From assembly GCA_015058295.1 (NCBI GenBank), contig SVCP01000006.1, forward strand, positions 1 through 60,344: a stretch of DNA of 60,344 nucleotides. The letters are read 5' to 3'. The number at the start of each line of letters is the position of its first letter. Within the stretch, counting starts at the first letter, position 1. Positions 1 through 60,344 of this stretch are shown here, piece by piece. This DNA is from Anaerofustis stercorihominis (lineage in GTDB: Bacteria > Bacillota > Clostridia > Eubacteriales > Anaerofustaceae). The position numbers were made by a program, and so were the translations under genes. Below the pieces are notes generated by a model that was not told the DNA's origin, did not search any database, and was given only the letters and a program-made list of their open reading frames with translations.

Positions 1-3000
1 TACCGGAAACACCTACGTACGCTCTTCCGTTATAGATAGTCGGAGTGCATGTACTCATTGCAGGTGTCGCATCATTATCTGAGCCGTTTGAAAGCTTGAG
101 GTGTCTTACAGAAGCTATCGTTCCGTCATCATTTACTGTTGCTTCGAAGAAATATCCTCCCTTGTTTGTGAAATAGAATTTTCCTTCATACTCAACAATG
201 GAGCTTCTGATATCCCCGACCACCGGCAGCTGATACTGGTCAATTATTCTTCCTGTCTTTGTATCGAATGAAATCAGCTCAGCATATCCTCTTGTATAAC
301 CTGATTCTCCGTCATCTGTTCCGATGAGCATGTATTCATCACATACATATGCCCCTGCCCAGTAGAATCCGCCGTCAGAGGTATAATGCCAGGAAGCAAC
401 TTTTTCTTCTTTCGGATTTGTGGGATCTTCATCGGTTGCGTTGATGCAGACATAGTTCGCTTTACTCATTTCACCGATCCAGAAACCTGTATAAACAAAT
501 CCGTTGTGATATGTGATTGCACAGTTCGGCTGTCCGCCAAGCTCGTCACGGTATATCCAGAGAGATTCGAGTGTAGCGGCGTTGAACGCCTGCACTGTTC
601 CGTCTGCAAGACCGATAAATAACATTCCGTCTGCATATGTAGGCGGATTTATTGCATAACTTGACGCTTTGTCCATATCTGCCGTAGCTAATATTTCTCC
701 GGAAACAGTATCTACTTTATACAGTTTGCTTGCAGAATATGTATACAGATATCCGTCAACAAGTATCGGACATCCGCAGGCATCTTTATCGTATCCGTCG
801 CCGATCTTTGTTGCCCAGTAAAGCATTGCTTCGCTGTCCTTGATGGGTGTTGCAGTATCTATCACGCCGTTGTTGCTGCGGTTGAATCTCAGATGCGGCC
901 ACTGTGACTGAAGATCTTCGAGTTTTGCATTTTCAGGAGCTTTTTCCAGTGCAAGCTCAAATGTGCCGTTCTGCGAAGGCGCAGTATATTTACCCTGTGT
1001 TCCGATATATCCTGATGCTGTAATTGTGTATGCGTATTCAACACCGGGTGTGAGAGCGAATACATTGCCTTCACCGAAAACACGTTTTCCGCTCACTGTA
1101 TTTTCAAGATATATCACCGTATCAGCAGGATCCGTGTCAAATGTAATGTATGCAGGATCTGTCTTTTCTACCGTAAGGTAATATACAGTCGGCAGTGAAT
1201 TTACATCTTTATGTCTGACGGTAATTGCAATAACTTCCTTATCCAGTGTCGGATCGAGTGAAACTTCTATATTTTCGAACTGTTCATAAGTCTTGCCTCC
1301 GACATATACACTGTATCCGCCGCAGCAGGATGTTGTATCGAATTCATTCGGAAACTTTCCTGACAAAGTGATAATTTCTTTATCCCTGTTCACTTTTATC
1401 TTGTAGTTTTCGACATCTCTGTTAAATGCAAGTGCTTTCCCGTCTTTATCGAGAAGATCCTGAAGATCTTTGTCTACTGTTACCGAAAAATCGTAAAGAT
1501 GAAGCTTTCTTGCAAGAGTGATTATGTAATCCTGATAATATGTTACATCAGAGTCTGTCTTTGATACTCTCAGTATAACTTCATTTGAATATCCGCTTTT
1601 CGCCACAGCATTATTGAGAACCTGTGTTAAACCGGTTTCGCTTACGGGTTTATTTTCCACAGATATATTCTTAGGTTGATTGTGAGTTGATTCAAGTGTA
1701 GTCTGTGATTTATACAAAGCATTTACCGTATAGTCTCCTGCTGTTGCCTGTATATATGCAGTCGAGTTGCAGTCGGATATACTGTATGTGTATTTATGTT
1801 CGGATGATTTAAAATCTTTATCCGAAACATATGTAATAGTTTTGTTCTTATTGTTATAAAGGGCTATATCCGTGAGCCATACTCCTGTATTTGGAGTCGG
1901 TGCTGTTATCTCAAGACCTTCTGAAGCTGTGAATTTCTTTTCAGCAAAATAATATGTATTTTTTACTGATCTGAGGGTGTATTCTTCTCCTGCAATCAGG
2001 TTATACACACCATCAACCGCAGCTATCTCACTTTCCGCAGCATTTAAAATATTCACATTTACACCTGAGGGTACTTTTACTGTCACGGGAACAGAATCTA
2101 CCTTTTTGAAATTAAGGGTATATGTGTTTGTCTGTCCTCCGGCTGAAACGGTGATCTTGTGTGAAACTTCCTGAGATGTTATACCGATATTTCCACAGCC
2201 GCTTACTTTATAATCACTACCGAATGCTTTTGCTGTAATGTCCACATTGTCAGAAACAGTAACAAAGCTGTATTCATTTACTGCCGGATCAAATGTTACG
2301 GGCAGGAGTGTACCCTGCGCATTTACAATAAGTTCCGTAAGTGTAGGAATACGTACTATTGTCATTTTATATGACTGTATCTGCGTATGTCCTTTTGCAT
2401 CAACATACTGTGCTTCAAGCGGGAATTCTCTGCCCTGCATATCCTGTGAAACCAGATATGTCAGAGCTGTAGACAGACTCTCCCAGCTTTTTGTTGATTC
2501 TGAGTAATCAAGTCCGTTTGTACCGATGTACATTGTTCTGAGTTTGGTTTTTTCAACATCCGGTACATCTGCCTGCCCTGCATTCAGGTAAATACTTCCG
2601 AGCTCTTGTGCAGTATCATAAACATAATACGTCGCAGTATGTTTTGTTTTATCCTGTGTGAAGCGATACGGCTCTTTGTTCTGATCAAGCAGTTTTATAT
2701 CACCGAACCATTCTGTTGCAGGAAGAGTAACCTCAAGTGTTGTATCACCTGCCACACTAAGAGTTCCTTCCGTACGGTTATATCCTCCGTCACTGACGAC
2801 AAATCTGTACTGCCCTGCAATGACATCAAGTGAAGTTCCCTTTACTGATGTGGGATTACCATACATATCCGTAAGAGTAACCGTCGGAGCAGACAGCGTT
2901 TCGTCTGCTTTGACAGCTTTTACAGAAACAGTAAATTTCTGTCCGTTAATAGTCTTTTCATATTCTTCGATAGCCCCATTGAGTGCATCAAGAGCCTCTT

Positions 3001-3472
3001 TAGCTCCGTCTGAGGTTCTTATTGCAGTAAGTCCGTCTTCATAAGCCTTTTTTGCGTCGGGATAATTTGTTACACTTCCCATCTGTCTGAATTCGGCCAT
3101 TCTGATGATGAGCTTACAAAGATCTTCGGAGTATTCTGATGCTACATGATAACATACTACCGAAACATCTTCTGCCTGCGCAGCAAGAGGTGAATAAACC
3201 GTCTCATCATCACAGAATGCACTGAAGGACGCCGGAACACCTTCAATTTCATATATGAATCCCTGTTCAATTCCGACAAATTCATATTCTGTATTCATAA
3301 GTGCTTCCTGTACAGTCTGATCTTTGTCATAGTGAACTTTGACGGGTTCAATAATTACTGAGTTTGCATTCACAGCAACGAATACAAAGCTGTCTTCCGC
3401 CGCATAAACGGGAGCACATATTCCTACGAGCAGTAAAACACAAAACAGCATAGCCGTCAGTTTCTTTATCAT
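1..3472 (-). CDS. Secreted cadherin-like / PQQ-type beta-propeller protein (3' end missing)
   Basis: The frame is open from an ATG at 3472 through base 2, giving at least 1157 codons; the C-terminus lies outside the window. AGGAGG sits just upstream of the ATG. The N-terminus is a signal peptide (MIKKLTAMLFCVLLLVG, then a VYA-A cleavage-like site). Residues about 30-110 form a domain with a 'TVQEAL' motif that may be a distant DUF4430 relative. Residues about 378-457 look like a cadherin-like beta-sandwich. From about residue 860 on, PQQ/BamB-type propeller blades appear, with phrases such as LVDGYLYTYSASKLYKVD and ADGMLFIGLADGTVQAFN. It begins 20 bp after the transglutaminase gene and so is probably the last visible member of the B12-controlled cluster. 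Propeller proteins of this kind can bind ligands or scaffold complexes. The ligand here is unknown. Confidence 0.85.
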   Translation of the reverse strand, partial: MIKKLTAMLFCVLLLVGICAPVYAAEDSFVFVAVNANSVIIEPVKVHYDKDQTVQEALMNTEYEFVGIEQGFIYEIEGVPASFSAFCDDETVYSPLAAQAEDVSVVCYHVASEYSEDLCKLIIRMAEFRQMGSVTNYPDAKKAYEDGLTAIRTSDGAKEALDALNGAIEEYEKTINGQKFTVSVKAVKADETLSAPTVTLTDMYGNPTSVKGTSLDVIAGQYRFVVSDGGYNRTEGTLSVAGDTTLEVTLPATEWFGDIKLLDQNKEPYRFTQDKTKHTATYYVYDTAQELGSIYLNAGQADVPDVEKTKLRTMYIGTNGLDYSESTKSWESLSTALTYLVSQDMQGREFPLEAQYVDAKGHTQIQSYKMTIVRIPTLTELIVNAQGTLLPVTFDPAVNEYSFVTVSDNVDITAKAFGSDYKVSGCGNIGITSQEVSHKITVSAGGQTNTYTLNFKKVDSVPVTVKVPSGVNVNILNAAESEIAAVDGVYNLIAGEEYTLRSVKNTYYFAEKKFTASEGLEITAPTPNTGVWLTDIALYNNKNKTITYVSDKDFKSSEHKYTYSISDCNSTAYIQATAGDYTVNALYKSQTTLESTHNQPKNISVENKPVSETGLTQVLNNAVAKSGYSNEVILRVSKTDSDVTYYQDYIITLARKLHLYDFSVTVDKDLQDLLDKDGKALAFNRDVENYKIKVNRDKEIITLSGKFPNEFDTTSCCGGYSVYVGGKTYEQFENIEVSLDPTLDKEVIAITVRHKDVNSLPTVYYLTVEKTDPAYITFDTDPADTVIYLENTVSGKRVFGEGNVFALTPGVEYAYTITASGYIGTQGKYTAPSQNGTFELALEKAPENAKLEDLQSQWPHLRFNRSNNGVIDTATPIKDSEAMLYWATKIGDGYDKDACGCPILVDGYLYTYSASKLYKVDTVSGEILATADMDKASSYAINPPTYADGMLFIGLADGTVQAFNAATLESLWIYRDELGGQPNCAITYHNGFVYTGFWIGEMSKANYVCINATDEDPTNPKEEKVASWHYTSDGGFYWAGAYVCDEYMLIGTDDGESGYTRGYAELISFDTKTGRIIDQYQLPVVGDIRSSIVEYEGKFYFTNKGGYFFEATVNDDGTIASVRHLKLSNGSDNDATPAMSTCTPTIYNGRAYVGVSG

Positions 3473-3492
3473 ATCGTTTTCCTCCTTTTTAT

Positions 3493-5685
3493 TTAATATA
3501 AACAGTCCCATAAACTGTAACGGATCTTTTGAATGAATGTCCATGTATTTTTGCACACAGCGAGAACGCCCGCCGCATATTCATCCATAAACTGTCTTTG
3601 ATCATCGCTCATTTCATGCAGACTGAAAATAGCTTCTCTGTTCAGACGCATCGCCTCTTCCGAGCCTTCGGGAGATGGTATATCTGCAGTCTTCATAAGA
3701 GCAGAAGCATATCCGTATCTCATAGCGATCGCATTTCTGTTGTCTGCACTATTTATACGGGCTGCAGCCGCCTTGAATATACTTCTCTTTCTGAGAATCA
3801 CTGCCAGAAGTATCAGTGCGACTGCCAGTAAAGCATACAAAAGATACTCCGGTTTCAGCGAGAACGTCATTTTGTCCTGTTTGCGTTCTTCAATCTGTTC
3901 AGGCTTTTGTACCTGTGCATATTTAAGATTATCTGAAACATACACCACTCCTCCGAGAGCATCATCTGAACCGATCTGATCTTCTTCGTTATCCATATAT
4001 CCGGGAGTTACCTCAAACGGAATAAATCCGACACCCGGCAGATAGTATTCCGCCCATGCGTGTGCGTGATTTTCCGTAAGGGTGATCGTTTCGCCGTTTT
4101 CATAGCCGACAGCTTCATCCTGCGAAATAAAATATCCTTCAACGTATCTTGCCGGCACACCATAATATCTGAGCATAAGCGTTGCAAGAGTTGCATAATG
4201 AACATTATATCCGCATCCGGTCTGTGATAATGTATAATCAGCAAAATCAAGCCCGCCGTTCTGGGTAAGTGCACTTTCATCATACGTAAGATTCTTGTCC
4301 AGATAATCACGGATCTTGTCTCTTATATCAGAAAGCGTCATACCTTTGCTTTCTCCAAGCCTGTCGCTGAACAGCCCCCAGCTTTCATTTGTCATCTGAA
4401 GATCAACTTCAGTTATGTACTTCTCATACGCCTCTTCTGCCGCAAGATATGAGTTTATATCCTCTTCGTCCTGCTTTACGGCAAGGCTTTGCTGCAATGC
4501 ATACCACTCAGGAACACTTCCCGCAAGATATGCAATATTTTCCGTCGGCGGAAGCACGATATCACCCATATATTCAGGGGCAACCGCCTCTGTATATACT
4601 CCGTAAGGATAATATCCGTGAGACGAACATGCAGATATATTCTTTATGCTCATAGCAAGCGGGGTAATTTCCTCTGCAGTTTTGCCCGCTGCAGATATCT
4701 GGCTCTGTCCATAGAATCCTGCTTCGTGCAGGCTGTAAAACAGGTCTTCATGGTCGCTCAGAATCGTATTGTCCTGCTTTTTCCAACTTAACCCGTCATA
4801 CACCTCATATATGACTCCCCTGAGATACATCTTCTGATTTTCCTGCATAGTGATCTGTAAAGCAGGTGCATCACTTTTTTCAAATGCTCCCAGGTCTTTC
4901 AGATTACCTTCCGGCATTGCATTGATTTCACTGTGAAAGAATTTTTCGTGGACAAGATCTGAAATATCATCTCTGCCTGTGCGCTCTGCATCACTTTCGA
5001 TAAAATATGCAGTTCCCATAAACAAGAGGAAGCACATTGCGAGAATGATAATATAATATCCCTTCCCGGAAAAGCCTTCGTTAACACTTCCGATCAGGCC
5101 TGTACGCAAAACCGCACACAGAGCAACACCGAAAAACAACAAACCGATATCAATCCCCATGGGATATAACCCTGTGGCAACTGCACAGTATACAATAAGT
5201 GCAATGCCCAGAGAATAAACAGGTTTTCCTTTTGATATACTTTTGTAAATAAATGTTATCAGCACAGTAAGCAGCGGGATCATAGCCCAGAGTACCTTCT
5301 CGGTATCCGCAACTGCATAATCAAGACAAATCCTGCCTGTAAGAATGCTCACTTCAGACAGAACATCGTTGGCTATGGCACCGAAGCCTGCAAGCACATT
5401 CTTCCTGAATACAAGAGTAAATACTGCAGCGGCTATAACGGTGATCCACGGAACATATTTTTCTGCCCCGAAACGATCCGCCGCATATACAACAGCAAAA
5501 ATAATTGCCGAAATACACGCAAGCAACCAAAACTCAAGATGTACAGACGCAAACCTGCCGCTGAAAATAAGAGACAACGCTATGCTCATCACAGCACATA
5601 TAAAAAATCCTATCGGAGTCATTTTGCAGCTTTGAGCATACGTATCTTTTGTTATAAAGCTAAGGCCTGCATTTTTTTCTCCCAT
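3493..5685 (-). CDS. Multi-pass membrane transglutaminase-like protein (TgpA type)
   Basis: This 730-residue protein has a TgpA/DUF3488-like layout. Residues about 20-230 hold several hydrophobic helices, followed by an extracytoplasmic region, a transglutaminase core at about residues 440-560, and one more helix near residue 620. The core shows the nucleophile context TGCGYNVHYATLATLML, the HAHAWAEYYLPGVGF histidine motif, and FEVTPGY, where the third catalytic position is Glu instead of the more common Asp. The enzyme should act outside the membrane on peptide or protein substrates. ATG at 5685 follows GGAGATATAG, and the gene starts 3 bp after the DUF58 stop. MoxR, DUF58 and transglutaminase genes commonly travel together, and the trio may assemble or mature the surface proteins encoded upstream. 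Family assignment is firm, but the substrate is unknown. Confidence 0.9.
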   Translation of the reverse strand: MGEKNAGLSFITKDTYAQSCKMTPIGFFICAVMSIALSLIFSGRFASVHLEFWLLACISAIIFAVVYAADRFGAEKYVPWITVIAAAVFTLVFRKNVLAGFGAIANDVLSEVSILTGRICLDYAVADTEKVLWAMIPLLTVLITFIYKSISKGKPVYSLGIALIVYCAVATGLYPMGIDIGLLFFGVALCAVLRTGLIGSVNEGFSGKGYYIIILAMCFLLFMGTAYFIESDAERTGRDDISDLVHEKFFHSEINAMPEGNLKDLGAFEKSDAPALQITMQENQKMYLRGVIYEVYDGLSWKKQDNTILSDHEDLFYSLHEAGFYGQSQISAAGKTAEEITPLAMSIKNISACSSHGYYPYGVYTEAVAPEYMGDIVLPPTENIAYLAGSVPEWYALQQSLAVKQDEEDINSYLAAEEAYEKYITEVDLQMTNESWGLFSDRLGESKGMTLSDIRDKIRDYLDKNLTYDESALTQNGGLDFADYTLSQTGCGYNVHYATLATLMLRYYGVPARYVEGYFISQDEAVGYENGETITLTENHAHAWAEYYLPGVGFIPFEVTPGYMDNEEDQIGSDDALGGVVYVSDNLKYAQVQKPEQIEERKQDKMTFSLKPEYLLYALLAVALILLAVILRKRSIFKAAAARINSADNRNAIAMRYGYASALMKTADIPSPEGSEEAMRLNREAIFSLHEMSDDQRQFMDEYAAGVLAVCKNTWTFIQKIRYSLWDCLY

Positions 5686-5688
5686 AAG

Positions 5689-6789
5689 CTATATCTCCAA
5701 TCTTTCCAGTTGTTCTTTGTATCCGTCAGGTGTGAATGTAACAAGAGCATAGTCCTCTGTCTTCACATCGGTGCAGACAAAATAAAATATTTTGTCCTCT
5801 GTGTTCTTATCGGGCATATCATTGGTAAAATACAGAACTCTGCCGTATCCCGAAAAATCCGGCAATGCACATTCGTCATTCCCTCTGCGAGTGACAAGCT
5901 CGGGAATACTCTGCAGAAGTGCATCTGTATCCGTTATCCTGCGATACTCGCATTCAAAGCCTTCTGTCCAGCAAAGATCAAACTGAACACCCGAATCAAG
6001 TATTCCCTGCGCCACAGATGCGACACTTTCAGCAAGCGCATCTGTAACCTGTGCGGGGCAAACTGTTCTTTTGTCCCAGAATATCAGCAGAGATCTGCTT
6101 ATGTTCTGGGAGCCTTCCCTGATGATCATTTTGTCAAGCTTTCCTGAAAGTTTCCAGTGGATCTGACGGATATCGTCCCCTTTCTGATATTCCCTGAGCT
6201 GGAATACTTCCGAACGGTCATCACCTTTTCTGTCTGCGATGCCGTCATCATCCGAAGCCGGAAGATTTCCGACAGTAACATCAGATGTAAATAAATCGGG
6301 AATAATCGTAACTCTTGCATCTGCATTCACAGGTACCTTGAGCAGTATCAGCCCGAAATAATCCGCTATCTTCAACGATTCAACGCATACATATAACCTT
6401 CCGCAACAGTTGCTTGCAAGAGAAAACTCCTTCCCGTAAGTTTTTCCTGCGCCTGCAGCTGCGGTAAATGTAACCCTGTGTTCTTCCAGTGTCAGATCGT
6501 TGATGATCTTTACGGTACAATAAAGCTTTGCGGCAGGCAGAACAGAATCATTTCTGAACTGCAGACTGCCGTCACAAGCCGAGTATTTCGCAGATATCGG
6601 AGGCATACTGAAAATCAGATGTATGTGTTTTCTCACATATAAATTTGCGCAAAGGCTGAGAAGAGGTAAAAATACCATTGCGCATATCACCCCCGATACC
6701 TGCGGGGAAAATGTCAAAAATTGTAATATTACGGCAAAGATCATCAGAAGAACATAGGAAACTACTGCTCCGAAATGTTCCCTTTTCAT
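5689..6789 (-). CDS. DUF58 domain protein
   Basis: This 366-residue protein starts with two hydrophobic helices (about residues 8-50). A beta-rich region follows, then the DUF58 signature near residues 195-235: LREYQKGDDIRQIHWKLSG followed by a vWA-like stretch (SLLIFWDKRT). DUF58 proteins are membrane-associated partners of MoxR ATPases, and the vWA-like part is thought to bind proteins or metal. Its start overlaps the moxR stop by 4 bp (translational coupling), and its stop lies 3 bp before the transglutaminase ATG. This order is the classic MoxR-DUF58-TGase arrangement. No key residue appears to be missing. The client protein is not known; the neighbouring secreted proteins are the obvious candidates. 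Confidence 0.93.
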   Translation of the reverse strand: MKREHFGAVVSYVLLMIFAVILQFLTFSPQVSGVICAMVFLPLLSLCANLYVRKHIHLIFSMPPISAKYSACDGSLQFRNDSVLPAAKLYCTVKIINDLTLEEHRVTFTAAAGAGKTYGKEFSLASNCCGRLYVCVESLKIADYFGLILLKVPVNADARVTIIPDLFTSDVTVGNLPASDDDGIADRKGDDRSEVFQLREYQKGDDIRQIHWKLSGKLDKMIIREGSQNISRSLLIFWDKRTVCPAQVTDALAESVASVAQGILDSGVQFDLCWTEGFECEYRRITDTDALLQSIPELVTRRGNDECALPDFSGYGRVLYFTNDMPDKNTEDKIFYFVCTDVKTEDYALVTFTPDGYKEQLERLEI

Positions 6790-7733
6790 TTTACTGTGAA
6801 CTCCCTGGTATCCGGAACTTTTACTTTCTGTAAAATTTCAGATGTGATCTTTTCCGCTGTATACTCATGCAGTCTTGCTTTCGAACTGAGAACGATACGA
6901 TGCGCACATACATCAGTGAATATTTCCTGCACATCTCCGGGAATGACATAATCTCTTCCTTCAAGATATGCAGCAGCCTTCGCCGCCTTACATAATGCAA
7001 GCGCACCTCTGGGGCTCACACCCAAAACAACATAAGCATTATTTCTCGATTCCTCAGCAAGAGCTGTTATATAATCGTATATTTCTTCAGCAACATGAAC
7101 AGCCATCGCTTCTCTGATAAGGCCTTCAATGCCTTCGGCATCGGTTACTGCATGGCAGTTATCAAGTGGGTTACCCTGATGTCTGTCCTTCATAAGTGCT
7201 ATCTGGTTTTCTCTGTCGGGATAACCGATAGACATCTTTATAAGAAAACGGTCAAGCTGTGCTGAAGGAAGAAGCTGTGTTCCGGCAGAACCTACAGGGT
7301 TCTGTGTGGCAAGAACCACAAACGGACTCGGAAGAGTATGTGTCACACCGTCTACGGTTACCTGATATTCTTCCATCGCTTCAAGAAGAGCTGACTGTGT
7401 CTTACTTGAAGTACGGTTTATTTCGTCTGCGAGAAGCAGATTGGTCATAATAGCACCACTCTGGTATTTAAGTTCCCCGGTAGCATTGTCGAATACAGAA
7501 AAACCGATAATATCAGACGGAAGTGTGTCTGATGTGAACTGCACACGCTTGTTCATAAGTCCCAGTGTTTTTGCAAACGCATTTGCAAGAGTAGTCTTTC
7601 CTGTTCCCGGAACGTCCTCCAGAAGAACGTGTCCCTGTGCAAGGATCGCCATCAACACTTTTCTTACGGCTTTTTCCTTGCCGAGAATGACCTTATTTAT
7701 TTCATTTTGTATTTCATCAGTCAACCTAACCAT
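6786..7733 (-). CDS. MoxR family AAA+ ATPase
   Basis: This 315-residue cytoplasmic AAA+ ATPase is of normal length for MoxR. Visible motifs are Walker A (EDVPGTGKTTLANAFAKTL, about residues 38-56), Walker B (LLLADEINR, about residues 100-108) and the sensor-1 region ATQNPVGSAGTQLLPSAQLD (about 143-162). MoxR proteins are chaperone-like ATPases that act on vWA-containing partners, here most likely the DUF58 protein whose gene overlaps its 3' end. Its ATG at 7733 overlaps the end of the upstream alpha/alpha-barrel gene by 8 bp, so that gene and the MoxR module are cotranscribed and probably translationally coupled. This ties the trio to the cobalamin-regulated secreted proteins. Confidence 0.95.
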   Translation of the reverse strand: MVRLTDEIQNEINKVILGKEKAVRKVLMAILAQGHVLLEDVPGTGKTTLANAFAKTLGLMNKRVQFTSDTLPSDIIGFSVFDNATGELKYQSGAIMTNLLLADEINRTSSKTQSALLEAMEEYQVTVDGVTHTLPSPFVVLATQNPVGSAGTQLLPSAQLDRFLIKMSIGYPDRENQIALMKDRHQGNPLDNCHAVTDAEGIEGLIREAMAVHVAEEIYDYITALAEESRNNAYVVLGVSPRGALALCKAAKAAAYLEGRDYVIPGDVQEIFTDVCAHRIVLSSKARLHEYTAEKITSEILQKVKVPDTREFTVK

Positions 7734-8841
7734 TTTTCTTCCTCTTTCCTTTGATAATCAATGTTACTGCAGCTATACACACAACAGCGACAAGCATAAG
7801 CGGCACTGTCGCCGCAGAAGCTGATGCCGGCGCTTCATAATCTGTAAAGTCAAATATCCATCCTTCACCGTTTCTCATTTTCTGTAATGAAATGAGAGCA
7901 AGCAAAGCCTGTGATGTTGCAAGATAATCTCCGGCGTTATCTTCAAGCAGATGCGAAAATGTTCCGTCTGCCTGAATATATCTTGTCATTGCCGAAAGTA
8001 TATTGTTTGAGCCTCTTTTAAATCTTGTATCTTCTTCGGGGTCAATGCCGAGAGCCGAAAGCGCCCATATAACCTGCGCACTGCTTTCACAGCTTGCTTC
8101 CGAGAAAGCTTCGAACATGCACTCATCTGTCATGCGGGACGCAAGAAAACCAAGAGCTTTGTCAATTACACCGGCATATTCATTTTTGTACGGTGCAAGT
8201 GCCTGAAGTGCCATTGCTGTAATGTCAACATCCGAGCCTCCTGCAGCAAGTCCGAAGCCGCCGTTTTCACTCTGTGCGTTTACAATTGCGGAAATAATAT
8301 CTTCCCTCGTATAAAGAGCACCCTGCGGAATTACCGTATCATATGCATCAAGGCATATAAGGGCATATATATATCCGTTCAGGCCCTGCGCACCGAGACC
8401 TCTTCCGCTGAAGTTATATGTACCTTCCGCAATAAGATCCACCGGTGTTCCGTCAGGCTTCGTGCCGAAATCAGTTGCATCTGCACCGAGCGCCGTAGCA
8501 GTAAGGGCTATGCGGTGATATGTTGTGGATTTTATTTCGTCCAGACAACCGTTTCTTTCATAGTTTTTTTCCACGTACTCTTTCAGATCATCAAGGTAGC
8601 TTTTGTAATTTTCTTTCATTCCGCAAAGAGCAAAACTGATCGCAGTCCAGTCACAAGCCGATGTTCCTGCAGGAAATTCATCCCCTTTTGCCAGGAGGCT
8701 TCCTCCTGTGCCTGCCATTGAAGAAAGTCCGTTGCAGGCATCGTCTATGACAGATTCAATATCCACACCTGCTGCAAATACATTCGTACTCAGCATCAAC
8801 AGTATCAGTATCAGGCAGATACCTGAATATATTTTTTTCAT
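7726..8841 (-). CDS. Surface-anchored alpha/alpha-barrel protein (prenyltransferase/transcobalamin N-terminal-like)
   Basis: This 371-residue protein has a signal peptide (residues 1-23, ending VFAA), about 300 extracytoplasmic residues, and a C-terminal helix (about 342-362) followed by KGKRKKNG, so it is anchored in the membrane and faces outward. The middle is a repeated alpha-hairpin toroid of the squalene-cyclase/prenyltransferase class. Repeat hallmarks include AQSENGGFG, DVDITAMALQALAPY, SSAQVIWALSALG and YLATSQALLALISLQ. The D-x-x-AMA-x-x-AL helix is shared with the alpha6-alpha6 barrel of transcobalamin and intrinsic factor (known family relation). The gene before it encodes the other transcobalamin-like half (DUF4430), and a B12 riboswitch heads the cluster, so corrinoid binding is a reasonable inference. 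A catalytic prenyltransferase is unlikely given secretion and the lack of an obvious active site. Confidence 0.85.
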   Translation of the reverse strand: MKKIYSGICLILILLMLSTNVFAAGVDIESVIDDACNGLSSMAGTGGSLLAKGDEFPAGTSACDWTAISFALCGMKENYKSYLDDLKEYVEKNYERNGCLDEIKSTTYHRIALTATALGADATDFGTKPDGTPVDLIAEGTYNFSGRGLGAQGLNGYIYALICLDAYDTVIPQGALYTREDIISAIVNAQSENGGFGLAAGGSDVDITAMALQALAPYKNEYAGVIDKALGFLASRMTDECMFEAFSEASCESSAQVIWALSALGIDPEEDTRFKRGSNNILSAMTRYIQADGTFSHLLEDNAGDYLATSQALLALISLQKMRNGEGWIFDFTDYEAPASASAATVPLMLVAVVCIAAVTLIIKGKRKKNG

Positions 8842-8858
8842 AACGAGTCTCCTTGTTA

Positions 8859-10898
8859 TTATTCTCCGGGATTATCCGGTTCAGGATTATCCGGCTCAGG
8901 ATTGTCCGGCTCGGGATTGTCCGGCTCGGGATCGTCCGGCTCAGGATCGTCCGGCTCGGGATCGTCCGGCTCGGGATTATCCGGCTCAGGATCGTCCGGC
9001 TCGGGATTGTCCGGCTCGGGATTGTCCGGCTCGGGATCGTCCGGTTCAGGATTATCCGGCTCGGGATCGTCCGGCTCAGGATCGTCCGGCTCGGGATCGT
9101 CCGGCTCAGGATCGTCCGGCTCAGGATCGTCCGGTTCAGGTGTGCCTGTCATAGGAAGAACATCTTTCTTCGTTTCATGACATTTTACGCACTTATATTC
9201 AATGTATCCGTCTGCCGTTTCGGTCGGCTCAACTCTCTCATCTTCATCCCAATCATGTCTGAGCGGCTGATATCCTCCGTTAATCCATACTCCGCAATAA
9301 CTGCTGAGTTTCCCTTTTCCTTCTCCCGTTGCATCAAATCCGCCGATGTCTTTTCCATATGCAAGGGTGAACCTGATATATATCCGGTCCCCTCCACTGA
9401 CGGGATATGCAGAAAGTCCTCTTCCGGGATATACTTCTCCGTTGATGGAATACATCCAGCCTGAACCCATTGTATAGTCATGTTCACCTATGGAGTCCCT
9501 GTCGGATCTTCCGGTAAGGGTTATCTGGTCACGGAGTATACAATTCCACAGTTTATCCGGAATTTCAGCACCGTATGCAACATCGCCTCTGTATATTGTT
9601 CTGAGATAAAAGCCTGTTGATGCGGAACCGTCATAAACAGCATCGTAACCGTATTCTTCCAGGAATTTTATAACTACTCCCGCAGCAGTATCCCCCTGCA
9701 CAATTTCGTATGTAGCTTCATCAATGATATCAAGTCCGATAGTTGTCGCATCAAGAATAATATCAACTTCTCCTAATGCATCGCCTTCACTGACCGTATG
9801 ATATCTGAAGTTATATACTTTGAACGTAGAATTTCCTTTTCTGTCCCAGGCTCTTACTTTTACGTTGTAATCTGCATAATCACCGACATTGGGCGGTTCA
9901 AAATGCAGCTCATATTCAGGACGGGAATCTCCTGTCTGCTTGGGAATAAGCTTTCCGTTAAGCCATACTTCAATATTATTTGATGTAATGACATCTCCTT
10001 CCGGCTGTGTTCTTGCGGATACCCAGAAAACAAAATCCTGTGTCTGCATAACTCCCGTAAATCCATCAAGATTTGTAACTATTGTCGGAGGATAATCCCC
10101 TACTGTCGGATTATCTTCGTCAGCTTTGTCAGCTTCATATCGTATTCTGTACTTTACATAATTGATATTGTCGCCGTTTTCTCTGAGATAAATGGTTATA
10201 TAGTTATCTGCGTTGAATTCAAGCTGTGCTTCATAATTTATTCCGTCTGCAGACTCAATCGGCATACCGTTCAGTGATGTCGTACTGTTCTGAATAACAA
10301 CTTTTACAGAAAGATCATCACCTTCACCTAAAGCATAAGCATAAAACTGAAGCTTTCCGTCAGGCAGTTCTGAAAGAGTGATCTGCATACTTCTCAGGTC
10401 TGTTGCTATCTGCGGTGAATCATTTCCGCCTTCACCTTCCTCTCCGGCAACTCCTTCACCATCGTTCCCGCTGTCTTCATTACCACCCGTCTGATTATCA
10501 TCATTTTCGTTTCCGTTGTTATCTCCGGGTTCGATATTTTCGTTGTCAGGAGGAGTCTGCGGATCTTCTTCCTGTTTATTTTCTTCTTCCGGCGGAGTTT
10601 CTTCCTCAGGAGGTGTTTCTTCTTTCTTCGGTGGGGTTTCTTCTTCCGGTGGAGGTGTTTCTTCTTCAGGTGGCGGAGTATCCGATTCCGAAGAAGAATC
10701 CACGTCTTCGCCATCTGACGTGCCGGCAAGATTTCCTTTTCCGTTCAGCTTTTCAGCAATAAGCTCATCAGACAACTCAGATATAGGACTGTCAGGCTTA
10801 TCATATCCGCCCTTACCGAGAGCACTAAATGCCCCAAGCAAAAGCATTGCAACAAGGAAAATGCTGACACCCCCCATTAATCTGTCCCGTTTTATCAT
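8859..10898 (-). CDS. DUF4430 (transcobalamin C-terminal-like) surface protein with PEPD repeats
   Basis: This 679-residue protein has an N-terminal signal anchor (residues about 9-30). An acidic Pro/Glu linker follows (about 70-150, ETPPPEEETPP type), then two beta-sandwich domains and a DUF4430 domain at about residues 395-530. The domain shows DTAAGVVIKFLEEYGYD, MGSGWMYSINGEVYPGRGLS and GGDRIYIRFTLAYGKDIGG. DUF4430 is the family described as transcobalamin-like C-terminal domain, the beta half of B12 carriers in animals. A short CxxC segment (KCVKCHETKK) and 19 PEPD[DN] repeats end the protein. There is no LPXTG motif or C-terminal helix, so it is probably held by the N-terminal helix. RBS AAGGAGACC precedes the ATG. 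The adjacent downstream gene supplies the matching alpha-barrel half. Confidence 0.88.
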   Translation of the reverse strand: MIKRDRLMGGVSIFLVAMLLLGAFSALGKGGYDKPDSPISELSDELIAEKLNGKGNLAGTSDGEDVDSSSESDTPPPEEETPPPEEETPPKKEETPPEEETPPEEENKQEEDPQTPPDNENIEPGDNNGNENDDNQTGGNEDSGNDGEGVAGEEGEGGNDSPQIATDLRSMQITLSELPDGKLQFYAYALGEGDDLSVKVVIQNSTTSLNGMPIESADGINYEAQLEFNADNYITIYLRENGDNINYVKYRIRYEADKADEDNPTVGDYPPTIVTNLDGFTGVMQTQDFVFWVSARTQPEGDVITSNNIEVWLNGKLIPKQTGDSRPEYELHFEPPNVGDYADYNVKVRAWDRKGNSTFKVYNFRYHTVSEGDALGEVDIILDATTIGLDIIDEATYEIVQGDTAAGVVIKFLEEYGYDAVYDGSASTGFYLRTIYRGDVAYGAEIPDKLWNCILRDQITLTGRSDRDSIGEHDYTMGSGWMYSINGEVYPGRGLSAYPVSGGDRIYIRFTLAYGKDIGGFDATGEGKGKLSSYCGVWINGGYQPLRHDWDEDERVEPTETADGYIEYKCVKCHETKKDVLPMTGTPEPDDPEPDDPEPDDPEPDDPEPDDPEPDNPEPDDPEPDNPEPDNPEPDDPEPDNPEPDDPEPDDPEPDDPEPDNPEPDNPEPDNPEPDNPGE
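8871..9140 (-). repeat. 15-bp tandem repeat coding PEPD[D/N]
   Basis: About 18-19 tandem copies of a 15-bp unit (plus strand GGCTCGGGATCGTCC and variants) encode Pro-Glu-Pro-Asp-Asp/Asn at the C-terminus of the DUF4430 protein. The units differ mainly at two wobble-like positions (CAG/CGG for Pro and ATT/ATC/GTT/GTC combinations for Asp/Asn). This pattern suggests expansion by slippage or unequal recombination. The encoded tail is stiff, extended and highly acidic. Confidence 0.95.
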
Positions 10899-10956
10899 AA
10901 AGGTCTCCTTTATATATATCTCCTGTCAGATATATAAATGTAGTTCTGTTTCTGTT

Positions 10957-12063
10957 TTATTTGTTTAATCTTCTTTTTCGTGAAATTGCAGTAATAAGAG
11001 CTGCAAAGAGAACAAACAATGTTCCCGCAACAAATGCATCAGCACTGTCCCCTGTAGACGGGCTTGCAGGAATCTGCGGATCCTTTTCCCAGCCGGCATA
11101 AAGTGTCATCTTATCATCACGGGCAACGTCATTCTCAAAATCCCAGAGTTGAGTAAGTTCTTTGTCTGTATACCAGCCTGTGAATTTATATCCTTTTTTA
11201 GTCGGATCTGCCGGCTTTGGAATTTTTTCACCTTTTGTTACTTCAATACCTCTGACTTTGCTGCCACCGTTCGTGTCAAATTTCACATCTGTAGTTGTAT
11301 CTTCCGGAACCGGAGAAGCTTTCCAGCCAGCATAAAGTGTCATATGTTCTGTAACAACATCGTTTTCGAAATCCCATTCATCTGTTTTTGAAATATTTGT
11401 ATACCAGCCTGTAAAAATATAGCCTTCTCTGACAGGATCCGCCGGTTTCGGAACTGTAGTCCCATATTCCGCATCTGCAGGCTCAACAGCACTGCCTCCG
11501 CATGAGTCAAAGGATACTGTGCATTTTGTTGTAATCTCTACAACAGCATCTTTTTTGATTCCCGGTACAGATCCGTCAATAACAAATGAATCCGAACCGT
11601 CATATGTTGACACCTTGCAGTTTTCACTTACGAGCTTTGAACTTCCTTTGTCTTTAATCACTCTGAGGGCGAAACTTCCGATAAACTCATCACTTTCCCA
11701 GAGTTCGCCACCTTCCATACCTACAAAATTAAGATAAAAGGCTCTGCCTCCTGTTCTTCTTGCCATATCAGTCCACTCAATACCGTCAGCAACCTGAACA
11801 CTGCCATCAACAAGTTCGAAAAATGTATCGTCGTACAGAATCTCATTCTGCATACCGTACATAAGAGCACTGTCATCAGCATCTGTTCTGCGAAGGTATA
11901 ATTTCACAGTGACGATTTCATCGGGAAGAGCTTTATAATATGTATCCTCCTCTACCGTAAGATCAAAAGCATAGCTTCTCGAAGAATCTGCCGCCGATAC
12001 AGATAAAGGCAGACTTCCCGCAAATATGCATATTACAAGTATCATACTCAGTATTTTTTTCAT
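10957..12063 (-). CDS. Membrane-anchored cohesin-like / InlB-repeat surface protein
   Basis: The chosen start is the ATG at 12063, which follows GAGGTAAAT and opens a clear signal peptide (MKKILSMILVICIFAGSLP). The protein is 368 residues. Residues about 28-180 form a cohesin-like beta-sandwich, with MQNEILYDDTFFELVDGS and a conserved DMARRTGGRAFYLNF stretch. Two InlB/Listeria-Bacteroides B-repeats follow (about 185-255 and 258-325), each ending in MTLYAGW. The C-terminus is a transmembrane helix plus RKRRLNK, which anchors the protein to the outer face of the membrane. It is a paralogue of the next gene upstream. If the cohesin-like domain binds dockerins, this is a surface receptor for the two dockerin proteins encoded upstream; that is inference. 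Confidence 0.87.
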   Translation of the reverse strand: MKKILSMILVICIFAGSLPLSVSAADSSRSYAFDLTVEEDTYYKALPDEIVTVKLYLRRTDADDSALMYGMQNEILYDDTFFELVDGSVQVADGIEWTDMARRTGGRAFYLNFVGMEGGELWESDEFIGSFALRVIKDKGSSKLVSENCKVSTYDGSDSFVIDGSVPGIKKDAVVEITTKCTVSFDSCGGSAVEPADAEYGTTVPKPADPVREGYIFTGWYTNISKTDEWDFENDVVTEHMTLYAGWKASPVPEDTTTDVKFDTNGGSKVRGIEVTKGEKIPKPADPTKKGYKFTGWYTDKELTQLWDFENDVARDDKMTLYAGWEKDPQIPASPSTGDSADAFVAGTLFVLFAALITAISRKRRLNK

Positions 12064-12113
12064 ATATTTACCTCTGTTGTTATATTCTCCTTTTGACATA
12101 ATGAACCTTCTCA

Positions 12114-13178
12114 TTAATTTTTAATTCTCCATTTTGCATACAGTGTCATATTTTCGTTTACTTTGTCACTGCCGAAATTCCATTGTGTTGTCAGTTCGCT
12201 GTCTTTATACCATCCTTCGAAGATATAATTTTCCCTTCCCGGGTCTTCAGGGCAATTAACAGGACTGCCTTTTTTCACAAATACAGATCTGACAGCGCTT
12301 CCCCCGTTTGATACAAAGCTCACTTTTTTCTTCCGCAGAGCAGCCAGAGCTATAAGCAGTATCACTGCGGCTGCCGAAATGAAGATTTCACCTCCGGAAC
12401 CGCCTCCGCCGAGTACAGGCGGAGTTTCAGACCAGCCTGCATAAAGTGTCATATTTGATCTGACTACATCCTTGCGGAAATTCCAGGCTTCGGTCTTGTC
12501 CAGATCTTTATACCAGCCTGTAAAATATAATCCTTCTCTTACAGGATCTTCCGGCTTTATGATTTTTTCACCGTACTGAACCACCTGCGAAGGCACTTCA
12601 CTTCCGCCCGAAGAATCGAAATTTATCACACACCCACCGGATAAGATGACAACCGCATCTTTTGTTACCTTTGAAGCATCTGTTTCATACAGGTTTTCTA
12701 TCTCATATCCGGACATACCGTCTTTTGATGATATTTTCAGATTCTGACTGATTACAGCTGATGCCCCCTGTGTGCCGATAACCTTCAGCTGAAAGCTTCC
12801 TACAAGAACTTCTGACGGCCAGTCTGTACCGCCTTTAAGCGACAGAAAGTTCAGATATACTGCCCGTCCTCCTGTTCTTCTTGCCATATCTTTAAATTCA
12901 ACACCACTGTATGTCGTCTGGCTGCCTTCCACAAGCTCAAAAAATGCATCGTCATACCAGATCTCATTCTGCATTGCGTACATAGGCGCATTTTCGTCTG
13001 AGTCAGTCCTGTTCAGATACATTCTGACGGTTACGGTTTCTCCCGGACTTGCCTGATATTCGTTTTTCATCTCCACGCTGACATCAACTTCATATGTCCT
13101 TTCGTCCGATGCAAAAACACCTGCAGGCAGCACACACACAAGCAGCACCGCCAGTACCGCACAAATCATCTTTTTCAT
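12114..13178 (-). CDS. Cohesin-like / InlB-repeat protein with an internal membrane segment
   Basis: This 354-residue paralogue of the downstream gene starts at ATG 13178 after AGAGGTAAAAAT, with a signal peptide (MKKMICAVLAVLLVCVLPAG). The cohesin-like domain (about residues 25-180) shares MQNEIWYDDAFFELVEGS and DMARRTGGRAVYLNFLS with its sister. One InlB B-repeat follows (about 188-255, MTLYAGW), then a hydrophobic helix (about 265-285) with RKKK. Unlike its sister, the protein does not stop there: a second InlB repeat (about 288-352, MTLYAKW) lies after the helix. The topology is therefore odd, since the last repeat would sit in the cytoplasm if the helix spans the membrane. A rearrangement between the repeats is a likely explanation. 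Confidence 0.87.
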   Translation of the reverse strand: MKKMICAVLAVLLVCVLPAGVFASDERTYEVDVSVEMKNEYQASPGETVTVRMYLNRTDSDENAPMYAMQNEIWYDDAFFELVEGSQTTYSGVEFKDMARRTGGRAVYLNFLSLKGGTDWPSEVLVGSFQLKVIGTQGASAVISQNLKISSKDGMSGYEIENLYETDASKVTKDAVVILSGGCVINFDSSGGSEVPSQVVQYGEKIIKPEDPVREGLYFTGWYKDLDKTEAWNFRKDVVRSNMTLYAGWSETPPVLGGGGSGGEIFISAAAVILLIALAALRKKKVSFVSNGGSAVRSVFVKKGSPVNCPEDPGRENYIFEGWYKDSELTTQWNFGSDKVNENMTLYAKWRIKN

Positions 13179-13203
13179 ATTTTTACCTCTTTTCTTTTAT
13201 TCA

Positions 13204-13289
13204 GCCTTTACGGAAATTCCCTGATTGCAGGACAAAACCGTAAAGCCTGAAAACGCCCAATTTCCCACTTCCCCCATTGGGGAAGTGGG
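13204..13289. other. Two intergenic hairpins without a U-tail
   Basis: The spacer between the dockerin gene ending at 13317 and the next cohesin-like gene holds two stem-loops. One has 11-bp arms (CCCACTTCCCC / GGGGAAGTGGG, 13264-13289). The other has 8-bp arms (CTTTACGG / CCGTAAAG, 13206-13245). Neither is followed by a T-run in the minus direction, so they are not typical intrinsic terminators. mRNA processing, stability control or partial attenuation inside the operon are possible roles. Confidence 0.6.
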
Positions 13290-13316
13290 TAAGGTTATCA
13301 TATTAAAGAATAATTT

Positions 13317-15392
13317 TTACTGAATTGCAGCAACGATAGCTGTTGCGTCTGTAACATCAATAGCTTTATCGTTGTTTACATCAGCGTTGAGGAATTTCTG
13401 CATAGATACAACTGCGAAATCTTCATATGCACCGTTGTACATATCGTATGTAAGCTGTGCGTCGTTGATATCAACAAGACCTGACATATTTACGTCAGTC
13501 TTATCTGCCAGTGTTACGGCTGTTGCTTCAACTGCTGTAATGTTTGTTTTTGCAGCTTCGGCTGTCAGAGCTTCGCCTTCAACAACTACGAGATATGCAT
13601 AAGCTTCATATTCTTCGCTGTAGTACATTGCATTTGTGTCATATGCAAATACTTTGCCTTCTTCAAGTGTGCCTGTTGCTGTTACAAGGAACATTGTCTT
13701 GCCGTCAAGTTCTACGTATTCACTTACTTCAACTGCAAGATCAGATTCCTTTTCAACAGTGATAACGAGATCACCTGTTACAGCCTTGATTGTGTATGTA
13801 CCATCACCGTTGTCTTTTACTTCTGCATTTTCTCCGCCCATTGTTGCTGTTACTGTGTAGTTATAGCCGACAGCTTTTGTAACTGTGAATGTGTAATCTT
13901 CATCTTCCGTTGCTGTAGCTTCACCTGCAGCTTCGCCTGCACCTGTACCTGCGAATGTTACTTCAAACTGTTCAGCAGGAATTTCTGTCTTTGTTACAAC
14001 AAATTCGATAGCACCTTTAATATCTGCACCGGGGATTGTGTATGTATCGTTTTCGACCGTAAATCCTGTGTAGTTTTCACCACCGATTTTTACGGCTACT
14101 TCATATGTGTAATCCTCATCTTTTGTAAGTGTAGCTGTGTAATCCTTGCCGTACTGTGCTTTAAGTTCACCTGTCATATCTGCGCCAAGTGTTACATCGT
14201 ATTTCTTACCTTCTTTTGTTGCTGTAATCACGATATTTCCGTCAACATCTTCGATTGTGAATGTGCCGTCACCGTTGTCTTTGACTGCAGCTTCTTTATC
14301 GCCCATTGTTGCTGTTACAGTGTAATCAAAGTTCTTATCTTTCGCTTCAAATGTATAATCTTCACCTGCGTTTACTGTTGCTTCACCTGTGAAGTCATCC
14401 GGAAGTGCTACCGTGTAACCGTCTGCCTTTACTATCATAGCATCATCAACAAGTACAGCGTCCGGTGCGTTTGTTGAGATAGCTCCTTCAGCATTATCTA
14501 CTTTTGCTGTTGTAACTTTGATTTCAGATTCTTTTGCAGCAATTGCTTTGAATGTGAGTGCAAATGCTTCACCGAATTCTTTGTCTGCGCCGTAGCCCTG
14601 AACTCTTACTGTGCCTTCGCCTGTTGTTACTGTAAGGCCTTCGATTGCTGTTGATGTAAGTTCAAGTGCTGCTGCATCATAAGCGAATGTCATATCAAAA
14701 GCATTGAAATTTGTTTCGTCTTCTGTTGTGTAACCTACTTTTACGGGAACATTTACTGTTTCACCGACATTTACTGTTTTATCTTCCGGCATTGTTACTG
14801 TGTAAGCCGGTTCTGCAGGAGCTTCTGTAAGAACATTCACCTTGATGGGATTTTCTTTGCCTGTTGCGTTGACAATAGCTACGTCTACCGGATCTGTAAC
14901 AAAGTTACCATCTTCATTTTCATATTCTATGCCTGTTTTTGAGCTGATCTTATCCGCATAAACTGCAGTTTCTGCTGCTGTAATATCCTGTTTTGCTGTG
15001 AGAACTACAGTTGCAAGAGTTCCTGCTTTGACAGTATGAAGAACGGTCGTACTGCCTGATGTTACAGATACTGAATCCATCGGTGATTCATATACATACA
15101 CAGAGTTTTTGTTTACACCGGCTTTGCTGTACACACCTCCTCTTTTAGCGCTTGTAATTTCAAAATAATCGCTGTCAAAAACGATTTCCCACTGCCAGAT
15201 ATATGCATCTGTCCAGTCCTTGTCGATTTTAAGCTCGAGAGTGAGTTCTTCGCCTTTAAGTACTGTGTCCTTATCTGCCGTAAGGGTTACTTTGGGCATA
15301 TCGTCTGCAAAAACAGACGGAACACATCCAAGAATAAGCAGAGCTGCGAGAAGAAAGCTCATAACTCGTTTCAAGTTAAATTTTTCTTTCAC
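13317..15392 (-). CDS. Secreted cohesin-like protein with C-terminal dockerin
   Basis: The start is set at a GTG (15392), because AGAGGTATTCAC lies directly before it as for the neighbouring genes. This gives 691 residues with a signal peptide (KRVMSFLLAALLILG to VFAD). Two cohesin-like beta-sandwiches come first (about residues 30-180 and 195-320). Three tandem beta-domains follow, each with a 'GDGTYTIK/GDGTFTIE' turn (for example VKDNGDGTFTIEDVDGN), similar to bacterial Ig-like repeats. The last about 60 residues form a type I dockerin with paired calcium-loop sequences (VNMSGLVDINDAQLTYDMYN and ADVNNDKAIDVTDATAI). Carrying both cohesin-like and dockerin parts, it could act as an adaptor in a surface complex. 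No catalytic domain is seen. Confidence 0.88.
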   Translation of the reverse strand: MKEKFNLKRVMSFLLAALLILGCVPSVFADDMPKVTLTADKDTVLKGEELTLELKIDKDWTDAYIWQWEIVFDSDYFEITSAKRGGVYSKAGVNKNSVYVYESPMDSVSVTSGSTTVLHTVKAGTLATVVLTAKQDITAAETAVYADKISSKTGIEYENEDGNFVTDPVDVAIVNATGKENPIKVNVLTEAPAEPAYTVTMPEDKTVNVGETVNVPVKVGYTTEDETNFNAFDMTFAYDAAALELTSTAIEGLTVTTGEGTVRVQGYGADKEFGEAFALTFKAIAAKESEIKVTTAKVDNAEGAISTNAPDAVLVDDAMIVKADGYTVALPDDFTGEATVNAGEDYTFEAKDKNFDYTVTATMGDKEAAVKDNGDGTFTIEDVDGNIVITATKEGKKYDVTLGADMTGELKAQYGKDYTATLTKDEDYTYEVAVKIGGENYTGFTVENDTYTIPGADIKGAIEFVVTKTEIPAEQFEVTFAGTGAGEAAGEATATEDEDYTFTVTKAVGYNYTVTATMGGENAEVKDNGDGTYTIKAVTGDLVITVEKESDLAVEVSEYVELDGKTMFLVTATGTLEEGKVFAYDTNAMYYSEEYEAYAYLVVVEGEALTAEAAKTNITAVEATAVTLADKTDVNMSGLVDINDAQLTYDMYNGAYEDFAVVSMQKFLNADVNNDKAIDVTDATAIVAAIQ

Positions 15393-15420
15393 GTGAATAC
15401 CTCTTTCTTTTTTTATTGCC

Positions 15421-15443
15421 AAGGGAAGGGAAACCCTTCCCTT
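15421..15443. other. Intergenic hairpin before the cohesin/dockerin gene
   Basis: A perfect 10-bp inverted repeat (AAGGGAAGGG / CCCTTCCCTT) with a 3-nt loop lies between the 2201-residue protein gene and the next gene. In the minus direction it is followed by GGCAATAAAA, with no U-run, so it does not look like a terminator. It may protect or process the long mRNA. Confidence 0.6.
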
Positions 15444-15477
15444 AATAATTTAAATATTTGTTGCTAATGTATTATTT

Positions 15478-18400
15478 TCAGCCTTCGTACGGGAGTTTAT
15501 CAACGCTTCCGTTTATGTACTGAAGAACAACACTTACGTCATTCGTATCAACCTGATCATCTCCGTTGACATCAGCAGCTGCTCTCTGTGCTTCAGTAAA
15601 CGGAGCATCACCTGTTCCGTTTATGTACTTGAGCATATCGCTTACGTCGTTCGTATCAATCTGATTGTCTCCGTTAACATCACCGTATTTGATCTGCGGT
15701 TCTTCAACTACCTGCCATGTAAGGATCGGATATCCGCCGTTGATGTTGTTTTTATCAGCTGCGTATGCCTTGCCGAGAGTTCCAGCCATACCTTTAAGCT
15801 GTTCAACAGTTACTTCTGTTCCGATACTTGAATCACCGTTGCTGCCAATATAGTAGGAGTTAACTCCGTTTGCAGCTTTTGTGCTGTAGGTCAGCGCTCC
15901 GTAATTCTTCGGTGCTGTAACAACCCCGAGGTTATAGCAGTTTTTAATAGTAAATGCCTGGGACGCAACAATGTATCCTCCGGAAATACCACCGGCATTA
16001 GACTTTGTTGCTGTAACATCGCCAATGTTATAGCAGTTCCTGATTGTGGAACTCATATACTGCTGTCCGGCAATACCGCCTACATATTGTGATCCTGTCA
16101 CAGTGACATCACTGATACAACCTTCAACCGTTGCATTATTCCTAAGTGTACCTACAATACCGCCTGCGTTATTGGCTGTTGATGTTACCTGGCCTCTTAC
16201 ACCGAGATTGCTGATCATGCCATCACTTGAAAGCTGAGCAAAGAGACCTTGACCCTTACTTGTGGAGTTGATGTACAGATCTGTTACCCAGTGTCCGTTA
16301 CCATCGAATGTTCCGCTGTAAGCTACTATCGGTGTCCAGTCAAATCCGCCGAGAGAAATATCTGCGGTAAGAACAGCATTTGCGTTATTGTGGTTAGTTG
16401 CGAACCATGCAAGTTCCCCACCTGTGCTGATCTGATACACACCGTTAGCGTCTTTCTGCGGTGTTGTCGTTGTTTTTCCGTCCCATACAGCGCCTTCTAC
16501 TTTACGCATTTTTACAGAAACTGTTTTTGTCTTGTTTGCCGCATCTGCCATAGTAACATCAAATGAACTGCGTTCTGTGATGTATCCGTCAAGAGATGCT
16601 GTATAGCTGTATGTACCGAGTGGCAGATTGTATACGCCGTCTTCAGCTTTCAGTTCTGTACCTGTGCTGTCTTTGACAACGATAGTCGTACCTTCAACAT
16701 CTGCTTTTACAGTAACATCAATATAAGGCATATCCGTAACTGTAAATTCAATATCTGGAAGAACGCAACGTGTATGCTGTGCATTGCCGGCGCTGAAATT
16801 TGCTCCGCAGCCTGCGTCAGTCAACATTCGGTGCAATCCCGGCTCACCGCCCATAATGTTAAATGCGATGTATCCGCCTGTTAATTTGACTTCACCATTT
16901 GCTGTTTCGGGGATTGTGATTGTGTATGAATTTGTGCTGATAAAGTCATACTGACCTCCTGTAGTGGATACAGTATATCCATCGGGCACATTATACGTAA
17001 TCGCATGCCCCTGTCCGAAGCCCGGGTTATAAATACCGGAAATCTTTGACACAGGAGTATACAGACCCTCGTAAACTACCTTGATCTGATCTCCCGCAAT
17101 AATACCTTCTGCACGGCTGAGGTTTGTAACTGTTCTTGTAACTTTTGCAGCACGTACGATCTGATATTCAGTTACATCGCCCTTTGTGAAGCGGAGAATG
17201 TTGTTTCCGCCCACAAGACCGTCTGCTGTGAACTTGCCGTCTGCGAAAGTTACGTCAGACCATGTTTTGCCGTTATCTACGGACAATTCTGCTTTTTCGG
17301 GAATATCTTCGCCCATAGTTGCCGTAAATGTCATACTGCCTGTTTCATCCATAAAGTAAACAGTATCAAATTCGACATCCCATACATTTGAGCTGCCTTC
17401 GGCAGTCATCTTCAATGTGTTTTCGCCTTCACCTACCTGGATTACAACGAGGCCTTTTCTCTGCGGATCAGTTGCGCCGTAGAATCCATCGTAAGTAGTA
17501 CCGTTTCCGCCGATCTGAATCGCATCATATGTGATCTCTACGATTGCTGTACCTTCTGAAACGCCTGTGATATCCATCCAGTTTCCTGTAGCATTACCTG
17601 TGCAGACATCATCAACAACATCTACTTTGATATGCTCTTCACCGGAAATAATGTTATAGTGGAAGTCCGGCTCGATCATGATATTCGCTGTGTCGGAGTT
17701 GATGATCTGCCATGCACCACGATAACCTCTCAGACGGAATGTTTCGTCTTTGTCTATTCTCAGGTTATTCTGAGCATTGACATTGAGCATTGTGCTGGCT
17801 TCCATACGTTTCTGAATATTTGCATTGTCCAGCTTGTGTCCTGTTGCCTTAGGATCTTCGTTTTCTTCGAATGTTACATTGATCGTTTCGGCAGTATTAC
17901 CGAAATAACCTGCACGAGTTACCTTACCGTCCATTGAAACACGGTATGTAAGGTTACCTCCGCCTGAAGTCTTGAATGTATGTGTTACTATGCCATTTTC
18001 ATCAGCTTCGGAAACTGTTTTTGTGGTGATTTCTTCCACATTAAAGTTATTGATCTGATTGAATACCTGAACCTTTGCACCTTCCGGAGCTGTTACGGTA
18101 TGACGAACAATAGCAGCCAATGAAAATGTCTTGTTCTGAACAGCGTTGCCTGCTGTGAATGTAACGTTGGAAACCGGAGCAACTGCGTATGTTTCTCCGA
18201 GTTCACCGTTGATTGCAACACTCTGCTGATAAACAAGTGCGTTTCCACGTGCCATAACAAGTACAGGTGTTACTACTCTGTTGTTGTCGTCAATATACTG
18301 CTCACCGTTTACAACATCCGGCAGGCCGGCCGGAATCAGGTTAAGAGTATAATCACCGGCATTTGTAATATTTGCGTTTGTTGTGTAGTAATTAACCTGT

Positions 18401-21400
18401 CTGAGCGTCATACTCTGGCCTTCGCCTGATGCTGTTCCGTCAGACATGATTTCTTCGCTTAACGGTACCTTGAATGTCATACCGCCAAGATCTGTTTCGC
18501 CATCTGTACCACGGTATGTGTATGTGCCTTCCGCAACATTGAGAACGTACTGGTGATATCCGTCGACTTCACCATTGTCTTTAACCTCTGTTGTAAGTGC
18601 TGTTGTTGTATCGCTTCCTGAATAGAAAGTTACATTTGCGGTAGAGGGGCCGACGTTGATTGTTACTATGTATTTACCGCACACATCACATGCTCCGTCG
18701 TTGTCTGCATCAGCACATTCGCTTACTTTCATCGTGCAGACATCGCAGATATGGTCATCGTCATTGTTTGTATGCTGTTGACATTCTGTTTTGAAGACAA
18801 AATAGTGTGCATACTTTGTCACATCTTCACCTGTTTTGTTATAGATAAAGAAGGCGAAGTCTGCTCTTGTCTTCTGATTGTTGTTAGTTCCTGCAGAGTT
18901 ATAGCCGTTGTCGTACTGCTGCCATACGACACCTTCGTCAAGTATCAAATCAAATATTTTGCTCGGGCCGCCGGCTAAAGTATCTTTAGAAAGCACAATG
19001 TTATGAACATACGTATCGTGCGTTCCTTTGTATGGAAGTGTGCAATCTTCCACAAACTCGACGCTGTGATCAACTACAACTACATTGTAAATATCTGCCA
19101 CTGCACCGCCTGCAAGCTCAATCCTGCCTGAATCATCGTCAACAACAGTGAACTGGAATGCATATTGTGCAGTTGCCATTCCGTCATCAGCAGTAAATAC
19201 TACCTGATAGATGCCTTTTTCTGTCGGCGCATATGTGAATTTTCCGTCAGTGATAGTTGTGTCCGCATCATTGATTACTGCATAATTGTAAGTATCCCAG
19301 CTTCCTCCGACTGATGTCGCTTCTTTTACTGCAACACTGTATTCAAGTTCATCATTCTGTGCATCTTCGAAAAGATCCGCAACAACAAACTCTTTAGTTT
19401 CTCCGGTTTTAATCTTGAGCGTTGTATCAAATCCCGCAGCGAGCGTCGGTGCTGTGTTATAGCGTGTTACAGTTACTTCACAGCTTGCTTTCACTCCGTT
19501 TACAGCTGTCACTGTAATTGTTGTTTCGCCTGCTTTCAACGGTGTTACAAGACCGTTTGCATCTACTGTTGCAACACTTTCCTCAGAAGATGTCCATGTG
19601 ACAGTTTTATCCGTTGCTTCCGCAGGAATAACACTTGCGCTGAGCTGAAGTTTCTGTGTTGTATCGATTGTTGCTTCGTATTTGTCAAGAAGGATCCTGG
19701 TTACGTCACCGTCTCCTGCTTCAACTTGTTCTTCACCCACAACGATTCTTGAAACGCCCGGAGCAAATTTTGCATCTTTTGTAGTTGCATCCGGATCCGT
19801 TGCCATAATATAATATGTGCCGTTTTCCAGTCCTTCGGGGATTGTAACTGTAATTTCGTTATCATCGTCTGATGTGTATTCACATTCTGCGTCAACAACA
19901 ACTTCCCACTCTGAATCATAAAGAGCAACACCGAGGCCTACACTGCCGTTTACAGCCTCAAAATCTTTGGCTGTTTCTGATGTGCCCCATTTGAATAAAT
20001 CTACTTTAAGGGTTTCACCGGCTTTTGCTTTGTACTCATCTTTATCGAAGCTTACAAATCCGCCGCCTTTAACATTGAATCCCCAGTCTGTGAACATACC
20101 AACATCCCATGTATCTCCGTCAGAGAGAAGCATATAATCGGATGTAGCGCCCCAGCCCGGACCCATATACGGATAACAGTGGTTGCGGTAATACATAAGG
20201 TTTTCATCATGTCCCCAGAAGTTAACCATATAGATTGACTTTGCTCCGCCTGATGTATATAAAGCTTTCAGGCCATTACTTTCGTATGCAACTTCACCGT
20301 CCATATACAAAACATCATTTTCACTGACATATTCAAGTACACCGCTTGTTCCGATGCAGCATTGTTCTTCCGCAAGTCCCATATAGTATCTTTCAATAAG
20401 ATAGATATAAAGATGCAGGCCTGTGGGACGCTGTATCAGATTCTCGTTTACATAATCTCCACGTCCGTTTTCTGTTCCATAACGATAATAGTCCTCAAGT
20501 CCATATGAAGCGAGATCAAAGTACGGTACAGTTACCTTGAGATTTGACATAACAGTTTCACCGTCTGCCGCCATGATCGGAACACCATCGTTTGAAAGTG
20601 TTACATATACAGTAACGGAAGATTTGTCTGTTTCATCATAACCGTACTGTGCATCAATACCTTCGTTAGCCTTTGTTATGGTTGCTTTGATATTGTGCGA
20701 AATCTTTTCTCCTCCGGCACATTCTGCAGTAAGTGTGATGTTGAATACATCGCCCTCCTTCGGTGCGCAGAAATTAAAGATTCCGTTTTCATCGATTTTT
20801 GTATGTGTTTCACTGTAGCCTTCTTCAGCGATTTCGTACTCATAACCTGTAATCTCGTGCTTGCTGTCATTGAATACAGCACCGAGTGCAAGCTTATAAA
20901 GGCCGCCTGCGCTGACTTCGATTTCTTCCGGTGCATCTGCGGAAACTTCAATGCAGCCTTCAGGCAAGATTACTTCATCCGTATATGTGAATGAGAAGAA
21001 TTCTACCGGTGCATATGACTTTTCAGCATCCGGTCCGGTTTGAACACTTACGATGTTTCCTGTCTTTGTTCCGTCTTCACCTTCCGCAAGAGCATAATTT
21101 TCTACAAGGAACTGAACGTCAGTATATGTATCATTGTCTCCCGTTGCCTGAAGAGCCGGTCCTCCCGCATTTGAGGCTTCAACTGTTCCGTCAGCAGAAA
21201 CTGTTACTTCTGCGGAATATCCGTTGATCGTTGCACTTGTAACAGTATCAAGCTTCAGCTCTTTTCCATCAGAGGTCCAGAGACCTGACGCATAGTCATT
21301 TCCGTCATATGTTACGATGACTTTTTCTGTTCCCTGAGGCACGTTTACGTTGTAATACGGAACAGCTTCAAATTCCATGCCACCTCTGCTTGTGAAATCA

Positions 21401-22083
21401 ACAGATGTCTGATAAACAACATCTTCAGCAGAAAGTTCTTCTCCGTTTGCCATAACTTTTGTATGGATCTTTTCCGGTGCCTGCGGCACATCCGGAACAA
21501 CAGGAACTTCCGGTTCTTCTGTAGCCGTCACGTATTCAAATGTGAAGAAGTTTACCGGGGCATTGGCTGCTGATGCGTCATATTCCACAGCAACTGCGTA
21601 ACCGTCAAGAAGGTTTAGTTCTGTTACTGTACCATCCCAGTCTGTTGAAATGTATTCCATCGGGATTGTTACGGTAACAGTTTCATCCGCATTCTTAACA
21701 TACTCAAACTGCGCGCCATCTCCGCTCCACATTGAAGTATCCGCATAATACCCATAGGCATACGGTTTTTTGGTTGTATAATCTTCTCCTAACTGAAGAC
21801 TTATATCTGCGGGATATGTAACCTTAACAGCCTCCGTTCCTTCCGGAATCTGTACAAGGTAATGCGGGATATCATCATATGAGCTACCCCAGGAGTTTGA
21901 ATAACTTACTGAATCCTCCCGGATAACCTCAACAGTATTTCCGTCACTTGTTGAAATTGCAGAGAACGGAGTATCTTCTGCCAATACCCCTGTGGGTACT
22001 GCTGAGAATACCATTGCCATAGCAAGCAACATAGCAATTATACGTTTTGATTCCGAACGTATTTTTCTGAAACTTGTTTGCAT
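15478..22083 (-). CDS. Giant secreted multidomain dockerin protein
   Basis: This 2201-residue protein is the largest in the window. The ATG at 22083 follows AAGGAGCGAATTT. A signal peptide covers residues 1-36 (GVLAED). Two related modules of about 160 residues follow (about 40-195 and 205-370, each ending in an FFxFxY strand). A BIG2-type Ig-like domain lies at about 787-875 (SASVIPAEATDKTVTWTSSE). A Cys/Asp-rich segment with paired DxxCDVC motifs is at about 1100-1145. GLUG-like repeats occupy about 1950-2085 (GGIVGTLRNNATVEGC, GGIAGQQYM, GGISGGYIV). A C-terminal type I dockerin has two near-identical loops (DVNGDNQIDTNDVSDML, DVNGDDQVDTNDVSVVL). No glycosidase or protease active site is recognised. 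It is the first large gene after the B12 riboswitch, which suggests adhesion, scaffolding or ligand capture rather than polysaccharide cleavage. Confidence 0.9.
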   Translation of the reverse strand: MQTSFRKIRSESKRIIAMLLAMAMVFSAVPTGVLAEDTPFSAISTSDGNTVEVIREDSVSYSNSWGSSYDDIPHYLVQIPEGTEAVKVTYPADISLQLGEDYTTKKPYAYGYYADTSMWSGDGAQFEYVKNADETVTVTIPMEYISTDWDGTVTELNLLDGYAVAVEYDASAANAPVNFFTFEYVTATEEPEVPVVPDVPQAPEKIHTKVMANGEELSAEDVVYQTSVDFTSRGGMEFEAVPYYNVNVPQGTEKVIVTYDGNDYASGLWTSDGKELKLDTVTSATINGYSAEVTVSADGTVEASNAGGPALQATGDNDTYTDVQFLVENYALAEGEDGTKTGNIVSVQTGPDAEKSYAPVEFFSFTYTDEVILPEGCIEVSADAPEEIEVSAGGLYKLALGAVFNDSKHEITGYEYEIAEEGYSETHTKIDENGIFNFCAPKEGDVFNITLTAECAGGEKISHNIKATITKANEGIDAQYGYDETDKSSVTVYVTLSNDGVPIMAADGETVMSNLKVTVPYFDLASYGLEDYYRYGTENGRGDYVNENLIQRPTGLHLYIYLIERYYMGLAEEQCCIGTSGVLEYVSENDVLYMDGEVAYESNGLKALYTSGGAKSIYMVNFWGHDENLMYYRNHCYPYMGPGWGATSDYMLLSDGDTWDVGMFTDWGFNVKGGGFVSFDKDEYKAKAGETLKVDLFKWGTSETAKDFEAVNGSVGLGVALYDSEWEVVVDAECEYTSDDDNEITVTIPEGLENGTYYIMATDPDATTKDAKFAPGVSRIVVGEEQVEAGDGDVTRILLDKYEATIDTTQKLQLSASVIPAEATDKTVTWTSSEESVATVDANGLVTPLKAGETTITVTAVNGVKASCEVTVTRYNTAPTLAAGFDTTLKIKTGETKEFVVADLFEDAQNDELEYSVAVKEATSVGGSWDTYNYAVINDADTTITDGKFTYAPTEKGIYQVVFTADDGMATAQYAFQFTVVDDDSGRIELAGGAVADIYNVVVVDHSVEFVEDCTLPYKGTHDTYVHNIVLSKDTLAGGPSKIFDLILDEGVVWQQYDNGYNSAGTNNNQKTRADFAFFIYNKTGEDVTKYAHYFVFKTECQQHTNNDDDHICDVCTMKVSECADADNDGACDVCGKYIVTINVGPSTANVTFYSGSDTTTALTTEVKDNGEVDGYHQYVLNVAEGTYTYRGTDGETDLGGMTFKVPLSEEIMSDGTASGEGQSMTLRQVNYYTTNANITNAGDYTLNLIPAGLPDVVNGEQYIDDNNRVVTPVLVMARGNALVYQQSVAINGELGETYAVAPVSNVTFTAGNAVQNKTFSLAAIVRHTVTAPEGAKVQVFNQINNFNVEEITTKTVSEADENGIVTHTFKTSGGGNLTYRVSMDGKVTRAGYFGNTAETINVTFEENEDPKATGHKLDNANIQKRMEASTMLNVNAQNNLRIDKDETFRLRGYRGAWQIINSDTANIMIEPDFHYNIISGEEHIKVDVVDDVCTGNATGNWMDITGVSEGTAIVEITYDAIQIGGNGTTYDGFYGATDPQRKGLVVIQVGEGENTLKMTAEGSSNVWDVEFDTVYFMDETGSMTFTATMGEDIPEKAELSVDNGKTWSDVTFADGKFTADGLVGGNNILRFTKGDVTEYQIVRAAKVTRTVTNLSRAEGIIAGDQIKVVYEGLYTPVSKISGIYNPGFGQGHAITYNVPDGYTVSTTGGQYDFISTNSYTITIPETANGEVKLTGGYIAFNIMGGEPGLHRMLTDAGCGANFSAGNAQHTRCVLPDIEFTVTDMPYIDVTVKADVEGTTIVVKDSTGTELKAEDGVYNLPLGTYSYTASLDGYITERSSFDVTMADAANKTKTVSVKMRKVEGAVWDGKTTTTPQKDANGVYQISTGGELAWFATNHNNANAVLTADISLGGFDWTPIVAYSGTFDGNGHWVTDLYINSTSKGQGLFAQLSSDGMISNLGVRGQVTSTANNAGGIVGTLRNNATVEGCISDVTVTGSQYVGGIAGQQYMSSTIRNCYNIGDVTATKSNAGGISGGYIVASQAFTIKNCYNLGVVTAPKNYGALTYSTKAANGVNSYYIGSNGDSSIGTEVTVEQLKGMAGTLGKAYAADKNNINGGYPILTWQVVEEPQIKYGDVNGDNQIDTNDVSDMLKYINGTGDAPFTEAQRAAADVNGDDQVDTNDVSVVLQYINGSVDKLPYEG

Positions 22084-22262
22084 AAATTCGCTCCTTTTCT
22101 TAAAAATATAAATTATGATAATCGCCTGTCGGCGGAAAGAAAGTTACGCCAAGCTTCTTTATAAAAAAGAAAAGCCCGGCAGACAGGACAAAAAGCCCTA
22201 TCTTCCGAACTTCGGTTCTTCCGTCAGTTCATGCAGATATGGATTTTAATAATAATGACAAA
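22084..22262 (-). other. Intergenic leader with possible RNA structure
   Basis: The 179 bp between the YezD-like gene and the giant gene contain no ORF. In the minus direction they include a short inverted repeat (CCGAAGTTCGG, plus strand 22206-22216) and CCTGTC...GACAGG arms about 65 nt apart, plus runs of T. No known riboswitch motif was recognised. A partial terminator or processing site is possible. Confidence 0.4.
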
Positions 22263-22421
22263 TTAATTCTCGCTCGTCAGCTGGATACTTTTGCGAATCT
22301 CCTCGATCCGTATCGGAGCATTGTCTTTGACGATCACTCTGATTTCCCCGTATCCGAGAGAGCGTATAAGCTGAATCAACTTCGTTTCAGCCTTCGTAAG
22401 CTCATTTCTTGAAGCTTCCAT
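22263..22421 (-). CDS. YezD-like small protein (DUF2292)
   Basis: The chosen start is the ATG at 22421, because AGGAAGG lies 6-7 nt upstream; an in-frame start at 22445 would overlap that site. The product is 52 residues. The phrase LIRSLGYGEIRVIVKDNAPIRIEE matches the DUF2292/YezD pattern of a short helix, then a beta hairpin ('YGSVTIIVQDGKVVQIE' in the family), ending in a basic region. The biochemical role of this family is not established. It is the first gene after the B12 riboswitch terminator and so should be the first product made when the switch is open. Confidence 0.75.
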   Translation of the reverse strand: MEASRNELTKAETKLIQLIRSLGYGEIRVIVKDNAPIRIEEIRKSIQLTSEN

Positions 22422-22463
22422 AACACACCTTCCTGAACTTCTCAATTTTTACTACAGAAATAT

Positions 22464-22491
22464 AAAAAGCTGTGGTGATATACACCACAGC
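22464..22491 (-). terminator. Intrinsic terminator of the B12 riboswitch
   Basis: A perfect 9-bp stem (GCTGTGGTG / CACCACAGC, loop of 5) is followed in the minus direction by TTTTTATATT. It lies between the B12 box and the first gene of the cluster. This is where an expression platform that ends transcription when cobalamin is bound should be. Confidence 0.88.
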
Positions 22492-22549
22492 CGTTTTTCT
22501 GTGCATAATAATACCTGTATGTCCAATACTCGGGACACAACCTGGAAAT

Positions 22550-22744
22550 TTACAATCCGGAGAGGTCTTCTGACTTGTATCTAAAACGAATATATGTCTG
22601 CCTTCTCAGAATTTCTCCAATGGCTGAATATCAACGACATATACCCTCAATACTTACAGCGCCGGTAGCGTGGGGACTTACACCCCGTTCCCTTGTCAAG
22701 CTCACACCCGTATAATACAGGTCGAACCACCGAATCCTTATGTT
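22550..22744 (-). promoter_or_regulatory. Cobalamin (B12) riboswitch aptamer
   Basis: Read on the minus strand, the leader has conserved B12 riboswitch blocks in the right order. GGTGGTTCGACC comes first, then AAGGGAACGGGGTGTAAGTC, then CCCCACGCTACCGGCGCTGTAA. A variable arm follows, and finally the B12 box AAGTCAGAAGACC (plus strand 22564-22576). A strong intrinsic terminator follows about 70 nt later. Exact aptamer ends are approximate. It controls the minus-strand cluster starting with the YezD-like gene; by family rule, bound cobalamin represses expression. Confidence 0.95.
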
Positions 22745-22750
22745 GTTTTA

Positions 22751-22779
22751 ATTATACTGCCACATATTCATAATGTCAA
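22751..22779 (-). promoter_or_regulatory. Consensus sigma-70-type promoter of the B12-controlled cluster
   Basis: On the minus strand a perfect TTGACA (22774-22779) is followed by a 17-bp spacer and a perfect TATAAT (22751-22756). Transcription would start near 22744, exactly at the beginning of the riboswitch. A full-consensus promoter fits a gene set whose main control is the RNA switch. Confidence 0.93.
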
Positions 22780-22828
22780 GCAGTATTTGGAAACAAATGA
22801 ACTCTGACACAGATAAACAAAAACGGTG

Positions 22829-22894
22829 TTGACTAATCCGCATAAAAAATGGTTAAAATATATTGACTAATAGTGCATTTTATGATAATCTTGG
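22829..22894 (+). promoter_or_regulatory. Candidate degV promoter region with a repeated TTGACTAAT
   Basis: TTGACTAAT occurs twice, 34 bp apart (22829-22837 and 22863-22871), upstream of degV. The second copy gives TTGACT, a 17-bp spacer and TAATCT. The first could pair with a poor -10 (TTAAAA). The repeat could also be a regulator site. The about 90-nt leader after the promoter shows no clear structure. Confidence 0.5.
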
Positions 22895-22983
22895 GCGAAT
22901 AGAATTCATCAAACCTTATAATAAGCTTTAATAAATCTTATGGTGCAAATCAATGAAATTTATTCTATGAAAGGATCTGATAT

Positions 22984-23838
22984 ATGGACAATAAAATAAT
23001 ACTTGTTGCCGAAACAGGCTCCGATATTTCCGCCGAACTTGCGGAAAAACACGGCATATACCTTGTACCTATGCATGTATCAATGAATAATACTACCCTC
23101 GATGACGGAGCATTTCCTCCGGAAGATATATGTGAATATTACAACAGAACAGGTAAAGTGCCCACAACAAGCGGCAGTTCACCGGGGGACTTTGAAGTTG
23201 TATTCGAAAAAATCAGGGAAGCTCATCCGGATAGCCCTATACTCCACCTTGCGTATTCAGCAGTTACGACCTGTTCATACCAGAGTGCAATAGTTGCCGC
23301 AGAGGGAAAAGAAAACATTAAAAGTTTTGATACAAAGCACGTTTCTGTAGGACAGGGCTCTGTCGTTCTCGAAATGGCAAAACTGATCGATGAAAACCCT
23401 CAGATGAGCATTGATGAGGCGTTAAAAGCCGCACAAACTATTTCTGAAAACACCAAAATGGCATTTGTTACGGAAAACCTCGACTATCTCAGGGCAGGCG
23501 GAAGAGTGAGTAATGCAGTTGCTATTGCGGGCAATCTTCTTCATCTTCATCCATGCATAGAAATCGTTGACGGTAAACTCGTTGCAAAGAAGAAATACCG
23601 TGGTGCAATGAATAAAATAGTTCCTAAACTCATTGAAGATTTCATAAAAAACAATAACATCTCAACAGAACATATTTATCTTATCCGTGTGCAGGGACTG
23701 GAACCGGAAACACAGAAAAAAGCCGAAGAAACACTACTCAACCTTGGAGTAAAGAATTTCACATGGATGAATATCGGCTGTGTTATCACCTGCCACAGCG
23801 GACCGGGAAGCTTTGGCATTGTCGGAAGGGTAAAATAA
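22984..23838 (+). CDS. DegV family fatty-acid-binding protein
   Basis: This 284-residue protein has the full two-domain DegV fold. ATG at 22984 follows AAAGGATCTGATAT. Motifs include an N-terminal AETGSDISAELAEKHGI strand-helix, TTSGSSPGDFEVVFEKI (lipid carboxylate-binding Ser region), VTENLDYLRAGGRVSNAVA, and HSGPGSFGIV at the end. Family members bind a single fatty acid, and in some Bacillota they pass it to fatty acid kinase (FakA/FakB). No fakA gene is in the window. It is transcribed divergently from the B12 cluster and has its own terminator. Confidence 0.93.
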   Translation: MDNKIILVAETGSDISAELAEKHGIYLVPMHVSMNNTTLDDGAFPPEDICEYYNRTGKVPTTSGSSPGDFEVVFEKIREAHPDSPILHLAYSAVTTCSYQSAIVAAEGKENIKSFDTKHVSVGQGSVVLEMAKLIDENPQMSIDEALKAAQTISENTKMAFVTENLDYLRAGGRVSNAVAIAGNLLHLHPCIEIVDGKLVAKKKYRGAMNKIVPKLIEDFIKNNNISTEHIYLIRVQGLEPETQKKAEETLLNLGVKNFTWMNIGCVITCHSGPGSFGIVGRVK

Positions 23839-23844
23839 ACATAA

Positions 23845-23871
23845 AGAGAGCATTTCTGCCCTCTTTTTTTT
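23845..23871 (+). terminator. degV terminator
   Basis: An imperfect stem (AGAG-A-GCA / TGC-C-CTCT, loop TTTC) is followed by a run of T just after the degV stop codon. Confidence 0.75.
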
Positions 23872-23889
23872 AGTGCTGTGTAAAAATTA

Positions 23890-26007
23890 TCAATACGGAG
23901 AGATCACCCTTATTCTGTAATAACTCACATCGCCTTTAGCAGAAGTCACAACAATAGTATAGAGCCTCTGCCCCCCTTCAAGACTACCCCCGAGAACCTC
24001 TGTTTTTGAAGTTTTGTCCGTAGGTGTGCATGTAAACGTCACGTCAGAAGATAAACTGTCTGTATAGAGGGTGTAATTATCAACCTTCGGATCAAACGAA
24101 TATGTAAATGTGCCTCTGCTTGCAGATATTGATTTCAGAGTAACAGCCAAATTCTTATGTGATACGGCTTCGTTTCTGTATACATTTACGGTATATATCT
24201 TTTCATCGGAAGTGCTGTTCTTTACTTTCACAACAATCTGCGTAAATTTTCCTGCGGTCAGGGACTTGTTTTCTACAGTAACTGTATTGTCCGGATACTT
24301 TGCCGTTGCCTTGACTTCAACATCTGTCACGGAGTTGTCCACCGTAAGGAAATACTCGTAAACATCTTCTTTAAAGCCAATATCATATCCTGTGACACTG
24401 ATATTCTTCATTGCAGCTTCATTTGCAAGATTTCCGCAGTCGTATATCAGATCAATATCAGACTTCTTAACATATACATATGAAAGATCGTGATCATAGT
24501 TCCACGCATAACACGCAAGGCCGTTTTTGTCCATAGGCATTTCAGAAAGTACTTTATAGAAACTGCCTTCCTCACCGACGATAGTAACCATCATTCCCAC
24601 AGGATCTTTGCTCACTGTTCCGCTTTTACGGTTTCTGTCTCTGCATGAATATTTATAAACTTTCCACGAAGATGTGCTTGGTTTTGCATAAGCATATGTG
24701 GCAGATTTTGTCATACCGATAGAATATTTGCCATAATCTTTCAGGCCCAGATACTTGTCAATAGCATACATATGTGCGGATACCTTTTCACCGTGGAACG
24801 GATCCGAAGCATATCTTGTATTTACGCCTGCATTTTTGTTTCCGGGATTTGTACCGAAATATCTTGAATCCCCGGTATAATCTGATATATACCCCTTTGA
24901 CTTGTCCGGAACATCATAATATGCCGTTCCCCTGGAACTATCTACATACGCATAAGCATCGAAAAAATACCTGTTCATATAGTATTTCATATGCTGAATG
25001 ATACCATCTTCGGGGCTTGTGTATTCATATGCACCATCAGGATTTGAATCCACCGCACCTACTCCGAAGAAATTATATCTGTTCGTTGCATATCCGCTTT
25101 CACCATATGCGCTTTCGTGGTTTGCAAATGCCATTTCCATTGCCGCATTTACACCGTATGTCTTTTGCCCTTTTATAAACGCATATCCGTATCCCGAATA
25201 AGCGCTGTCACCGCCTGTCTTATATTTCGTGTAAGAATCAAGCTTTGCAGCCGTATACGATGTAACACTTCTGTAAGAAAGATTTTTATAATATATACAG
25301 TGTCTTCCCACCTCGTTCTTTTCCATAGCGGCATCAATGGGATCTTCATAATATACATATCCGTCAGTTGAATAATAGCGCACTCCCTTTTTCATAAAAG
25401 CAGGAGCTTTATCAACAGTAATCGATGCAAAAGTGGTGTATCCCCCGTTGGAGGAAGAATAGGAACTTATATAATGCACAAGATCCCCTGAAGAATTCTT
25501 TGTGTAATAATCAAATTCATAACGGTTTCCGGAACCTGCTTTATTATACGGATAGCAGAATGCTGCAGGGACCAGTATCACGTCTCTGAGTTTTGTTGTT
25601 CCTTCAAATCCGGATATTTCAAGCATAATCTCCGATTCGCTCTTGTTGCCGAGATAGTACCCTACCTGCTTTGTATTTGTATACGGTGTATATCCGTTTC
25701 CGAAAAGATTGGTAAAGTGAAAAAGACCTCCACTTGTTTCCTTTGTTATTATCATTCCGGATTTCATAGCAATAAGCTTGCCGTCCTTCAGAACAACAGC
25801 ATGCTTATCAGCTGAAGAATTCAGCGCACTGTACGCACTTGTAAAAGAAGTATATGTCTTTACAGTTTTATAGCACCCGCTGTCATTCAGATTCTTATTA
25901 ACATCTGCCGTTGCAAGAGTATATGTACTTGCAGCCAGTGCCCCTGACGGGAATATATTAAGTATCGTAAGTATTATCAAAAGTAAAATCGTTAACTTTT
26001 TATTCAT
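23890..26007 (-). CDS. Secreted glucosaminidase-like cell wall hydrolase
   Basis: The ATG at 26007 is chosen because AGAGGTTTGAAT precedes it and a signal peptide (MNKKLTILLLIILTIL to ALAA) begins there. An upstream in-frame extension has no export signal. The 705-residue protein has an N-terminal region of about 260 residues. A glucosaminidase-type domain (GH73/LytD-like) follows at about 290-450, with MAFANHESAYGESG, NRYNFFGVGAVDSN and DPFHGEKVSAHMYAIDKYLG. Next come an SH3-like segment (about 455-550) and one or two cadherin-like beta-sandwiches at the C-terminus. Such enzymes cleave peptidoglycan glycan strands during growth and separation. The gene converges on degV and diverges from acsB. 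Confidence 0.87.
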   Translation of the reverse strand: MNKKLTILLLIILTILNIFPSGALAASTYTLATADVNKNLNDSGCYKTVKTYTSFTSAYSALNSSADKHAVVLKDGKLIAMKSGMIITKETSGGLFHFTNLFGNGYTPYTNTKQVGYYLGNKSESEIMLEISGFEGTTKLRDVILVPAAFCYPYNKAGSGNRYEFDYYTKNSSGDLVHYISSYSSSNGGYTTFASITVDKAPAFMKKGVRYYSTDGYVYYEDPIDAAMEKNEVGRHCIYYKNLSYRSVTSYTAAKLDSYTKYKTGGDSAYSGYGYAFIKGQKTYGVNAAMEMAFANHESAYGESGYATNRYNFFGVGAVDSNPDGAYEYTSPEDGIIQHMKYYMNRYFFDAYAYVDSSRGTAYYDVPDKSKGYISDYTGDSRYFGTNPGNKNAGVNTRYASDPFHGEKVSAHMYAIDKYLGLKDYGKYSIGMTKSATYAYAKPSTSSWKVYKYSCRDRNRKSGTVSKDPVGMMVTIVGEEGSFYKVLSEMPMDKNGLACYAWNYDHDLSYVYVKKSDIDLIYDCGNLANEAAMKNISVTGYDIGFKEDVYEYFLTVDNSVTDVEVKATAKYPDNTVTVENKSLTAGKFTQIVVKVKNSTSDEKIYTVNVYRNEAVSHKNLAVTLKSISASRGTFTYSFDPKVDNYTLYTDSLSSDVTFTCTPTDKTSKTEVLGGSLEGGQRLYTIVVTSAKGDVSYYRIRVISPY

Positions 26008-26257
26008 ATTCAAACCTCTGCATTTAGTCTGTTTTATTATACAAAAATACTGCACGCAAGTCAAATAATGTTTGTTTATCTTATAAAAAAGCTCCTGTTC
26101 GTATATACTCCGCACAAAATTGCTTACTGTTGACGATAAAATCTGCATGTCATGGGAAGAATATACATACGGCCTGTAATATACCCGTAAATATGGGTAA
26201 AAATCATATAAAAAAGCCATTTTTTATAAAAAAGTATTTTCATATATTCTTTTTTTA

Positions 26258-26266
26258 TGTTATACT
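26258..26266 (+). promoter_or_regulatory. Extended -10 promoter of the plus-strand acsB
   Basis: TGTTATACT (extended -10 plus TATACT) lies about 40 bp before the acsB ATG, with a weak TTTTCA-like -35 about 18 bp upstream. The 301-bp divergent spacer 26008-26308 otherwise holds AT-rich sequence with no gene. Confidence 0.65.
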
Positions 26267-26308
26267 GACAAGTATGGAAAATAATTTATCTTGGAGGCAA
26301 TTAATACA

Positions 26309-28441
26309 ATGAGTGTTTTAACAGACCTTATCTATGGCGGCAGCAATGCTGTTATCGGCCTTACAGAAGGCGCAGTAAACGATGCTATCGCAAAGCATGG
26401 TGAAGATAAAAAGGTTGCTATGCCGGATACAGCATACTTCCTTCCGACAATCTATGCAGCAACAGGCGTAAAAGTAACAAGACTCGGGGACCTTCCCGCT
26501 TGTGTAGGCGTTATGAAATCTCTCGTTACAAACGAAGAAGACCTCGGTGCAGCCCTCAATGCAGGTCTCGCAACAGCTGTAGGTGCTGAAATCATCGAAG
26601 CTCTCAAATATGTTGAAAGCGAAAATCCGTATGAAAACGAAAGCGGAATCGGTTTTGTAGGAGACCCCATCATCCGTTCACTCGGTGTACCCCTTGTAAC
26701 AGGCGACATCCCCGGCGTTGCTGTAGTTCTCGGCGAAGCTGAAAACGCAGCTGATGTAGCTGAAGTAGTCAAAAACTATCAGAGCAAAGGTATCCTCACA
26801 TTCCTTATTGGCAACGTAATCGAACAGTGCCTTGAAAACGGTGTAAAAGCAGGCCTTGAATACCGTGTTGTACCCCTCGGACATGACGTAACAAGCGTTA
26901 TCCACGTTGTAACTGTAGCAGTTCGTGCTGCACTTATCTTCGGTGGTATCGAACCGGGCAACCTCAATGCACTCCTCACATATACAAAAGAAAGAGTTCC
27001 CGCATTCGTAAACACATTCGGTGCACTTAACGAAGTAGTTGTTTCTGCAGGCGCAGGCGCAATCGCTCTCGGCTTCCCTGTAATCGTAGACGTAGATCTC
27101 GCTGAAAATCAGGTACCCGGCGCTCTCGAAACAGAACTCGACCACACAAAAACAGTTGAAAAATCCCTCGCTCTCAGAGGTATCAAAATAAAGAGCAAAG
27201 AACTTCCGATCCCTGTAGGATTTGCGGCAGCATTCGAAGGCGAAATCGTAAGAAGAGCTAACATGCACGCTGAATTCAACGGTGAAAAAGTTCCCACATG
27301 CGAACTTCTTCTTATGAGAAACGAAGATGAAGTAGAAGATCACAAGATCACTCTCATCGGTCCGGACATCGACTGCGATGATCCGCTCACACTTCCCCTC
27401 GGTGTACTCGTAGAAGTATATGGTGCTAAGATGCAGAAAGACTTTGAACCGGTTCTCGAAAGAAAATTCCACAACTGGTACAACTACATGGACGGCGTTA
27501 TGCACACAGGACAGAGAAATATCTTCCGTATCCGTATCACAAAAGATGCATTCAATGCAGGTCTCAGACTCCAGCACTTCGGTGAAGTTCTCTATCATAT
27601 GATCATGGACGAATTCGATACAGTTGTTGACAAATGCCAGATCACAATGGTAACAGACCTGGAAAAAGTAAACGAAATGATGGATACACTCGCCCTTCCC
27701 ACATACGATGCACGTGACGAAAGACTTAACACAATGACAGACGAATCAGTAGACACATTCTACACATGCATTCTCTGCCAGTCATTTGCTCCGTCACACT
27801 GCTGCGTAGTCACACCGGAAAGACTCGGTCTTTGTGGTGCTGTTTCATGGCTCGATGCTAAGGCTACAAAAGAACTTCAGCCGGCAGGTCCGTGCCAGCC
27901 GATTCCGAAACTCGGCCTTATCGACGAAAGAACAGGTCAGTACGAAGAAGTTGACAGAGTTGTTCACGAAGCAACACACGGTGCTCTCGAACACGTTTCA
28001 CTCTACTCTATCCTTGAAAACCCGATGACATCCTGCGGATGCTTCGAATGTATCTGCGGCATTATGCCTGAAGCTAAGGGCGTTGTTATCTGCAACAGAG
28101 AATATGCAGGTATCACACCGACAGGTATGACATTCGGCGAACTCGCTTCTATGACAGGCGGCGGCGTTCAGACTCCGGGCTTCATGGGACACGGAAGAAA
28201 CTTCATCCCGTCAAAGAAATTCATGAGCGCTGAAGGCGGAATCGAACGTATCGTATGGATGCCGAAAGAACTCAAAGAAGACGTAAGAGCAAAACTCGAC
28301 ATCACAGCAAAAGAAATGTTTGGCGTTGAAAACTTCACAGATATGATCTGCGACGAAACAATCGCTACAGATTCAGAAGGCGTTCTCAACTTCCTTACAA
28401 GCGTAAACCATCCGGCACTCGGCATGGATGAAATTATGTAA
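26309..28441 (+). CDS. acsB: Acetyl-CoA synthase, ACS beta/AcsB (copy 1)
   Basis: The start is the ATG at 26309, 11 nt after GGAGG; a TTG 18 bp earlier overlaps that RBS and is rejected. The 710-residue product is full length for bacterial AcsB. It builds acetyl-CoA from CO, CoA and a methyl group given by the corrinoid iron-sulfur protein. The A-cluster cysteines are all present: CILCQSFAPSHCCVVTPERL followed by GLC, then TSCGCFECICG. An extra Cys sits next to the third ligand (HCC; the copy-2 protein has HVC). FMGHGRNFIPSKKF and a C-terminal NHPALGMDEIM complete the family pattern. It stands alone between its own promoter and terminator, away from the CODH operon, on the opposite strand to its paralogue. 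Confidence 0.95.
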   Translation: MSVLTDLIYGGSNAVIGLTEGAVNDAIAKHGEDKKVAMPDTAYFLPTIYAATGVKVTRLGDLPACVGVMKSLVTNEEDLGAALNAGLATAVGAEIIEALKYVESENPYENESGIGFVGDPIIRSLGVPLVTGDIPGVAVVLGEAENAADVAEVVKNYQSKGILTFLIGNVIEQCLENGVKAGLEYRVVPLGHDVTSVIHVVTVAVRAALIFGGIEPGNLNALLTYTKERVPAFVNTFGALNEVVVSAGAGAIALGFPVIVDVDLAENQVPGALETELDHTKTVEKSLALRGIKIKSKELPIPVGFAAAFEGEIVRRANMHAEFNGEKVPTCELLLMRNEDEVEDHKITLIGPDIDCDDPLTLPLGVLVEVYGAKMQKDFEPVLERKFHNWYNYMDGVMHTGQRNIFRIRITKDAFNAGLRLQHFGEVLYHMIMDEFDTVVDKCQITMVTDLEKVNEMMDTLALPTYDARDERLNTMTDESVDTFYTCILCQSFAPSHCCVVTPERLGLCGAVSWLDAKATKELQPAGPCQPIPKLGLIDERTGQYEEVDRVVHEATHGALEHVSLYSILENPMTSCGCFECICGIMPEAKGVVICNREYAGITPTGMTFGELASMTGGGVQTPGFMGHGRNFIPSKKFMSAEGGIERIVWMPKELKEDVRAKLDITAKEMFGVENFTDMICDETIATDSEGVLNFLTSVNHPALGMDEIM

Positions 28442-28462
28442 TAACTGCGTATATACGCATAA

Positions 28463-28490
28463 AGACACCTCAAAAAGGTGTCTTTTTTTA
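28463..28490 (+). terminator. acsB (copy 1) terminator
   Basis: A perfect 8-bp stem (AGACACCT / AGGTGTCT, loop of 5) is followed by a T-run, 22 bp after the stop codon. A small palindrome GCGTATATACGC precedes it. Confidence 0.92.
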
Positions 28491-28585
28491 TGTATCTGCA
28501 TCGGGATAAAGTAATTGAAAAATCTGCCTGTACCGAGTATAATCTTTTATAGATTTAACTTTTAATATAAATAAAGGGGAATTAT

Positions 28586-31021
28586 ATGTCAGAAGACAAC
28601 ACAAAATTAATCGAAGAAGCCGTGAAGGCAGTCCTTGATATAAATGTATATGATATGTATGATCGTATCGACAACGATTCCGACGATATGCTGGAGCAGA
28701 CTTTGCTTACAGGAGGTGCAGCACTCATCGGCATCTGTACAGAAAAAGGTCAGCAGAACCTTATAGCAGATGTCTTTGAGAAGCTCATATGCCTGCATAC
28801 TTCAGATGAATCACGCAAAGAAGATGCACAGCAGACAATGGCTCTTTTCGCAGAATATCTTAAAAATATGGGATACATAACCGAATCAAACGGAAAGTAT
28901 TCCTGCTATGATATAGGCGGCTTCTGGGATCTGTACATCAAGGAATACATTTTTATTTCTTCAATGATCAGCATAGATGAACCGACTCTTCAGAGCATGC
29001 GTGATTCAGGCATAGACAAAACACAGGTCAAATCCATGCTCCGGGATTTCAGAAGGATGCATACCCATCTTTTACGTCTGGCGGAGGCTCTTACCGATGT
29101 CATGAACGAATACAAAGGTATTGATCTCGAAAATGAAAGCATGAAACCTACAATAAGGGTACGTAGTGTTGAAGAAGCAAAAAGAGAAGACGAGAAAGAA
29201 GCTCAGGAAAAGGAAAGGCTTCGCATATGGAGGCAAAGTTCATTTTATAAGGATACATGCTGTGTACTTTGTTATTACGAGGGAATTATTGATGCTATCC
29301 TTAAAATTTCTGCGAAGCTGTATCTGATCACAGATGAATATGACGAAGATGCCGGGATTACAATGTTCCTCGGATTCACAAATAATGAGGTAGCATCACT
29401 TGTAAATATCCATAAAAAAGATAAAAATACTGTTTCATATAAGATACTCAGCGCTATCTCAGAGGGTGGAAGTACCTATATAACCCAAGGCAAATACCGC
29501 TACAGAGGACTCACTGTATCTGAACAGATCAACGACTGGGAAAAAGTATTCATTACAGGCATATATACAGCTACTGCCTTCCCTGCGACAAAAGCACTTG
29601 ATGAACTATACCATTATATGCTCCTGTACACTCCGTACCTTAATGAATATGCACTTAATGGAATTGATAAAAGTATTTATGATCCGTCAAACAGTCTGTA
29701 TGATATCTATGATGTAGCAAGTAAACCACTGAAAAACTTTATGGTAGCTTGCCAGATGTGCAAAGAAATCCATGAACTGTCACGCTCCGGACTCAACGAT
29801 GAGCTTATAAAGGAAGAGTACGGATACTCACCTGCAGATGCATACGAAGCATATGCCCGCAACGAAGAATATTACACTGTTCTTGATGAAAAACTTGAAG
29901 AAGAATATGGAACTACATACTTTGCACAGCCTGACTGGTTCCGTGAATTCTATTCTATGGTCCGTGGTATAAAACAGGATACAAAAGTTGATGTGGATTT
30001 CTGTAAATACAGGTCCGACACAGGATATAAGTCATATTCAGCAACGGAACCGACAGCAAAACCTGCTGAAACAACATCTTCATACGTTCAGGAAAATAAA
30101 AAAAGTGTGTCTGAACCAAAAGAAACTCCGAAAGAAGATGATCTTGCGGATATAAAGAAATATGAAAGTATGACATTTGCGGAACTGATCAGCGAAATGA
30201 AAAACGGCTCTGATAGAAATAAACAGAAACTCTCCGCAACTATAGGAAAGATGTTCCGTCTGGGCATCCTGAATGACAACTATGCAGTCAACCGTTTTGA
30301 AAAACTGATGATCTGCACAGATAAGAATACTTCCCCGGAAAAAGTCCCCTACGACAAGTTGCTCGACATATATTCTCAGGCAAACAAGAGAAAAACTTTT
30401 CTCGGAGTTCTCGGCAAAAATATCGAAGACCTCAAAGAAAGCAAACATGTTATTGACAAACACAAAGAACCGAAACAAAACAGGGCACTCGATATCACAA
30501 TTGCTGTTGCAACAGTGCTCCTGGCAGCATTTGCGATTTTCTCCGACAAAGCTGCATTTTTGTGGACGGAAGACGCTATGTCCAAGCTCCATGCGGCGTT
30601 TGTAATTCTTGGAGCTATCGGCGGCCTCATCGTAAGCGGTGTAGGCGGAATAATCAGCGGAGCCGCAGGATTCGGTATAGGTTTCTGGGTTCTTGGATAT
30701 TTCTTCGATAGGGCAGGCTTTATGAAAGTTATCCTCGGTATTATTGCATTTGTATTTGCTGGTTCTAAGTTAGTTGATACTTCCGACATAGAAGAATCAG
30801 CCGATTCTCCCTATGGAAAAGCAAAGAAAATGTTTAACACAAAATACGAACAGTGCGCAGAACATGTCCAATTCGTTTACGATGTGACAAATTCGTCCGA
30901 AAAAATGAATATAATACTCGGAAAGTCAAACGATAAACTTAAAAAAGAAGTACAGGAATACTACAAAAGAGCAAAAAAAGAAACAGATTCCATGAAAGAA
31001 ACAATGGACAAAATTCAGTAA
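28586..31021 (+). CDS. Uncharacterised 811-residue membrane protein
   Basis: No family was recognised. ATG at 28586 follows AAAGGGGAATTAT. The N-terminal about 520 residues are soluble, acidic and mostly helical, with a K/E-rich coiled-coil-like stretch near residues 195-215. A low-complexity linker with TEPTAKPAETTSS follows (about 490-520). A small helical domain lies at about 530-620. Three hydrophobic segments come next, at about 635-735, including a glycine-zipper-like run (GAIGGLIVSGVGGIISGAAG). A helical tail of about 60 residues (YKRAKKETDSMKETMDKI) ends the protein. There is no signal peptide, so the N-terminal part is probably cytoplasmic. The gene is flanked by terminators on both sides and sits between the two acsB copies, but nothing shows that it belongs to that pathway. 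Confidence 0.85.
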   Translation: MSEDNTKLIEEAVKAVLDINVYDMYDRIDNDSDDMLEQTLLTGGAALIGICTEKGQQNLIADVFEKLICLHTSDESRKEDAQQTMALFAEYLKNMGYITESNGKYSCYDIGGFWDLYIKEYIFISSMISIDEPTLQSMRDSGIDKTQVKSMLRDFRRMHTHLLRLAEALTDVMNEYKGIDLENESMKPTIRVRSVEEAKREDEKEAQEKERLRIWRQSSFYKDTCCVLCYYEGIIDAILKISAKLYLITDEYDEDAGITMFLGFTNNEVASLVNIHKKDKNTVSYKILSAISEGGSTYITQGKYRYRGLTVSEQINDWEKVFITGIYTATAFPATKALDELYHYMLLYTPYLNEYALNGIDKSIYDPSNSLYDIYDVASKPLKNFMVACQMCKEIHELSRSGLNDELIKEEYGYSPADAYEAYARNEEYYTVLDEKLEEEYGTTYFAQPDWFREFYSMVRGIKQDTKVDVDFCKYRSDTGYKSYSATEPTAKPAETTSSYVQENKKSVSEPKETPKEDDLADIKKYESMTFAELISEMKNGSDRNKQKLSATIGKMFRLGILNDNYAVNRFEKLMICTDKNTSPEKVPYDKLLDIYSQANKRKTFLGVLGKNIEDLKESKHVIDKHKEPKQNRALDITIAVATVLLAAFAIFSDKAAFLWTEDAMSKLHAAFVILGAIGGLIVSGVGGIISGAAGFGIGFWVLGYFFDRAGFMKVILGIIAFVFAGSKLVDTSDIEESADSPYGKAKKMFNTKYEQCAEHVQFVYDVTNSSEKMNIILGKSNDKLKKEVQEYYKRAKKETDSMKETMDKIQ

Positions 31022-31029
31022 CCACAAAA

Positions 31030-31057
31030 CAGAGTACATAAGTACTCTGTTTTTTTA
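31030..31057 (+). terminator. Terminator of the 811-residue protein gene
   Basis: A perfect stem (CAGAGTAC / GTACTCTG, loop ATAA) is followed by eight T residues. Confidence 0.95.
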
Positions 31058-31081
31058 TTTGTTACAGAAAATCATACAATA

Positions 31082-31106
31082 AAAACAGAGGGACTCGAAG
31101 AGTCCC
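31082..31106 (-). terminator. Terminator of the cooS-cooC-acsB operon
   Basis: In the minus direction, GGGACTC-TTC-GAGTCCC is followed by TCTGTTTTTATTG. It ends the operon about 50 bp after the acsB stop. Confidence 0.88.
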
Positions 31107-31153
31107 CCTTGTGTCTGAGCAAAATATTCACATTATATATTCGAATCTACTGA

Positions 31154-33292
31154 TTACATCATCGGGTCCATACCGAGTGCCGGGTGACCTTTTTCTGTAA
31201 GGAATGCCATCAATGCTTCTTCGTCAGCTGCTGTTTCTTCGTCAGCGATCATGTCGCAGAAGTTGTCGATTCCGTAGAGTTCTTTAGCTGTTGCGTTGAG
31301 TTTTTCAGCAACTTCTTCTTTGAGAGCTTTCGGCATCCAAACGATACGTTCTACGCCGCCTTCAGCTGCCATGAACTTCTTAGAAGGAATGAAGTTTTTA
31401 CCATGTCCCATGAAGCCCGGTGTCTGAACACCACCACCTGTCATAGATGCGAGGTCACCGAATGTCATACCGATCGGTGAGTAACCTGTGAATTCACGGT
31501 TAACGATAACTACGCCGTTTGACATCGGTTCGATACCGCAGATACATTCGAAGCATCCGCAAGATGTCATCGGGTCTTCCATGATTGAGTAGAGAGTTAC
31601 TTTTTCTACAGCACCTCTTGAGTACTGGTTAACAGCTGCGTCAACGCCGTCCCATCTACCAAGTCTTTCATCGCGCGGACCATCTTTAGTAACGATCTGG
31701 CACGGACCTTCCGGATTGAGTTCTTTTGTAGCTTTAGCATCGAGCCAAGATACAGCACCGCAGAGACCGAGTCTTTCCGGAGTTACGATACAAACGTGTG
31801 ACGGTGAGAATGACTGGCACATTGTGCATGTGTAGAATACGTCAACTGATTCGTCTGTGAGTGAACCAAGTCTTTCGTCTCTCTTTTCATATGTAGCAGC
31901 AGCGAGTTCATGTCTGAGTCTAGCTGTTTCTTCAGGATCTGTGTAGATTGTTACCTGACATTTATCGCAAACTTTTTCGAATTCGTTCTTGATAAGAGCC
32001 CAGAGAAGTTCGCCGAAGTGTTTAGCTCTCCAGCCAGCTTCGAAAGCAGCCTTAGAAACACGGATTGTGATCATGTCTCTCTGACCTGTGTGCATGATAC
32101 CTTCGCACTGGTTGATGTAAGCGTGGATCTTTCTTTCGATTACTGATTCGAAGTCCGGCTGCATTGCTTTACCAGCGATGTCAACAACGTAAGCGAGGTT
32201 AATTCTTGAACCTACTTCGAATTCATCGAGGTCTTTACCAATGAGTGTGATCTTGTGATCTTCAACTTCTGATGCATCGAGTGTTCTTACGAGTTCGAAA
32301 GCATCCATTCTTGAACCGTTAGCTTCGATCTGCATGTCGCCACGACGGATGATTTCGCCTTCGAATGCCGGTGCAACAGCGATGGGTACATCGATGTCTG
32401 TAATTTTGAGTTTGATTCCTCTTGCTTCGATTGAAGCCGGGATGTAGTTTTCATATCCATCATAAATGATGAGTGATTTCGGAACGCTCCATGTGTTTTC
32501 TTTGTCATCTGTGATAACCGGGAAACCAAGAGCGATAGCGCCAGCACCACAACCAACTGTTCTGTCAGAAAGCGGAGCAAATGCGTTAACGAAAGCTTTA
32601 ACTCTGTCTTTTGTGTAAGCGAGGATGCCGTCATAGTCGCCGGGCTGGATAGCACCGAAGATGAGAGCAGCACGGATAGCTACTGATACAACGTGGATTA
32701 CTGATTCGAGTTCCGGTCCGCAAGGAACGACACGGATCTTGAAGCCCATGTTTACGTTAGCTTCGATAGCCTGATCAATGATTCCGCCAGTCATGAATAC
32801 CATGATACCTTTTGCCTGGTAACCTTTGATGAGGTCAGCTGCGATTTCTTTTGACGGAGCCGGTCCGATAAGAACTGCAACGCCCGGGATGTCGTCTGTT
32901 ACGAGCGGTACACCGAGTTCACGAATTTCAGCATCTGACATATGTCCATGATACTTGTCATCGTACGGTTTGTTGCCGTCGTTCATAACGTATTTCATTG
33001 TTTCGAGAACTTCAGCTGAGAGTGCTGTAGCGATACCTGATGTGAATACGTGATGGAGTCTGTTTTCTTTAACCATCATTTCCTGGATTGCAGGAAGAGC
33101 TTCGTTTTTGATAGCGCCGAGTGTATCGTATTTTTTAGCTGTGAAAGCATAGAGGCACGGAATGCCGTATGCTGTGTTCGGCAATGATACTGCTTTATCT
33201 TCACCGTATTTAGCGATAGCTTCATCAACGGCTTTGACTGCCATGTTGAACATATCGTCAGAACCGTTAAAAACTCTTTCAAAAAGTGTCAT
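31154..33292 (-). CDS. acsB: Acetyl-CoA synthase, ACS beta/AcsB (copy 2)
   Basis: This 712-residue second AcsB is clearly homologous to copy 1 over its whole length. ATG at 33292 follows GAGGTAAAAATAG. A-cluster ligands are intact (CTMCQSFSPSHVCIVTPERL, GLCGAVSW, TSCGCFECICG). Other shared blocks are FMGHGKNFIPSKKF and the terminal GHPALGMDPMM. It is the third gene of the cooS-cooC-acsB operon, 37 bp after cooC, so it is the copy expected to be made with the CO dehydrogenase subunit and its nickel-insertion ATPase. The genes for the corrinoid iron-sulfur protein and methyltransferase, often next to acsB in acetogens, are not in this window. Confidence 0.95.
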   Translation of the reverse strand: MTLFERVFNGSDDMFNMAVKAVDEAIAKYGEDKAVSLPNTAYGIPCLYAFTAKKYDTLGAIKNEALPAIQEMMVKENRLHHVFTSGIATALSAEVLETMKYVMNDGNKPYDDKYHGHMSDAEIRELGVPLVTDDIPGVAVLIGPAPSKEIAADLIKGYQAKGIMVFMTGGIIDQAIEANVNMGFKIRVVPCGPELESVIHVVSVAIRAALIFGAIQPGDYDGILAYTKDRVKAFVNAFAPLSDRTVGCGAGAIALGFPVITDDKENTWSVPKSLIIYDGYENYIPASIEARGIKLKITDIDVPIAVAPAFEGEIIRRGDMQIEANGSRMDAFELVRTLDASEVEDHKITLIGKDLDEFEVGSRINLAYVVDIAGKAMQPDFESVIERKIHAYINQCEGIMHTGQRDMITIRVSKAAFEAGWRAKHFGELLWALIKNEFEKVCDKCQVTIYTDPEETARLRHELAAATYEKRDERLGSLTDESVDVFYTCTMCQSFSPSHVCIVTPERLGLCGAVSWLDAKATKELNPEGPCQIVTKDGPRDERLGRWDGVDAAVNQYSRGAVEKVTLYSIMEDPMTSCGCFECICGIEPMSNGVVIVNREFTGYSPIGMTFGDLASMTGGGVQTPGFMGHGKNFIPSKKFMAAEGGVERIVWMPKALKEEVAEKLNATAKELYGIDNFCDMIADEETAADEEALMAFLTEKGHPALGMDPMM

Positions 33293-33329
33293 CTATTTTT
33301 ACCTCGTAATTTTTTTTGTTTATGTTGGC

Positions 33330-34106
33330 TTATTTGGCCAATTTATTGTCAATCTTCTGCTTTATGGCTTTGATCTCTTCAATAGCCTTGTCGCTGAAAT
33401 CAAACGGGGATTTTCCCTGTCTGTCCGCATCGATTACTTCCTGGTTGTAATGAACGAATCCCAACAGGTCTTCACCGATATTATCCATAATGAACTTTTC
33501 GTCCTGTTCGTCTCTTACCTTGTTTGCAACAACCTTTACTTCAGTTACACCAAGATCCATAGCAAGCTGCTTTACCTTTTTGTAAGTCTGAATACTTCTT
33601 GCGCCCGGTTCGATGACAACGATGAACGCATCAACACTGTCTGCTGTACCTCTTGCAAGATGTTCGATTCCTGCTTCCATATCCATAATGACAACATCGT
33701 CACTGTGGAGAACAAGGTGAGAAATAATTCTCTTCAGGATAACGTGTTCGGGACAAACACATCCGCTTCCGCCTGTATCAACTGTACCCAGCGTGAGGAG
33801 CTTAACTCCGTTTACCTTCTTGGAATATTTATCCGGAATATCGTCTACTCTCGGATTAATTTTAAAGAATTTACCGAAGTTGTCAGCACTAGAACCTGTT
33901 CTTTCGGCTGCCAGCTGCTTCATTTCCGAGATAGGAACTATTTCAGCAACTTCGTCGGGTGTGAACCCAAGCGCAAGACCAAGGTTTGCATCCGGATCGG
34001 CGTCTACTGCGAGAACACTCTTTCCTTCTTCTGCATAAAGTCTTGCCAGAACGGCAGAGAAAGTAGTTTTACCTACACCGCCTTTACCTGATACGGCAAT
34101 TTTCAT
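33330..34106 (-). CDS. cooC: CooC/AcsF-type nickel-insertion ATPase
   Basis: This 258-residue P-loop ATPase of the MinD/CooC family starts at ATG 34106 after AGAGGATTTGATCTT. The deviant Walker A is GKGGVGKTTFSAVLARLYAE at residues 7-26. The dimer metal site typical of CooC is seen as GGSGCVCPEHVILKR near residues 110-124 (CxC), and DVVIMDMEAGIEHLARGTA is the Walker B/switch region. CooC proteins help insert nickel into the C-cluster of CO dehydrogenase, and AcsF does the same for ACS. Its place between cooS and acsB supports either or both roles. Confidence 0.94.
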   Translation of the reverse strand: MKIAVSGKGGVGKTTFSAVLARLYAEEGKSVLAVDADPDANLGLALGFTPDEVAEIVPISEMKQLAAERTGSSADNFGKFFKINPRVDDIPDKYSKKVNGVKLLTLGTVDTGGSGCVCPEHVILKRIISHLVLHSDDVVIMDMEAGIEHLARGTADSVDAFIVVIEPGARSIQTYKKVKQLAMDLGVTEVKVVANKVRDEQDEKFIMDNIGEDLLGFVHYNQEVIDADRQGKSPFDFSDKAIEEIKAIKQKIDNKLAK

Positions 34107-34142
34107 AAGATCAAATCCTCTTTTCTAATTGGTATATTTAGA

Positions 34143-36080
34143 TTAGATGCCTAAAGCAAGTCTCTTAGCTTCGATATTTTCGAGCATGAGGTCGCCAAGC
34201 TTATCCATATCTGTTTCGAATGTGAAGCTTGCGCCTACCCATTCTTTGATGCCGTCCTGGAGGAAGTTAGAAACGATGTCTGAACCGCCAACATAAGGAA
34301 CAACGCCGAGGAATGTGTCGATACCTGTAGCTACTACGTAGTTACCGATAGAAACAGCTTTTTCTGACATCCATTCCGGAGCACAGCCTACAACCGGCAT
34401 CTGCGGAACGTCAACGCCCCACTGTGTTGCTACGTCGCAAACGAGTCTCATCATACGGCTGATGTCTACGCAAGAACCCATGTGGAGTACCGGCGGAATG
34501 TCTGCGAGTTCGCAAACTCTCTTCATACCAGCGCCACAGATGTCTTTAGCTTCTTTGCTCATAAGACCAGCTTTAGCAGCTGCCTGTGCAGAACAACCTG
34601 AAAGTACGATTACACAGTCGTTCTTGAGCATTTTCTTCATAAGTTCGATGTGACCGAAGTCTGTTCTGATCTTCGGGTTGTTGCAGCCTACAACAGCTAC
34701 AGCACCACGGATAACGCCTGATGTGATGCAGTCTACGAGCGGCTGATATGTACCGAGTTCGTCAACGAATGAGTTACATACTGTGTCGAGCTGTTTGATG
34801 ATAGCTTCGCAAGAGTACCCAACTGTTGCTTTTCTCTTCATATCCGGAATGTATACTGATTCAGCATCTCTGTTCTTGAAGTTTTCAACAGCTTCTCTAA
34901 CGATAGCTTTTGCGTTAGCACCAGCTGTTTCTACGCTGAACGGGATGTGTGTAGCGTACGGGATACGAGCGATTTCGCTTGTTGTGATGAATTTTGTGTG
35001 GAAGCACTGAGAGAGCGGTCCAAGTGCCGGGAAGATACACTGAATATCAACGATAACTGCTTCTACAGCGCCTGTGAGAATGCAGTTTTCCTGCTGGAGG
35101 AAGTTACCAGCCATCGGGATACCGTGACGCATTGTAACTTCGTTTGATGTACAGCAAACACCAGCGATGTTGATGCCTTTAGCGCCAACTTCTTTAGCGA
35201 GAGCTACGAGTTCAGGATCTTCAGCGTATTTAACGATCATTTCTGAGAGTGACGGGTCATGGCCGTGAACGATGATGTTTACGCAGTCAGCATCGAGTAC
35301 ACCAAGGTTAGCTTCTGTGTCTCTCGGCATCGGTGTTCCGAACATAACGTCAGAGAATTCTGTACCCATCATAGAGCCGCCCCAACCGTCTGAAAGTGCA
35401 GAACGGAGTGCCTGTCTCATAAGAGCGATCGGTTCTGAAGAACAACCCATATGTGTTCTGTGGAGACATTCAGCGATTTCTCTGTCGATTGCTCTCGGTT
35501 CGATTCCTTCTCTTGCCCAAGCTTCCTGTCTGTCTTTAGAAGCCCATTTGATGAATCTCTGTGTTCCGTGAACTTTACCGTATTCGAGAAGACCGATTTC
35601 AGCTACTTCATGAGCGATGTCATAAATGTCTCTGCCTTCTGTTTCAACTTCCCAGTCTTTAGCGATCTTGAGGAGTTTGTTAACGTCTTTTACCTGATAG
35701 TCTTTGTCAGCTGCAGTCTGTGAGAATGTGTGCATGATTTCACGACCGTGGTCTGAGTGAGCAGCTGTACCACCAGCTGAGAATCTGAGGTAGTTTCTAG
35801 CTACGATACCGTGTACGTCGCATCCGCAGATACCTCTGCTTGCTTTCTTTGTGATACGGCAGGGACCCATAGAACAAATTCTGCAGCAAACGCCGTCTTC
35901 ACCGAATGAACACTGCGGTTTCTGAGCAGCTTTTCTGTCTTCCCAAGTTTCTGTACCTTTAGCTACAGCGATATCGTGAAGTTTTGCATACTCTTCTTCC
36001 ATCTTTTCGATAGGGATAAGAAGTTTTTCAGTAGCCTTAGCAATTCTTGCTTCAAGAGCTGTAAGTTTTGTAGTTTCCAT
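34143..36080 (-). CDS. cooS: Anaerobic carbon monoxide dehydrogenase catalytic subunit
   Basis: This 645-residue Ni-Fe-S CO dehydrogenase starts at ATG 36080 directly after AAGGAGGTTTCG. It reduces CO2 to CO, or oxidises CO, and in acetogens passes CO to AcsB. Visible cluster motifs are the N-terminal CSFGEDGVCCRICSMGPCRI with SRGICGCD (D/B-cluster cysteines). C-cluster ligands are present in HGHDPSLSE, GVCCTSNEVTMRHG, VVGCNNPKI, SGCSAQAAAK, DICGAGMKRVCE and HMGSCVDISRM. It is the promoter-proximal gene of a three-gene operon with cooC and acsB, so it is probably the CODH partner of ACS (could equally be named acsA). No key ligand is missing. Confidence 0.96.
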   Translation of the reverse strand: METTKLTALEARIAKATEKLLIPIEKMEEEYAKLHDIAVAKGTETWEDRKAAQKPQCSFGEDGVCCRICSMGPCRITKKASRGICGCDVHGIVARNYLRFSAGGTAAHSDHGREIMHTFSQTAADKDYQVKDVNKLLKIAKDWEVETEGRDIYDIAHEVAEIGLLEYGKVHGTQRFIKWASKDRQEAWAREGIEPRAIDREIAECLHRTHMGCSSEPIALMRQALRSALSDGWGGSMMGTEFSDVMFGTPMPRDTEANLGVLDADCVNIIVHGHDPSLSEMIVKYAEDPELVALAKEVGAKGINIAGVCCTSNEVTMRHGIPMAGNFLQQENCILTGAVEAVIVDIQCIFPALGPLSQCFHTKFITTSEIARIPYATHIPFSVETAGANAKAIVREAVENFKNRDAESVYIPDMKRKATVGYSCEAIIKQLDTVCNSFVDELGTYQPLVDCITSGVIRGAVAVVGCNNPKIRTDFGHIELMKKMLKNDCVIVLSGCSAQAAAKAGLMSKEAKDICGAGMKRVCELADIPPVLHMGSCVDISRMMRLVCDVATQWGVDVPQMPVVGCAPEWMSEKAVSIGNYVVATGIDTFLGVVPYVGGSDIVSNFLQDGIKEWVGASFTFETDMDKLGDLMLENIEAKRLALGI

Positions 36081-36198
36081 CGAAACCTCCTTCTTAATGT
36101 GTCTGAAAAATATTTATTCAATACATAACATTCTACTTCGTAAAAGCTATGTATATTTGAAACATCGGTCAAGCGCATTGCCCGCTTTTACCATCAAT

Positions 36199-36227
36199 AT
36201 TGTATCAAAACGTTACCCAAAACTCAA
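36199..36227 (-). promoter_or_regulatory. Promoter of the cooS operon
   Basis: On the minus strand TTGAGT (36222-36227), a 17-bp spacer and TACAAT (36199-36204) form a good sigma-70-type promoter. The leader to the cooS ATG is about 110 nt and includes a small AAGCG/CGCTT hairpin. Confidence 0.75.
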
Positions 36228-36275
36228 TGCTTTTCTATGTATGAAACGGTTTTCAACCTCAAAGCACCCCATATT

Positions 36276-36291
36276 GGGACAATATAGTCCC
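36276..36291. promoter_or_regulatory. Operator-like palindrome upstream of cooS
   Basis: GGGACAATATAGTCCC has perfect 5-bp arms around an AT-rich centre and lies about 50 bp upstream of the cooS -35. That is a position suited to an activator in the 305-bp gap between tdk and cooS. The regulator is unknown and the gap holds no gene. Confidence 0.5.
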
Positions 36292-36385
36292 TCTTAATGA
36301 TAAGGACTTATTTTAATTCAATAAATATGTGTCTAAATCCACAAAAACAGCACAAATCCGGGTAAAATTTTGTATTTTTTTAATT

Positions 36386-36997
36386 CTACTCTTTTTCAGC
36401 CGCTTCTTTCAATGACGGAAGAGACGGAGAACCGTAACAACGGCGGCACACCGGGATGTAACTGTCATTTCCGCCGATCATTATCTGTTCACCCACATAT
36501 ACCGGCTTTCCGTCCACGACCCTGAGTACCATCGTGGCTTTTTTGTTGCAGAACCAGCATATGGTCTTTATTTCCTCGATCTTATCTGCGTAGATAAGAA
36601 GTGCCTCACTGCCTTCGAAAAGGTTGTTGCTGAAGTCGTTTTTAAGTCCGTATACGATTACGGGTATATCCATATAATCCACGATCTGCGTAAGCTCCTG
36701 AACCTGCTTTCTTGTGAGGAACTGTCCTTCATCAATAAGGATGCAGTATACTTTCGGAAGGTTACCGTCTGTTTCCTGCTGGATGATTTCTATAATGGAT
36801 GTTTCACTGTTGAATGTGTGAGCTTTTCTTTTAAGACCTACACGTGATGCTATGTATCCCTGACCATAGCGGTCGTCAAGACCTGATGTAAAAAGAAGTA
36901 CCCTCTTGCCCTGTTCTTCGTAATTATGAGCAATCTTGATTATTTCGATTGACTTGCCTGCGTTCATGCTGGCGTATCTGTAATAAAGCTGTGCCAT
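36386..36997 (-). CDS. tdk: Thymidine kinase
   Basis: The start is the ATG at 36997, preceded by GGGGGAAAGT; a TTG four codons upstream overlaps this site and is rejected. The 203-residue protein is a type II thymidine kinase that phosphorylates thymidine in the salvage pathway. P-loop context is [17 protein letters not shown], the Walker B/acidic site is [15 protein letters not shown], and the lasso/zinc region shows CWFC and CRRC cysteine pairs with [16 protein letters not shown]. The P-loop lacks the usual 'GPMFSGK' wording but keeps MNAGKS. It looks monocistronic. Confidence 0.93.
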
Positions 36998-37115
36998 ACT
37001 TTCCCCCAATGTATTACTGATGATATTTTACCACAATAAACTTTAATTTGCTACTTTTCTATAAAAAACTATGAATATCTTCAAAGGTGGTTTATAATAA
37101 AACAAGGTGAAGAAA

Positions 37116-37922
37116 ATGAAAAGAATATTTATACTTATAATGACAATACTTATCATATTCTCTTTCTGTTCCTGCGAAAAAGATCTGATAAACGATGCGG
37201 ACACAGGAGAGATTATCATTTCCGGAAAGAAAAATAATTACACGGACGGAACATACTATTCTTATTTCGATCATTTCGATGCAGACGGCTTCTGCGGCGT
37301 CGTAAGAATGCAGATAAAGGACTCCGTTATAAATAGCGTAAGATTCGACTATTTTAACAAAGAATCCTCCTCCCTTTCCCTCACAGAAGACGAAAAGTAT
37401 GCTGTCCGCTCTGCAGAATTCAGAGCAGCAAGAAAAAATCTGTACACGCAGACACTCTCAGCCCAATCTACAGAGAACATACCCACAAATAATGCAAACA
37501 AATATACCGGGGATTTCCTCAGACTTGCGGATAATATACTATCCGCAGCATATATAGGTGCAGATAAAATAATCATATCCGAAAGTTCCGCAACCTATAC
37601 ACAATCCATGCCTCTTTCGGATACGATCCGGGCGACACTTCAGATATCATATACATCGGACAAAATCACAGATATAAGATTCGATGTGACAGATCAGTAC
37701 TACGCAAGTCTTCTTACAAACGAAGAAATATGTATGAACCTGTTCGGTCTGACAACTGAGCAGATAAAAGATAAACTCCCTGAACTTATGGACAGATCTG
37801 CGGAAAGAAAAGAAAACACCGAAGTCATTTACGAAAAACTCTTCGGTGTATATAATTCTCTTGCGGACAGGATAATGCAGATGCATATTGTCCCACAGTT
37901 CAATGTGGAAGAACTGTTCTAA
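37116..37922 (+). CDS. FMN-binding-domain-like lipoprotein
   Basis: The ATG at 37116 is chosen because AAGGTG lies 6 nt upstream; a GTG at 37107 is part of that RBS. The 268-residue protein has a lipoprotein signal (FILIMTILIIFSFCSCEK) with the lipobox Cys near residue 20. The mature part has two similar halves (about 45-140 and 150-255). DGTYYSYFDHFDADGFCG and RMQIKDSVINSVRFDYF in the first resemble the FMN-binding/Tpp15-like lipoprotein fold. No covalent flavin Thr motif is evident, so FMN binding is uncertain. It converges with the ABC-F gene, overlapping it by 4 bp. Confidence 0.75.
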   Translation: MKRIFILIMTILIIFSFCSCEKDLINDADTGEIIISGKKNNYTDGTYYSYFDHFDADGFCGVVRMQIKDSVINSVRFDYFNKESSSLSLTEDEKYAVRSAEFRAARKNLYTQTLSAQSTENIPTNNANKYTGDFLRLADNILSAAYIGADKIIISESSATYTQSMPLSDTIRATLQISYTSDKITDIRFDVTDQYYASLLTNEEICMNLFGLTTEQIKDKLPELMDRSAERKENTEVIYEKLFGVYNSLADRIMQMHIVPQFNVEELF

Positions 37923-39841
37923 TCTTCCTCTAAAATATAAGACAACTCAAGCCACTCATCTTCAAGTGAGTGGTATTTTTTTCCGAGTTCCTCATAATGT
38001 GCAAGTATCTCATTTGCCCTGAGAGCATCTTTGTAGAAATCTTCCATGTTCATCTGCTGTTCTATAGAACTTCTCTCAGATGATACAGCCTCCATTTCTT
38101 CCTCAAGCTTGCCGAGCCTTATGGTATGACGTCTTCTCATATCTTTGCTGAGAGGCTTTTTCTTTGCGGGCTCATCGGTTTTTACGGATTTTTCAACAGT
38201 TTTTGCCTTTTGTACGGTCTGCTCCGCATCCATGATATCTGCCGCAAACTGCACTGCAGCCTCTTTGTATGGCATATCATACATATACGCTTTCCCGTCA
38301 TTAATAAAAATCATTCTGTTTGCAAGAGCATTCAGAAGATATCTGTCATGGGAAATTACAAGTATGGTTCCTGCGAAATTTCTCATAGCTTCTTCGAATA
38401 CTTCGTTTGAAGCGATGTCAAGATGGTTTGTGGGCTCATCCAGAAGAAGCAGATTACACTTTCCGATCATAAGCTTCGCAATGGCAACCCTGCTCTTTTC
38501 ACCTCCGGAAAGAACACCGATCTTCTTGAACACTTCTTCTTCCGTAAACAAAAGTCCCGCAAGAAGATTTCTTACCTCAAGAACATCCTTTCCGCTGTAA
38601 TTTACAAGTTCATCAACGATGGTATTTTCTGGATTCAGATCTTCGTGTTCCTGTTTGAAATGAGTGATGCTCACACCGCTTCCGAGAATTACTTCTCCGC
38701 TTATAGGTGGAATCTGTCCTGTTATTGTTTTAAGCAAGGTACTCTTTCCCGTAGCATTGTCTGCACATATACCGATGCAGTCCCCTGCCTTTATATCCAT
38801 ATTAAATCCGCTAGCAACGACTTTTGACGGGTATCCGATAGTCAGATCCACTAATTTGAGGATATTCCTGCTGACAAGAGAATCATATTCAAGCTTAATT
38901 CCCGCAACTTTGTTTTCCTTCGGCTTCTGCAGAACTTCCGTCTTGGCAAGGAGTTTTTCCCTGCTTTCCGCACGTTTTATACTCTTTTCTCTGTTAAAAC
39001 TTTTAAGCTTTTCTATTACAGCCCTCTGATGTGCAATATATGCGGCGTTTTTCTTATATGCATTCATTCTTGCGTTGAACCGCTCATCACGCTGTGAAAG
39101 ATATGCGGAATAGTTTCCTTTATAAAACTCAAGGGTACCGTCAACCATTTCCCATATCTGATTGACAGTATTTTCAAGGAAATATCTGTCATGGGATACA
39201 ATAATATATGTATTGGGATAATTCATCAGATATCCTTCGAGCCATGTTATGCTCTTCATATCAAGATAGTTTGTCGGCTCGTCAAGAAGCAACAATTCCG
39301 GCTCTTCCAGAAGAATCTTCGCAAGGGCAACCCTCATCTTCTGTCCTCCGCTGAGCTGATATATTTTCTTCTTCACATCTTCATCGGAAAAACCAAGCCC
39401 CTTGAGAGTGGAAAGTGTAAGGTTTCTGTAATAATACCCCTTACTGTCCTCAAATCTTTCCCTGAGAGAATCATAACTTCTCGTCAGTCTCTCAAGATTT
39501 GCAGGGTCTGTTTCGGATGACAGACTCTCAAGCAGCGACTCAAGTCTTTTTTCCATAGCAATAAGGCCCTCATATGCTTTAAGCGCCTCATCGTATACGG
39601 TTGCATCCATATCCAGGTTAAGATTCTGCGTAAGCGTCCTTATTTCAAGTCCGCTCTTATGAAATACTTCTCCCTCATCAATGTCCGTTTCTTTTGCGAT
39701 TATCTTCAGGAGAGTGGATTTACCGCTGCCGTTGACACCGATAAGTCCGATCCTGTCTTTTTCGTTTATGGTAATGTCGATCCCGTTTATAACATCTTCG
39801 GAACCGAAACTCTTTTTTACCGAGCTTAATGATAAAAGCAT
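37919..39841 (-). CDS. ABC-F family ATPase (YdiF/Uup type)
   Basis: This 640-residue soluble protein has two ABC domains and no transmembrane part. The first domain has GLIGVNGSGKSTLLKII and LSGGQKMRVALAK with LLLLDEPTNYLD. The second has GICADNATGKSTLLKTI, LSGGEKSRVAIAK and LLLLDEPTNHLD. A linker helix of the ribosome-binding type lies between them (about residues 230-310), and a C-terminal coiled coil ends the protein. ABC-F proteins act on ribosomes to relieve stalling or antibiotic blocks. The second Walker A (ADNATGKS) has Ala where the first and fourth Gly usually stand, a mild oddity. It is the last gene of a four-gene operon. Confidence 0.93.
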   Translation of the reverse strand: MLLSLSSVKKSFGSEDVINGIDITINEKDRIGLIGVNGSGKSTLLKIIAKETDIDEGEVFHKSGLEIRTLTQNLNLDMDATVYDEALKAYEGLIAMEKRLESLLESLSSETDPANLERLTRSYDSLRERFEDSKGYYYRNLTLSTLKGLGFSDEDVKKKIYQLSGGQKMRVALAKILLEEPELLLLDEPTNYLDMKSITWLEGYLMNYPNTYIIVSHDRYFLENTVNQIWEMVDGTLEFYKGNYSAYLSQRDERFNARMNAYKKNAAYIAHQRAVIEKLKSFNREKSIKRAESREKLLAKTEVLQKPKENKVAGIKLEYDSLVSRNILKLVDLTIGYPSKVVASGFNMDIKAGDCIGICADNATGKSTLLKTITGQIPPISGEVILGSGVSITHFKQEHEDLNPENTIVDELVNYSGKDVLEVRNLLAGLLFTEEEVFKKIGVLSGGEKSRVAIAKLMIGKCNLLLLDEPTNHLDIASNEVFEEAMRNFAGTILVISHDRYLLNALANRMIFINDGKAYMYDMPYKEAAVQFAADIMDAEQTVQKAKTVEKSVKTDEPAKKKPLSKDMRRRHTIRLGKLEEEMEAVSSERSSIEQQMNMEDFYKDALRANEILAHYEELGKKYHSLEDEWLELSYILEED

Positions 39842-39856
39842 CTTCCGTCTCCGAAA

Positions 39857-40060
39857 TTATTTTTTCTTATTGATTTTTCTTCTGTTGCCGTCTTCATCAA
39901 CAATGACTACACTTTCAACAACATTGATAACATTGCCTCTCCACATCTCTATGTACTCTTTTCTGAGTACTGCCTGCTCTTCGAGCTCTTCGGGAGTAAG
40001 GCCCACTGTTTTTTTCTTCCTCGCAAGTTCGTTTATTCTTTCAATCTTTTCTTTAAGCAC
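39857..40060 (-). CDS. DUF896 (YnzC-like) small protein
   Basis: This 67-residue protein matches the DUF896/YnzC family. It has two helices with [20 protein letters not shown] and [17 protein letters not shown], then a short basic tail. Family members are small helical-hairpin cytoplasmic proteins; in Bacillus some are linked to the SOS response, but the function is poorly known. The gene lies 3 bp after the upstream gene and 15 bp before the ABC-F gene. Confidence 0.9.
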
Positions 40061-40063
40061 TTT

Positions 40064-40621
40064 TTATTCCTCTATCAGTCTGTCTTCTATAATATCTTCA
40101 AGATGCTCGATTATAAATCTCTGGGCATTGCTGTCGTAGGTATTTATTGAATACTCCACATCCTGGCGTGTATACACATATGAATTGATGCCTATGGCAT
40201 TTGCCTTCGGTGTCGGCACACGATACGGCTTGCCGTTTATATCTTCATATTTAAGGTAATTGTTTTTATAAAGCCATCCGGTGATCTGCCTTCCCCTGAG
40301 TCTGTTCATACCCGGCTCCCTGGCATTTTCGTTTATAATTTCCGTAAAACGGCTTATACTCAGAGGTTCCTGAGATATGGGGATAAATGATTTCGTCTTT
40401 TCCGTCACGGAAAAATCCACAAGAACTTCCGGAGTATCGTCAAACTGCTTGTTTATTACTTCTTTTACAAACGAAAGACAGTTCACGATCCCTATATTGG
40501 CTTTGTCCTGTGCATCAAAAAGGGAAACTCCGCTGTTGGGGTGTATACCCTGCGAAAGCTTATCCAGATACATCAACGCAACATTAAGTTTTTCATGATA
40601 TGAATTCTTGGAATTTCCCAT
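40064..40621 (-). CDS. Uncharacterised 185-residue protein
   Basis: No family recognised with confidence. The protein is soluble, with an N-terminal helical part. The middle (about residues 90-150) holds RFTEIINENAREPGMNRLRG and RQITGWLYKNNYLKYEDING, followed by PYRVPTPKANAIGI. This resembles a winged-helix or KilA-C-like nucleic-acid-binding region, but the match is weak. The acidic C-terminus (EHLEDIIEDRLIEE) is helical. It is the second gene of the operon, 14 bp after the flavoprotein gene. Confidence 0.85.
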   Translation of the reverse strand: MGNSKNSYHEKLNVALMYLDKLSQGIHPNSGVSLFDAQDKANIGIVNCLSFVKEVINKQFDDTPEVLVDFSVTEKTKSFIPISQEPLSISRFTEIINENAREPGMNRLRGRQITGWLYKNNYLKYEDINGKPYRVPTPKANAIGINSYVYTRQDVEYSINTYDSNAQRFIIEHLEDIIEDRLIEE

Positions 40622-40635
40622 TTCGTTTGTCCTTT

Positions 40636-41859
40636 CTATTCTGTACAGCAGCTTTCCCCTGCAAGATGACCTGTTGAGAATGCAAGCTGAAGGTTGAATC
40701 CACCTGTGAATCCGTGAAGGTTAAGCACCTCTCCTGCCATATAAAGCCCCTTTACAAGTTTGGATTCCATCGTGGAAGGATTCACTTCCTTGAGTTTTAC
40801 TCCGCCTGTAGTAATTATGGCTTCATTGAATCCCGCATCGGATTTTATGTTTATAGGAAGAGCCTTGATAAGATCAACCAATACTTCCCTTTCTTTTGCT
40901 GTTATCTGGTTTACTTTCTTATGGGGATCGATCTTGCTCAGATATACCACTTCCGCGGCGAGGGATTTCGGCATAAGTTTGTCAAGAGAGTTTTTAAACT
41001 CTTTATTCGTATTTTCCGAGAAATCTTTTAATATGCGCTTGTCGAGAACTTCTCTTGTAAGCGCCGGCTTCAGATCAACGGTAACCTTCACATTTTCGTA
41101 CTTTTCAACAAAACAACTCATTGTAAGAACTATCGGTCCGCTTATCCCTTTATGTGTAAACAGCATTTCCCCGAAGCGCTTGTCCTTTAGCTTTCCGTTT
41201 ATCCACAGACTTCCTTCAACATTGACAAGGCTCAGCCCCGCAAGATTTTTTATCCACTTATCATCGCTCACAAACGGTACAAGCGCCGCTCTCGGAGTTT
41301 CTATAGTGTGGCCGAGATCTTTTGCAAGGGCATATCCGTTTCCGTCGGAACCTGTCGTCGGATAGCTTTTTCCGCCTGTACATAATATGACACTGTCACA
41401 TTCCACGGTTCTTTTATCTGTCTTTACGGCCTTAACCTGTCCGTCCTGAGCAATAATCTTTCTGACCTTTTCTCCGAGAGAAACTTCTACACCCGCTTCG
41501 TCCATTAATCTTTTAAGAGCTTTTGTAACATCCGATGCTTTATCGCTTTGCGGAAAAACCCTGTTGCCTCTTTCGATTTTGCTTTTCATACCTGCACTCT
41601 CGAAAAGTTCCATAAGCATAGTGTGATCAAATCCATAGACAGAGCTGTATGCAAATCTTTTGCCTTCAAATACGGAATTGAAAAAATCTTCCGTATCCGT
41701 TGCATTTGTGTAATTACATCTGCCCTTTCCGGTAATATATATCTTCTTTCCAAGCTTTTCGTTGGCCTCTATAAGAAGGACATCCGCTCCGCCTCTTGCG
41801 GCAAAGACCGATGCCATCATTCCTGCGGCCCCACCGCCTATTATAACAACTTTTTTCAT
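40636..41859 (-). CDS. HI0933/BaiN-like FAD-dependent oxidoreductase
   Basis: The ATG at 41859 follows AGGAAAGAA. The 407-residue flavoprotein opens with the dinucleotide-binding motif VVIIGGGAAGMMASVFAARG. It has the family signature ITGKGRCNYTNAT and ends with GGVKLKEVNPSTMESKLVKG and GFNLQLAFSTGHLAGE, a C-terminal FAD-contact motif. The HI0933 family includes BaiN (bile-acid related) and many enzymes of unknown substrate, so a specific reaction cannot be assigned. It heads an operon with the 185-residue protein, DUF896 and ABC-F genes. Confidence 0.92.
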   Translation of the reverse strand: MKKVVIIGGGAAGMMASVFAARGGADVLLIEANEKLGKKIYITGKGRCNYTNATDTEDFFNSVFEGKRFAYSSVYGFDHTMLMELFESAGMKSKIERGNRVFPQSDKASDVTKALKRLMDEAGVEVSLGEKVRKIIAQDGQVKAVKTDKRTVECDSVILCTGGKSYPTTGSDGNGYALAKDLGHTIETPRAALVPFVSDDKWIKNLAGLSLVNVEGSLWINGKLKDKRFGEMLFTHKGISGPIVLTMSCFVEKYENVKVTVDLKPALTREVLDKRILKDFSENTNKEFKNSLDKLMPKSLAAEVVYLSKIDPHKKVNQITAKEREVLVDLIKALPINIKSDAGFNEAIITTGGVKLKEVNPSTMESKLVKGLYMAGEVLNLHGFTGGFNLQLAFSTGHLAGESCCTE

Positions 41860-41891
41860 TTCTTTCCTGCCGTAACTTTGCAATATATAGA

Positions 41892-41920
41892 ATTATATCA
41901 TATTTTGCCGCAAAGTAAAA
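41892..41920 (-). promoter_or_regulatory. Promoter of the flavoprotein-ABC-F operon
   Basis: On the minus strand TTTTAC (41915-41920), a 17-bp spacer and a perfect TATAAT (41892-41897) lie about 33 bp before the ATG. Confidence 0.7.
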
Positions 41921-42032
41921 ACAAATAAGAACCTCATAACCAAATAAAATATTCCTTATATATTATATTTGCAAAAAATGTCGTAAATCCTTCTTTTAAA
42001 AGTAAAAAAAGCAAAAAATTCTCATGTCATGT

Positions 42033-42060
42033 AAAAATGGCAGTGCATATACACTGCCAT
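42033..42060 (-). terminator. Terminator of the first GPH transporter gene
   Basis: A 9-bp stem (ATGGCAGTG / CACTGCCAT) is followed in the minus direction by TTTTTAC. Confidence 0.88.
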
Positions 42061-42088
42061 TTAAAATTTACAGAAATTCGTTATTGAA

Positions 42089-43501
42089 TTATGCTTCGAT
42101 CTGAGCGTCCTTTTCAGCGTTTGCCTTAGCATATGCTGCAGCTTCTTCGTCTGTGAGCTTGTAGAAGAACTGTGTAAGAACTGCTGATGCGATACCAACG
42201 ATTGCCGGGATAAGACCGATAACCATCATGTAACGGTTCATGTGTTCGAAGTAACCTACTGTTGCGCCTTCCGGTACAATATAACCTGACCATGCAACGA
42301 GGTAACCTACTGCTGTACCGCCGATAGCCATACCGATCTTTGTGGGGATGTTCATAACAGCCGCTGCGAAACCACGTCTGTCTTTGCCTGTTGTGTAGTA
42401 GCCGTATTCAGCACAGTCGAGCCAGTAGTTTACGCCGAACGGTGTGTATGTGTACATTGCAACACGGCTGAGGCACAGACCGATTGTCATCATAACAAGG
42501 TTAGCGCTTCCGTCTTTTTTCAGAGCGAATACATAGATGAACAGTAAGCTTGCTGCCCACATGTAACGACCGATAACGAGTGATGTTTTCTTGCCGAGTT
42601 TTTTACCGATAGGCGGTACAACTACAGATGCACCGAATGCGACGAGAGATCTGATAGTCTGTACAAGCGCATACTGTCCGAATGTTCCTGTTACACGGAA
42701 GAAGTATGCAGTAACACCTGCGTTGATCTGTGAACCGATGTTGAACAGTGTGTATGTAATAACAAGGATAAGCATCTGTTTGTTTGTGAAGATTGATTCA
42801 AACAAATCTTTTACTGATGCAGTCTTGCCTGCTTTGTTTACTGCCTGAGGCGGATCGAACGGAGCCGCAAGTTTAATGAAGATGATGTTGCAGATAAGGA
42901 AGCTTGTTGAGAATACAGCCGCAACAATGAAGTAACCGAGTGTCGGTGAACCTGTCAGTTTTTCAACGAGTGAAATTGACGGGAGTGTGATTGCTGAAGA
43001 AATAATTGATACAGCAGCACTTACCTGAGACTGTCTTGTTGTAAGCTTTCTTCTGTCTTCCATGTTTGCGCCGGCAAGTTTTCTTACGAGTGAACCACGA
43101 ACTGTTGCACTGAAGTTCTTTGAACCGTGGTACATCATATAACCGCAGCAAACGATGAAGAGCTTGATTGTCGGATTTGTGATGAAACCTGATGTATCGA
43201 ACAACTGAATAAGGTTCCCGAAGAAGAGTGTGCATGTAAGAATTCTCAGCCATGAGATATACTTACCGTGTTTGCCGTTTGATTTTTCGATGATGGGACC
43301 AGCAAAGATACAGATGAAGAAGTCGAATGTCTTCGCAATACCCATTGCAGAGCCGTAAGCGATCGGGCTGATTCCGAGGAAGTCAGTACAGAACATCATA
43401 AGATACTGTGTAGGGATCTGACCTGCCATCATATCAAGCCCCTGTGAAAGTGCATATGTGTTGATATGCAGGGACGTTAATTTAGGTCTGTTGTTGTCCA
43501 T
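42089..43501 (-). CDS. GPH-type (MelB-like) cation symporter, paralogue 1
   Basis: This 470-residue integral membrane protein has about 12 hydrophobic segments. It has the GPH/MelB family hallmark near the N-terminus: GIAKTFDFFICIFAGPIIE, then KHGKYISWLRI between TM2 and TM3. A second motif NYWLDCAEYGYYTTGKD in the later half matches the family loop that often reads 'DxxEYxxxKTG'. ATG at 43501 follows AAGGAGAATTCAT. GPH transporters import glycosides, pentosides or hexuronides with Na+ or H+. The substrate is unknown, and no catabolic enzyme is next door. It is about 80% alike to its two neighbours by eye. Confidence 0.9.
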   Translation of the reverse strand: MDNNRPKLTSLHINTYALSQGLDMMAGQIPTQYLMMFCTDFLGISPIAYGSAMGIAKTFDFFICIFAGPIIEKSNGKHGKYISWLRILTCTLFFGNLIQLFDTSGFITNPTIKLFIVCCGYMMYHGSKNFSATVRGSLVRKLAGANMEDRRKLTTRQSQVSAAVSIISSAITLPSISLVEKLTGSPTLGYFIVAAVFSTSFLICNIIFIKLAAPFDPPQAVNKAGKTASVKDLFESIFTNKQMLILVITYTLFNIGSQINAGVTAYFFRVTGTFGQYALVQTIRSLVAFGASVVVPPIGKKLGKKTSLVIGRYMWAASLLFIYVFALKKDGSANLVMMTIGLCLSRVAMYTYTPFGVNYWLDCAEYGYYTTGKDRRGFAAAVMNIPTKIGMAIGGTAVGYLVAWSGYIVPEGATVGYFEHMNRYMMVIGLIPAIVGIASAVLTQFFYKLTDEEAAAYAKANAEKDAQIEA

Positions 43502-43526
43502 ATGAATTCTCCTTTATTTTAATGAT

Positions 43527-43623
43527 TATATATTACAACAAATGATTGCATTCAACAACCCGCAGTTTGCACCATGATTGATTATGCATCTCAACTTTAT
43601 GTTGTGGCAATGGTTGCATTCAA
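43527..43623 (-). promoter_or_regulatory. Promoter and repeated operator-like motif of GPH paralogue 1
   Basis: TTGAAT (43550-43555), a 17-bp spacer and TATATA (43527-43532) form a minus-strand promoter. The sequence AATGATTGCATTCAA overlapping the -35 (43541-43555) is repeated as AATGGTTGCATTCAA at 43609-43623. This is a pattern expected for a repressor or activator site. Confidence 0.6.
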
Positions 43624-43656
43624 TTTTAGAATAACACAATATTTTGCGACAATAAA

Positions 43657-43686
43657 ATAATAAAGACAGCGAATATCGCTGTCTTT
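43657..43686 (-). terminator. Terminator of the second GPH transporter gene
   Basis: A perfect 10-bp stem (AAAGACAGCG / CGCTGTCTTT) is followed in the minus direction by ATTATTTTATTG. Confidence 0.88.
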
Positions 43687-43721
43687 ATCAATTATCATTA
43701 ATTTAAATCAGGATTGAGCAA

Positions 43722-45134
43722 TTATGCTTCGATCTGAGCGTCTCTTTCTGCGTTTGCCTTAGCATACATAGCAGCTTCTTCGTCTGTGAGTTTGTAGAAG
43801 AGCTGTGTGAGTACACCTGAGAATATGCAGATAACTGCCGGGATGAGACCAAGTACCATCATGTAACGGTTCATGTATGTGAACTGACCTACTGTTGCGC
43901 CTGCCGGTACATTGTATCCTGCCCATGCAACGAGGTAACCAACTGCTGAACCACCGATTGCGAAACCGATCTTTGTCGGGATATTCATGATAGCTGCTGC
44001 GAAACCACGCATATCTTTTCCTGTTGTGTAGTATCCGTATTCTGCACAGTCGAGCCAGTAGTTTACGCCGAACGGCATGTATGTGTATGTAGCAACACGA
44101 AGCAGACACATACCGATTGTCATAAGAACAAGGTTTGCAGATCCGTCTGATTTGAGACCGAATACGTAGATGAAGATTGCACCGGCGCTGTAGAGGTAAC
44201 GACCGATAACGAGTGATGTTTTCTTACCGAGTTTCTTACCGATAGGCGGTACCACGATAGAAGCACCGAACGCTACGAATGCTCTGATTGTCTGTACGAG
44301 TGCATACTGTCCGAATGTTCCCGTTACACGGAAGAAGTATGTTGTTACACCTGCGTTGATCTGTGAACCGATAGAGAACAGTGTGTATGTAATAACGAGG
44401 ATGAGCATCTGTTTGTTTGTAAAGATAACTTCGATCATATCTTTGAGAGATGCTGATTTCGCACCTGTTGACGCTGCCGGTGCCGGCGGGTCAAACGGAG
44501 CCGCGAGTTTGATGAAGATTGTGTTACAGATTACGAAACCTGAAGAGAACGCAAGAGCTACAAGGAAGTAACCGAGTGTCGGAGAACCTGTGAGCTTTTC
44601 AACAAATGTGATACACGGAAGTGTGATTGCTGAAGAAATGATTGATACAGCAGCACCTACCTGAGACTGTCTTGTTGTGAGTTTTCTTCTGTCTTCCATG
44701 TTTGCGCCGGCGAGCTTTCTTACGAGAGAGCCACGTACAGTTGCGTTGAAGTTCATGGAACCGTGGAACATACAATAACCGAAGCATACGAAGAGGAGCT
44801 TGATTGTCGGGTTTGTGATGAATGCAGATGTATCGAACACCTGGATGATGTTACCGAAGAAGAGTGTAGCTGTAAGTATTCTCATCCATGAAATATACTT
44901 ACCGTGTTTGCCGTTTGATTTTTCGATGATCGGGCCTGCAAAGATACATACGAAGAAGTCGAATGTCTTCGCAATACCCATAGCTGTACCGTAAGCTACA
45001 GGGCTGATTCCGAGGAAGTCAGTACAGAACATCATAATGTACTGCGTAGGGATCTGTGATGCCATGGTGTTCATACCGTTGGCCAGGGCATACATGTTAA
45101 CGTGCATCGACGTTAATTTTGGTTTGTTGTCCAT
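43722..45134 (-). CDS. GPH-type cation symporter, paralogue 2
   Basis: This 470-residue paralogue has the same motifs as its neighbours: GIAKTFDFFVCIFAGPIIE, KHGKYISWMRI and NYWLDCAEYGYYTTGKD. ATG at 45134 follows AAGGAGAAACAA. Its end is almost identical to the others (KLTDEEAAMYAKANAERDAQ). Differences cluster in the central cytoplasmic loop (around residues 215-235, PAPAASTGAKSASLK), the least constrained region of these carriers. It has its own promoter and terminator, so it can be controlled apart from the others. Confidence 0.9.
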   Translation of the reverse strand: MDNKPKLTSMHVNMYALANGMNTMASQIPTQYIMMFCTDFLGISPVAYGTAMGIAKTFDFFVCIFAGPIIEKSNGKHGKYISWMRILTATLFFGNIIQVFDTSAFITNPTIKLLFVCFGYCMFHGSMNFNATVRGSLVRKLAGANMEDRRKLTTRQSQVGAAVSIISSAITLPCITFVEKLTGSPTLGYFLVALAFSSGFVICNTIFIKLAAPFDPPAPAASTGAKSASLKDMIEVIFTNKQMLILVITYTLFSIGSQINAGVTTYFFRVTGTFGQYALVQTIRAFVAFGASIVVPPIGKKLGKKTSLVIGRYLYSAGAIFIYVFGLKSDGSANLVLMTIGMCLLRVATYTYMPFGVNYWLDCAEYGYYTTGKDMRGFAAAIMNIPTKIGFAIGGSAVGYLVAWAGYNVPAGATVGQFTYMNRYMMVLGLIPAVICIFSGVLTQLFYKLTDEEAAMYAKANAERDAQIEA

Positions 45135-45152
45135 TTGTTTCTCCTTTTGTTT

Positions 45153-45181
45153 TTATAATCAACGCAATGATTGCGATGAAA
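45153..45181 (-). promoter_or_regulatory. Promoter of GPH paralogue 2 with palindromic operator in the spacer
   Basis: TTTCAT (45176-45181), a 17-bp spacer and TTATAA (45153-45158) lie upstream of the gene. The spacer contains the perfect palindrome CGCAATGATTGCG (45163-45175), which shares AATGATTGC with the repeats before paralogue 1. The rest of the 304-bp gap to 45438 is AT-rich and holds only the next terminator. Confidence 0.6.
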
Positions 45182-45368
45182 CCATACTCTGCAAATTCTG
45201 CATTTTCATTAATGTATCAAGTCGTTTTCCGATAAATATATTTATTAATTATTTTGTTAATTCATTTTACTTTTTTTTACATATATTCACAATCCTCTTT
45301 TTGTACTGAGAAAATCAATTTCACACACCTATGTTATGTAGCATAAGCTTCGTTCAAATTCTAAGTTA

Positions 45369-45398
45369 AAAAAAATAAAAGGTAGCAAGCTACCTTTT
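45369..45398 (-). terminator. Terminator of the third GPH transporter gene
   Basis: A perfect stem (AAAAGGTAGC / GCTACCTTTT) is followed in the minus direction by ATTTTTTT. Confidence 0.9.
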
Positions 45399-45438
45399 AT
45401 TACAATTTATTATTATTGACTCAAAACGTTGTGTCTGT

Positions 45439-46848
45439 CTATGCTTCGATTACAGAATCCTTTTCAGCATTTGCTTTAGCATACATAGCAGCCTCTTCGT
45501 CTGTAAGTTTGTAGAAGAACATTGTGAGTATACCTGCAGCAACACCGATAACTGCCGGGATAAGGCCGATAACCATCATGTAACGGTTCATGTGTTCGAA
45601 GTAACCGAGTTTGTCTCCGACCGGGGGAACATATCCCGCCCATGCAACAAGATAACCCACAGCAGTGCCGCCGATAGCCATACCGATTTTTGTGGGAATA
45701 TTCATGATGGCTGCTGCGAAACCACGCATATCTTTTCCTGTTGTGTAGTATCCGTATTCTGCACAGTCGAGCCAGTAGTTTACACCAAACGGCATATATG
45801 TGTATGTAGCCGCACGAAGCATACACATTCCGATTGTCATAAGAACAAGGTTTGCACTTCCGTCTTTCCTGAGAGCAAATATATAGATAAACAGCGCGCC
45901 TGCACTCCAGAGGAAACGTCCGAGAACAAGAGAGTTCTTTTTACCGATCTTTTTGCCGATAGGCGGAATTACCATAGATGCGATGAATGCAACGATACTT
46001 CTTGTTGTGATGGCAATTGTATATTTTGAGAATGTTCCCGTAACACGGAAGAAGTATGTGGTTACGCCTGCACTGATCTGTGAACCTACATTGAACAATG
46101 TGTATGTAAGAACAAGAATGAACATCTGCTTGTTTGTAACAATAGCTTCGATCATATCCTTCAGTGAAGCGGACTGTTTTGCAGCTGTCTGCGGTGCCGG
46201 CGGGTCAAACGGAGAAGCAAGCTTGATGAAGAAGATGTTGCATGCGAGGAAGCACAGTGAGAACGCAAGTGTTACAAGGAAGTAACCAAGTGTCGGTGAA
46301 CCTGTGAGCCCTTCAACAAATGAAATACACGGCAATGTGATAGCCGATGCGATGATAGATACAGCAGCACCTACCTGAGACTGTCTTGTTGTGAGCCTTC
46401 TTCTGTCTTCCATGTTTGCACCTGCCAGCTTTCTTACGAGAGAGCCGCGGACAGTTGCGTTGAAGTTCATTGAGCCATGGAACAGACAATATCCGATACA
46501 TACAATAATAAGTTTAATTGTCGGATTTGAAATAAATGCGGATGTATCCATAAGCTGGATAATGTTACCGAAGAAAAGTGTACATGTAAGAATTCTCACC
46601 CATGAAATATATTTGCCGTGCTTCATGTTTGATTTTTCAATGATGGGACCTGCAAGTATACATACGAAGAAGTCGAATGTCTTTGCAATACCCATCGCTG
46701 TACCGTAAGCTACGGGGCTGATTCCGAGATAGTCCGTACAGAACATCATAATGTACGTCATCGGAGCTGTGGATGCCATTGTTAACAGACCGTTTGAAAG
46801 TGCGTATGTGTTAACATGCAGTGACGTTAATTTTGGTTTGTTGTCCAT
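45439..46848 (-). CDS. GPH-type cation symporter, paralogue 3
   Basis: The ATG at 46848 (AAGGAGAATACTTA upstream) is chosen over an in-frame start 60 bp earlier; it gives MDNKPKLTSLHVN, matching its paralogues. The product is 469 residues with GIAKTFDFFVCILAGPIIE, KHGKYISWVRI and NYWLDCAEYGYYTTGKD. It is the most divergent of the three in TM7-8 (ISAGVTTYFFRVTGTFSKY). Together the genes look like two rounds of tandem duplication. The upstream 246 bp carry AT-rich sequence with a TATAAT box but only a partial copy of the operator motif. Confidence 0.9.
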   Translation of the reverse strand: MDNKPKLTSLHVNTYALSNGLLTMASTAPMTYIMMFCTDYLGISPVAYGTAMGIAKTFDFFVCILAGPIIEKSNMKHGKYISWVRILTCTLFFGNIIQLMDTSAFISNPTIKLIIVCIGYCLFHGSMNFNATVRGSLVRKLAGANMEDRRRLTTRQSQVGAAVSIIASAITLPCISFVEGLTGSPTLGYFLVTLAFSLCFLACNIFFIKLASPFDPPAPQTAAKQSASLKDMIEAIVTNKQMFILVLTYTLFNVGSQISAGVTTYFFRVTGTFSKYTIAITTRSIVAFIASMVIPPIGKKIGKKNSLVLGRFLWSAGALFIYIFALRKDGSANLVLMTIGMCMLRAATYTYMPFGVNYWLDCAEYGYYTTGKDMRGFAAAIMNIPTKIGMAIGGTAVGYLVAWAGYVPPVGDKLGYFEHMNRYMMVIGLIPAVIGVAAGILTMFFYKLTDEEAAMYAKANAEKDSVIEA

Positions 46849-47050
46849 TAAGTATTCTCCTTTACTTTTCGTCATTACAACATTATCATACATATACAGT
46901 TTGAACAATCCGCATTATAAACAATCATCAATTAAGAGATTCAACGATTTAACGTAGCAACTAACCGATTCAATACGTATATAACTTTAATATTATCTTA
47001 ACCGTACAATAATCATATCTGAATAAGGCTTTATCGGAGCAGGCAAAAAT

Positions 47051-47076
47051 AAAAAAGGCAATAACACTTTATTGCC
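47051..47076 (-). terminator. Nitroreductase terminator
   Basis: The minus-strand stem GGCAAT...ATTGCC is followed by TTTTTTATTTTT. Confidence 0.82.
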
Positions 47077-47094
47077 TGTAAATAATATTAAAAA

Positions 47095-47619
47095 TCAGAA
47101 TTTTTCCTTATGAACTCTGACATCCGATACATCCGGGATTTCATGAGCCGCGGCTTTCTTCGACGCAATACCAAGAGACAACACCGCTTCAAGCTTCATA
47201 TTTTCCGGAAACTGCAGTATCTCACGCAGATACTCTTCAGTCGTTCTTCCGTCGGACGCTTCCCTGAGTCTTCCCTGTATCCAGCAGCTTCCCACGCCAA
47301 GATAATCAGCCATAAGATGCATATTTGAAAGAGCAATGGAGCAGTCTTCGATTATCGTATCCGTTTTGTCCGAATTTCCGAGTACGACTATTGCCGCATC
47401 CGCTCCTTCGAGCATATTCGCCGCCCCTGTGCGGCATCCTGCCATTTTCTTCAGAGTTTCTTTATTGCGTACAAGAATAAATTCCCACGGTCTTGTACCT
47501 TTTCCCGACGGTGAAAGAAGCCCTGCCTGCAGTATCATATCGATCTTTTCCTGAGGGATTTCTTCCCCTGTGTAAACACGCACGCTACGTCTCTGTCTCA
47601 TAATTTCAAGTAAGTTCAT
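47095..47619 (-). CDS. Nitroreductase family flavoprotein
   Basis: This 174-residue protein is at the short end for the family but complete. ATG at 47619 follows CAGGAGGTGCAG. The N-terminal RRSVRVYTGEEIPQEKIDMI and LLSPSGKGTRPWEFILVRN hold the FMN phosphate-binding Arg-Ser-Arg and the Ser-Pro-Ser-type loop. SIALSNMHLMADYLGVGSCW is the dimer/FMN helix. Such enzymes use NAD(P)H and FMN to reduce nitro groups, quinones or related compounds. The physiological substrate cannot be read from the sequence. It appears monocistronic. Confidence 0.92.
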   Translation of the reverse strand: MNLLEIMRQRRSVRVYTGEEIPQEKIDMILQAGLLSPSGKGTRPWEFILVRNKETLKKMAGCRTGAANMLEGADAAIVVLGNSDKTDTIIEDCSIALSNMHLMADYLGVGSCWIQGRLREASDGRTTEEYLREILQFPENMKLEAVLSLGIASKKAAAHEIPDVSDVRVHKEKF

Positions 47620-47679
47620 TCTGCACCTCCTGTGTTTTCAGTATACAATAGAATTCTGCAAAACAAAAGACTTTTACAA

Positions 47680-47707
47680 AAAAATAAAGGCAGGAAATCC
47701 TGCCTTT
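47680..47707 (-). terminator. Terminator after the protease/membrane protein pair
   Basis: AAAGGCAGG...CCTGCCTTT is followed in the minus direction by ATTTTTTT. The same stem sequence recurs at the ilvE terminator. Confidence 0.9.
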
Positions 47708-47778
47708 ATCAACAAAATTCAATTATCCACACAGCCTGACATGCTTTTGAATATATTTTCCGGATGTTATCGGTCAGA

Positions 47779-48312
47779 TCAAAATCCTCTCTTATATGGA
47801 TCAATATCTTCGGGCTCATATATTTCAAACATATAAGTTGCAAAATCAAAAATCAACGGTGATAAAGGAACTTCAGAAAACTCCAAAGCTTTTTCATTTC
47901 CGTCTTTGTCTTCCACATACGCATCTACCACACGAAGATCCAGGCTTTCTATCAAAGTATAATGGTATATACATCCGTCATCGGCATAAAAGTCAAAAAT
48001 GTATTCCCACATGCCACCAAGTCCCAGCCAGGGGAAAGTATCCCAGTCAGGATGAACACTTCGTACTATTTTAGTATGATCAAACATTTTGTGGATAAGC
48101 TCAATATCATCTTCTTCGGTTACGGTGATTTTTTTTCCATTAATGGAACGAATCACAATATATTCTACATCTTCTGATGAAAAATCAACAAAATCATATG
48201 TATCATTATCTGCACACACTACACACAATACCGCAATTATCATTATCAGTATAACCGAAAACAGAACCTTCTCCCGCGTTGACCATGTCTTTAATATTTT
48301 TTTTATAAACAT
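47779..48312 (-). CDS. Uncharacterised small membrane-anchored protein
   Basis: No family recognised. The ATG at 48312 is preferred over a TTG at 48324, though no strong RBS is seen. It starts 4 bp after the protease stop and is probably translated by coupling. The about 177-residue product has one N-terminal membrane helix (KVLFSVILIMIIAVLCVVCA, about residues 15-36) and a mostly acidic outer domain. Aromatic motifs such as HPDWDTFPWLGLGGMWEYIF stand out. It could be an immunity, inhibitor or anchoring partner of the co-encoded cysteine protease. That is a guess from position only. Confidence 0.75.
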   Translation of the reverse strand: MFIKKILKTWSTREKVLFSVILIMIIAVLCVVCADNDTYDFVDFSSEDVEYIVIRSINGKKITVTEEDDIELIHKMFDHTKIVRSVHPDWDTFPWLGLGGMWEYIFDFYADDGCIYHYTLIESLDLRVVDAYVEDKDGNEKALEFSEVPLSPLIFDFATYMFEIYEPEDIDPYKRGF

Positions 48313-48316
48313 AGCT

Positions 48317-49360
48317 TTAATCAATTACCAGAAAGTGAGATGTTTCATAATGAACACGGCTATGAGGATCAACATAATCGAGATATCCACCGGATACAGA
48401 TATTGTCCTATACCCAACAAGAGGATCCATAATGTATATATAAACACCATCATCCGGATCTGAAGAATATCCATGAACTACTACAAAATGGCCATCCACC
48501 CATCCGACATGAGCTATTCTGGCAACAATAGGATGTTCCCTCCCGCCTATTTCCGAAATAATCCGGTTTAATGAAAGTTCGCTTATCGATATAGAAGTAT
48601 CGACGCCATACTCACCTTCTATAACATTCTGGATTCGCCAGATGGAACGAGCTTGGTCTACCCCACCTGAATATTCATTCAATATTTGGCTTACTGTCCT
48701 GTTAATGCTTGGATTTTCAAATTTACCAACCGAAATAGAGCAACATGCCCAGCACTGCTCAGATCCTGAAGCCTGTATTACCTCGGAAACGCTTAAATAA
48801 CCGGAAATTCCGGGATCTGCCAAAGACAAGACATTAATTATTGCTGATGGCTCTATGAATTCTGTATTCAGAGCTGCATTTTGAATTATCTCCGCATCAC
48901 AATCAACCCTGCTTTCGTCTATCATCGCTTCGCGGACAACAATGCATTCATCGTCAATGATTGCATAAACCGTTGAACGTGTCATTACAAAGCACATTTC
49001 TTCTCCTGAATCATACACCTCGTTGAACAGATCTGAGAATATCATTGAAAATTCCAGTTTCCCGGATCTGTCGGTAATAACCCCTACAACACTTCCGGAA
49101 CCTACTACAGGATAGTATTCAAGTTCTGCATCCTCAATTCCTGAGACAGTAACCTCGTACACCGGAATCGGCTCACACAAACTGATTACACCCTCTGCTG
49201 CACTTGAATTCAGTTCAGGATAAACACCGCTCTGAATGCATGTATTAACCAATTTTGATGCGTCGCCGACAAAATCATCCGATAAAGAATCTGCGTACAC
49301 AATTGAAGATGTACTCAACAATAACAACACTGCCAACAAAAATGAAAATTTGCGTTTCAT
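48317..49360 (-). CDS. Secreted papain-like cysteine protease
   Basis: This 347-residue protein has a signal peptide (MKRKFSFLLAVLLLLSTSS to VYAD). A propeptide-like region of about 170 residues follows, then a papain-like (AvrRpt2/C39-like) domain. The catalytic Cys is in QASGSEQCWACCSISVGKF (about residue 202), the His in VDGHFVVVHGYSSD (about 290), and the Asp/Asn position in YIMDPLVGYRTIS (about 312). The Q-x-x-x-CWA spacing gives the oxyanion-hole Gln. Such enzymes process or degrade extracellular peptides. It has an RBS-like AAGGAGAATTATATTT before ATG 49360. The next gene follows within 4 bp. Confidence 0.85.
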   Translation of the reverse strand: MKRKFSFLLAVLLLLSTSSIVYADSLSDDFVGDASKLVNTCIQSGVYPELNSSAAEGVISLCEPIPVYEVTVSGIEDAELEYYPVVGSGSVVGVITDRSGKLEFSMIFSDLFNEVYDSGEEMCFVMTRSTVYAIIDDECIVVREAMIDESRVDCDAEIIQNAALNTEFIEPSAIINVLSLADPGISGYLSVSEVIQASGSEQCWACCSISVGKFENPSINRTVSQILNEYSGGVDQARSIWRIQNVIEGEYGVDTSISISELSLNRIISEIGGREHPIVARIAHVGWVDGHFVVVHGYSSDPDDGVYIYIMDPLVGYRTISVSGGYLDYVDPHSRVHYETSHFLVID

Positions 49361-49505
49361 AAATATAATTCTCCTTTTTGTTTATATTATAACACACAAA
49401 TATCAATATTGCAAATTATTATAAACAAAACTCATGATGTAATGTATTTATTTGATTTAATTTATTTTTAAAGATATTTTACACAAACAACTAAAAAGCC
49501 CCCAC

Positions 49506-49534
49506 AAAAGATAAAGGCAGGAAACCCTGCCTTT
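49506..49534 (-). terminator. ilvE terminator
   Basis: AAAGGCAGG...CCTGCCTTT lies 15 bp after the ilvE stop and is followed in the minus direction by ATCTTTTG, a rather weak tail. The stem is identical to that of the terminator at 47686-47707. Confidence 0.75.
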
Positions 49535-49548
49535 ATGCTAAATATCAA

Positions 49549-50613
49549 TTATTTTACTTCTTTTACCCAGCCGAACGGATCGTCGAGTCTTCCTGTCTGG
49601 ATACCTGTGATTGTGTCATAGAGCATCTGAGCCATATCGCCGATCTTGCCTTCGTTTATGATAACAACATCATCTTCATAAGCGAGTTTGCCGATGGGTG
49701 AGATAACAGCTGCTGTACCTGATGCAAATGCTTCGTCGAGTCTGCCTTCTTTAGCAACTTCGAAGATGTAGTCGATTGCGAGAGCTTCTTCAACAACTTC
49801 GATGCCTTTCATCTGAGCAACTTTGATTACAGAATCTCTTGTGATACCCGGAAGGATAGTTCCTTTAAGCGGTGATGTGTAGAGTTTACCGTCAATTACG
49901 AAGAATGCGTTTGATGTACCTACTTCTTCAACGTATTTTCTTTCCTTACCGTCAAGGAAGAGAACCTGTGAATAACCCATATCTTTTGCTTTCTTGTACG
50001 GTTTGAGGCTTGTTGCATAGTTGCCTGCGCATTTAGCTTCGCCTGTACCGCCGTCCATAGCACGGACATATGTATCTTCAACATAAATGCTTGTGGGCTG
50101 GAGGCCTTCTGCATAATAAGAACCTACCGGTGAGAGAATAATCATGAAGATATATTCGCTTGATACTTTAACGCCGAGAGAAGATTCTGTAGCGATCATG
50201 AACGGTCTGATATAAAGAGATGTATCTTTGAGGTTCGGGATCCATTCTTTTTCGATCATAAGAAGCTGTTCAAGTGCGTTGAGAACAAATTCTTTGTCAA
50301 TAGCCGGCATGCAGAGACGGTCGTTTGAACGGTTCATTCTTTCGAAGTTATCGAGGGGACGGAAAAGTGTTACGTTGTCATTTTCATCACGATAAGCTTT
50401 CATACCTTCGAATGTAGCCTGACCATAGTGGAATACCTGTGCAGCCGGTGAAATAGCAAGCGGGCCGTATTCGCAGATCTTTGCATCATGCCAGCCTGTG
50501 CCTTCCGTATATGTCATCATAAACATATGATCTGTAAAATATTTACCAAATCCGAGCTGATCAAAAGCCGGTTTTGTCTTGGGGTTTTGAGTTTTGATTA
50601 CCTGAAGTTCCAT
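49549..50613 (-). CDS. ilvE: Branched-chain amino acid aminotransferase
   Basis: The ATG at 50613 follows GAGAGGTAGAAAT; an ATG five codons upstream overlaps the RBS. The 354-residue enzyme is a class IV PLP aminotransferase that makes or breaks down Val, Leu and Ile. The PLP lysine lies in GGTGEAKCAGNYATSLKPY (about residues 190-208). GTSNAFFVIDGKLYTSPLKG and ILPGITRDSVIKVA are the typical substrate and phosphate-binding strands. It is of the longer, eukaryote/BCAT2-like subtype. It stands alone. Confidence 0.95.
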   Translation of the reverse strand: MELQVIKTQNPKTKPAFDQLGFGKYFTDHMFMMTYTEGTGWHDAKICEYGPLAISPAAQVFHYGQATFEGMKAYRDENDNVTLFRPLDNFERMNRSNDRLCMPAIDKEFVLNALEQLLMIEKEWIPNLKDTSLYIRPFMIATESSLGVKVSSEYIFMIILSPVGSYYAEGLQPTSIYVEDTYVRAMDGGTGEAKCAGNYATSLKPYKKAKDMGYSQVLFLDGKERKYVEEVGTSNAFFVIDGKLYTSPLKGTILPGITRDSVIKVAQMKGIEVVEEALAIDYIFEVAKEGRLDEAFASGTAAVISPIGKLAYEDDVVIINEGKIGDMAQMLYDTITGIQTGRLDDPFGWVKEVK

Positions 50614-50733
50614 ATTTCTACCTCTCATTTTTCAATATCTGTCTGGATATAACCTAAAAAATTGATATATTAGATTATACCACATACGCATAAAAAAACA
50701 ATAAATATTTTGAAAATTCTATCATTCTCGCGC

Positions 50734-51741
50734 CTATAACGCATTTTCTTTCAGAAACATGTCAGCTTCATCCATGGAAAACGGTATTTTAAGCGCTGAT
50801 GTCCTTATCTTGCTTCTGAGATCCGAAAGCTCGTTTTTCAGTTCGTTGTCAGCTTTATTTATCTGAAGGTCCACGAATCCATAACTTACTCCGTAACGAT
50901 ATTCTCCCGAATACAGTTCGTTATTCAGATATTCATCGATAACATACAGTGCTGCATTTTTAATATACTTTTTCGACTGTGCAATAATTTCATCTGACTG
51001 AACCGTATAAATATCCGAAAGTATAAGCTTCACTTCACTTCCCCTGAACAACTCAGTTATTCCAAGCGCACATGAACCGCAGTTCAGATATAAAACATCT
51101 GCATTCTGTGCTTTAAGGCTGTTTGCGGCTTCTTTCCCTTTTGCGGAGCTGTTATAAGAATCCGTATATGCGGATACGACGGTTATATCCGGATTTTTGT
51201 ACTTTGCACCTGCATAAAATCCCACATGCTGTTCTTCATAATCCGAGTCAAATCCACCTATATATCCAACAACACCGCTTGTGGATACACTTGCAGCCAT
51301 ATATCCTGCAAGGAATGCGGCTTCTTCCATTTTGAATGTGATGCTGACAACATTGTTCTTGTCCGTATCCACCCTTGTACCTATCATAGCGAGCTTCGTA
51401 TTCGGTTTATCCTCAAATGCGGAAAGCAACTCATAGTTCACTGCATAGCTCGTCCCGATATACAGGTTAGCACCGTCTTTTACTGCTTTCTGAGCTACAC
51501 CTTTCACATCATCAAGATCCGATACGTCGTATATTTCTTTTTTGAAATTGTAGTACTCCCCGATCTCATCCATGGCACTTTCAACAAGTACCGTCGAGTC
51601 TGTCCCCAGACCTTTCGGATCCGATACGTACGATATACTCACAGCTCTTTCCACCGCAGGCGTATTTGAAACACAGCCGCCAAGAAATGATACCATCATA
51701 ATAAATGCCGTAAAAATGGCAAGCATTCTGATTTTTCGCAT
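50734..51741 (-). CDS. BMP family (PnrA-like) substrate-binding lipoprotein
   Basis: This 335-residue lipoprotein has signal MLAIFTAFIMMVSFLGGC, with the lipobox Cys near residue 23. The mature domain has the BMP/PnrA pattern, with EAAFLAGYMAASVS and GVVGYIGGFDSDYEEQHVGF (hinge and ligand region). Such proteins bind nucleosides for ABC importers. No importer genes are next to it, which is unusual. ATG at 51741 lies 3 bp after the trxB stop, so the two form an operon. Confidence 0.9.
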   Translation of the reverse strand: MRKIRMLAIFTAFIMMVSFLGGCVSNTPAVERAVSISYVSDPKGLGTDSTVLVESAMDEIGEYYNFKKEIYDVSDLDDVKGVAQKAVKDGANLYIGTSYAVNYELLSAFEDKPNTKLAMIGTRVDTDKNNVVSITFKMEEAAFLAGYMAASVSTSGVVGYIGGFDSDYEEQHVGFYAGAKYKNPDITVVSAYTDSYNSSAKGKEAANSLKAQNADVLYLNCGSCALGITELFRGSEVKLILSDIYTVQSDEIIAQSKKYIKNAALYVIDEYLNNELYSGEYRYGVSYGFVDLQINKADNELKNELSDLRSKIRTSALKIPFSMDEADMFLKENAL

Positions 51742-51744
51742 ATC

Positions 51745-52665
51745 CTACTTCCCGTCAATATATTCCTGCGCATATACTGCCGCAACAGCACCGTCTGCAG
51801 CAGCTGTGATGACCTGTCTGAGAGGAGTATTTCTTACATCTCCCACAGCAAATATACCTTCTGCGGAAGTATGCATCTTATCATCTGTAATGATATAACC
51901 GCCTTCGTCAAGTTCAAGCATTCCTTCAAGGAATTCCGTATTGGGCTTGAATCCTACGAACACGAACACTCCGTCCACTTCAAGATCATAAATCCTGTCT
52001 TCCTTGAGATCTTTTACAGCAAGTGCGTTTACTTTCATATCCCCTTTTATTTCAACAGGAACGGTGCTGTACAGCACCTTTACATTCTCGTCGGCTTCTA
52101 TCTTTCTGATATTGTATACTCCCGCCCTGAGAGTATCTCTCCTGTGGATAATATAAAGTTCCGAAGCAAATTTGCTGAGATAATGAGCTTCTTTCACTGC
52201 AGTATCACCTCCGCCGAGAACAGCGATCTTCTTTCCTTTGAAGAATCCCGCATCACATGTAGCGCAGTAAGATACTCCCCTGCCTCTGAATTCAGTTTCA
52301 CCGGGAACTCCCGCCATATTCGGTTCACTTCCCGTAGAAATAATGACAGCTTTTGCAGTGTATTCGTCAAGATCACAGATAATCTTAAAGTTTTCCCCGT
52401 CTTTTTCGATCTTGCTTACATAATCATAAACAAATTCACTGCCTGCCTCTTCTGCCTGCTCATACATTCTCTGTGTGATAGATGTTCCTGTGGCATCCCT
52501 TTCACTGCCGGGATAATTTTCAACTTCCGTTGTTGTTGTAATAAGACCACCCACAGTCTGTTTCTCAATTACAAGAACCTTAAGTTCGCTTCTTGCGGCA
52601 TAAAGTGCGGCGCTGAGCCCTCCGGGGCCTGCACCTATTATACAAATATCATATTTATTACTCAT
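51745..52665 (-). CDS. trxB: Thioredoxin-disulfide reductase
   Basis: This 306-residue flavoprotein is of normal TrxB size. It has CIIGAGPGGLSAALYAARSE (FAD site), the redox pair in YCATCDAGFFKGKK, the NADPH motif VLGGGDTAVKEAHYLSK, and GIFAVGDVRNTPLRQVITAA at the C-terminus. It transfers electrons from NADPH to thioredoxin in the cytoplasm. No thioredoxin gene lies nearby. ATG at 52665 follows AAAAGGATATTGAC. Confidence 0.96.
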   Translation of the reverse strand: MSNKYDICIIGAGPGGLSAALYAARSELKVLVIEKQTVGGLITTTTEVENYPGSERDATGTSITQRMYEQAEEAGSEFVYDYVSKIEKDGENFKIICDLDEYTAKAVIISTGSEPNMAGVPGETEFRGRGVSYCATCDAGFFKGKKIAVLGGGDTAVKEAHYLSKFASELYIIHRRDTLRAGVYNIRKIEADENVKVLYSTVPVEIKGDMKVNALAVKDLKEDRIYDLEVDGVFVFVGFKPNTEFLEGMLELDEGGYIITDDKMHTSAEGIFAVGDVRNTPLRQVITAAADGAVAAVYAQEYIDGK

Positions 52666-52754
52666 GTCAATATCCTTTTGTGTTTTTTATTATTATACGC
52701 AAAATATCCCTGCGTATCAATATTTCATTATATAAATGTAACAAAATTGTAATA

Positions 52755-53939
52755 TTATTCCTGTGTTTCTGTATTAAGAAACTCTGCAGGATCAAAATAT
52801 CTTGCAACAAGCTCAACAATCTCTTCCAGATTGTCACTGCACATCATCTGTCCGGAGAGTGCATTTCCCCCACCCCTGACATCATAATCATTTTTCAGCT
52901 TATTGATGATCAGGTTAACGGGACGGTCAAGATTCTGATAAATTATCAGCTTATTCTGTTTCCTGTCAATTCCCACAAATGCCTTTTCTGCTTTTGCAAC
53001 AAGCAGGCTTCCCAGAGACTTCATATCATCAAAATCCCCCTCCGCCATAATAAGCGTATGCTCGGAATCTGCAAGCCTGTCCGCTTCGATTGAATTTACC
53101 GTTTCTTTCAGTTTTGCAAATTGTTTTTTAAGTGCATTGAAATCATCTTCCTTTTTGATCAGACGCTCAACAACAGTGTCCGTTGTAGATGACAACATTG
53201 CATTTATCTTTAAAATTGCATCGTTTTTCATTCTGTAATCATTCACCGCACTGCTTCCTGCAGTAAATGTGAGCCTTACAACAGAATTCTTTGTTTCTGT
53301 CTTTAATATCTTGATCATACCGATCTGCCCGGTGTTATCGGCATGAACGGCACAGCACAGACTCAGATCAACTCCCGGAATATTCACAAGTCTCGGAAAA
53401 TCAATATCTTCCCCGATTGCTTTTCTCAGAGGAAGAGTGCCAAGTTCTGATTTATCTGCGATTCTGAACTGCAGAGCAATACAGCTTCTGACGATCTCAT
53501 TTGCTTTGTCTTCTATTTCTGCAATTCTTTTTTCATCAAACCCGCTTCCGCTCAGATCAATAGTCGCATATGTATCGGAAAAATGAACACTATCCGTATG
53601 CATACCGAGAATATCCTCAAACAAAGCTGAGATAATATGCTGGGAAGTATGCATAATACTGCGTCTTTTACGCAGATCTGTATCAATAATGCATTCAACG
53701 TTCCACCCGATGTCTCCGATCTCATCTTCAAAACTGTAATACACCTTTTCTCCGTTTTCAAGTGCATCGACAAGAGCTTTCCCGTTTGCAGTCCCTTCAT
53801 CACGGGTTTCTCCGCCTCCTCCCGGGAAAAACGGTGCTGTATCAAACAAATAATATGTGTTCGAGTCAATTATTATCTTATCTTCAATGCGGCAGGTAAA
53901 TTTGTCCTTACTGCTGTCTTCGTAATAAGCTTTTATCAT
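52755..53939 (-). CDS. Alanyl-tRNA editing protein (AlaX-L type, with DHHA1)
   Basis: This 394-residue protein matches the editing half of alanyl-tRNA synthetase: an N-terminal beta-barrel with FDTAPFFPGGGGETRDEG. The zinc site follows (HTSQHIISALF and CCAVHADNTGQIG). A central coiled coil (about residues 255-290) and a C-terminal DHHA1 domain with VRGGGNALSGQMMCSDN end the protein. Such proteins hydrolyse Ser or Gly wrongly attached to tRNA-Ala. ATG at 53939 follows GGAAGGAGCAAAA. It has its own promoter and a long leader region. Confidence 0.93.
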   Translation of the reverse strand: MIKAYYEDSSKDKFTCRIEDKIIIDSNTYYLFDTAPFFPGGGGETRDEGTANGKALVDALENGEKVYYSFEDEIGDIGWNVECIIDTDLRKRRSIMHTSQHIISALFEDILGMHTDSVHFSDTYATIDLSGSGFDEKRIAEIEDKANEIVRSCIALQFRIADKSELGTLPLRKAIGEDIDFPRLVNIPGVDLSLCCAVHADNTGQIGMIKILKTETKNSVVRLTFTAGSSAVNDYRMKNDAILKINAMLSSTTDTVVERLIKKEDDFNALKKQFAKLKETVNSIEADRLADSEHTLIMAEGDFDDMKSLGSLLVAKAEKAFVGIDRKQNKLIIYQNLDRPVNLIINKLKNDYDVRGGGNALSGQMMCSDNLEEIVELVARYFDPAEFLNTETQE

Positions 53940-54001
53940 TTTTGCTCCTTCCGTCCGTATCTGTATTTATTGCGCTATGTATCAACAATCTGTTTATATC
54001 T

Positions 54002-54030
54002 ATTATAACACATTTATTTCTTTCGTAAAA
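54002..54030 (-). promoter_or_regulatory. Promoter of the AlaX gene
   Basis: On the minus strand TTTTAC (54025-54030), a 17-bp spacer and TATAAT (54002-54007) lie about 60 bp before the ATG. The -35 overlaps the tail of the upstream hairpin. Confidence 0.75.
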
Positions 54031-54157
54031 TAAAACAATGCTCCCTTTGCCGAACAGGAGCATCGTTCATTAATAAAATATGAAGGAGTATCGACCGTAC
54101 GCCGAACTCAATGGAGTCTGTTAGTACCTATGTACTGACTATATTTTTAATTTGCCT
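54031..54157 (-). ncRNA. Candidate small RNA upstream of the AlaX gene
   Basis: A minus-strand promoter (54164-54192) would start an RNA near 54157. The RNA contains a hairpin (AGTAC-ATAG-GTACT) and ends in a stem ATGCTCC...GGAGCAT (54038-54063) followed by TTGTTTTATTTTA, a terminator-like end. About 125-130 nt, with no ORF. No known RNA family was recognised. It could also be an attenuated leader of the AlaX gene. Confidence 0.4.
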
Positions 54158-54163
54158 GTGACT

Positions 54164-54192
54164 ACTCTAACAGATACTGAGAAAACAGTCAA
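54164..54192 (-). promoter_or_regulatory. Promoter in the AlaX upstream region
   Basis: TTGACT (54187-54192), a 17-bp spacer and TAGAGT (54164-54169) on the minus strand. The 527-bp gap 53940-54466 otherwise contains no gene. Confidence 0.5.
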
Positions 54193-54400
54193 TGAGATTT
54201 TATTAATTTTTTTCAAATTGTATCTGTCTTACAAAAGCACGCAGTCACGCATACTGCTTTTTGTATTCGGGATACGAACGATTTCTTTATCTAATTGTAT
54301 ATTATTGACTTAACAAGATTTTTATATGCAAAAATAAGTATCTTTTGTTTTTTATCGTACCGACGGTACCACAGCAACGGTCGTTATGCTCATCTCAATA

Positions 54401-54430
54401 AAAAAACTCCCACGACAATCCGTGGGAGTT
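54401..54430 (-). terminator. Terminator of the URO-D-like gene
   Basis: A perfect stem (AACTCCCACG / CGTGGGAGTT, loop of 6) is followed in the minus direction by TTTTTATTG. Confidence 0.92.
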
Positions 54431-54466
54431 TAAAAATTAATTTCAATGTATCTTATTACTTTAAGA

Positions 54467-55504
54467 TCATTTGTTATAGAAGTTTCTTCCGTATGTATCA
54501 ACTTCATCAAAGATCCAGCCGTTTACTCTTTCGACGTCTTTATCACCGATTGCTCCGAGTGCACCGCCTGCAAATACATATCCTCCGCCGGGAGCGAGAG
54601 TATCGATAAGTCTTCTGACTTCTTCCCTTACGCTTTCTTCCGTTACGCTTGGATGATTTGCAGGATAGTGAAGGTCATATCCGCCTACTATTGAGAAGTT
54701 ATATTTCTTCCAGAAGTTTTCTTTTACCGCCACAAGATCATTCATATACTGCGCAGGGTCCCAGTATTTTACACCGAAATCCATCCAGTCCTGAATATAT
54801 TCTTCGCATCTTCCGCAGTTATGCATGGCAACGGGAATTCCTCTGTCCGCACCTACGTTCATCTGTCTTGCATGGTAAGGTTTTACAAGCTCACGATACA
54901 TTTCAACAGACACAAACGGATCGTTTGCCGTCGCCATATCATCTGTACAGTTGAGGATATCCGGCTTGTAATAGTCAATAACATTTTCCGTAATGGTCGT
55001 AAAGAAATCACACAGATATTCCATAAATTCCTTTACATACTCCGGTTCTTCGTACATAGCACAAAGTCCTTCCGTAAATCCCATAAAGTTCATGAGAAGC
55101 TGGAAGTATCCTACATGTGTGCCGAATGTGAGTGCCGTCTCATTTCTGTCGAATGTAAGATTATCCAGGTCTCTTTTACATGTAAGCTCCCAGTTCACAT
55201 CGCTCAGATCGGGAGCTTTTACCACTTCATGCCATTTTCTGATGTCTTTGAGTATGAATTTTCCCGGTGTGGGAAGTGCCGCATTGCCGGTTTCTTCCGT
55301 CGGTGTATATTCGATTCCCCAGAAATCTTTGAACGGTTTACCCGGTTCGGGTCTTTGTCTTGGAATGACACTGCAGGCTACCATCCCTGTTGCCGCAGGG
55401 TATCTGCCGCTTTTGTCATATCCGTATGTCATTTTCGGGACCCAGTGAGGAACTTCGCCTCTTGAAAGCATCAGATAGTTTTCTCTTTCCGTTATATGTG
55501 CCAT
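54467..55504 (-). CDS. Uroporphyrinogen decarboxylase-like protein (corrinoid methyltransferase class)
   Basis: The ATG at 55504 is chosen because AAGGAGAGAATAT precedes it; an upstream in-frame extension has no RBS. The 345-residue protein has the URO-D/MtaA-like TIM-barrel fold. It lacks the N-terminal RQAG-type substrate motif of true HemE. It has MHNCGRCEEYIQDWMDFGV, whose His-x-Cys pair matches the zinc site of cobamide-dependent methyltransferases. FSIVGGYDLHYPANHPSVTE and GGGYVFAGGALGA follow. It could move methyl groups between a corrinoid protein and an acceptor, but no corrinoid protein gene is adjacent. Function is inferred from family only. Confidence 0.85.
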   Translation of the reverse strand: MAHITERENYLMLSRGEVPHWVPKMTYGYDKSGRYPAATGMVACSVIPRQRPEPGKPFKDFWGIEYTPTEETGNAALPTPGKFILKDIRKWHEVVKAPDLSDVNWELTCKRDLDNLTFDRNETALTFGTHVGYFQLLMNFMGFTEGLCAMYEEPEYVKEFMEYLCDFFTTITENVIDYYKPDILNCTDDMATANDPFVSVEMYRELVKPYHARQMNVGADRGIPVAMHNCGRCEEYIQDWMDFGVKYWDPAQYMNDLVAVKENFWKKYNFSIVGGYDLHYPANHPSVTEESVREEVRRLIDTLAPGGGYVFAGGALGAIGDKDVERVNGWIFDEVDTYGRNFYNK

Positions 55505-55682
55505 ATATTCTCTCCTTTTAAATTTACTCAGATTACCGTACAGAATACGATCTTCCAAATTTATATTACCACCACGGAAAATCATCGGTCAATTATGTAA
55601 AGCAAAATTTTATATATTTGTACTTTTATTACAAGAACCGTCTTTTCTCAGCTGAGGCTTTTGTACATAAGACACAACCTTA

Positions 55683-56438
55683 TCAGCCGTATCCGCATAC
55701 ATTGTGGATCCACTCGATATACGCATCGCTTGCGCCGTATTTTTCAGCCATTTTCACAAGTGCATTAAGTTCACCCGAAGATGCTTTCTTTGTGCCGTTC
55801 GAACTGATCTGCAATGCTTTTTCTTTGAACTTCTGAGAATATACCTCGTTGTTCAGTCTGTCCTTGAGACTTGTCCCGCCGCAGAACGCGGGCATTTTAT
55901 TAATGTAATCTGATCCTTTCAAAGCTTCTTCCTCCGTTTCTTTTTTGTTTGTAGATGTTGTTTTGTTGCTGCCTGATGATGTTTTTTTCGATGAGCTGTT
56001 TTTACTCGAAGAACTTTCCTTCTTCGCTTCAATCTCCTGCCTCAACTCATAAAAATCATCAGCCTTTTTGTCACGTTCTTTCTGATAGTTCCACTCATCT
56101 GCTTTAATGGCATTTTCAGCCTGTATCCCTGCTTCTGCAATTCCTTTTTCAGCATCGGATATCTTTGACAAATATCTGCTTCTGTCCGTCAGATTTTCAG
56201 CCGCTCCCTTCAGTGCCCTGTCTGTATTCTCCGCGGAAGACAATCTGTTAAGATATGCAGAATAATCTGAAGCATTCGTGATATTTTCCGATAATATACC
56301 CGCTTTCCCGATTGCCTCGGCTTTCATCTCTTTTCTGAATGAATCGTAATCATGCTTGGCGGATATATTTTCTACTTTCCGGAATTCATTAGCCTTCACG
56401 ATGAGCTTTGCTATGCTTTCATAAATCGCATCATTCAT
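55683..56438 (-). CDS. Uncharacterised helical protein with Ser/Lys linker
   Basis: No family recognised. ATG at 56438 follows a strong AAGGAGGTGAGAA. The 251-residue protein has an N-terminal helical part (about 1-130, heptad-like with KADEWNYQKERDKKADDFYE), a Ser/Lys/Thr linker (about 138-170) and a compact C-terminal domain (MPAFCGGTSLKDRL, EYGASDAYIEWIHNVCGYG-like end). It has no signal peptide and resembles phage structural or linker proteins in composition only. Confidence 0.8.
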   Translation of the reverse strand: MNDAIYESIAKLIVKANEFRKVENISAKHDYDSFRKEMKAEAIGKAGILSENITNASDYSAYLNRLSSAENTDRALKGAAENLTDRSRYLSKISDAEKGIAEAGIQAENAIKADEWNYQKERDKKADDFYELRQEIEAKKESSSSKNSSSKKTSSGSNKTTSTNKKETEEEALKGSDYINKMPAFCGGTSLKDRLNNEVYSQKFKEKALQISSNGTKKASSGELNALVKMAEKYGASDAYIEWIHNVCGYG

Positions 56439-56465
56439 TTTCTCACCTCCTTTCGTATAAATTTA

Positions 56466-56500
56466 AAAAGTGCTCTTACCACAGAAGGTAAAAACACTTT
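56466..56500 (-). terminator. Terminator of the DUF378 gene
   Basis: An interrupted stem (AAAGTG...TTACC / GGTAA...CACTTT) is followed in the minus direction by TTAAATTT. It lies between the DUF378 gene and the helical protein gene. Confidence 0.6.
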
Positions 56501-56544
56501 CCACGCCATTATTATAACTCATTTACAGCGGACATTCCACGACA

Positions 56545-56751
56545 TCATGCAGCGGGAGCTATATCCATTGTGCTCAGCGCAATATATACAACTGCGGATA
56601 TACCGACCAGAGAATATACGATCCTTGAAAGCAATGAAGAGCTTCCGCCGAAAAGAAGAGCTACTACATCAAGACCGAATAAACCTATGAGTCCCCAGTT
56701 TACAGCACCGACAATTATCAATGCAAATGCAATTCTTGATAAAATTCTCAT
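56545..56751 (-). CDS. DUF378 (YuzA-like) small membrane protein
   Basis: The ATG at 56751 follows AGGAGGTGGAGT; an in-frame start 48 bp upstream lacks an RBS. The 68-residue product has two membrane helices. It has the family signature IIVGAVNWGLIGLFGLDVVA followed by LSRIVYSLVGISAVVYIALS. DUF378 proteins are small membrane proteins of unknown role, present in many Bacillota. Confidence 0.9.
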   Translation of the reverse strand: MRILSRIAFALIIVGAVNWGLIGLFGLDVVALLFGGSSSLLSRIVYSLVGISAVVYIALSTMDIAPAA

Positions 56752-56845
56752 ACTCCACCTCCTGATGTTATTCTTTGCAGAAACATATTGATTATTCATT
56801 TACAAAAAAATTCCTGATTAATATTATATATTAAAAGGAGGATAT

Positions 56846-57868
56846 ATGGGTAATATAACACTGTCATTTCCGTATGCAGATGCTCTGGAAAAATTTGCCG
56901 GACTGATCGTTCTTGCATCTGTTCTCAGCTTAGTATGCACTGCACTTACGGAAATTATTAAAAATATGTTTTGTGATTCTCTCGTAAAACGATCTTCATC
57001 CTGTATTATCGCCATAAACGGAGTTGTATGTATTTTTACCGGAATATTCTGGTCAAAAACATTTGCCCGGGAAGATATATCATTTCTATATTCCCTTTGG
57101 CTCGGGATCATTTTATGGCTTGGCTCCCAGGGGTTGTTTACAACTCTCGAGGACAGCGACGGTATCCTTGGAAAATTCTTCAGAAGCCTCAGTACCATTG
57201 CAAACGAAGAAAATATAAATGACGGAAATATAAACGACGTAACATCCGATAAAGAAAATAATGAAATACAAAGCCTGAAAGATCAGATAGAGAAACTCAC
57301 ACAGGAGCTTGAAAATAAGGGGAATTCGGACAACGTCAAAGAAGAAACAATTCCTGATACAGATGAAGTCCTTTTCCGTTATCCCGTAAATTATATCGCA
57401 ATATCGGAACCATATTCCACAAATCATTATGCTGTGGATTTCGGCTGGAACAGAAACTACGGCGGTTCTGAGCCGGAAATATACAGTGCGTTTTCCGGCA
57501 CTGTGGATATGGCGGGATTTTATACAGGCGGAGCAGGAAATATGGTAAGGATATATTTTGATGACGAAGCAAATAACTGCAGATGGTATGCTATCTACAA
57601 GCATTTGTCTGATGTAAATGTATCAAAAGGTGATGAAATCACTATGGGAGATAAAATCGGAAGAATGGGAAACACCGGTGATGCCACAGGAAATCACCTG
57701 CATTTTGACCTGATAAAAGTGCCATATGGTGCAGGATATACACAGACGCAGGCATCAAGGGCTAAATATTCCGTCGATCCGCTTTTATATCTTTATGTTT
57801 ACCCCGAACAGATCGTCGGAGACGCAACAGATAAAAAATATAATATTATGAGACTTGTAAAAAGCTGA
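56846..57868 (+). CDS. Holin-like membrane domain fused to M23 peptidase
   Basis: This 340-residue protein starts at ATG 56846 after AAAGGAGGATAT. Residues about 15-115 have three hydrophobic segments with a phage-holin-like layout (TALTEIIKNMFCDSLVKRSS and WLGIILWLGSQGLF). A coiled-coil linker follows (about 135-170). Residues about 185-320 form an M23/LytM zinc endopeptidase with NHYAVDFGWNRNYGG, AIYKHLSDVNVSKGDEI and NTGDATGNHLHFDL; the H-x-x-x-D and H-x-H ligands are present. M23 enzymes cut peptidoglycan cross-links. With both parts in one chain, the enzyme would stay on the membrane near the wall. Confidence 0.85.
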   Translation: MGNITLSFPYADALEKFAGLIVLASVLSLVCTALTEIIKNMFCDSLVKRSSSCIIAINGVVCIFTGIFWSKTFAREDISFLYSLWLGIILWLGSQGLFTTLEDSDGILGKFFRSLSTIANEENINDGNINDVTSDKENNEIQSLKDQIEKLTQELENKGNSDNVKEETIPDTDEVLFRYPVNYIAISEPYSTNHYAVDFGWNRNYGGSEPEIYSAFSGTVDMAGFYTGGAGNMVRIYFDDEANNCRWYAIYKHLSDVNVSKGDEITMGDKIGRMGNTGDATGNHLHFDLIKVPYGAGYTQTQASRAKYSVDPLLYLYVYPEQIVGDATDKKYNIMRLVKS

Positions 57869-57876
57869 AAAAGATT

Positions 57877-57911
57877 CAACAGACAACAATACTCATTTCT
57901 GTCTGTTGTTT
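57877..57911 (+). terminator. Terminator of the M23 fusion gene
   Basis: A 9-bp stem (CAACAGACA / TGTCTGTTG) is followed by TTTAAT, 9 bp after the stop codon. Confidence 0.8.
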
Positions 57912-57985
57912 AATCGTTGTTACAAACAATTCGTCTGAGTAAATCAAATTAATACCTCACCGAAAAAACAACTCAGAACAAAATG

Positions 57986-58121
57986 ATTCAGACAAGCAGT
58001 ATGCGCCGTATAAATTTTCGCAGACCAGGCGGCTTGCGAATCGGCGGCAGACGCGTACTATACAGTACGTAACTGACGACGATGAAGCAAACAACAACGT
58101 CTGCGGAAATTCAGACAAGCA
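57986..58121. repeat. Possible small mobile repeat (direct repeats around an inverted repeat)
   Basis: The 13-bp sequence ATTCAGACAAGCA occurs at 57986-57998 and again at 58109-58121. Between them, ATTTTCGCAGAC (58014-58025) and GTCTGCGGAAAT (58099-58110) form a 12-bp inverted repeat with one mismatch. The core has a further small hairpin (CGTACT-ATAC-AGTACG). The more GC-rich core differs from its AT-rich surroundings. This is the layout of a MITE-like or REP-like element. The rest of the 319-bp gap 57869-58187 holds only terminators. Confidence 0.5.
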
Positions 58122-58152
58122 TAAAAAGAGAAACGAAGCATAACTTCGTTTC
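58122..58152 (-). terminator. ATP synthase operon terminator
   Basis: A perfect 9-bp stem (GAAACGAAG / CTTCGTTTC, loop of 5) is followed in the minus direction by TCTTTTTATG, 35 bp after the atpD stop. Confidence 0.92.
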
Positions 58153-58187
58153 CCTTTTAAATAAGTGATGTATTTTTGCTTAAATAA

Positions 58188-59591
<1,404 letters not shown>

Positions 59592-59604
59592 TTATTTATC
59601 CCCC

Positions 59605-60024
59605 TTATTTTTTCATTTTATCTGCGGTATTTGCGAGATCGATTCTGACAAGTGCCTTCATAAGGGATATTCTTGCCATTTCGAATTCCGAATCACTCTT
59701 GGCAATTTCGGCTTCTGCTCTTTCTTTTGCTCTCATGGCACGATCAATATCAAGTTCATCCGGCCATTCAGCCACATCTACCAGGATAATGGTTTCATAC
59801 GGTTGCACAAGTGCGAATCCACCAAATACGGTTGCTTTTCTCTCTTCTTCTTCGTTAATAAGAGTAATAGTACCATATCCGATCTCTGTTGTAAGAGGCG
59901 AGTGGTTTGTAAATACTGCAAAACCACCTGTTGCACCTTTGGCATCCACTACATACCTATCTACTTCACCGTCAAAGAAAAGTCTTTCCGGTGTAATGAT
60001 TTTTATTTTAATTTTATTACTCAC
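59605..60024 (-). CDS. atpC: F1 ATP synthase epsilon subunit
   Basis: This 139-residue protein starts with GTG at 60024 after AAGGAGGGTAAAGC. It has the N-terminal beta-barrel (ITPERLFFDGEVDRYVVDAK, GGFAVFTNHSPLTTEI, VFGGFALVQPYETIILVDVA) and the two C-terminal helices (RAMRAKERAEAEIAKS). Epsilon couples F1 to the rotor and can inhibit hydrolysis. It sits between atpG and atpD, not after atpD as is usual. Confidence 0.95.
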   Translation of the reverse strand: MSNKIKIKIITPERLFFDGEVDRYVVDAKGATGGFAVFTNHSPLTTEIGYGTITLINEEEERKATVFGGFALVQPYETIILVDVAEWPDELDIDRAMRAKERAEAEIAKSDSEFEMARISLMKALVRIDLANTADKMKK

Positions 60025-60036
60025 GCTTTACCCTCC

Positions 60037-60327
60037 TTAACCGATAGCATCTGCACCTGCGATGATTTCAGTAAGTTCCTGAGTAATCGCAGCCTGACGA
60101 GCTCTGTTATAACTGAGGGAAAGATTTGCCAACATTTCGTCCGCATTTTCTGTTGCGTTTTCCATCGCAGTCTTTCTCGCTGCCTGTTCACCTGCGCTGT
60201 TTTCGATGCATGCACCGTAAATAGCATTAATGATATATCTCGGAACGAGGTAGTCGAGAAGTTCATCAGCATCCGGCTCAAATGTCATAATAAGACCACT
60301 CTGACCCGGTCGCGGAGCTGTTGATAA
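60037..60327 (-). CDS. atpG: F1 ATP synthase gamma subunit, C-terminal fragment
   Basis: Only the C-terminal about 90 residues are present. FEPDADELLDYLVPRYIINA and LSLSYNRARQAAITQELTEI are the conserved end of gamma, whose C-terminal helix forms the central rotor shaft. The frame runs upstream without a start and is closed by a TGA at 60328-60330 inside the terminal palindrome. Residues upstream of about GLIMTF are thus probably artefactual. The stop lies 12 bp before the atpC GTG. Confidence 0.9.
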   Translation of the reverse strand, partial: LSTAPRPGQSGLIMTFEPDADELLDYLVPRYIINAIYGACIENSAGEQAARKTAMENATENADEMLANLSLSYNRARQAAITQELTEIIAGADAIG

Positions 60328-60344
60328 TCAACAGCTCCGCGACC
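60308..60344. repeat. Perfect terminal palindrome (likely assembly artefact)
   Basis: The last 37 bases are an exact inverted repeat: GGTCGCGGAGCTGTTGAT (60308-60325), one base, then its reverse complement (60327-60344). It interrupts the atpG reading frame exactly at the contig end. This is the pattern of a fold-back or chimeric read end rather than of real sequence. Confidence 0.8.

Follow-up and report, generated by a model that had tools for sequence, protein, structure and literature searches.

A cobalamin-riboswitch-led operon places cohesin and dockerin modules beside a predicted corrinoid binder

Described systems and the Anaerofustis locus

What is known of cohesin–dockerin assembly comes mainly from the breakdown of polysaccharides, and gut communities are shaped by competition for B12; to our knowledge, surface B12 capture by Gram-positive gut bacteria has been little studied. 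In the cellulosome, a scaffoldin carries cohesins in tandem and a different dockerin of its own, further cohesins are anchored at the cell surface, and the cargo bears duplicated-loop dockerins. The locus described here shares these features, its anchored cohesins being assigned through matches across their family, and differs in its control by a B12 riboswitch and in that no glycosidase subunits were found. The second cohesin of its scaffoldin also resembles the cohesin of Clostridium perfringens NagJ (2jh2); NagJ is an O-GlcNAcase, whereas the cohesins described here belong to a nutrient-uptake operon.

Bacterial SLBB/transcobalamin-like proteins that scavenge B12 were already described in 2007, with the proposal that the animal B12 binders arose from them (Burroughs et al. 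2007, PMC1796856). They comprise, as at the present locus, SLBB (equivalent to DUF4430) and α/α toroid domains, are secreted or anchored, and are encoded in operons with CbiO/CbiQ-like transporter genes; β-propeller fusions were reported, and surface complexes of several such proteins were proposed. Cohesin and dockerin are never mentioned in that paper (0 occurrences), whereas here separate α and β genes lie beside a scaffold with a dockerin-bearing propeller. Human transcobalamin, intrinsic factor, and haptocorrin likewise combine a toroid with a β-grasp domain and match the fold of a fused bacterial relative best, but at our locus toroid and β domain are encoded by separate genes, and the toroid protein is membrane anchored. 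BtuG of Bacteroides (PMC6143338), to which we liken the propeller by description, is a surface β-propeller encoded with B12 uptake genes; it is a lipoprotein partner of outer-membrane BtuB, whereas the propeller here is of the PQQ_2 type (a general PQQ_2 match only), has a dockerin, and is encoded near ECF-type uptake genes. Our literature search, which was thin on subscription journals and preprints, found no report of cohesins or dockerins linked to B12 uptake. It appears that a cellulosome-type device known for plant-fiber digestion has been reused here to gather a vitamin.

The window (the whole 60,344-nucleotide stretch of DNA analyzed, from Anaerofustis stercorihominis) contains a run of nine genes headed by a cobalamin riboswitch that has a terminator and a promoter matching the consensus perfectly; a tenth gene is truncated at the contig end. 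From its sequence, we propose that this operon probably encodes a surface apparatus that scavenges vitamin B12 or other corrinoids, in which a two-tier cohesin–dockerin scaffold feeds an ECF importer. The RNA elements and small ORF at the head of the run, and three genes farther along it, are as follows.

22751-22779, minus strand: promoter-like site, TTGACA-17-TATAAT, 12/12 consensus positions, the sole perfect match in the region by consensus scan
22542-22749, minus strand: cobalamin riboswitch aptamer (Rfam RF00174; 60.3 bits, above the gathering score of 31.5; E 1.8e-12)
22468-22492, minus strand: intrinsic terminator 3' of the aptamer, a stem of 10 pairs and then a T run (region fold z -3.45)
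22266-22421, minus strand: small ORF, DUF2292 (YezD-like; Pfam 22.7 bits, cut-off 22)
22165-22236, minus strand: conserved terminator-like RNA element 5' of the gene for a 2201-residue protein (z -3.73)
6786-7733, minus strand: MoxR-type AAA ATPase (PF07726, 5.9e-56)
5689-6789, minus strand: DUF58 protein (PF01882, 1.1e-5)
3493-5685, minus strand: membrane transglutaminase-like protein (PF01841, 1.7e-18)

The first-pass annotation had placed the cohesin and dockerin genes under B12 control, and the aptamer at the head of their same-strand run bears this out. The terminator behind it is likely the expression platform of the riboswitch, which would permit transcription when B12 is scarce. In the syntenic relative L070, a cobalamin riboswitch lies at 207-420 and a DUF2292 ORF occupies the equivalent position; the 21-nt core of the element at 22165-22236, which has no match in Rfam, is identical there. 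Riboswitches were sought across loci with a covariance model, since a strict regular expression missed most sites.

Cohesins, dockerins, and cargo

All four cohesin and dockerin proteins of the first-pass annotation were found on the minus strand where it had located them. To these we add a β-propeller protein that runs off the contig.

15478-22083, minus strand: 2201-residue secreted cargo protein with Ig-like and Glug domains and a C-terminal dockerin (ORF and Pfam)
15511-15687, minus strand: type I dockerin of the 2201-residue protein (PF00404 Dockerin_1, 5.8e-10, residues 2133-2191)
13317-15422, minus strand: 701-residue scaffoldin with two cohesins, repeat domains, an X-like module, and a divergent dockerin (ORF, profiles, and model)
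14823-15287, minus strand: scaffoldin cohesin 1, a lower-confidence model that aligns with cohesin 1 of L070
14418-14807, minus strand: scaffoldin cohesin 2 (PF00963, 26.8 bits, cut-off 24.1; matched span 14505-14798)
13317-13505, minus strand: scaffoldin dockerin of a conserved divergent type (orthologues and alignment)
12114-13178, minus strand: 354-residue membrane-anchored cohesin (probable cohesin domain 12645-13103; second Flg_new after the TM segment)
10957-12114, minus strand: 385-residue membrane-anchored cohesin with two Flg_new (probable cohesin domain 11533-11982)
2-3556, minus strand: β-propeller protein, N-terminal 1185 residues (the complete orthologue, L045:1951-6354, has a PQQ_2 propeller and a dockerin)

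The domains of the 701-residue protein that had been called cohesin-like are cohesins by two lines of evidence. Cohesin 2 passes the Pfam cut-off, has profile matches to 3l8q and 2jh2, and is modeled with pLDDT mostly 75-90, and the best Foldseek matches of the AlphaFold model of the whole protein are cohesins, including the type II cohesin dyad 3l8q (E 8e-11). Cohesin 1 aligns with the highest-scoring Pfam Cohesin stretch in the L070 scaffoldin, a protein that matches Cohesin in two stretches (1.1e-11, 45.5 bits). The C-terminal dockerin claimed for this protein stands through its orthologues in L054, L055, and L059, which score above the Pfam cut-off of 22.9; the window sequence itself falls below it (the whole protein scores 10.5 bits and the isolated module 19.6 bits). 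The best-supported assignment of the 701-residue protein is to the middle tier, as a scaffoldin and not as cargo, which refines the earlier annotation.

Both smaller proteins combine a probable cohesin domain with Flg_new repeats and have a hydrophobic segment as anchor, consistent with the membrane anchoring and N-terminal cohesin-like domains predicted for them. Because searches of these proteins against PDB sequences, run up to E 1, gave no match, we relied on Pfam across the family, of which 9 of 10 members match Cohesin (best 5.3e-6); the 354-residue member from the window scores below the PF00963 cut-off of 24.1 (18.7 bits whole, 21.1 bits for the domain). The profiles of the membrane and scaffoldin cohesins resemble each other weakly (hhalign probability 16%).

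The dockerin predicted at the end of the 2201-residue protein is clear, at 39.7 bits against the Pfam cut-off of 22.9 and 45.4 bits in the search of the genome. The dockerin end of the propeller protein apparently lies on another contig of the same genome, C63 (L023:9951-10820, minus strand), where PF00404 matches at 33.2 bits, again above 22.9, and the module matches the type of the 2201-residue dockerin. A DUF4430-like domain considered at residues 475-675 of the 2201-residue protein was dropped (hhalign probability 6.7%).

The earlier annotation had seen no catalytic domain, and Pfam and NCBIfam indeed return only Ig-like, Glug, and dockerin domains for the 2201-residue protein, with long stretches lacking a domain match and no glycosidase; nor did they identify a glycoside hydrolase family in any of the operon proteins. 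On these grounds, we reject a cellulosome proper. A reduced or divergent cellulosome acting on polysaccharide or glycoprotein would make use of the same genuine cohesins and dockerins, and residues 791-954 of the 2201-residue protein, an Ig-like region, do resemble part of 7quz, a PDB entry named β-1,3-glucanase. We nevertheless regard it as highly improbable given the lack of hydrolase families in the operon, the cobalamin riboswitch as its control, and the genome's other dockerin ORFs, which by eye encode one leucine-rich-repeat-like protein and a short one that is Ig-like. The scaffold would most likely capture a corrinoid and not a polysaccharide.

A predicted corrinoid binder and a candidate importer

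Directly downstream of the cohesin genes lie two genes whose products are best read as the β and α halves of a transcobalamin-like, predicted corrinoid binder.

8859-10898, minus strand: 679-residue protein with a transcobalamin-type β domain (DUF4430/SLBB, about 9345-9767; PF14478)
7726-8841, minus strand: 371-residue membrane-anchored α/α toroid, transcobalamin α-like (PF00432, 7.9e-4, sub-threshold alone)

Taken alone, the DUF4430 domain matches PF14478 at 26.7 bits (cut-off 23.8), as do 14/14 relatives. Among relatives of the toroid, 23 of 28 match Prenyltrans and 5 of 28 match Cobalamin_bind, and the toroid ORF is fused to DUF4430 in 31 of 114 cases. In the model of a fused relative, the best 15 PDB matches are all transcobalamin, intrinsic factor, or haptocorrin, with an alignment that spans both domains. 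In the L101 model, the toroid is matched by toroid folds; for its residues 24-303 (VIA-align), the 50 entries listed are toroid proteins with no transcobalamin among them, one domain filling the list. At the level of sequence, the toroid profile retrieved only terpene cyclases and other toroid proteins from the PDB and no transcobalamin, and the DUF4430 profile matched human Transcobalamin-1 at no better than E 0.23. Because direct sequence matches are absent or weak, the transcobalamin likeness is carried by the fold comparison of the fused relative.

Genes for an ECF importer are absent from the window. In a relative of the same family (L022/L061), they lie within the corresponding operon, and in the genome itself EcfAA, EcfT, and a DUF4430 protein are encoded on C63, about 12 kb past the propeller dockerin gene; an S component was not identified there. 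In this genome, which is 98.9% complete, no CbiC and no CbiA score above cut-off, although acetyl-CoA synthase and CO dehydrogenase proteins, identified by eye, are encoded in the window. The organism appears to be a gut-type acetogen that, without corrin-ring synthesis genes, cannot make its own B12.

Conservation, dockerin types, and proposed assembly

Across 80 related loci with a toroid, drawn from Clostridia and Bacilli, a DUF4430 domain is in view in 75, an ECF component in 52, and a riboswitch-model match in 35; a propeller match is present in 22 and a scaffoldin in 6. In six other genomes (L054, L055, L059, L061, L062, and L070), a scaffoldin and a membrane cohesin adjoin the B12 binder. 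One of these, L070, has the riboswitch and the full gene order: riboswitch, DUF2292, cargo, scaffoldin, two cohesins, β, toroid, MoxR, DUF58, transglutaminase-like protein, and propeller-dockerin. Counting against the proposed apparatus, in G001, of the same genus, the cohesin gene and the B12 binder are on separate contigs.

This conservation bears on whether the cohesin and dockerin proteins might instead constitute a complex for adhesion or of the surface layer that has no more than an operon in common with B12 uptake, for instance holding the cell near corrinoid producers, as a scaffold without corrinoid. The Ig-like, cadherin-like, Glug, and propeller domains of the cargo are all common in adhesins, and the relatives of the membrane cohesins include five other surface cohesins near which no B12 gene is seen. 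An adhesion complex is nonetheless unlikely, considering that more than one genome has scaffoldin and cohesin within the operon, after the riboswitch and before the B12 binder, and that the propeller is also present at toroid loci that lack a scaffoldin.

Alignment of the dockerins revealed two types. Cargo dockerins share 62% and 72% identity within a species, compared with a mean of 36% and a maximum of 55% between species, and in each of the two complete loci the pair of cargo dockerins has common recognition residues that differ between the species (loop residues TN for the window, MA/MM for L070). Scaffoldin dockerins form a type apart. This matching of types within species, the finding that scaffoldin dockerin and membrane cohesin are always neighbors, and the near absence of further cohesins in the own genome all argue against a reading in which propeller, β, and toroid proteins capture corrinoids while the cohesins bind something besides these dockerins, so that no two-tier complex forms. 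In favor of that reading, dockerin-tailed propellers do occur with no scaffoldin in view, in L056 (in whose genome no cohesin was found), L094, L103, and L111; we nevertheless hold it to be quite improbable. The presence of cohesins in a genome proved uninformative as a test of such propellers, as 19/22 genomes have cohesins regardless of a propeller dockerin.

The best-supported reading remains the one suggested in the first-pass annotation, that cellulosome modules have been reused to build a capture scaffold, as predicted from genes, domains, and conservation. It is strengthened by the split binder downstream, the third dockerin protein, the riboswitch-led relative with the same gene order, and the signs of auxotrophy. 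In such an apparatus, the 2201-residue and propeller cargo proteins, by way of their matching dockerins, would dock onto the two cohesins of the 701-residue scaffoldin, whose distinct dockerin would in turn dock onto the one cohesin present in each of the membrane-anchored proteins of 354 and 385 residues. The assembly would thereby sit beside the 371-residue toroid and 679-residue DUF4430 proteins, and this split binder may hand its ligand to the ECF importer encoded on C63. The chances seem about even for the more specific proposal that the propeller and the giant multi-domain protein are exchangeable, dockerin-tagged corrinoid catchers, held in a membrane-bound scaffoldin and passing corrinoids to the split transcobalamin and ECF importer under a B12 switch. 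If true, the plug-and-socket chemistry of cohesins and dockerins would be a general route to surface capture machines, and the bacterial transcobalamin-like proteins would be placed in a defined surface machine. The locus also offers new candidate cohesin–dockerin pairs that are open to test.

As a minor observation, Asn replaces the catalytic Cys in the transglutaminase-like protein of the run, as judged by alignment to 6g49.

Cohesin and dockerin proteins of the operon

The operon belongs to a known kind, the B12-binder operons, to which a predicted cohesin–dockerin scaffold has been added, and a literature search returned no report of such a scaffold in a B12-binder operon. The four proteins described as its parts by the first-pass annotation lie where it placed them, all on the minus strand. 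The 2201-residue protein indeed has a dockerin of type I at its C terminus (Pfam, 5.8e-10), and the 701-residue protein, the scaffoldin, contains the expected cohesins, two in number, of which cohesin 2 exceeds the Pfam cut-off, with fold matches in agreement. Its AlphaFold model (mean pLDDT 75.8 over the whole protein, mostly 75–90 in cohesin 2) finds cohesins as its best fold matches, led by 3l8q, a dyad of type II cohesins in tandem. The dockerin proposed for its C terminus is present in divergent form: the window copy falls under the Pfam cut-off and its orthologues pass it. The 354- and 385-residue proteins, described as anchored cohesins, each carry a probable cohesin domain and Flg_new repeats, along with a start resembling a signal peptide and a hydrophobic segment as anchor; across the family, 9 of 10 relatives match Pfam Cohesin (best 5.3e-6). 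In line with the reported lack of a catalytic domain, profile searches found no glycosidase family, although sizeable stretches of the 2201-residue protein remain unassigned.

Seven of the 10 membrane cohesins have a second Flg_new-like repeat C-terminal to their transmembrane segment (window 12114–13178, minus strand; loci L021:235–1308, L022:799–1914, L054, L059, L062, and L070). Lying beyond that segment, it should be cytoplasmic, an odd location for a surface repeat.

A probable transcobalamin-like binder and a probable single transcript

Downstream of the cohesin genes are a 679-residue DUF4430 protein and then a 371-residue membrane-anchored alpha/alpha toroid. Animal transcobalamin is made of these same two kinds of domain. 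Scanning genome contigs with the toroid yielded 80 loci in Clostridia and Bacilli; 75 contain a DUF4430 domain, 52 contain ECF genes, and 35 have a cobalamin riboswitch-model match in view, with 39 of the 41 riboswitch matches from this search on the strand of the toroid. Of 114 toroid ORFs, 31 are fused to DUF4430. For one such fusion, at L101, the 15 PDB entries that best match the AlphaFold model (pTM 0.64) are transcobalamin, intrinsic factor, and haptocorrin structures, in alignments spanning both domains; given the large rmsd of about 21 Å, the two domains are either arranged differently or their arrangement is poorly predicted. Reading these neighbors as a binder fits the literature: bacterial SLBB and toroid proteins, beta-propeller fusions included, occur in CbiO/CbiQ operons and have been proposed to scavenge B12 (Burroughs et al. 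2007, PMC1796856). The 679-residue protein ends in a long EPDDPEPDN repeat (window 8859–9150, minus strand); in L022, repeats that contain Cys take its place.

B12 control, claimed earlier, is borne out by an Rfam cobalamin riboswitch ahead of the first gene, accompanied by a perfect promoter match and an intrinsic terminator. Because intergenic gaps are short or nil as far as the transglutaminase-like gene, the genes from 22083 through the contig end most likely form a single transcript. Further features of this region are as follows.

Smaller features of the operon
22266–22421, minus strand: DUF2292 (YezD-like) small ORF between riboswitch and cargo gene (about 547–708, plus strand, in L070)
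22165–22236, minus strand: RNA hairpin-terminator element, core GACGGAAGAACCGAAGTTCGG, upstream of the 2201-residue gene
3493–5685, minus strand: transglutaminase-like protein, with Asn replacing the Cys of the GFC motif in TgpA-type 6g49

The DUF2292 ORF occupies the riboswitch–cargo interval in both complete loci, the window and L070. The hairpin element, which has no Rfam match, is conserved in L070 (720–795, plus strand) and, with one mismatch, precedes another secreted repeat protein on a different contig of the same genome (L156, G000:C15:7212–7232), where a second similar copy immediately follows; it occurred in 0 of 390 other sampled Clostridia genomes with up to two mismatches allowed.

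Relatives of the transglutaminase-like protein that show the GFC-equivalent motif have Ser or Asn at the catalytic Cys position, and because of this substitution the protein is probably catalytically dead. As a guess, it may act with the MoxR and DUF58 proteins in assembly or maturation of a surface complex.

At the window's left end, the truncated gene codes for a beta-propeller protein, and the right end of contig C63 of the same genome carries an apparent 3′ part of such a gene. At the protein level, both pieces match a complete orthologue in the same-genus genome G001 with a short gap between them, and the C63 piece, whose C-terminal dockerin is close to that of the 2201-residue protein, reads as the end of the window protein. 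The two contigs share no DNA overlap, so the join rests on the G001 orthologue.

Dockerin types, conservation, and a proposed capture scheme

Aligned dockerins fall into scaffoldin and cargo groups. Scaffoldin dockerins average 52% identity across species, versus a mean of 28% to cargo dockerins. The two cargo dockerins within one species share 62% (window) or 72% (L070), and those of different species average 36% with a maximum of 55% (76 pairs). In cellulosomes, dockerin loop positions 10 and 11 set cohesin specificity; here they read TN/TN in both cargo dockerins of the window and MA/MM in L070. A common cohesin partner would produce such matching, and within-species duplication could also account for the likeness; the comparison covers just the two species in which a pair of cargo dockerins is in view.

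Scaffoldin and membrane cohesin adjoin the B12 binder in L054, L055, L059, L061 (genome G006), L062, and L070. The last, from a goat rectum MAG, keeps the entire order: riboswitch (207–420), DUF2292 ORF, 962-residue dockerin cargo, scaffoldin, two cohesins, DUF4430 protein, toroid, MoxR, DUF58, transglutaminase-like protein, and dockerin-bearing propeller. Membrane cohesins of this type are uncommon: at E 1e-8 they occur in 7 of 391 Clostridia genomes, of which two belong to this genus. In four of the five genomes outside the genus, a protein with a dockerin-like end (two recognized by profile, two by eye only) lies immediately upstream, which argues that this cohesin and the scaffoldin-type dockerin are partners. 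Separately, G001 encodes an adjacent anchored cohesin-like protein and secreted dockerin protein (L045:17959–18918 and 19024–19899, minus strand) adjoining degV, just outside its B12 operon.

Gene content, domains, folds, and conservation of the operon are shown; from them we infer each binding step of a capture scheme. Scarce B12 would open the riboswitch, the cargo proteins would dock onto the scaffoldin, and the scaffoldin onto the membrane cohesins. Between them, the toroid and DUF4430 proteins would sandwich a corrinoid in transcobalamin fashion and hand it to an ECF importer. The predicted mode of assembly works as in a cellulosome, but profile searches found no catalytic subunit in the operon and the system is therefore not a cellulosome.

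Probable corrinoid need and import in the same genome

Proteins of acetyl-CoA synthase and of CO dehydrogenase are encoded in the window, together with a methyltransferase of the uroporphyrinogen-decarboxylase type (all named from sequence, not profile); the organism is therefore expected to require corrinoids. In its genome (98.9% complete), CbiC is absent and CbiA has zero matches over the cut-off; a further cobalamin riboswitch, on contig C73, apparently heads cobT, a salvage gene likewise named from sequence. On C63, an ECF ATPase that shares 66% identity with the L022 one adjoins EcfT and a DUF4430 protein.

This contig carries the genome's second B12-type cluster (L152:1258–9271, minus strand), consisting of a membrane-anchored propeller, a DUF4430 protein, EcfT, and EcfAA, with a sub-threshold cobalamin riboswitch match immediately upstream. 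In the window, two acetyl-CoA synthase-like paralogues (26291–28441, plus strand; 31154–33292, minus strand) flank an unrelated gene near a CO dehydrogenase gene, and three closely similar MFS transporter genes stand in tandem at 42089–46908 (minus strand).
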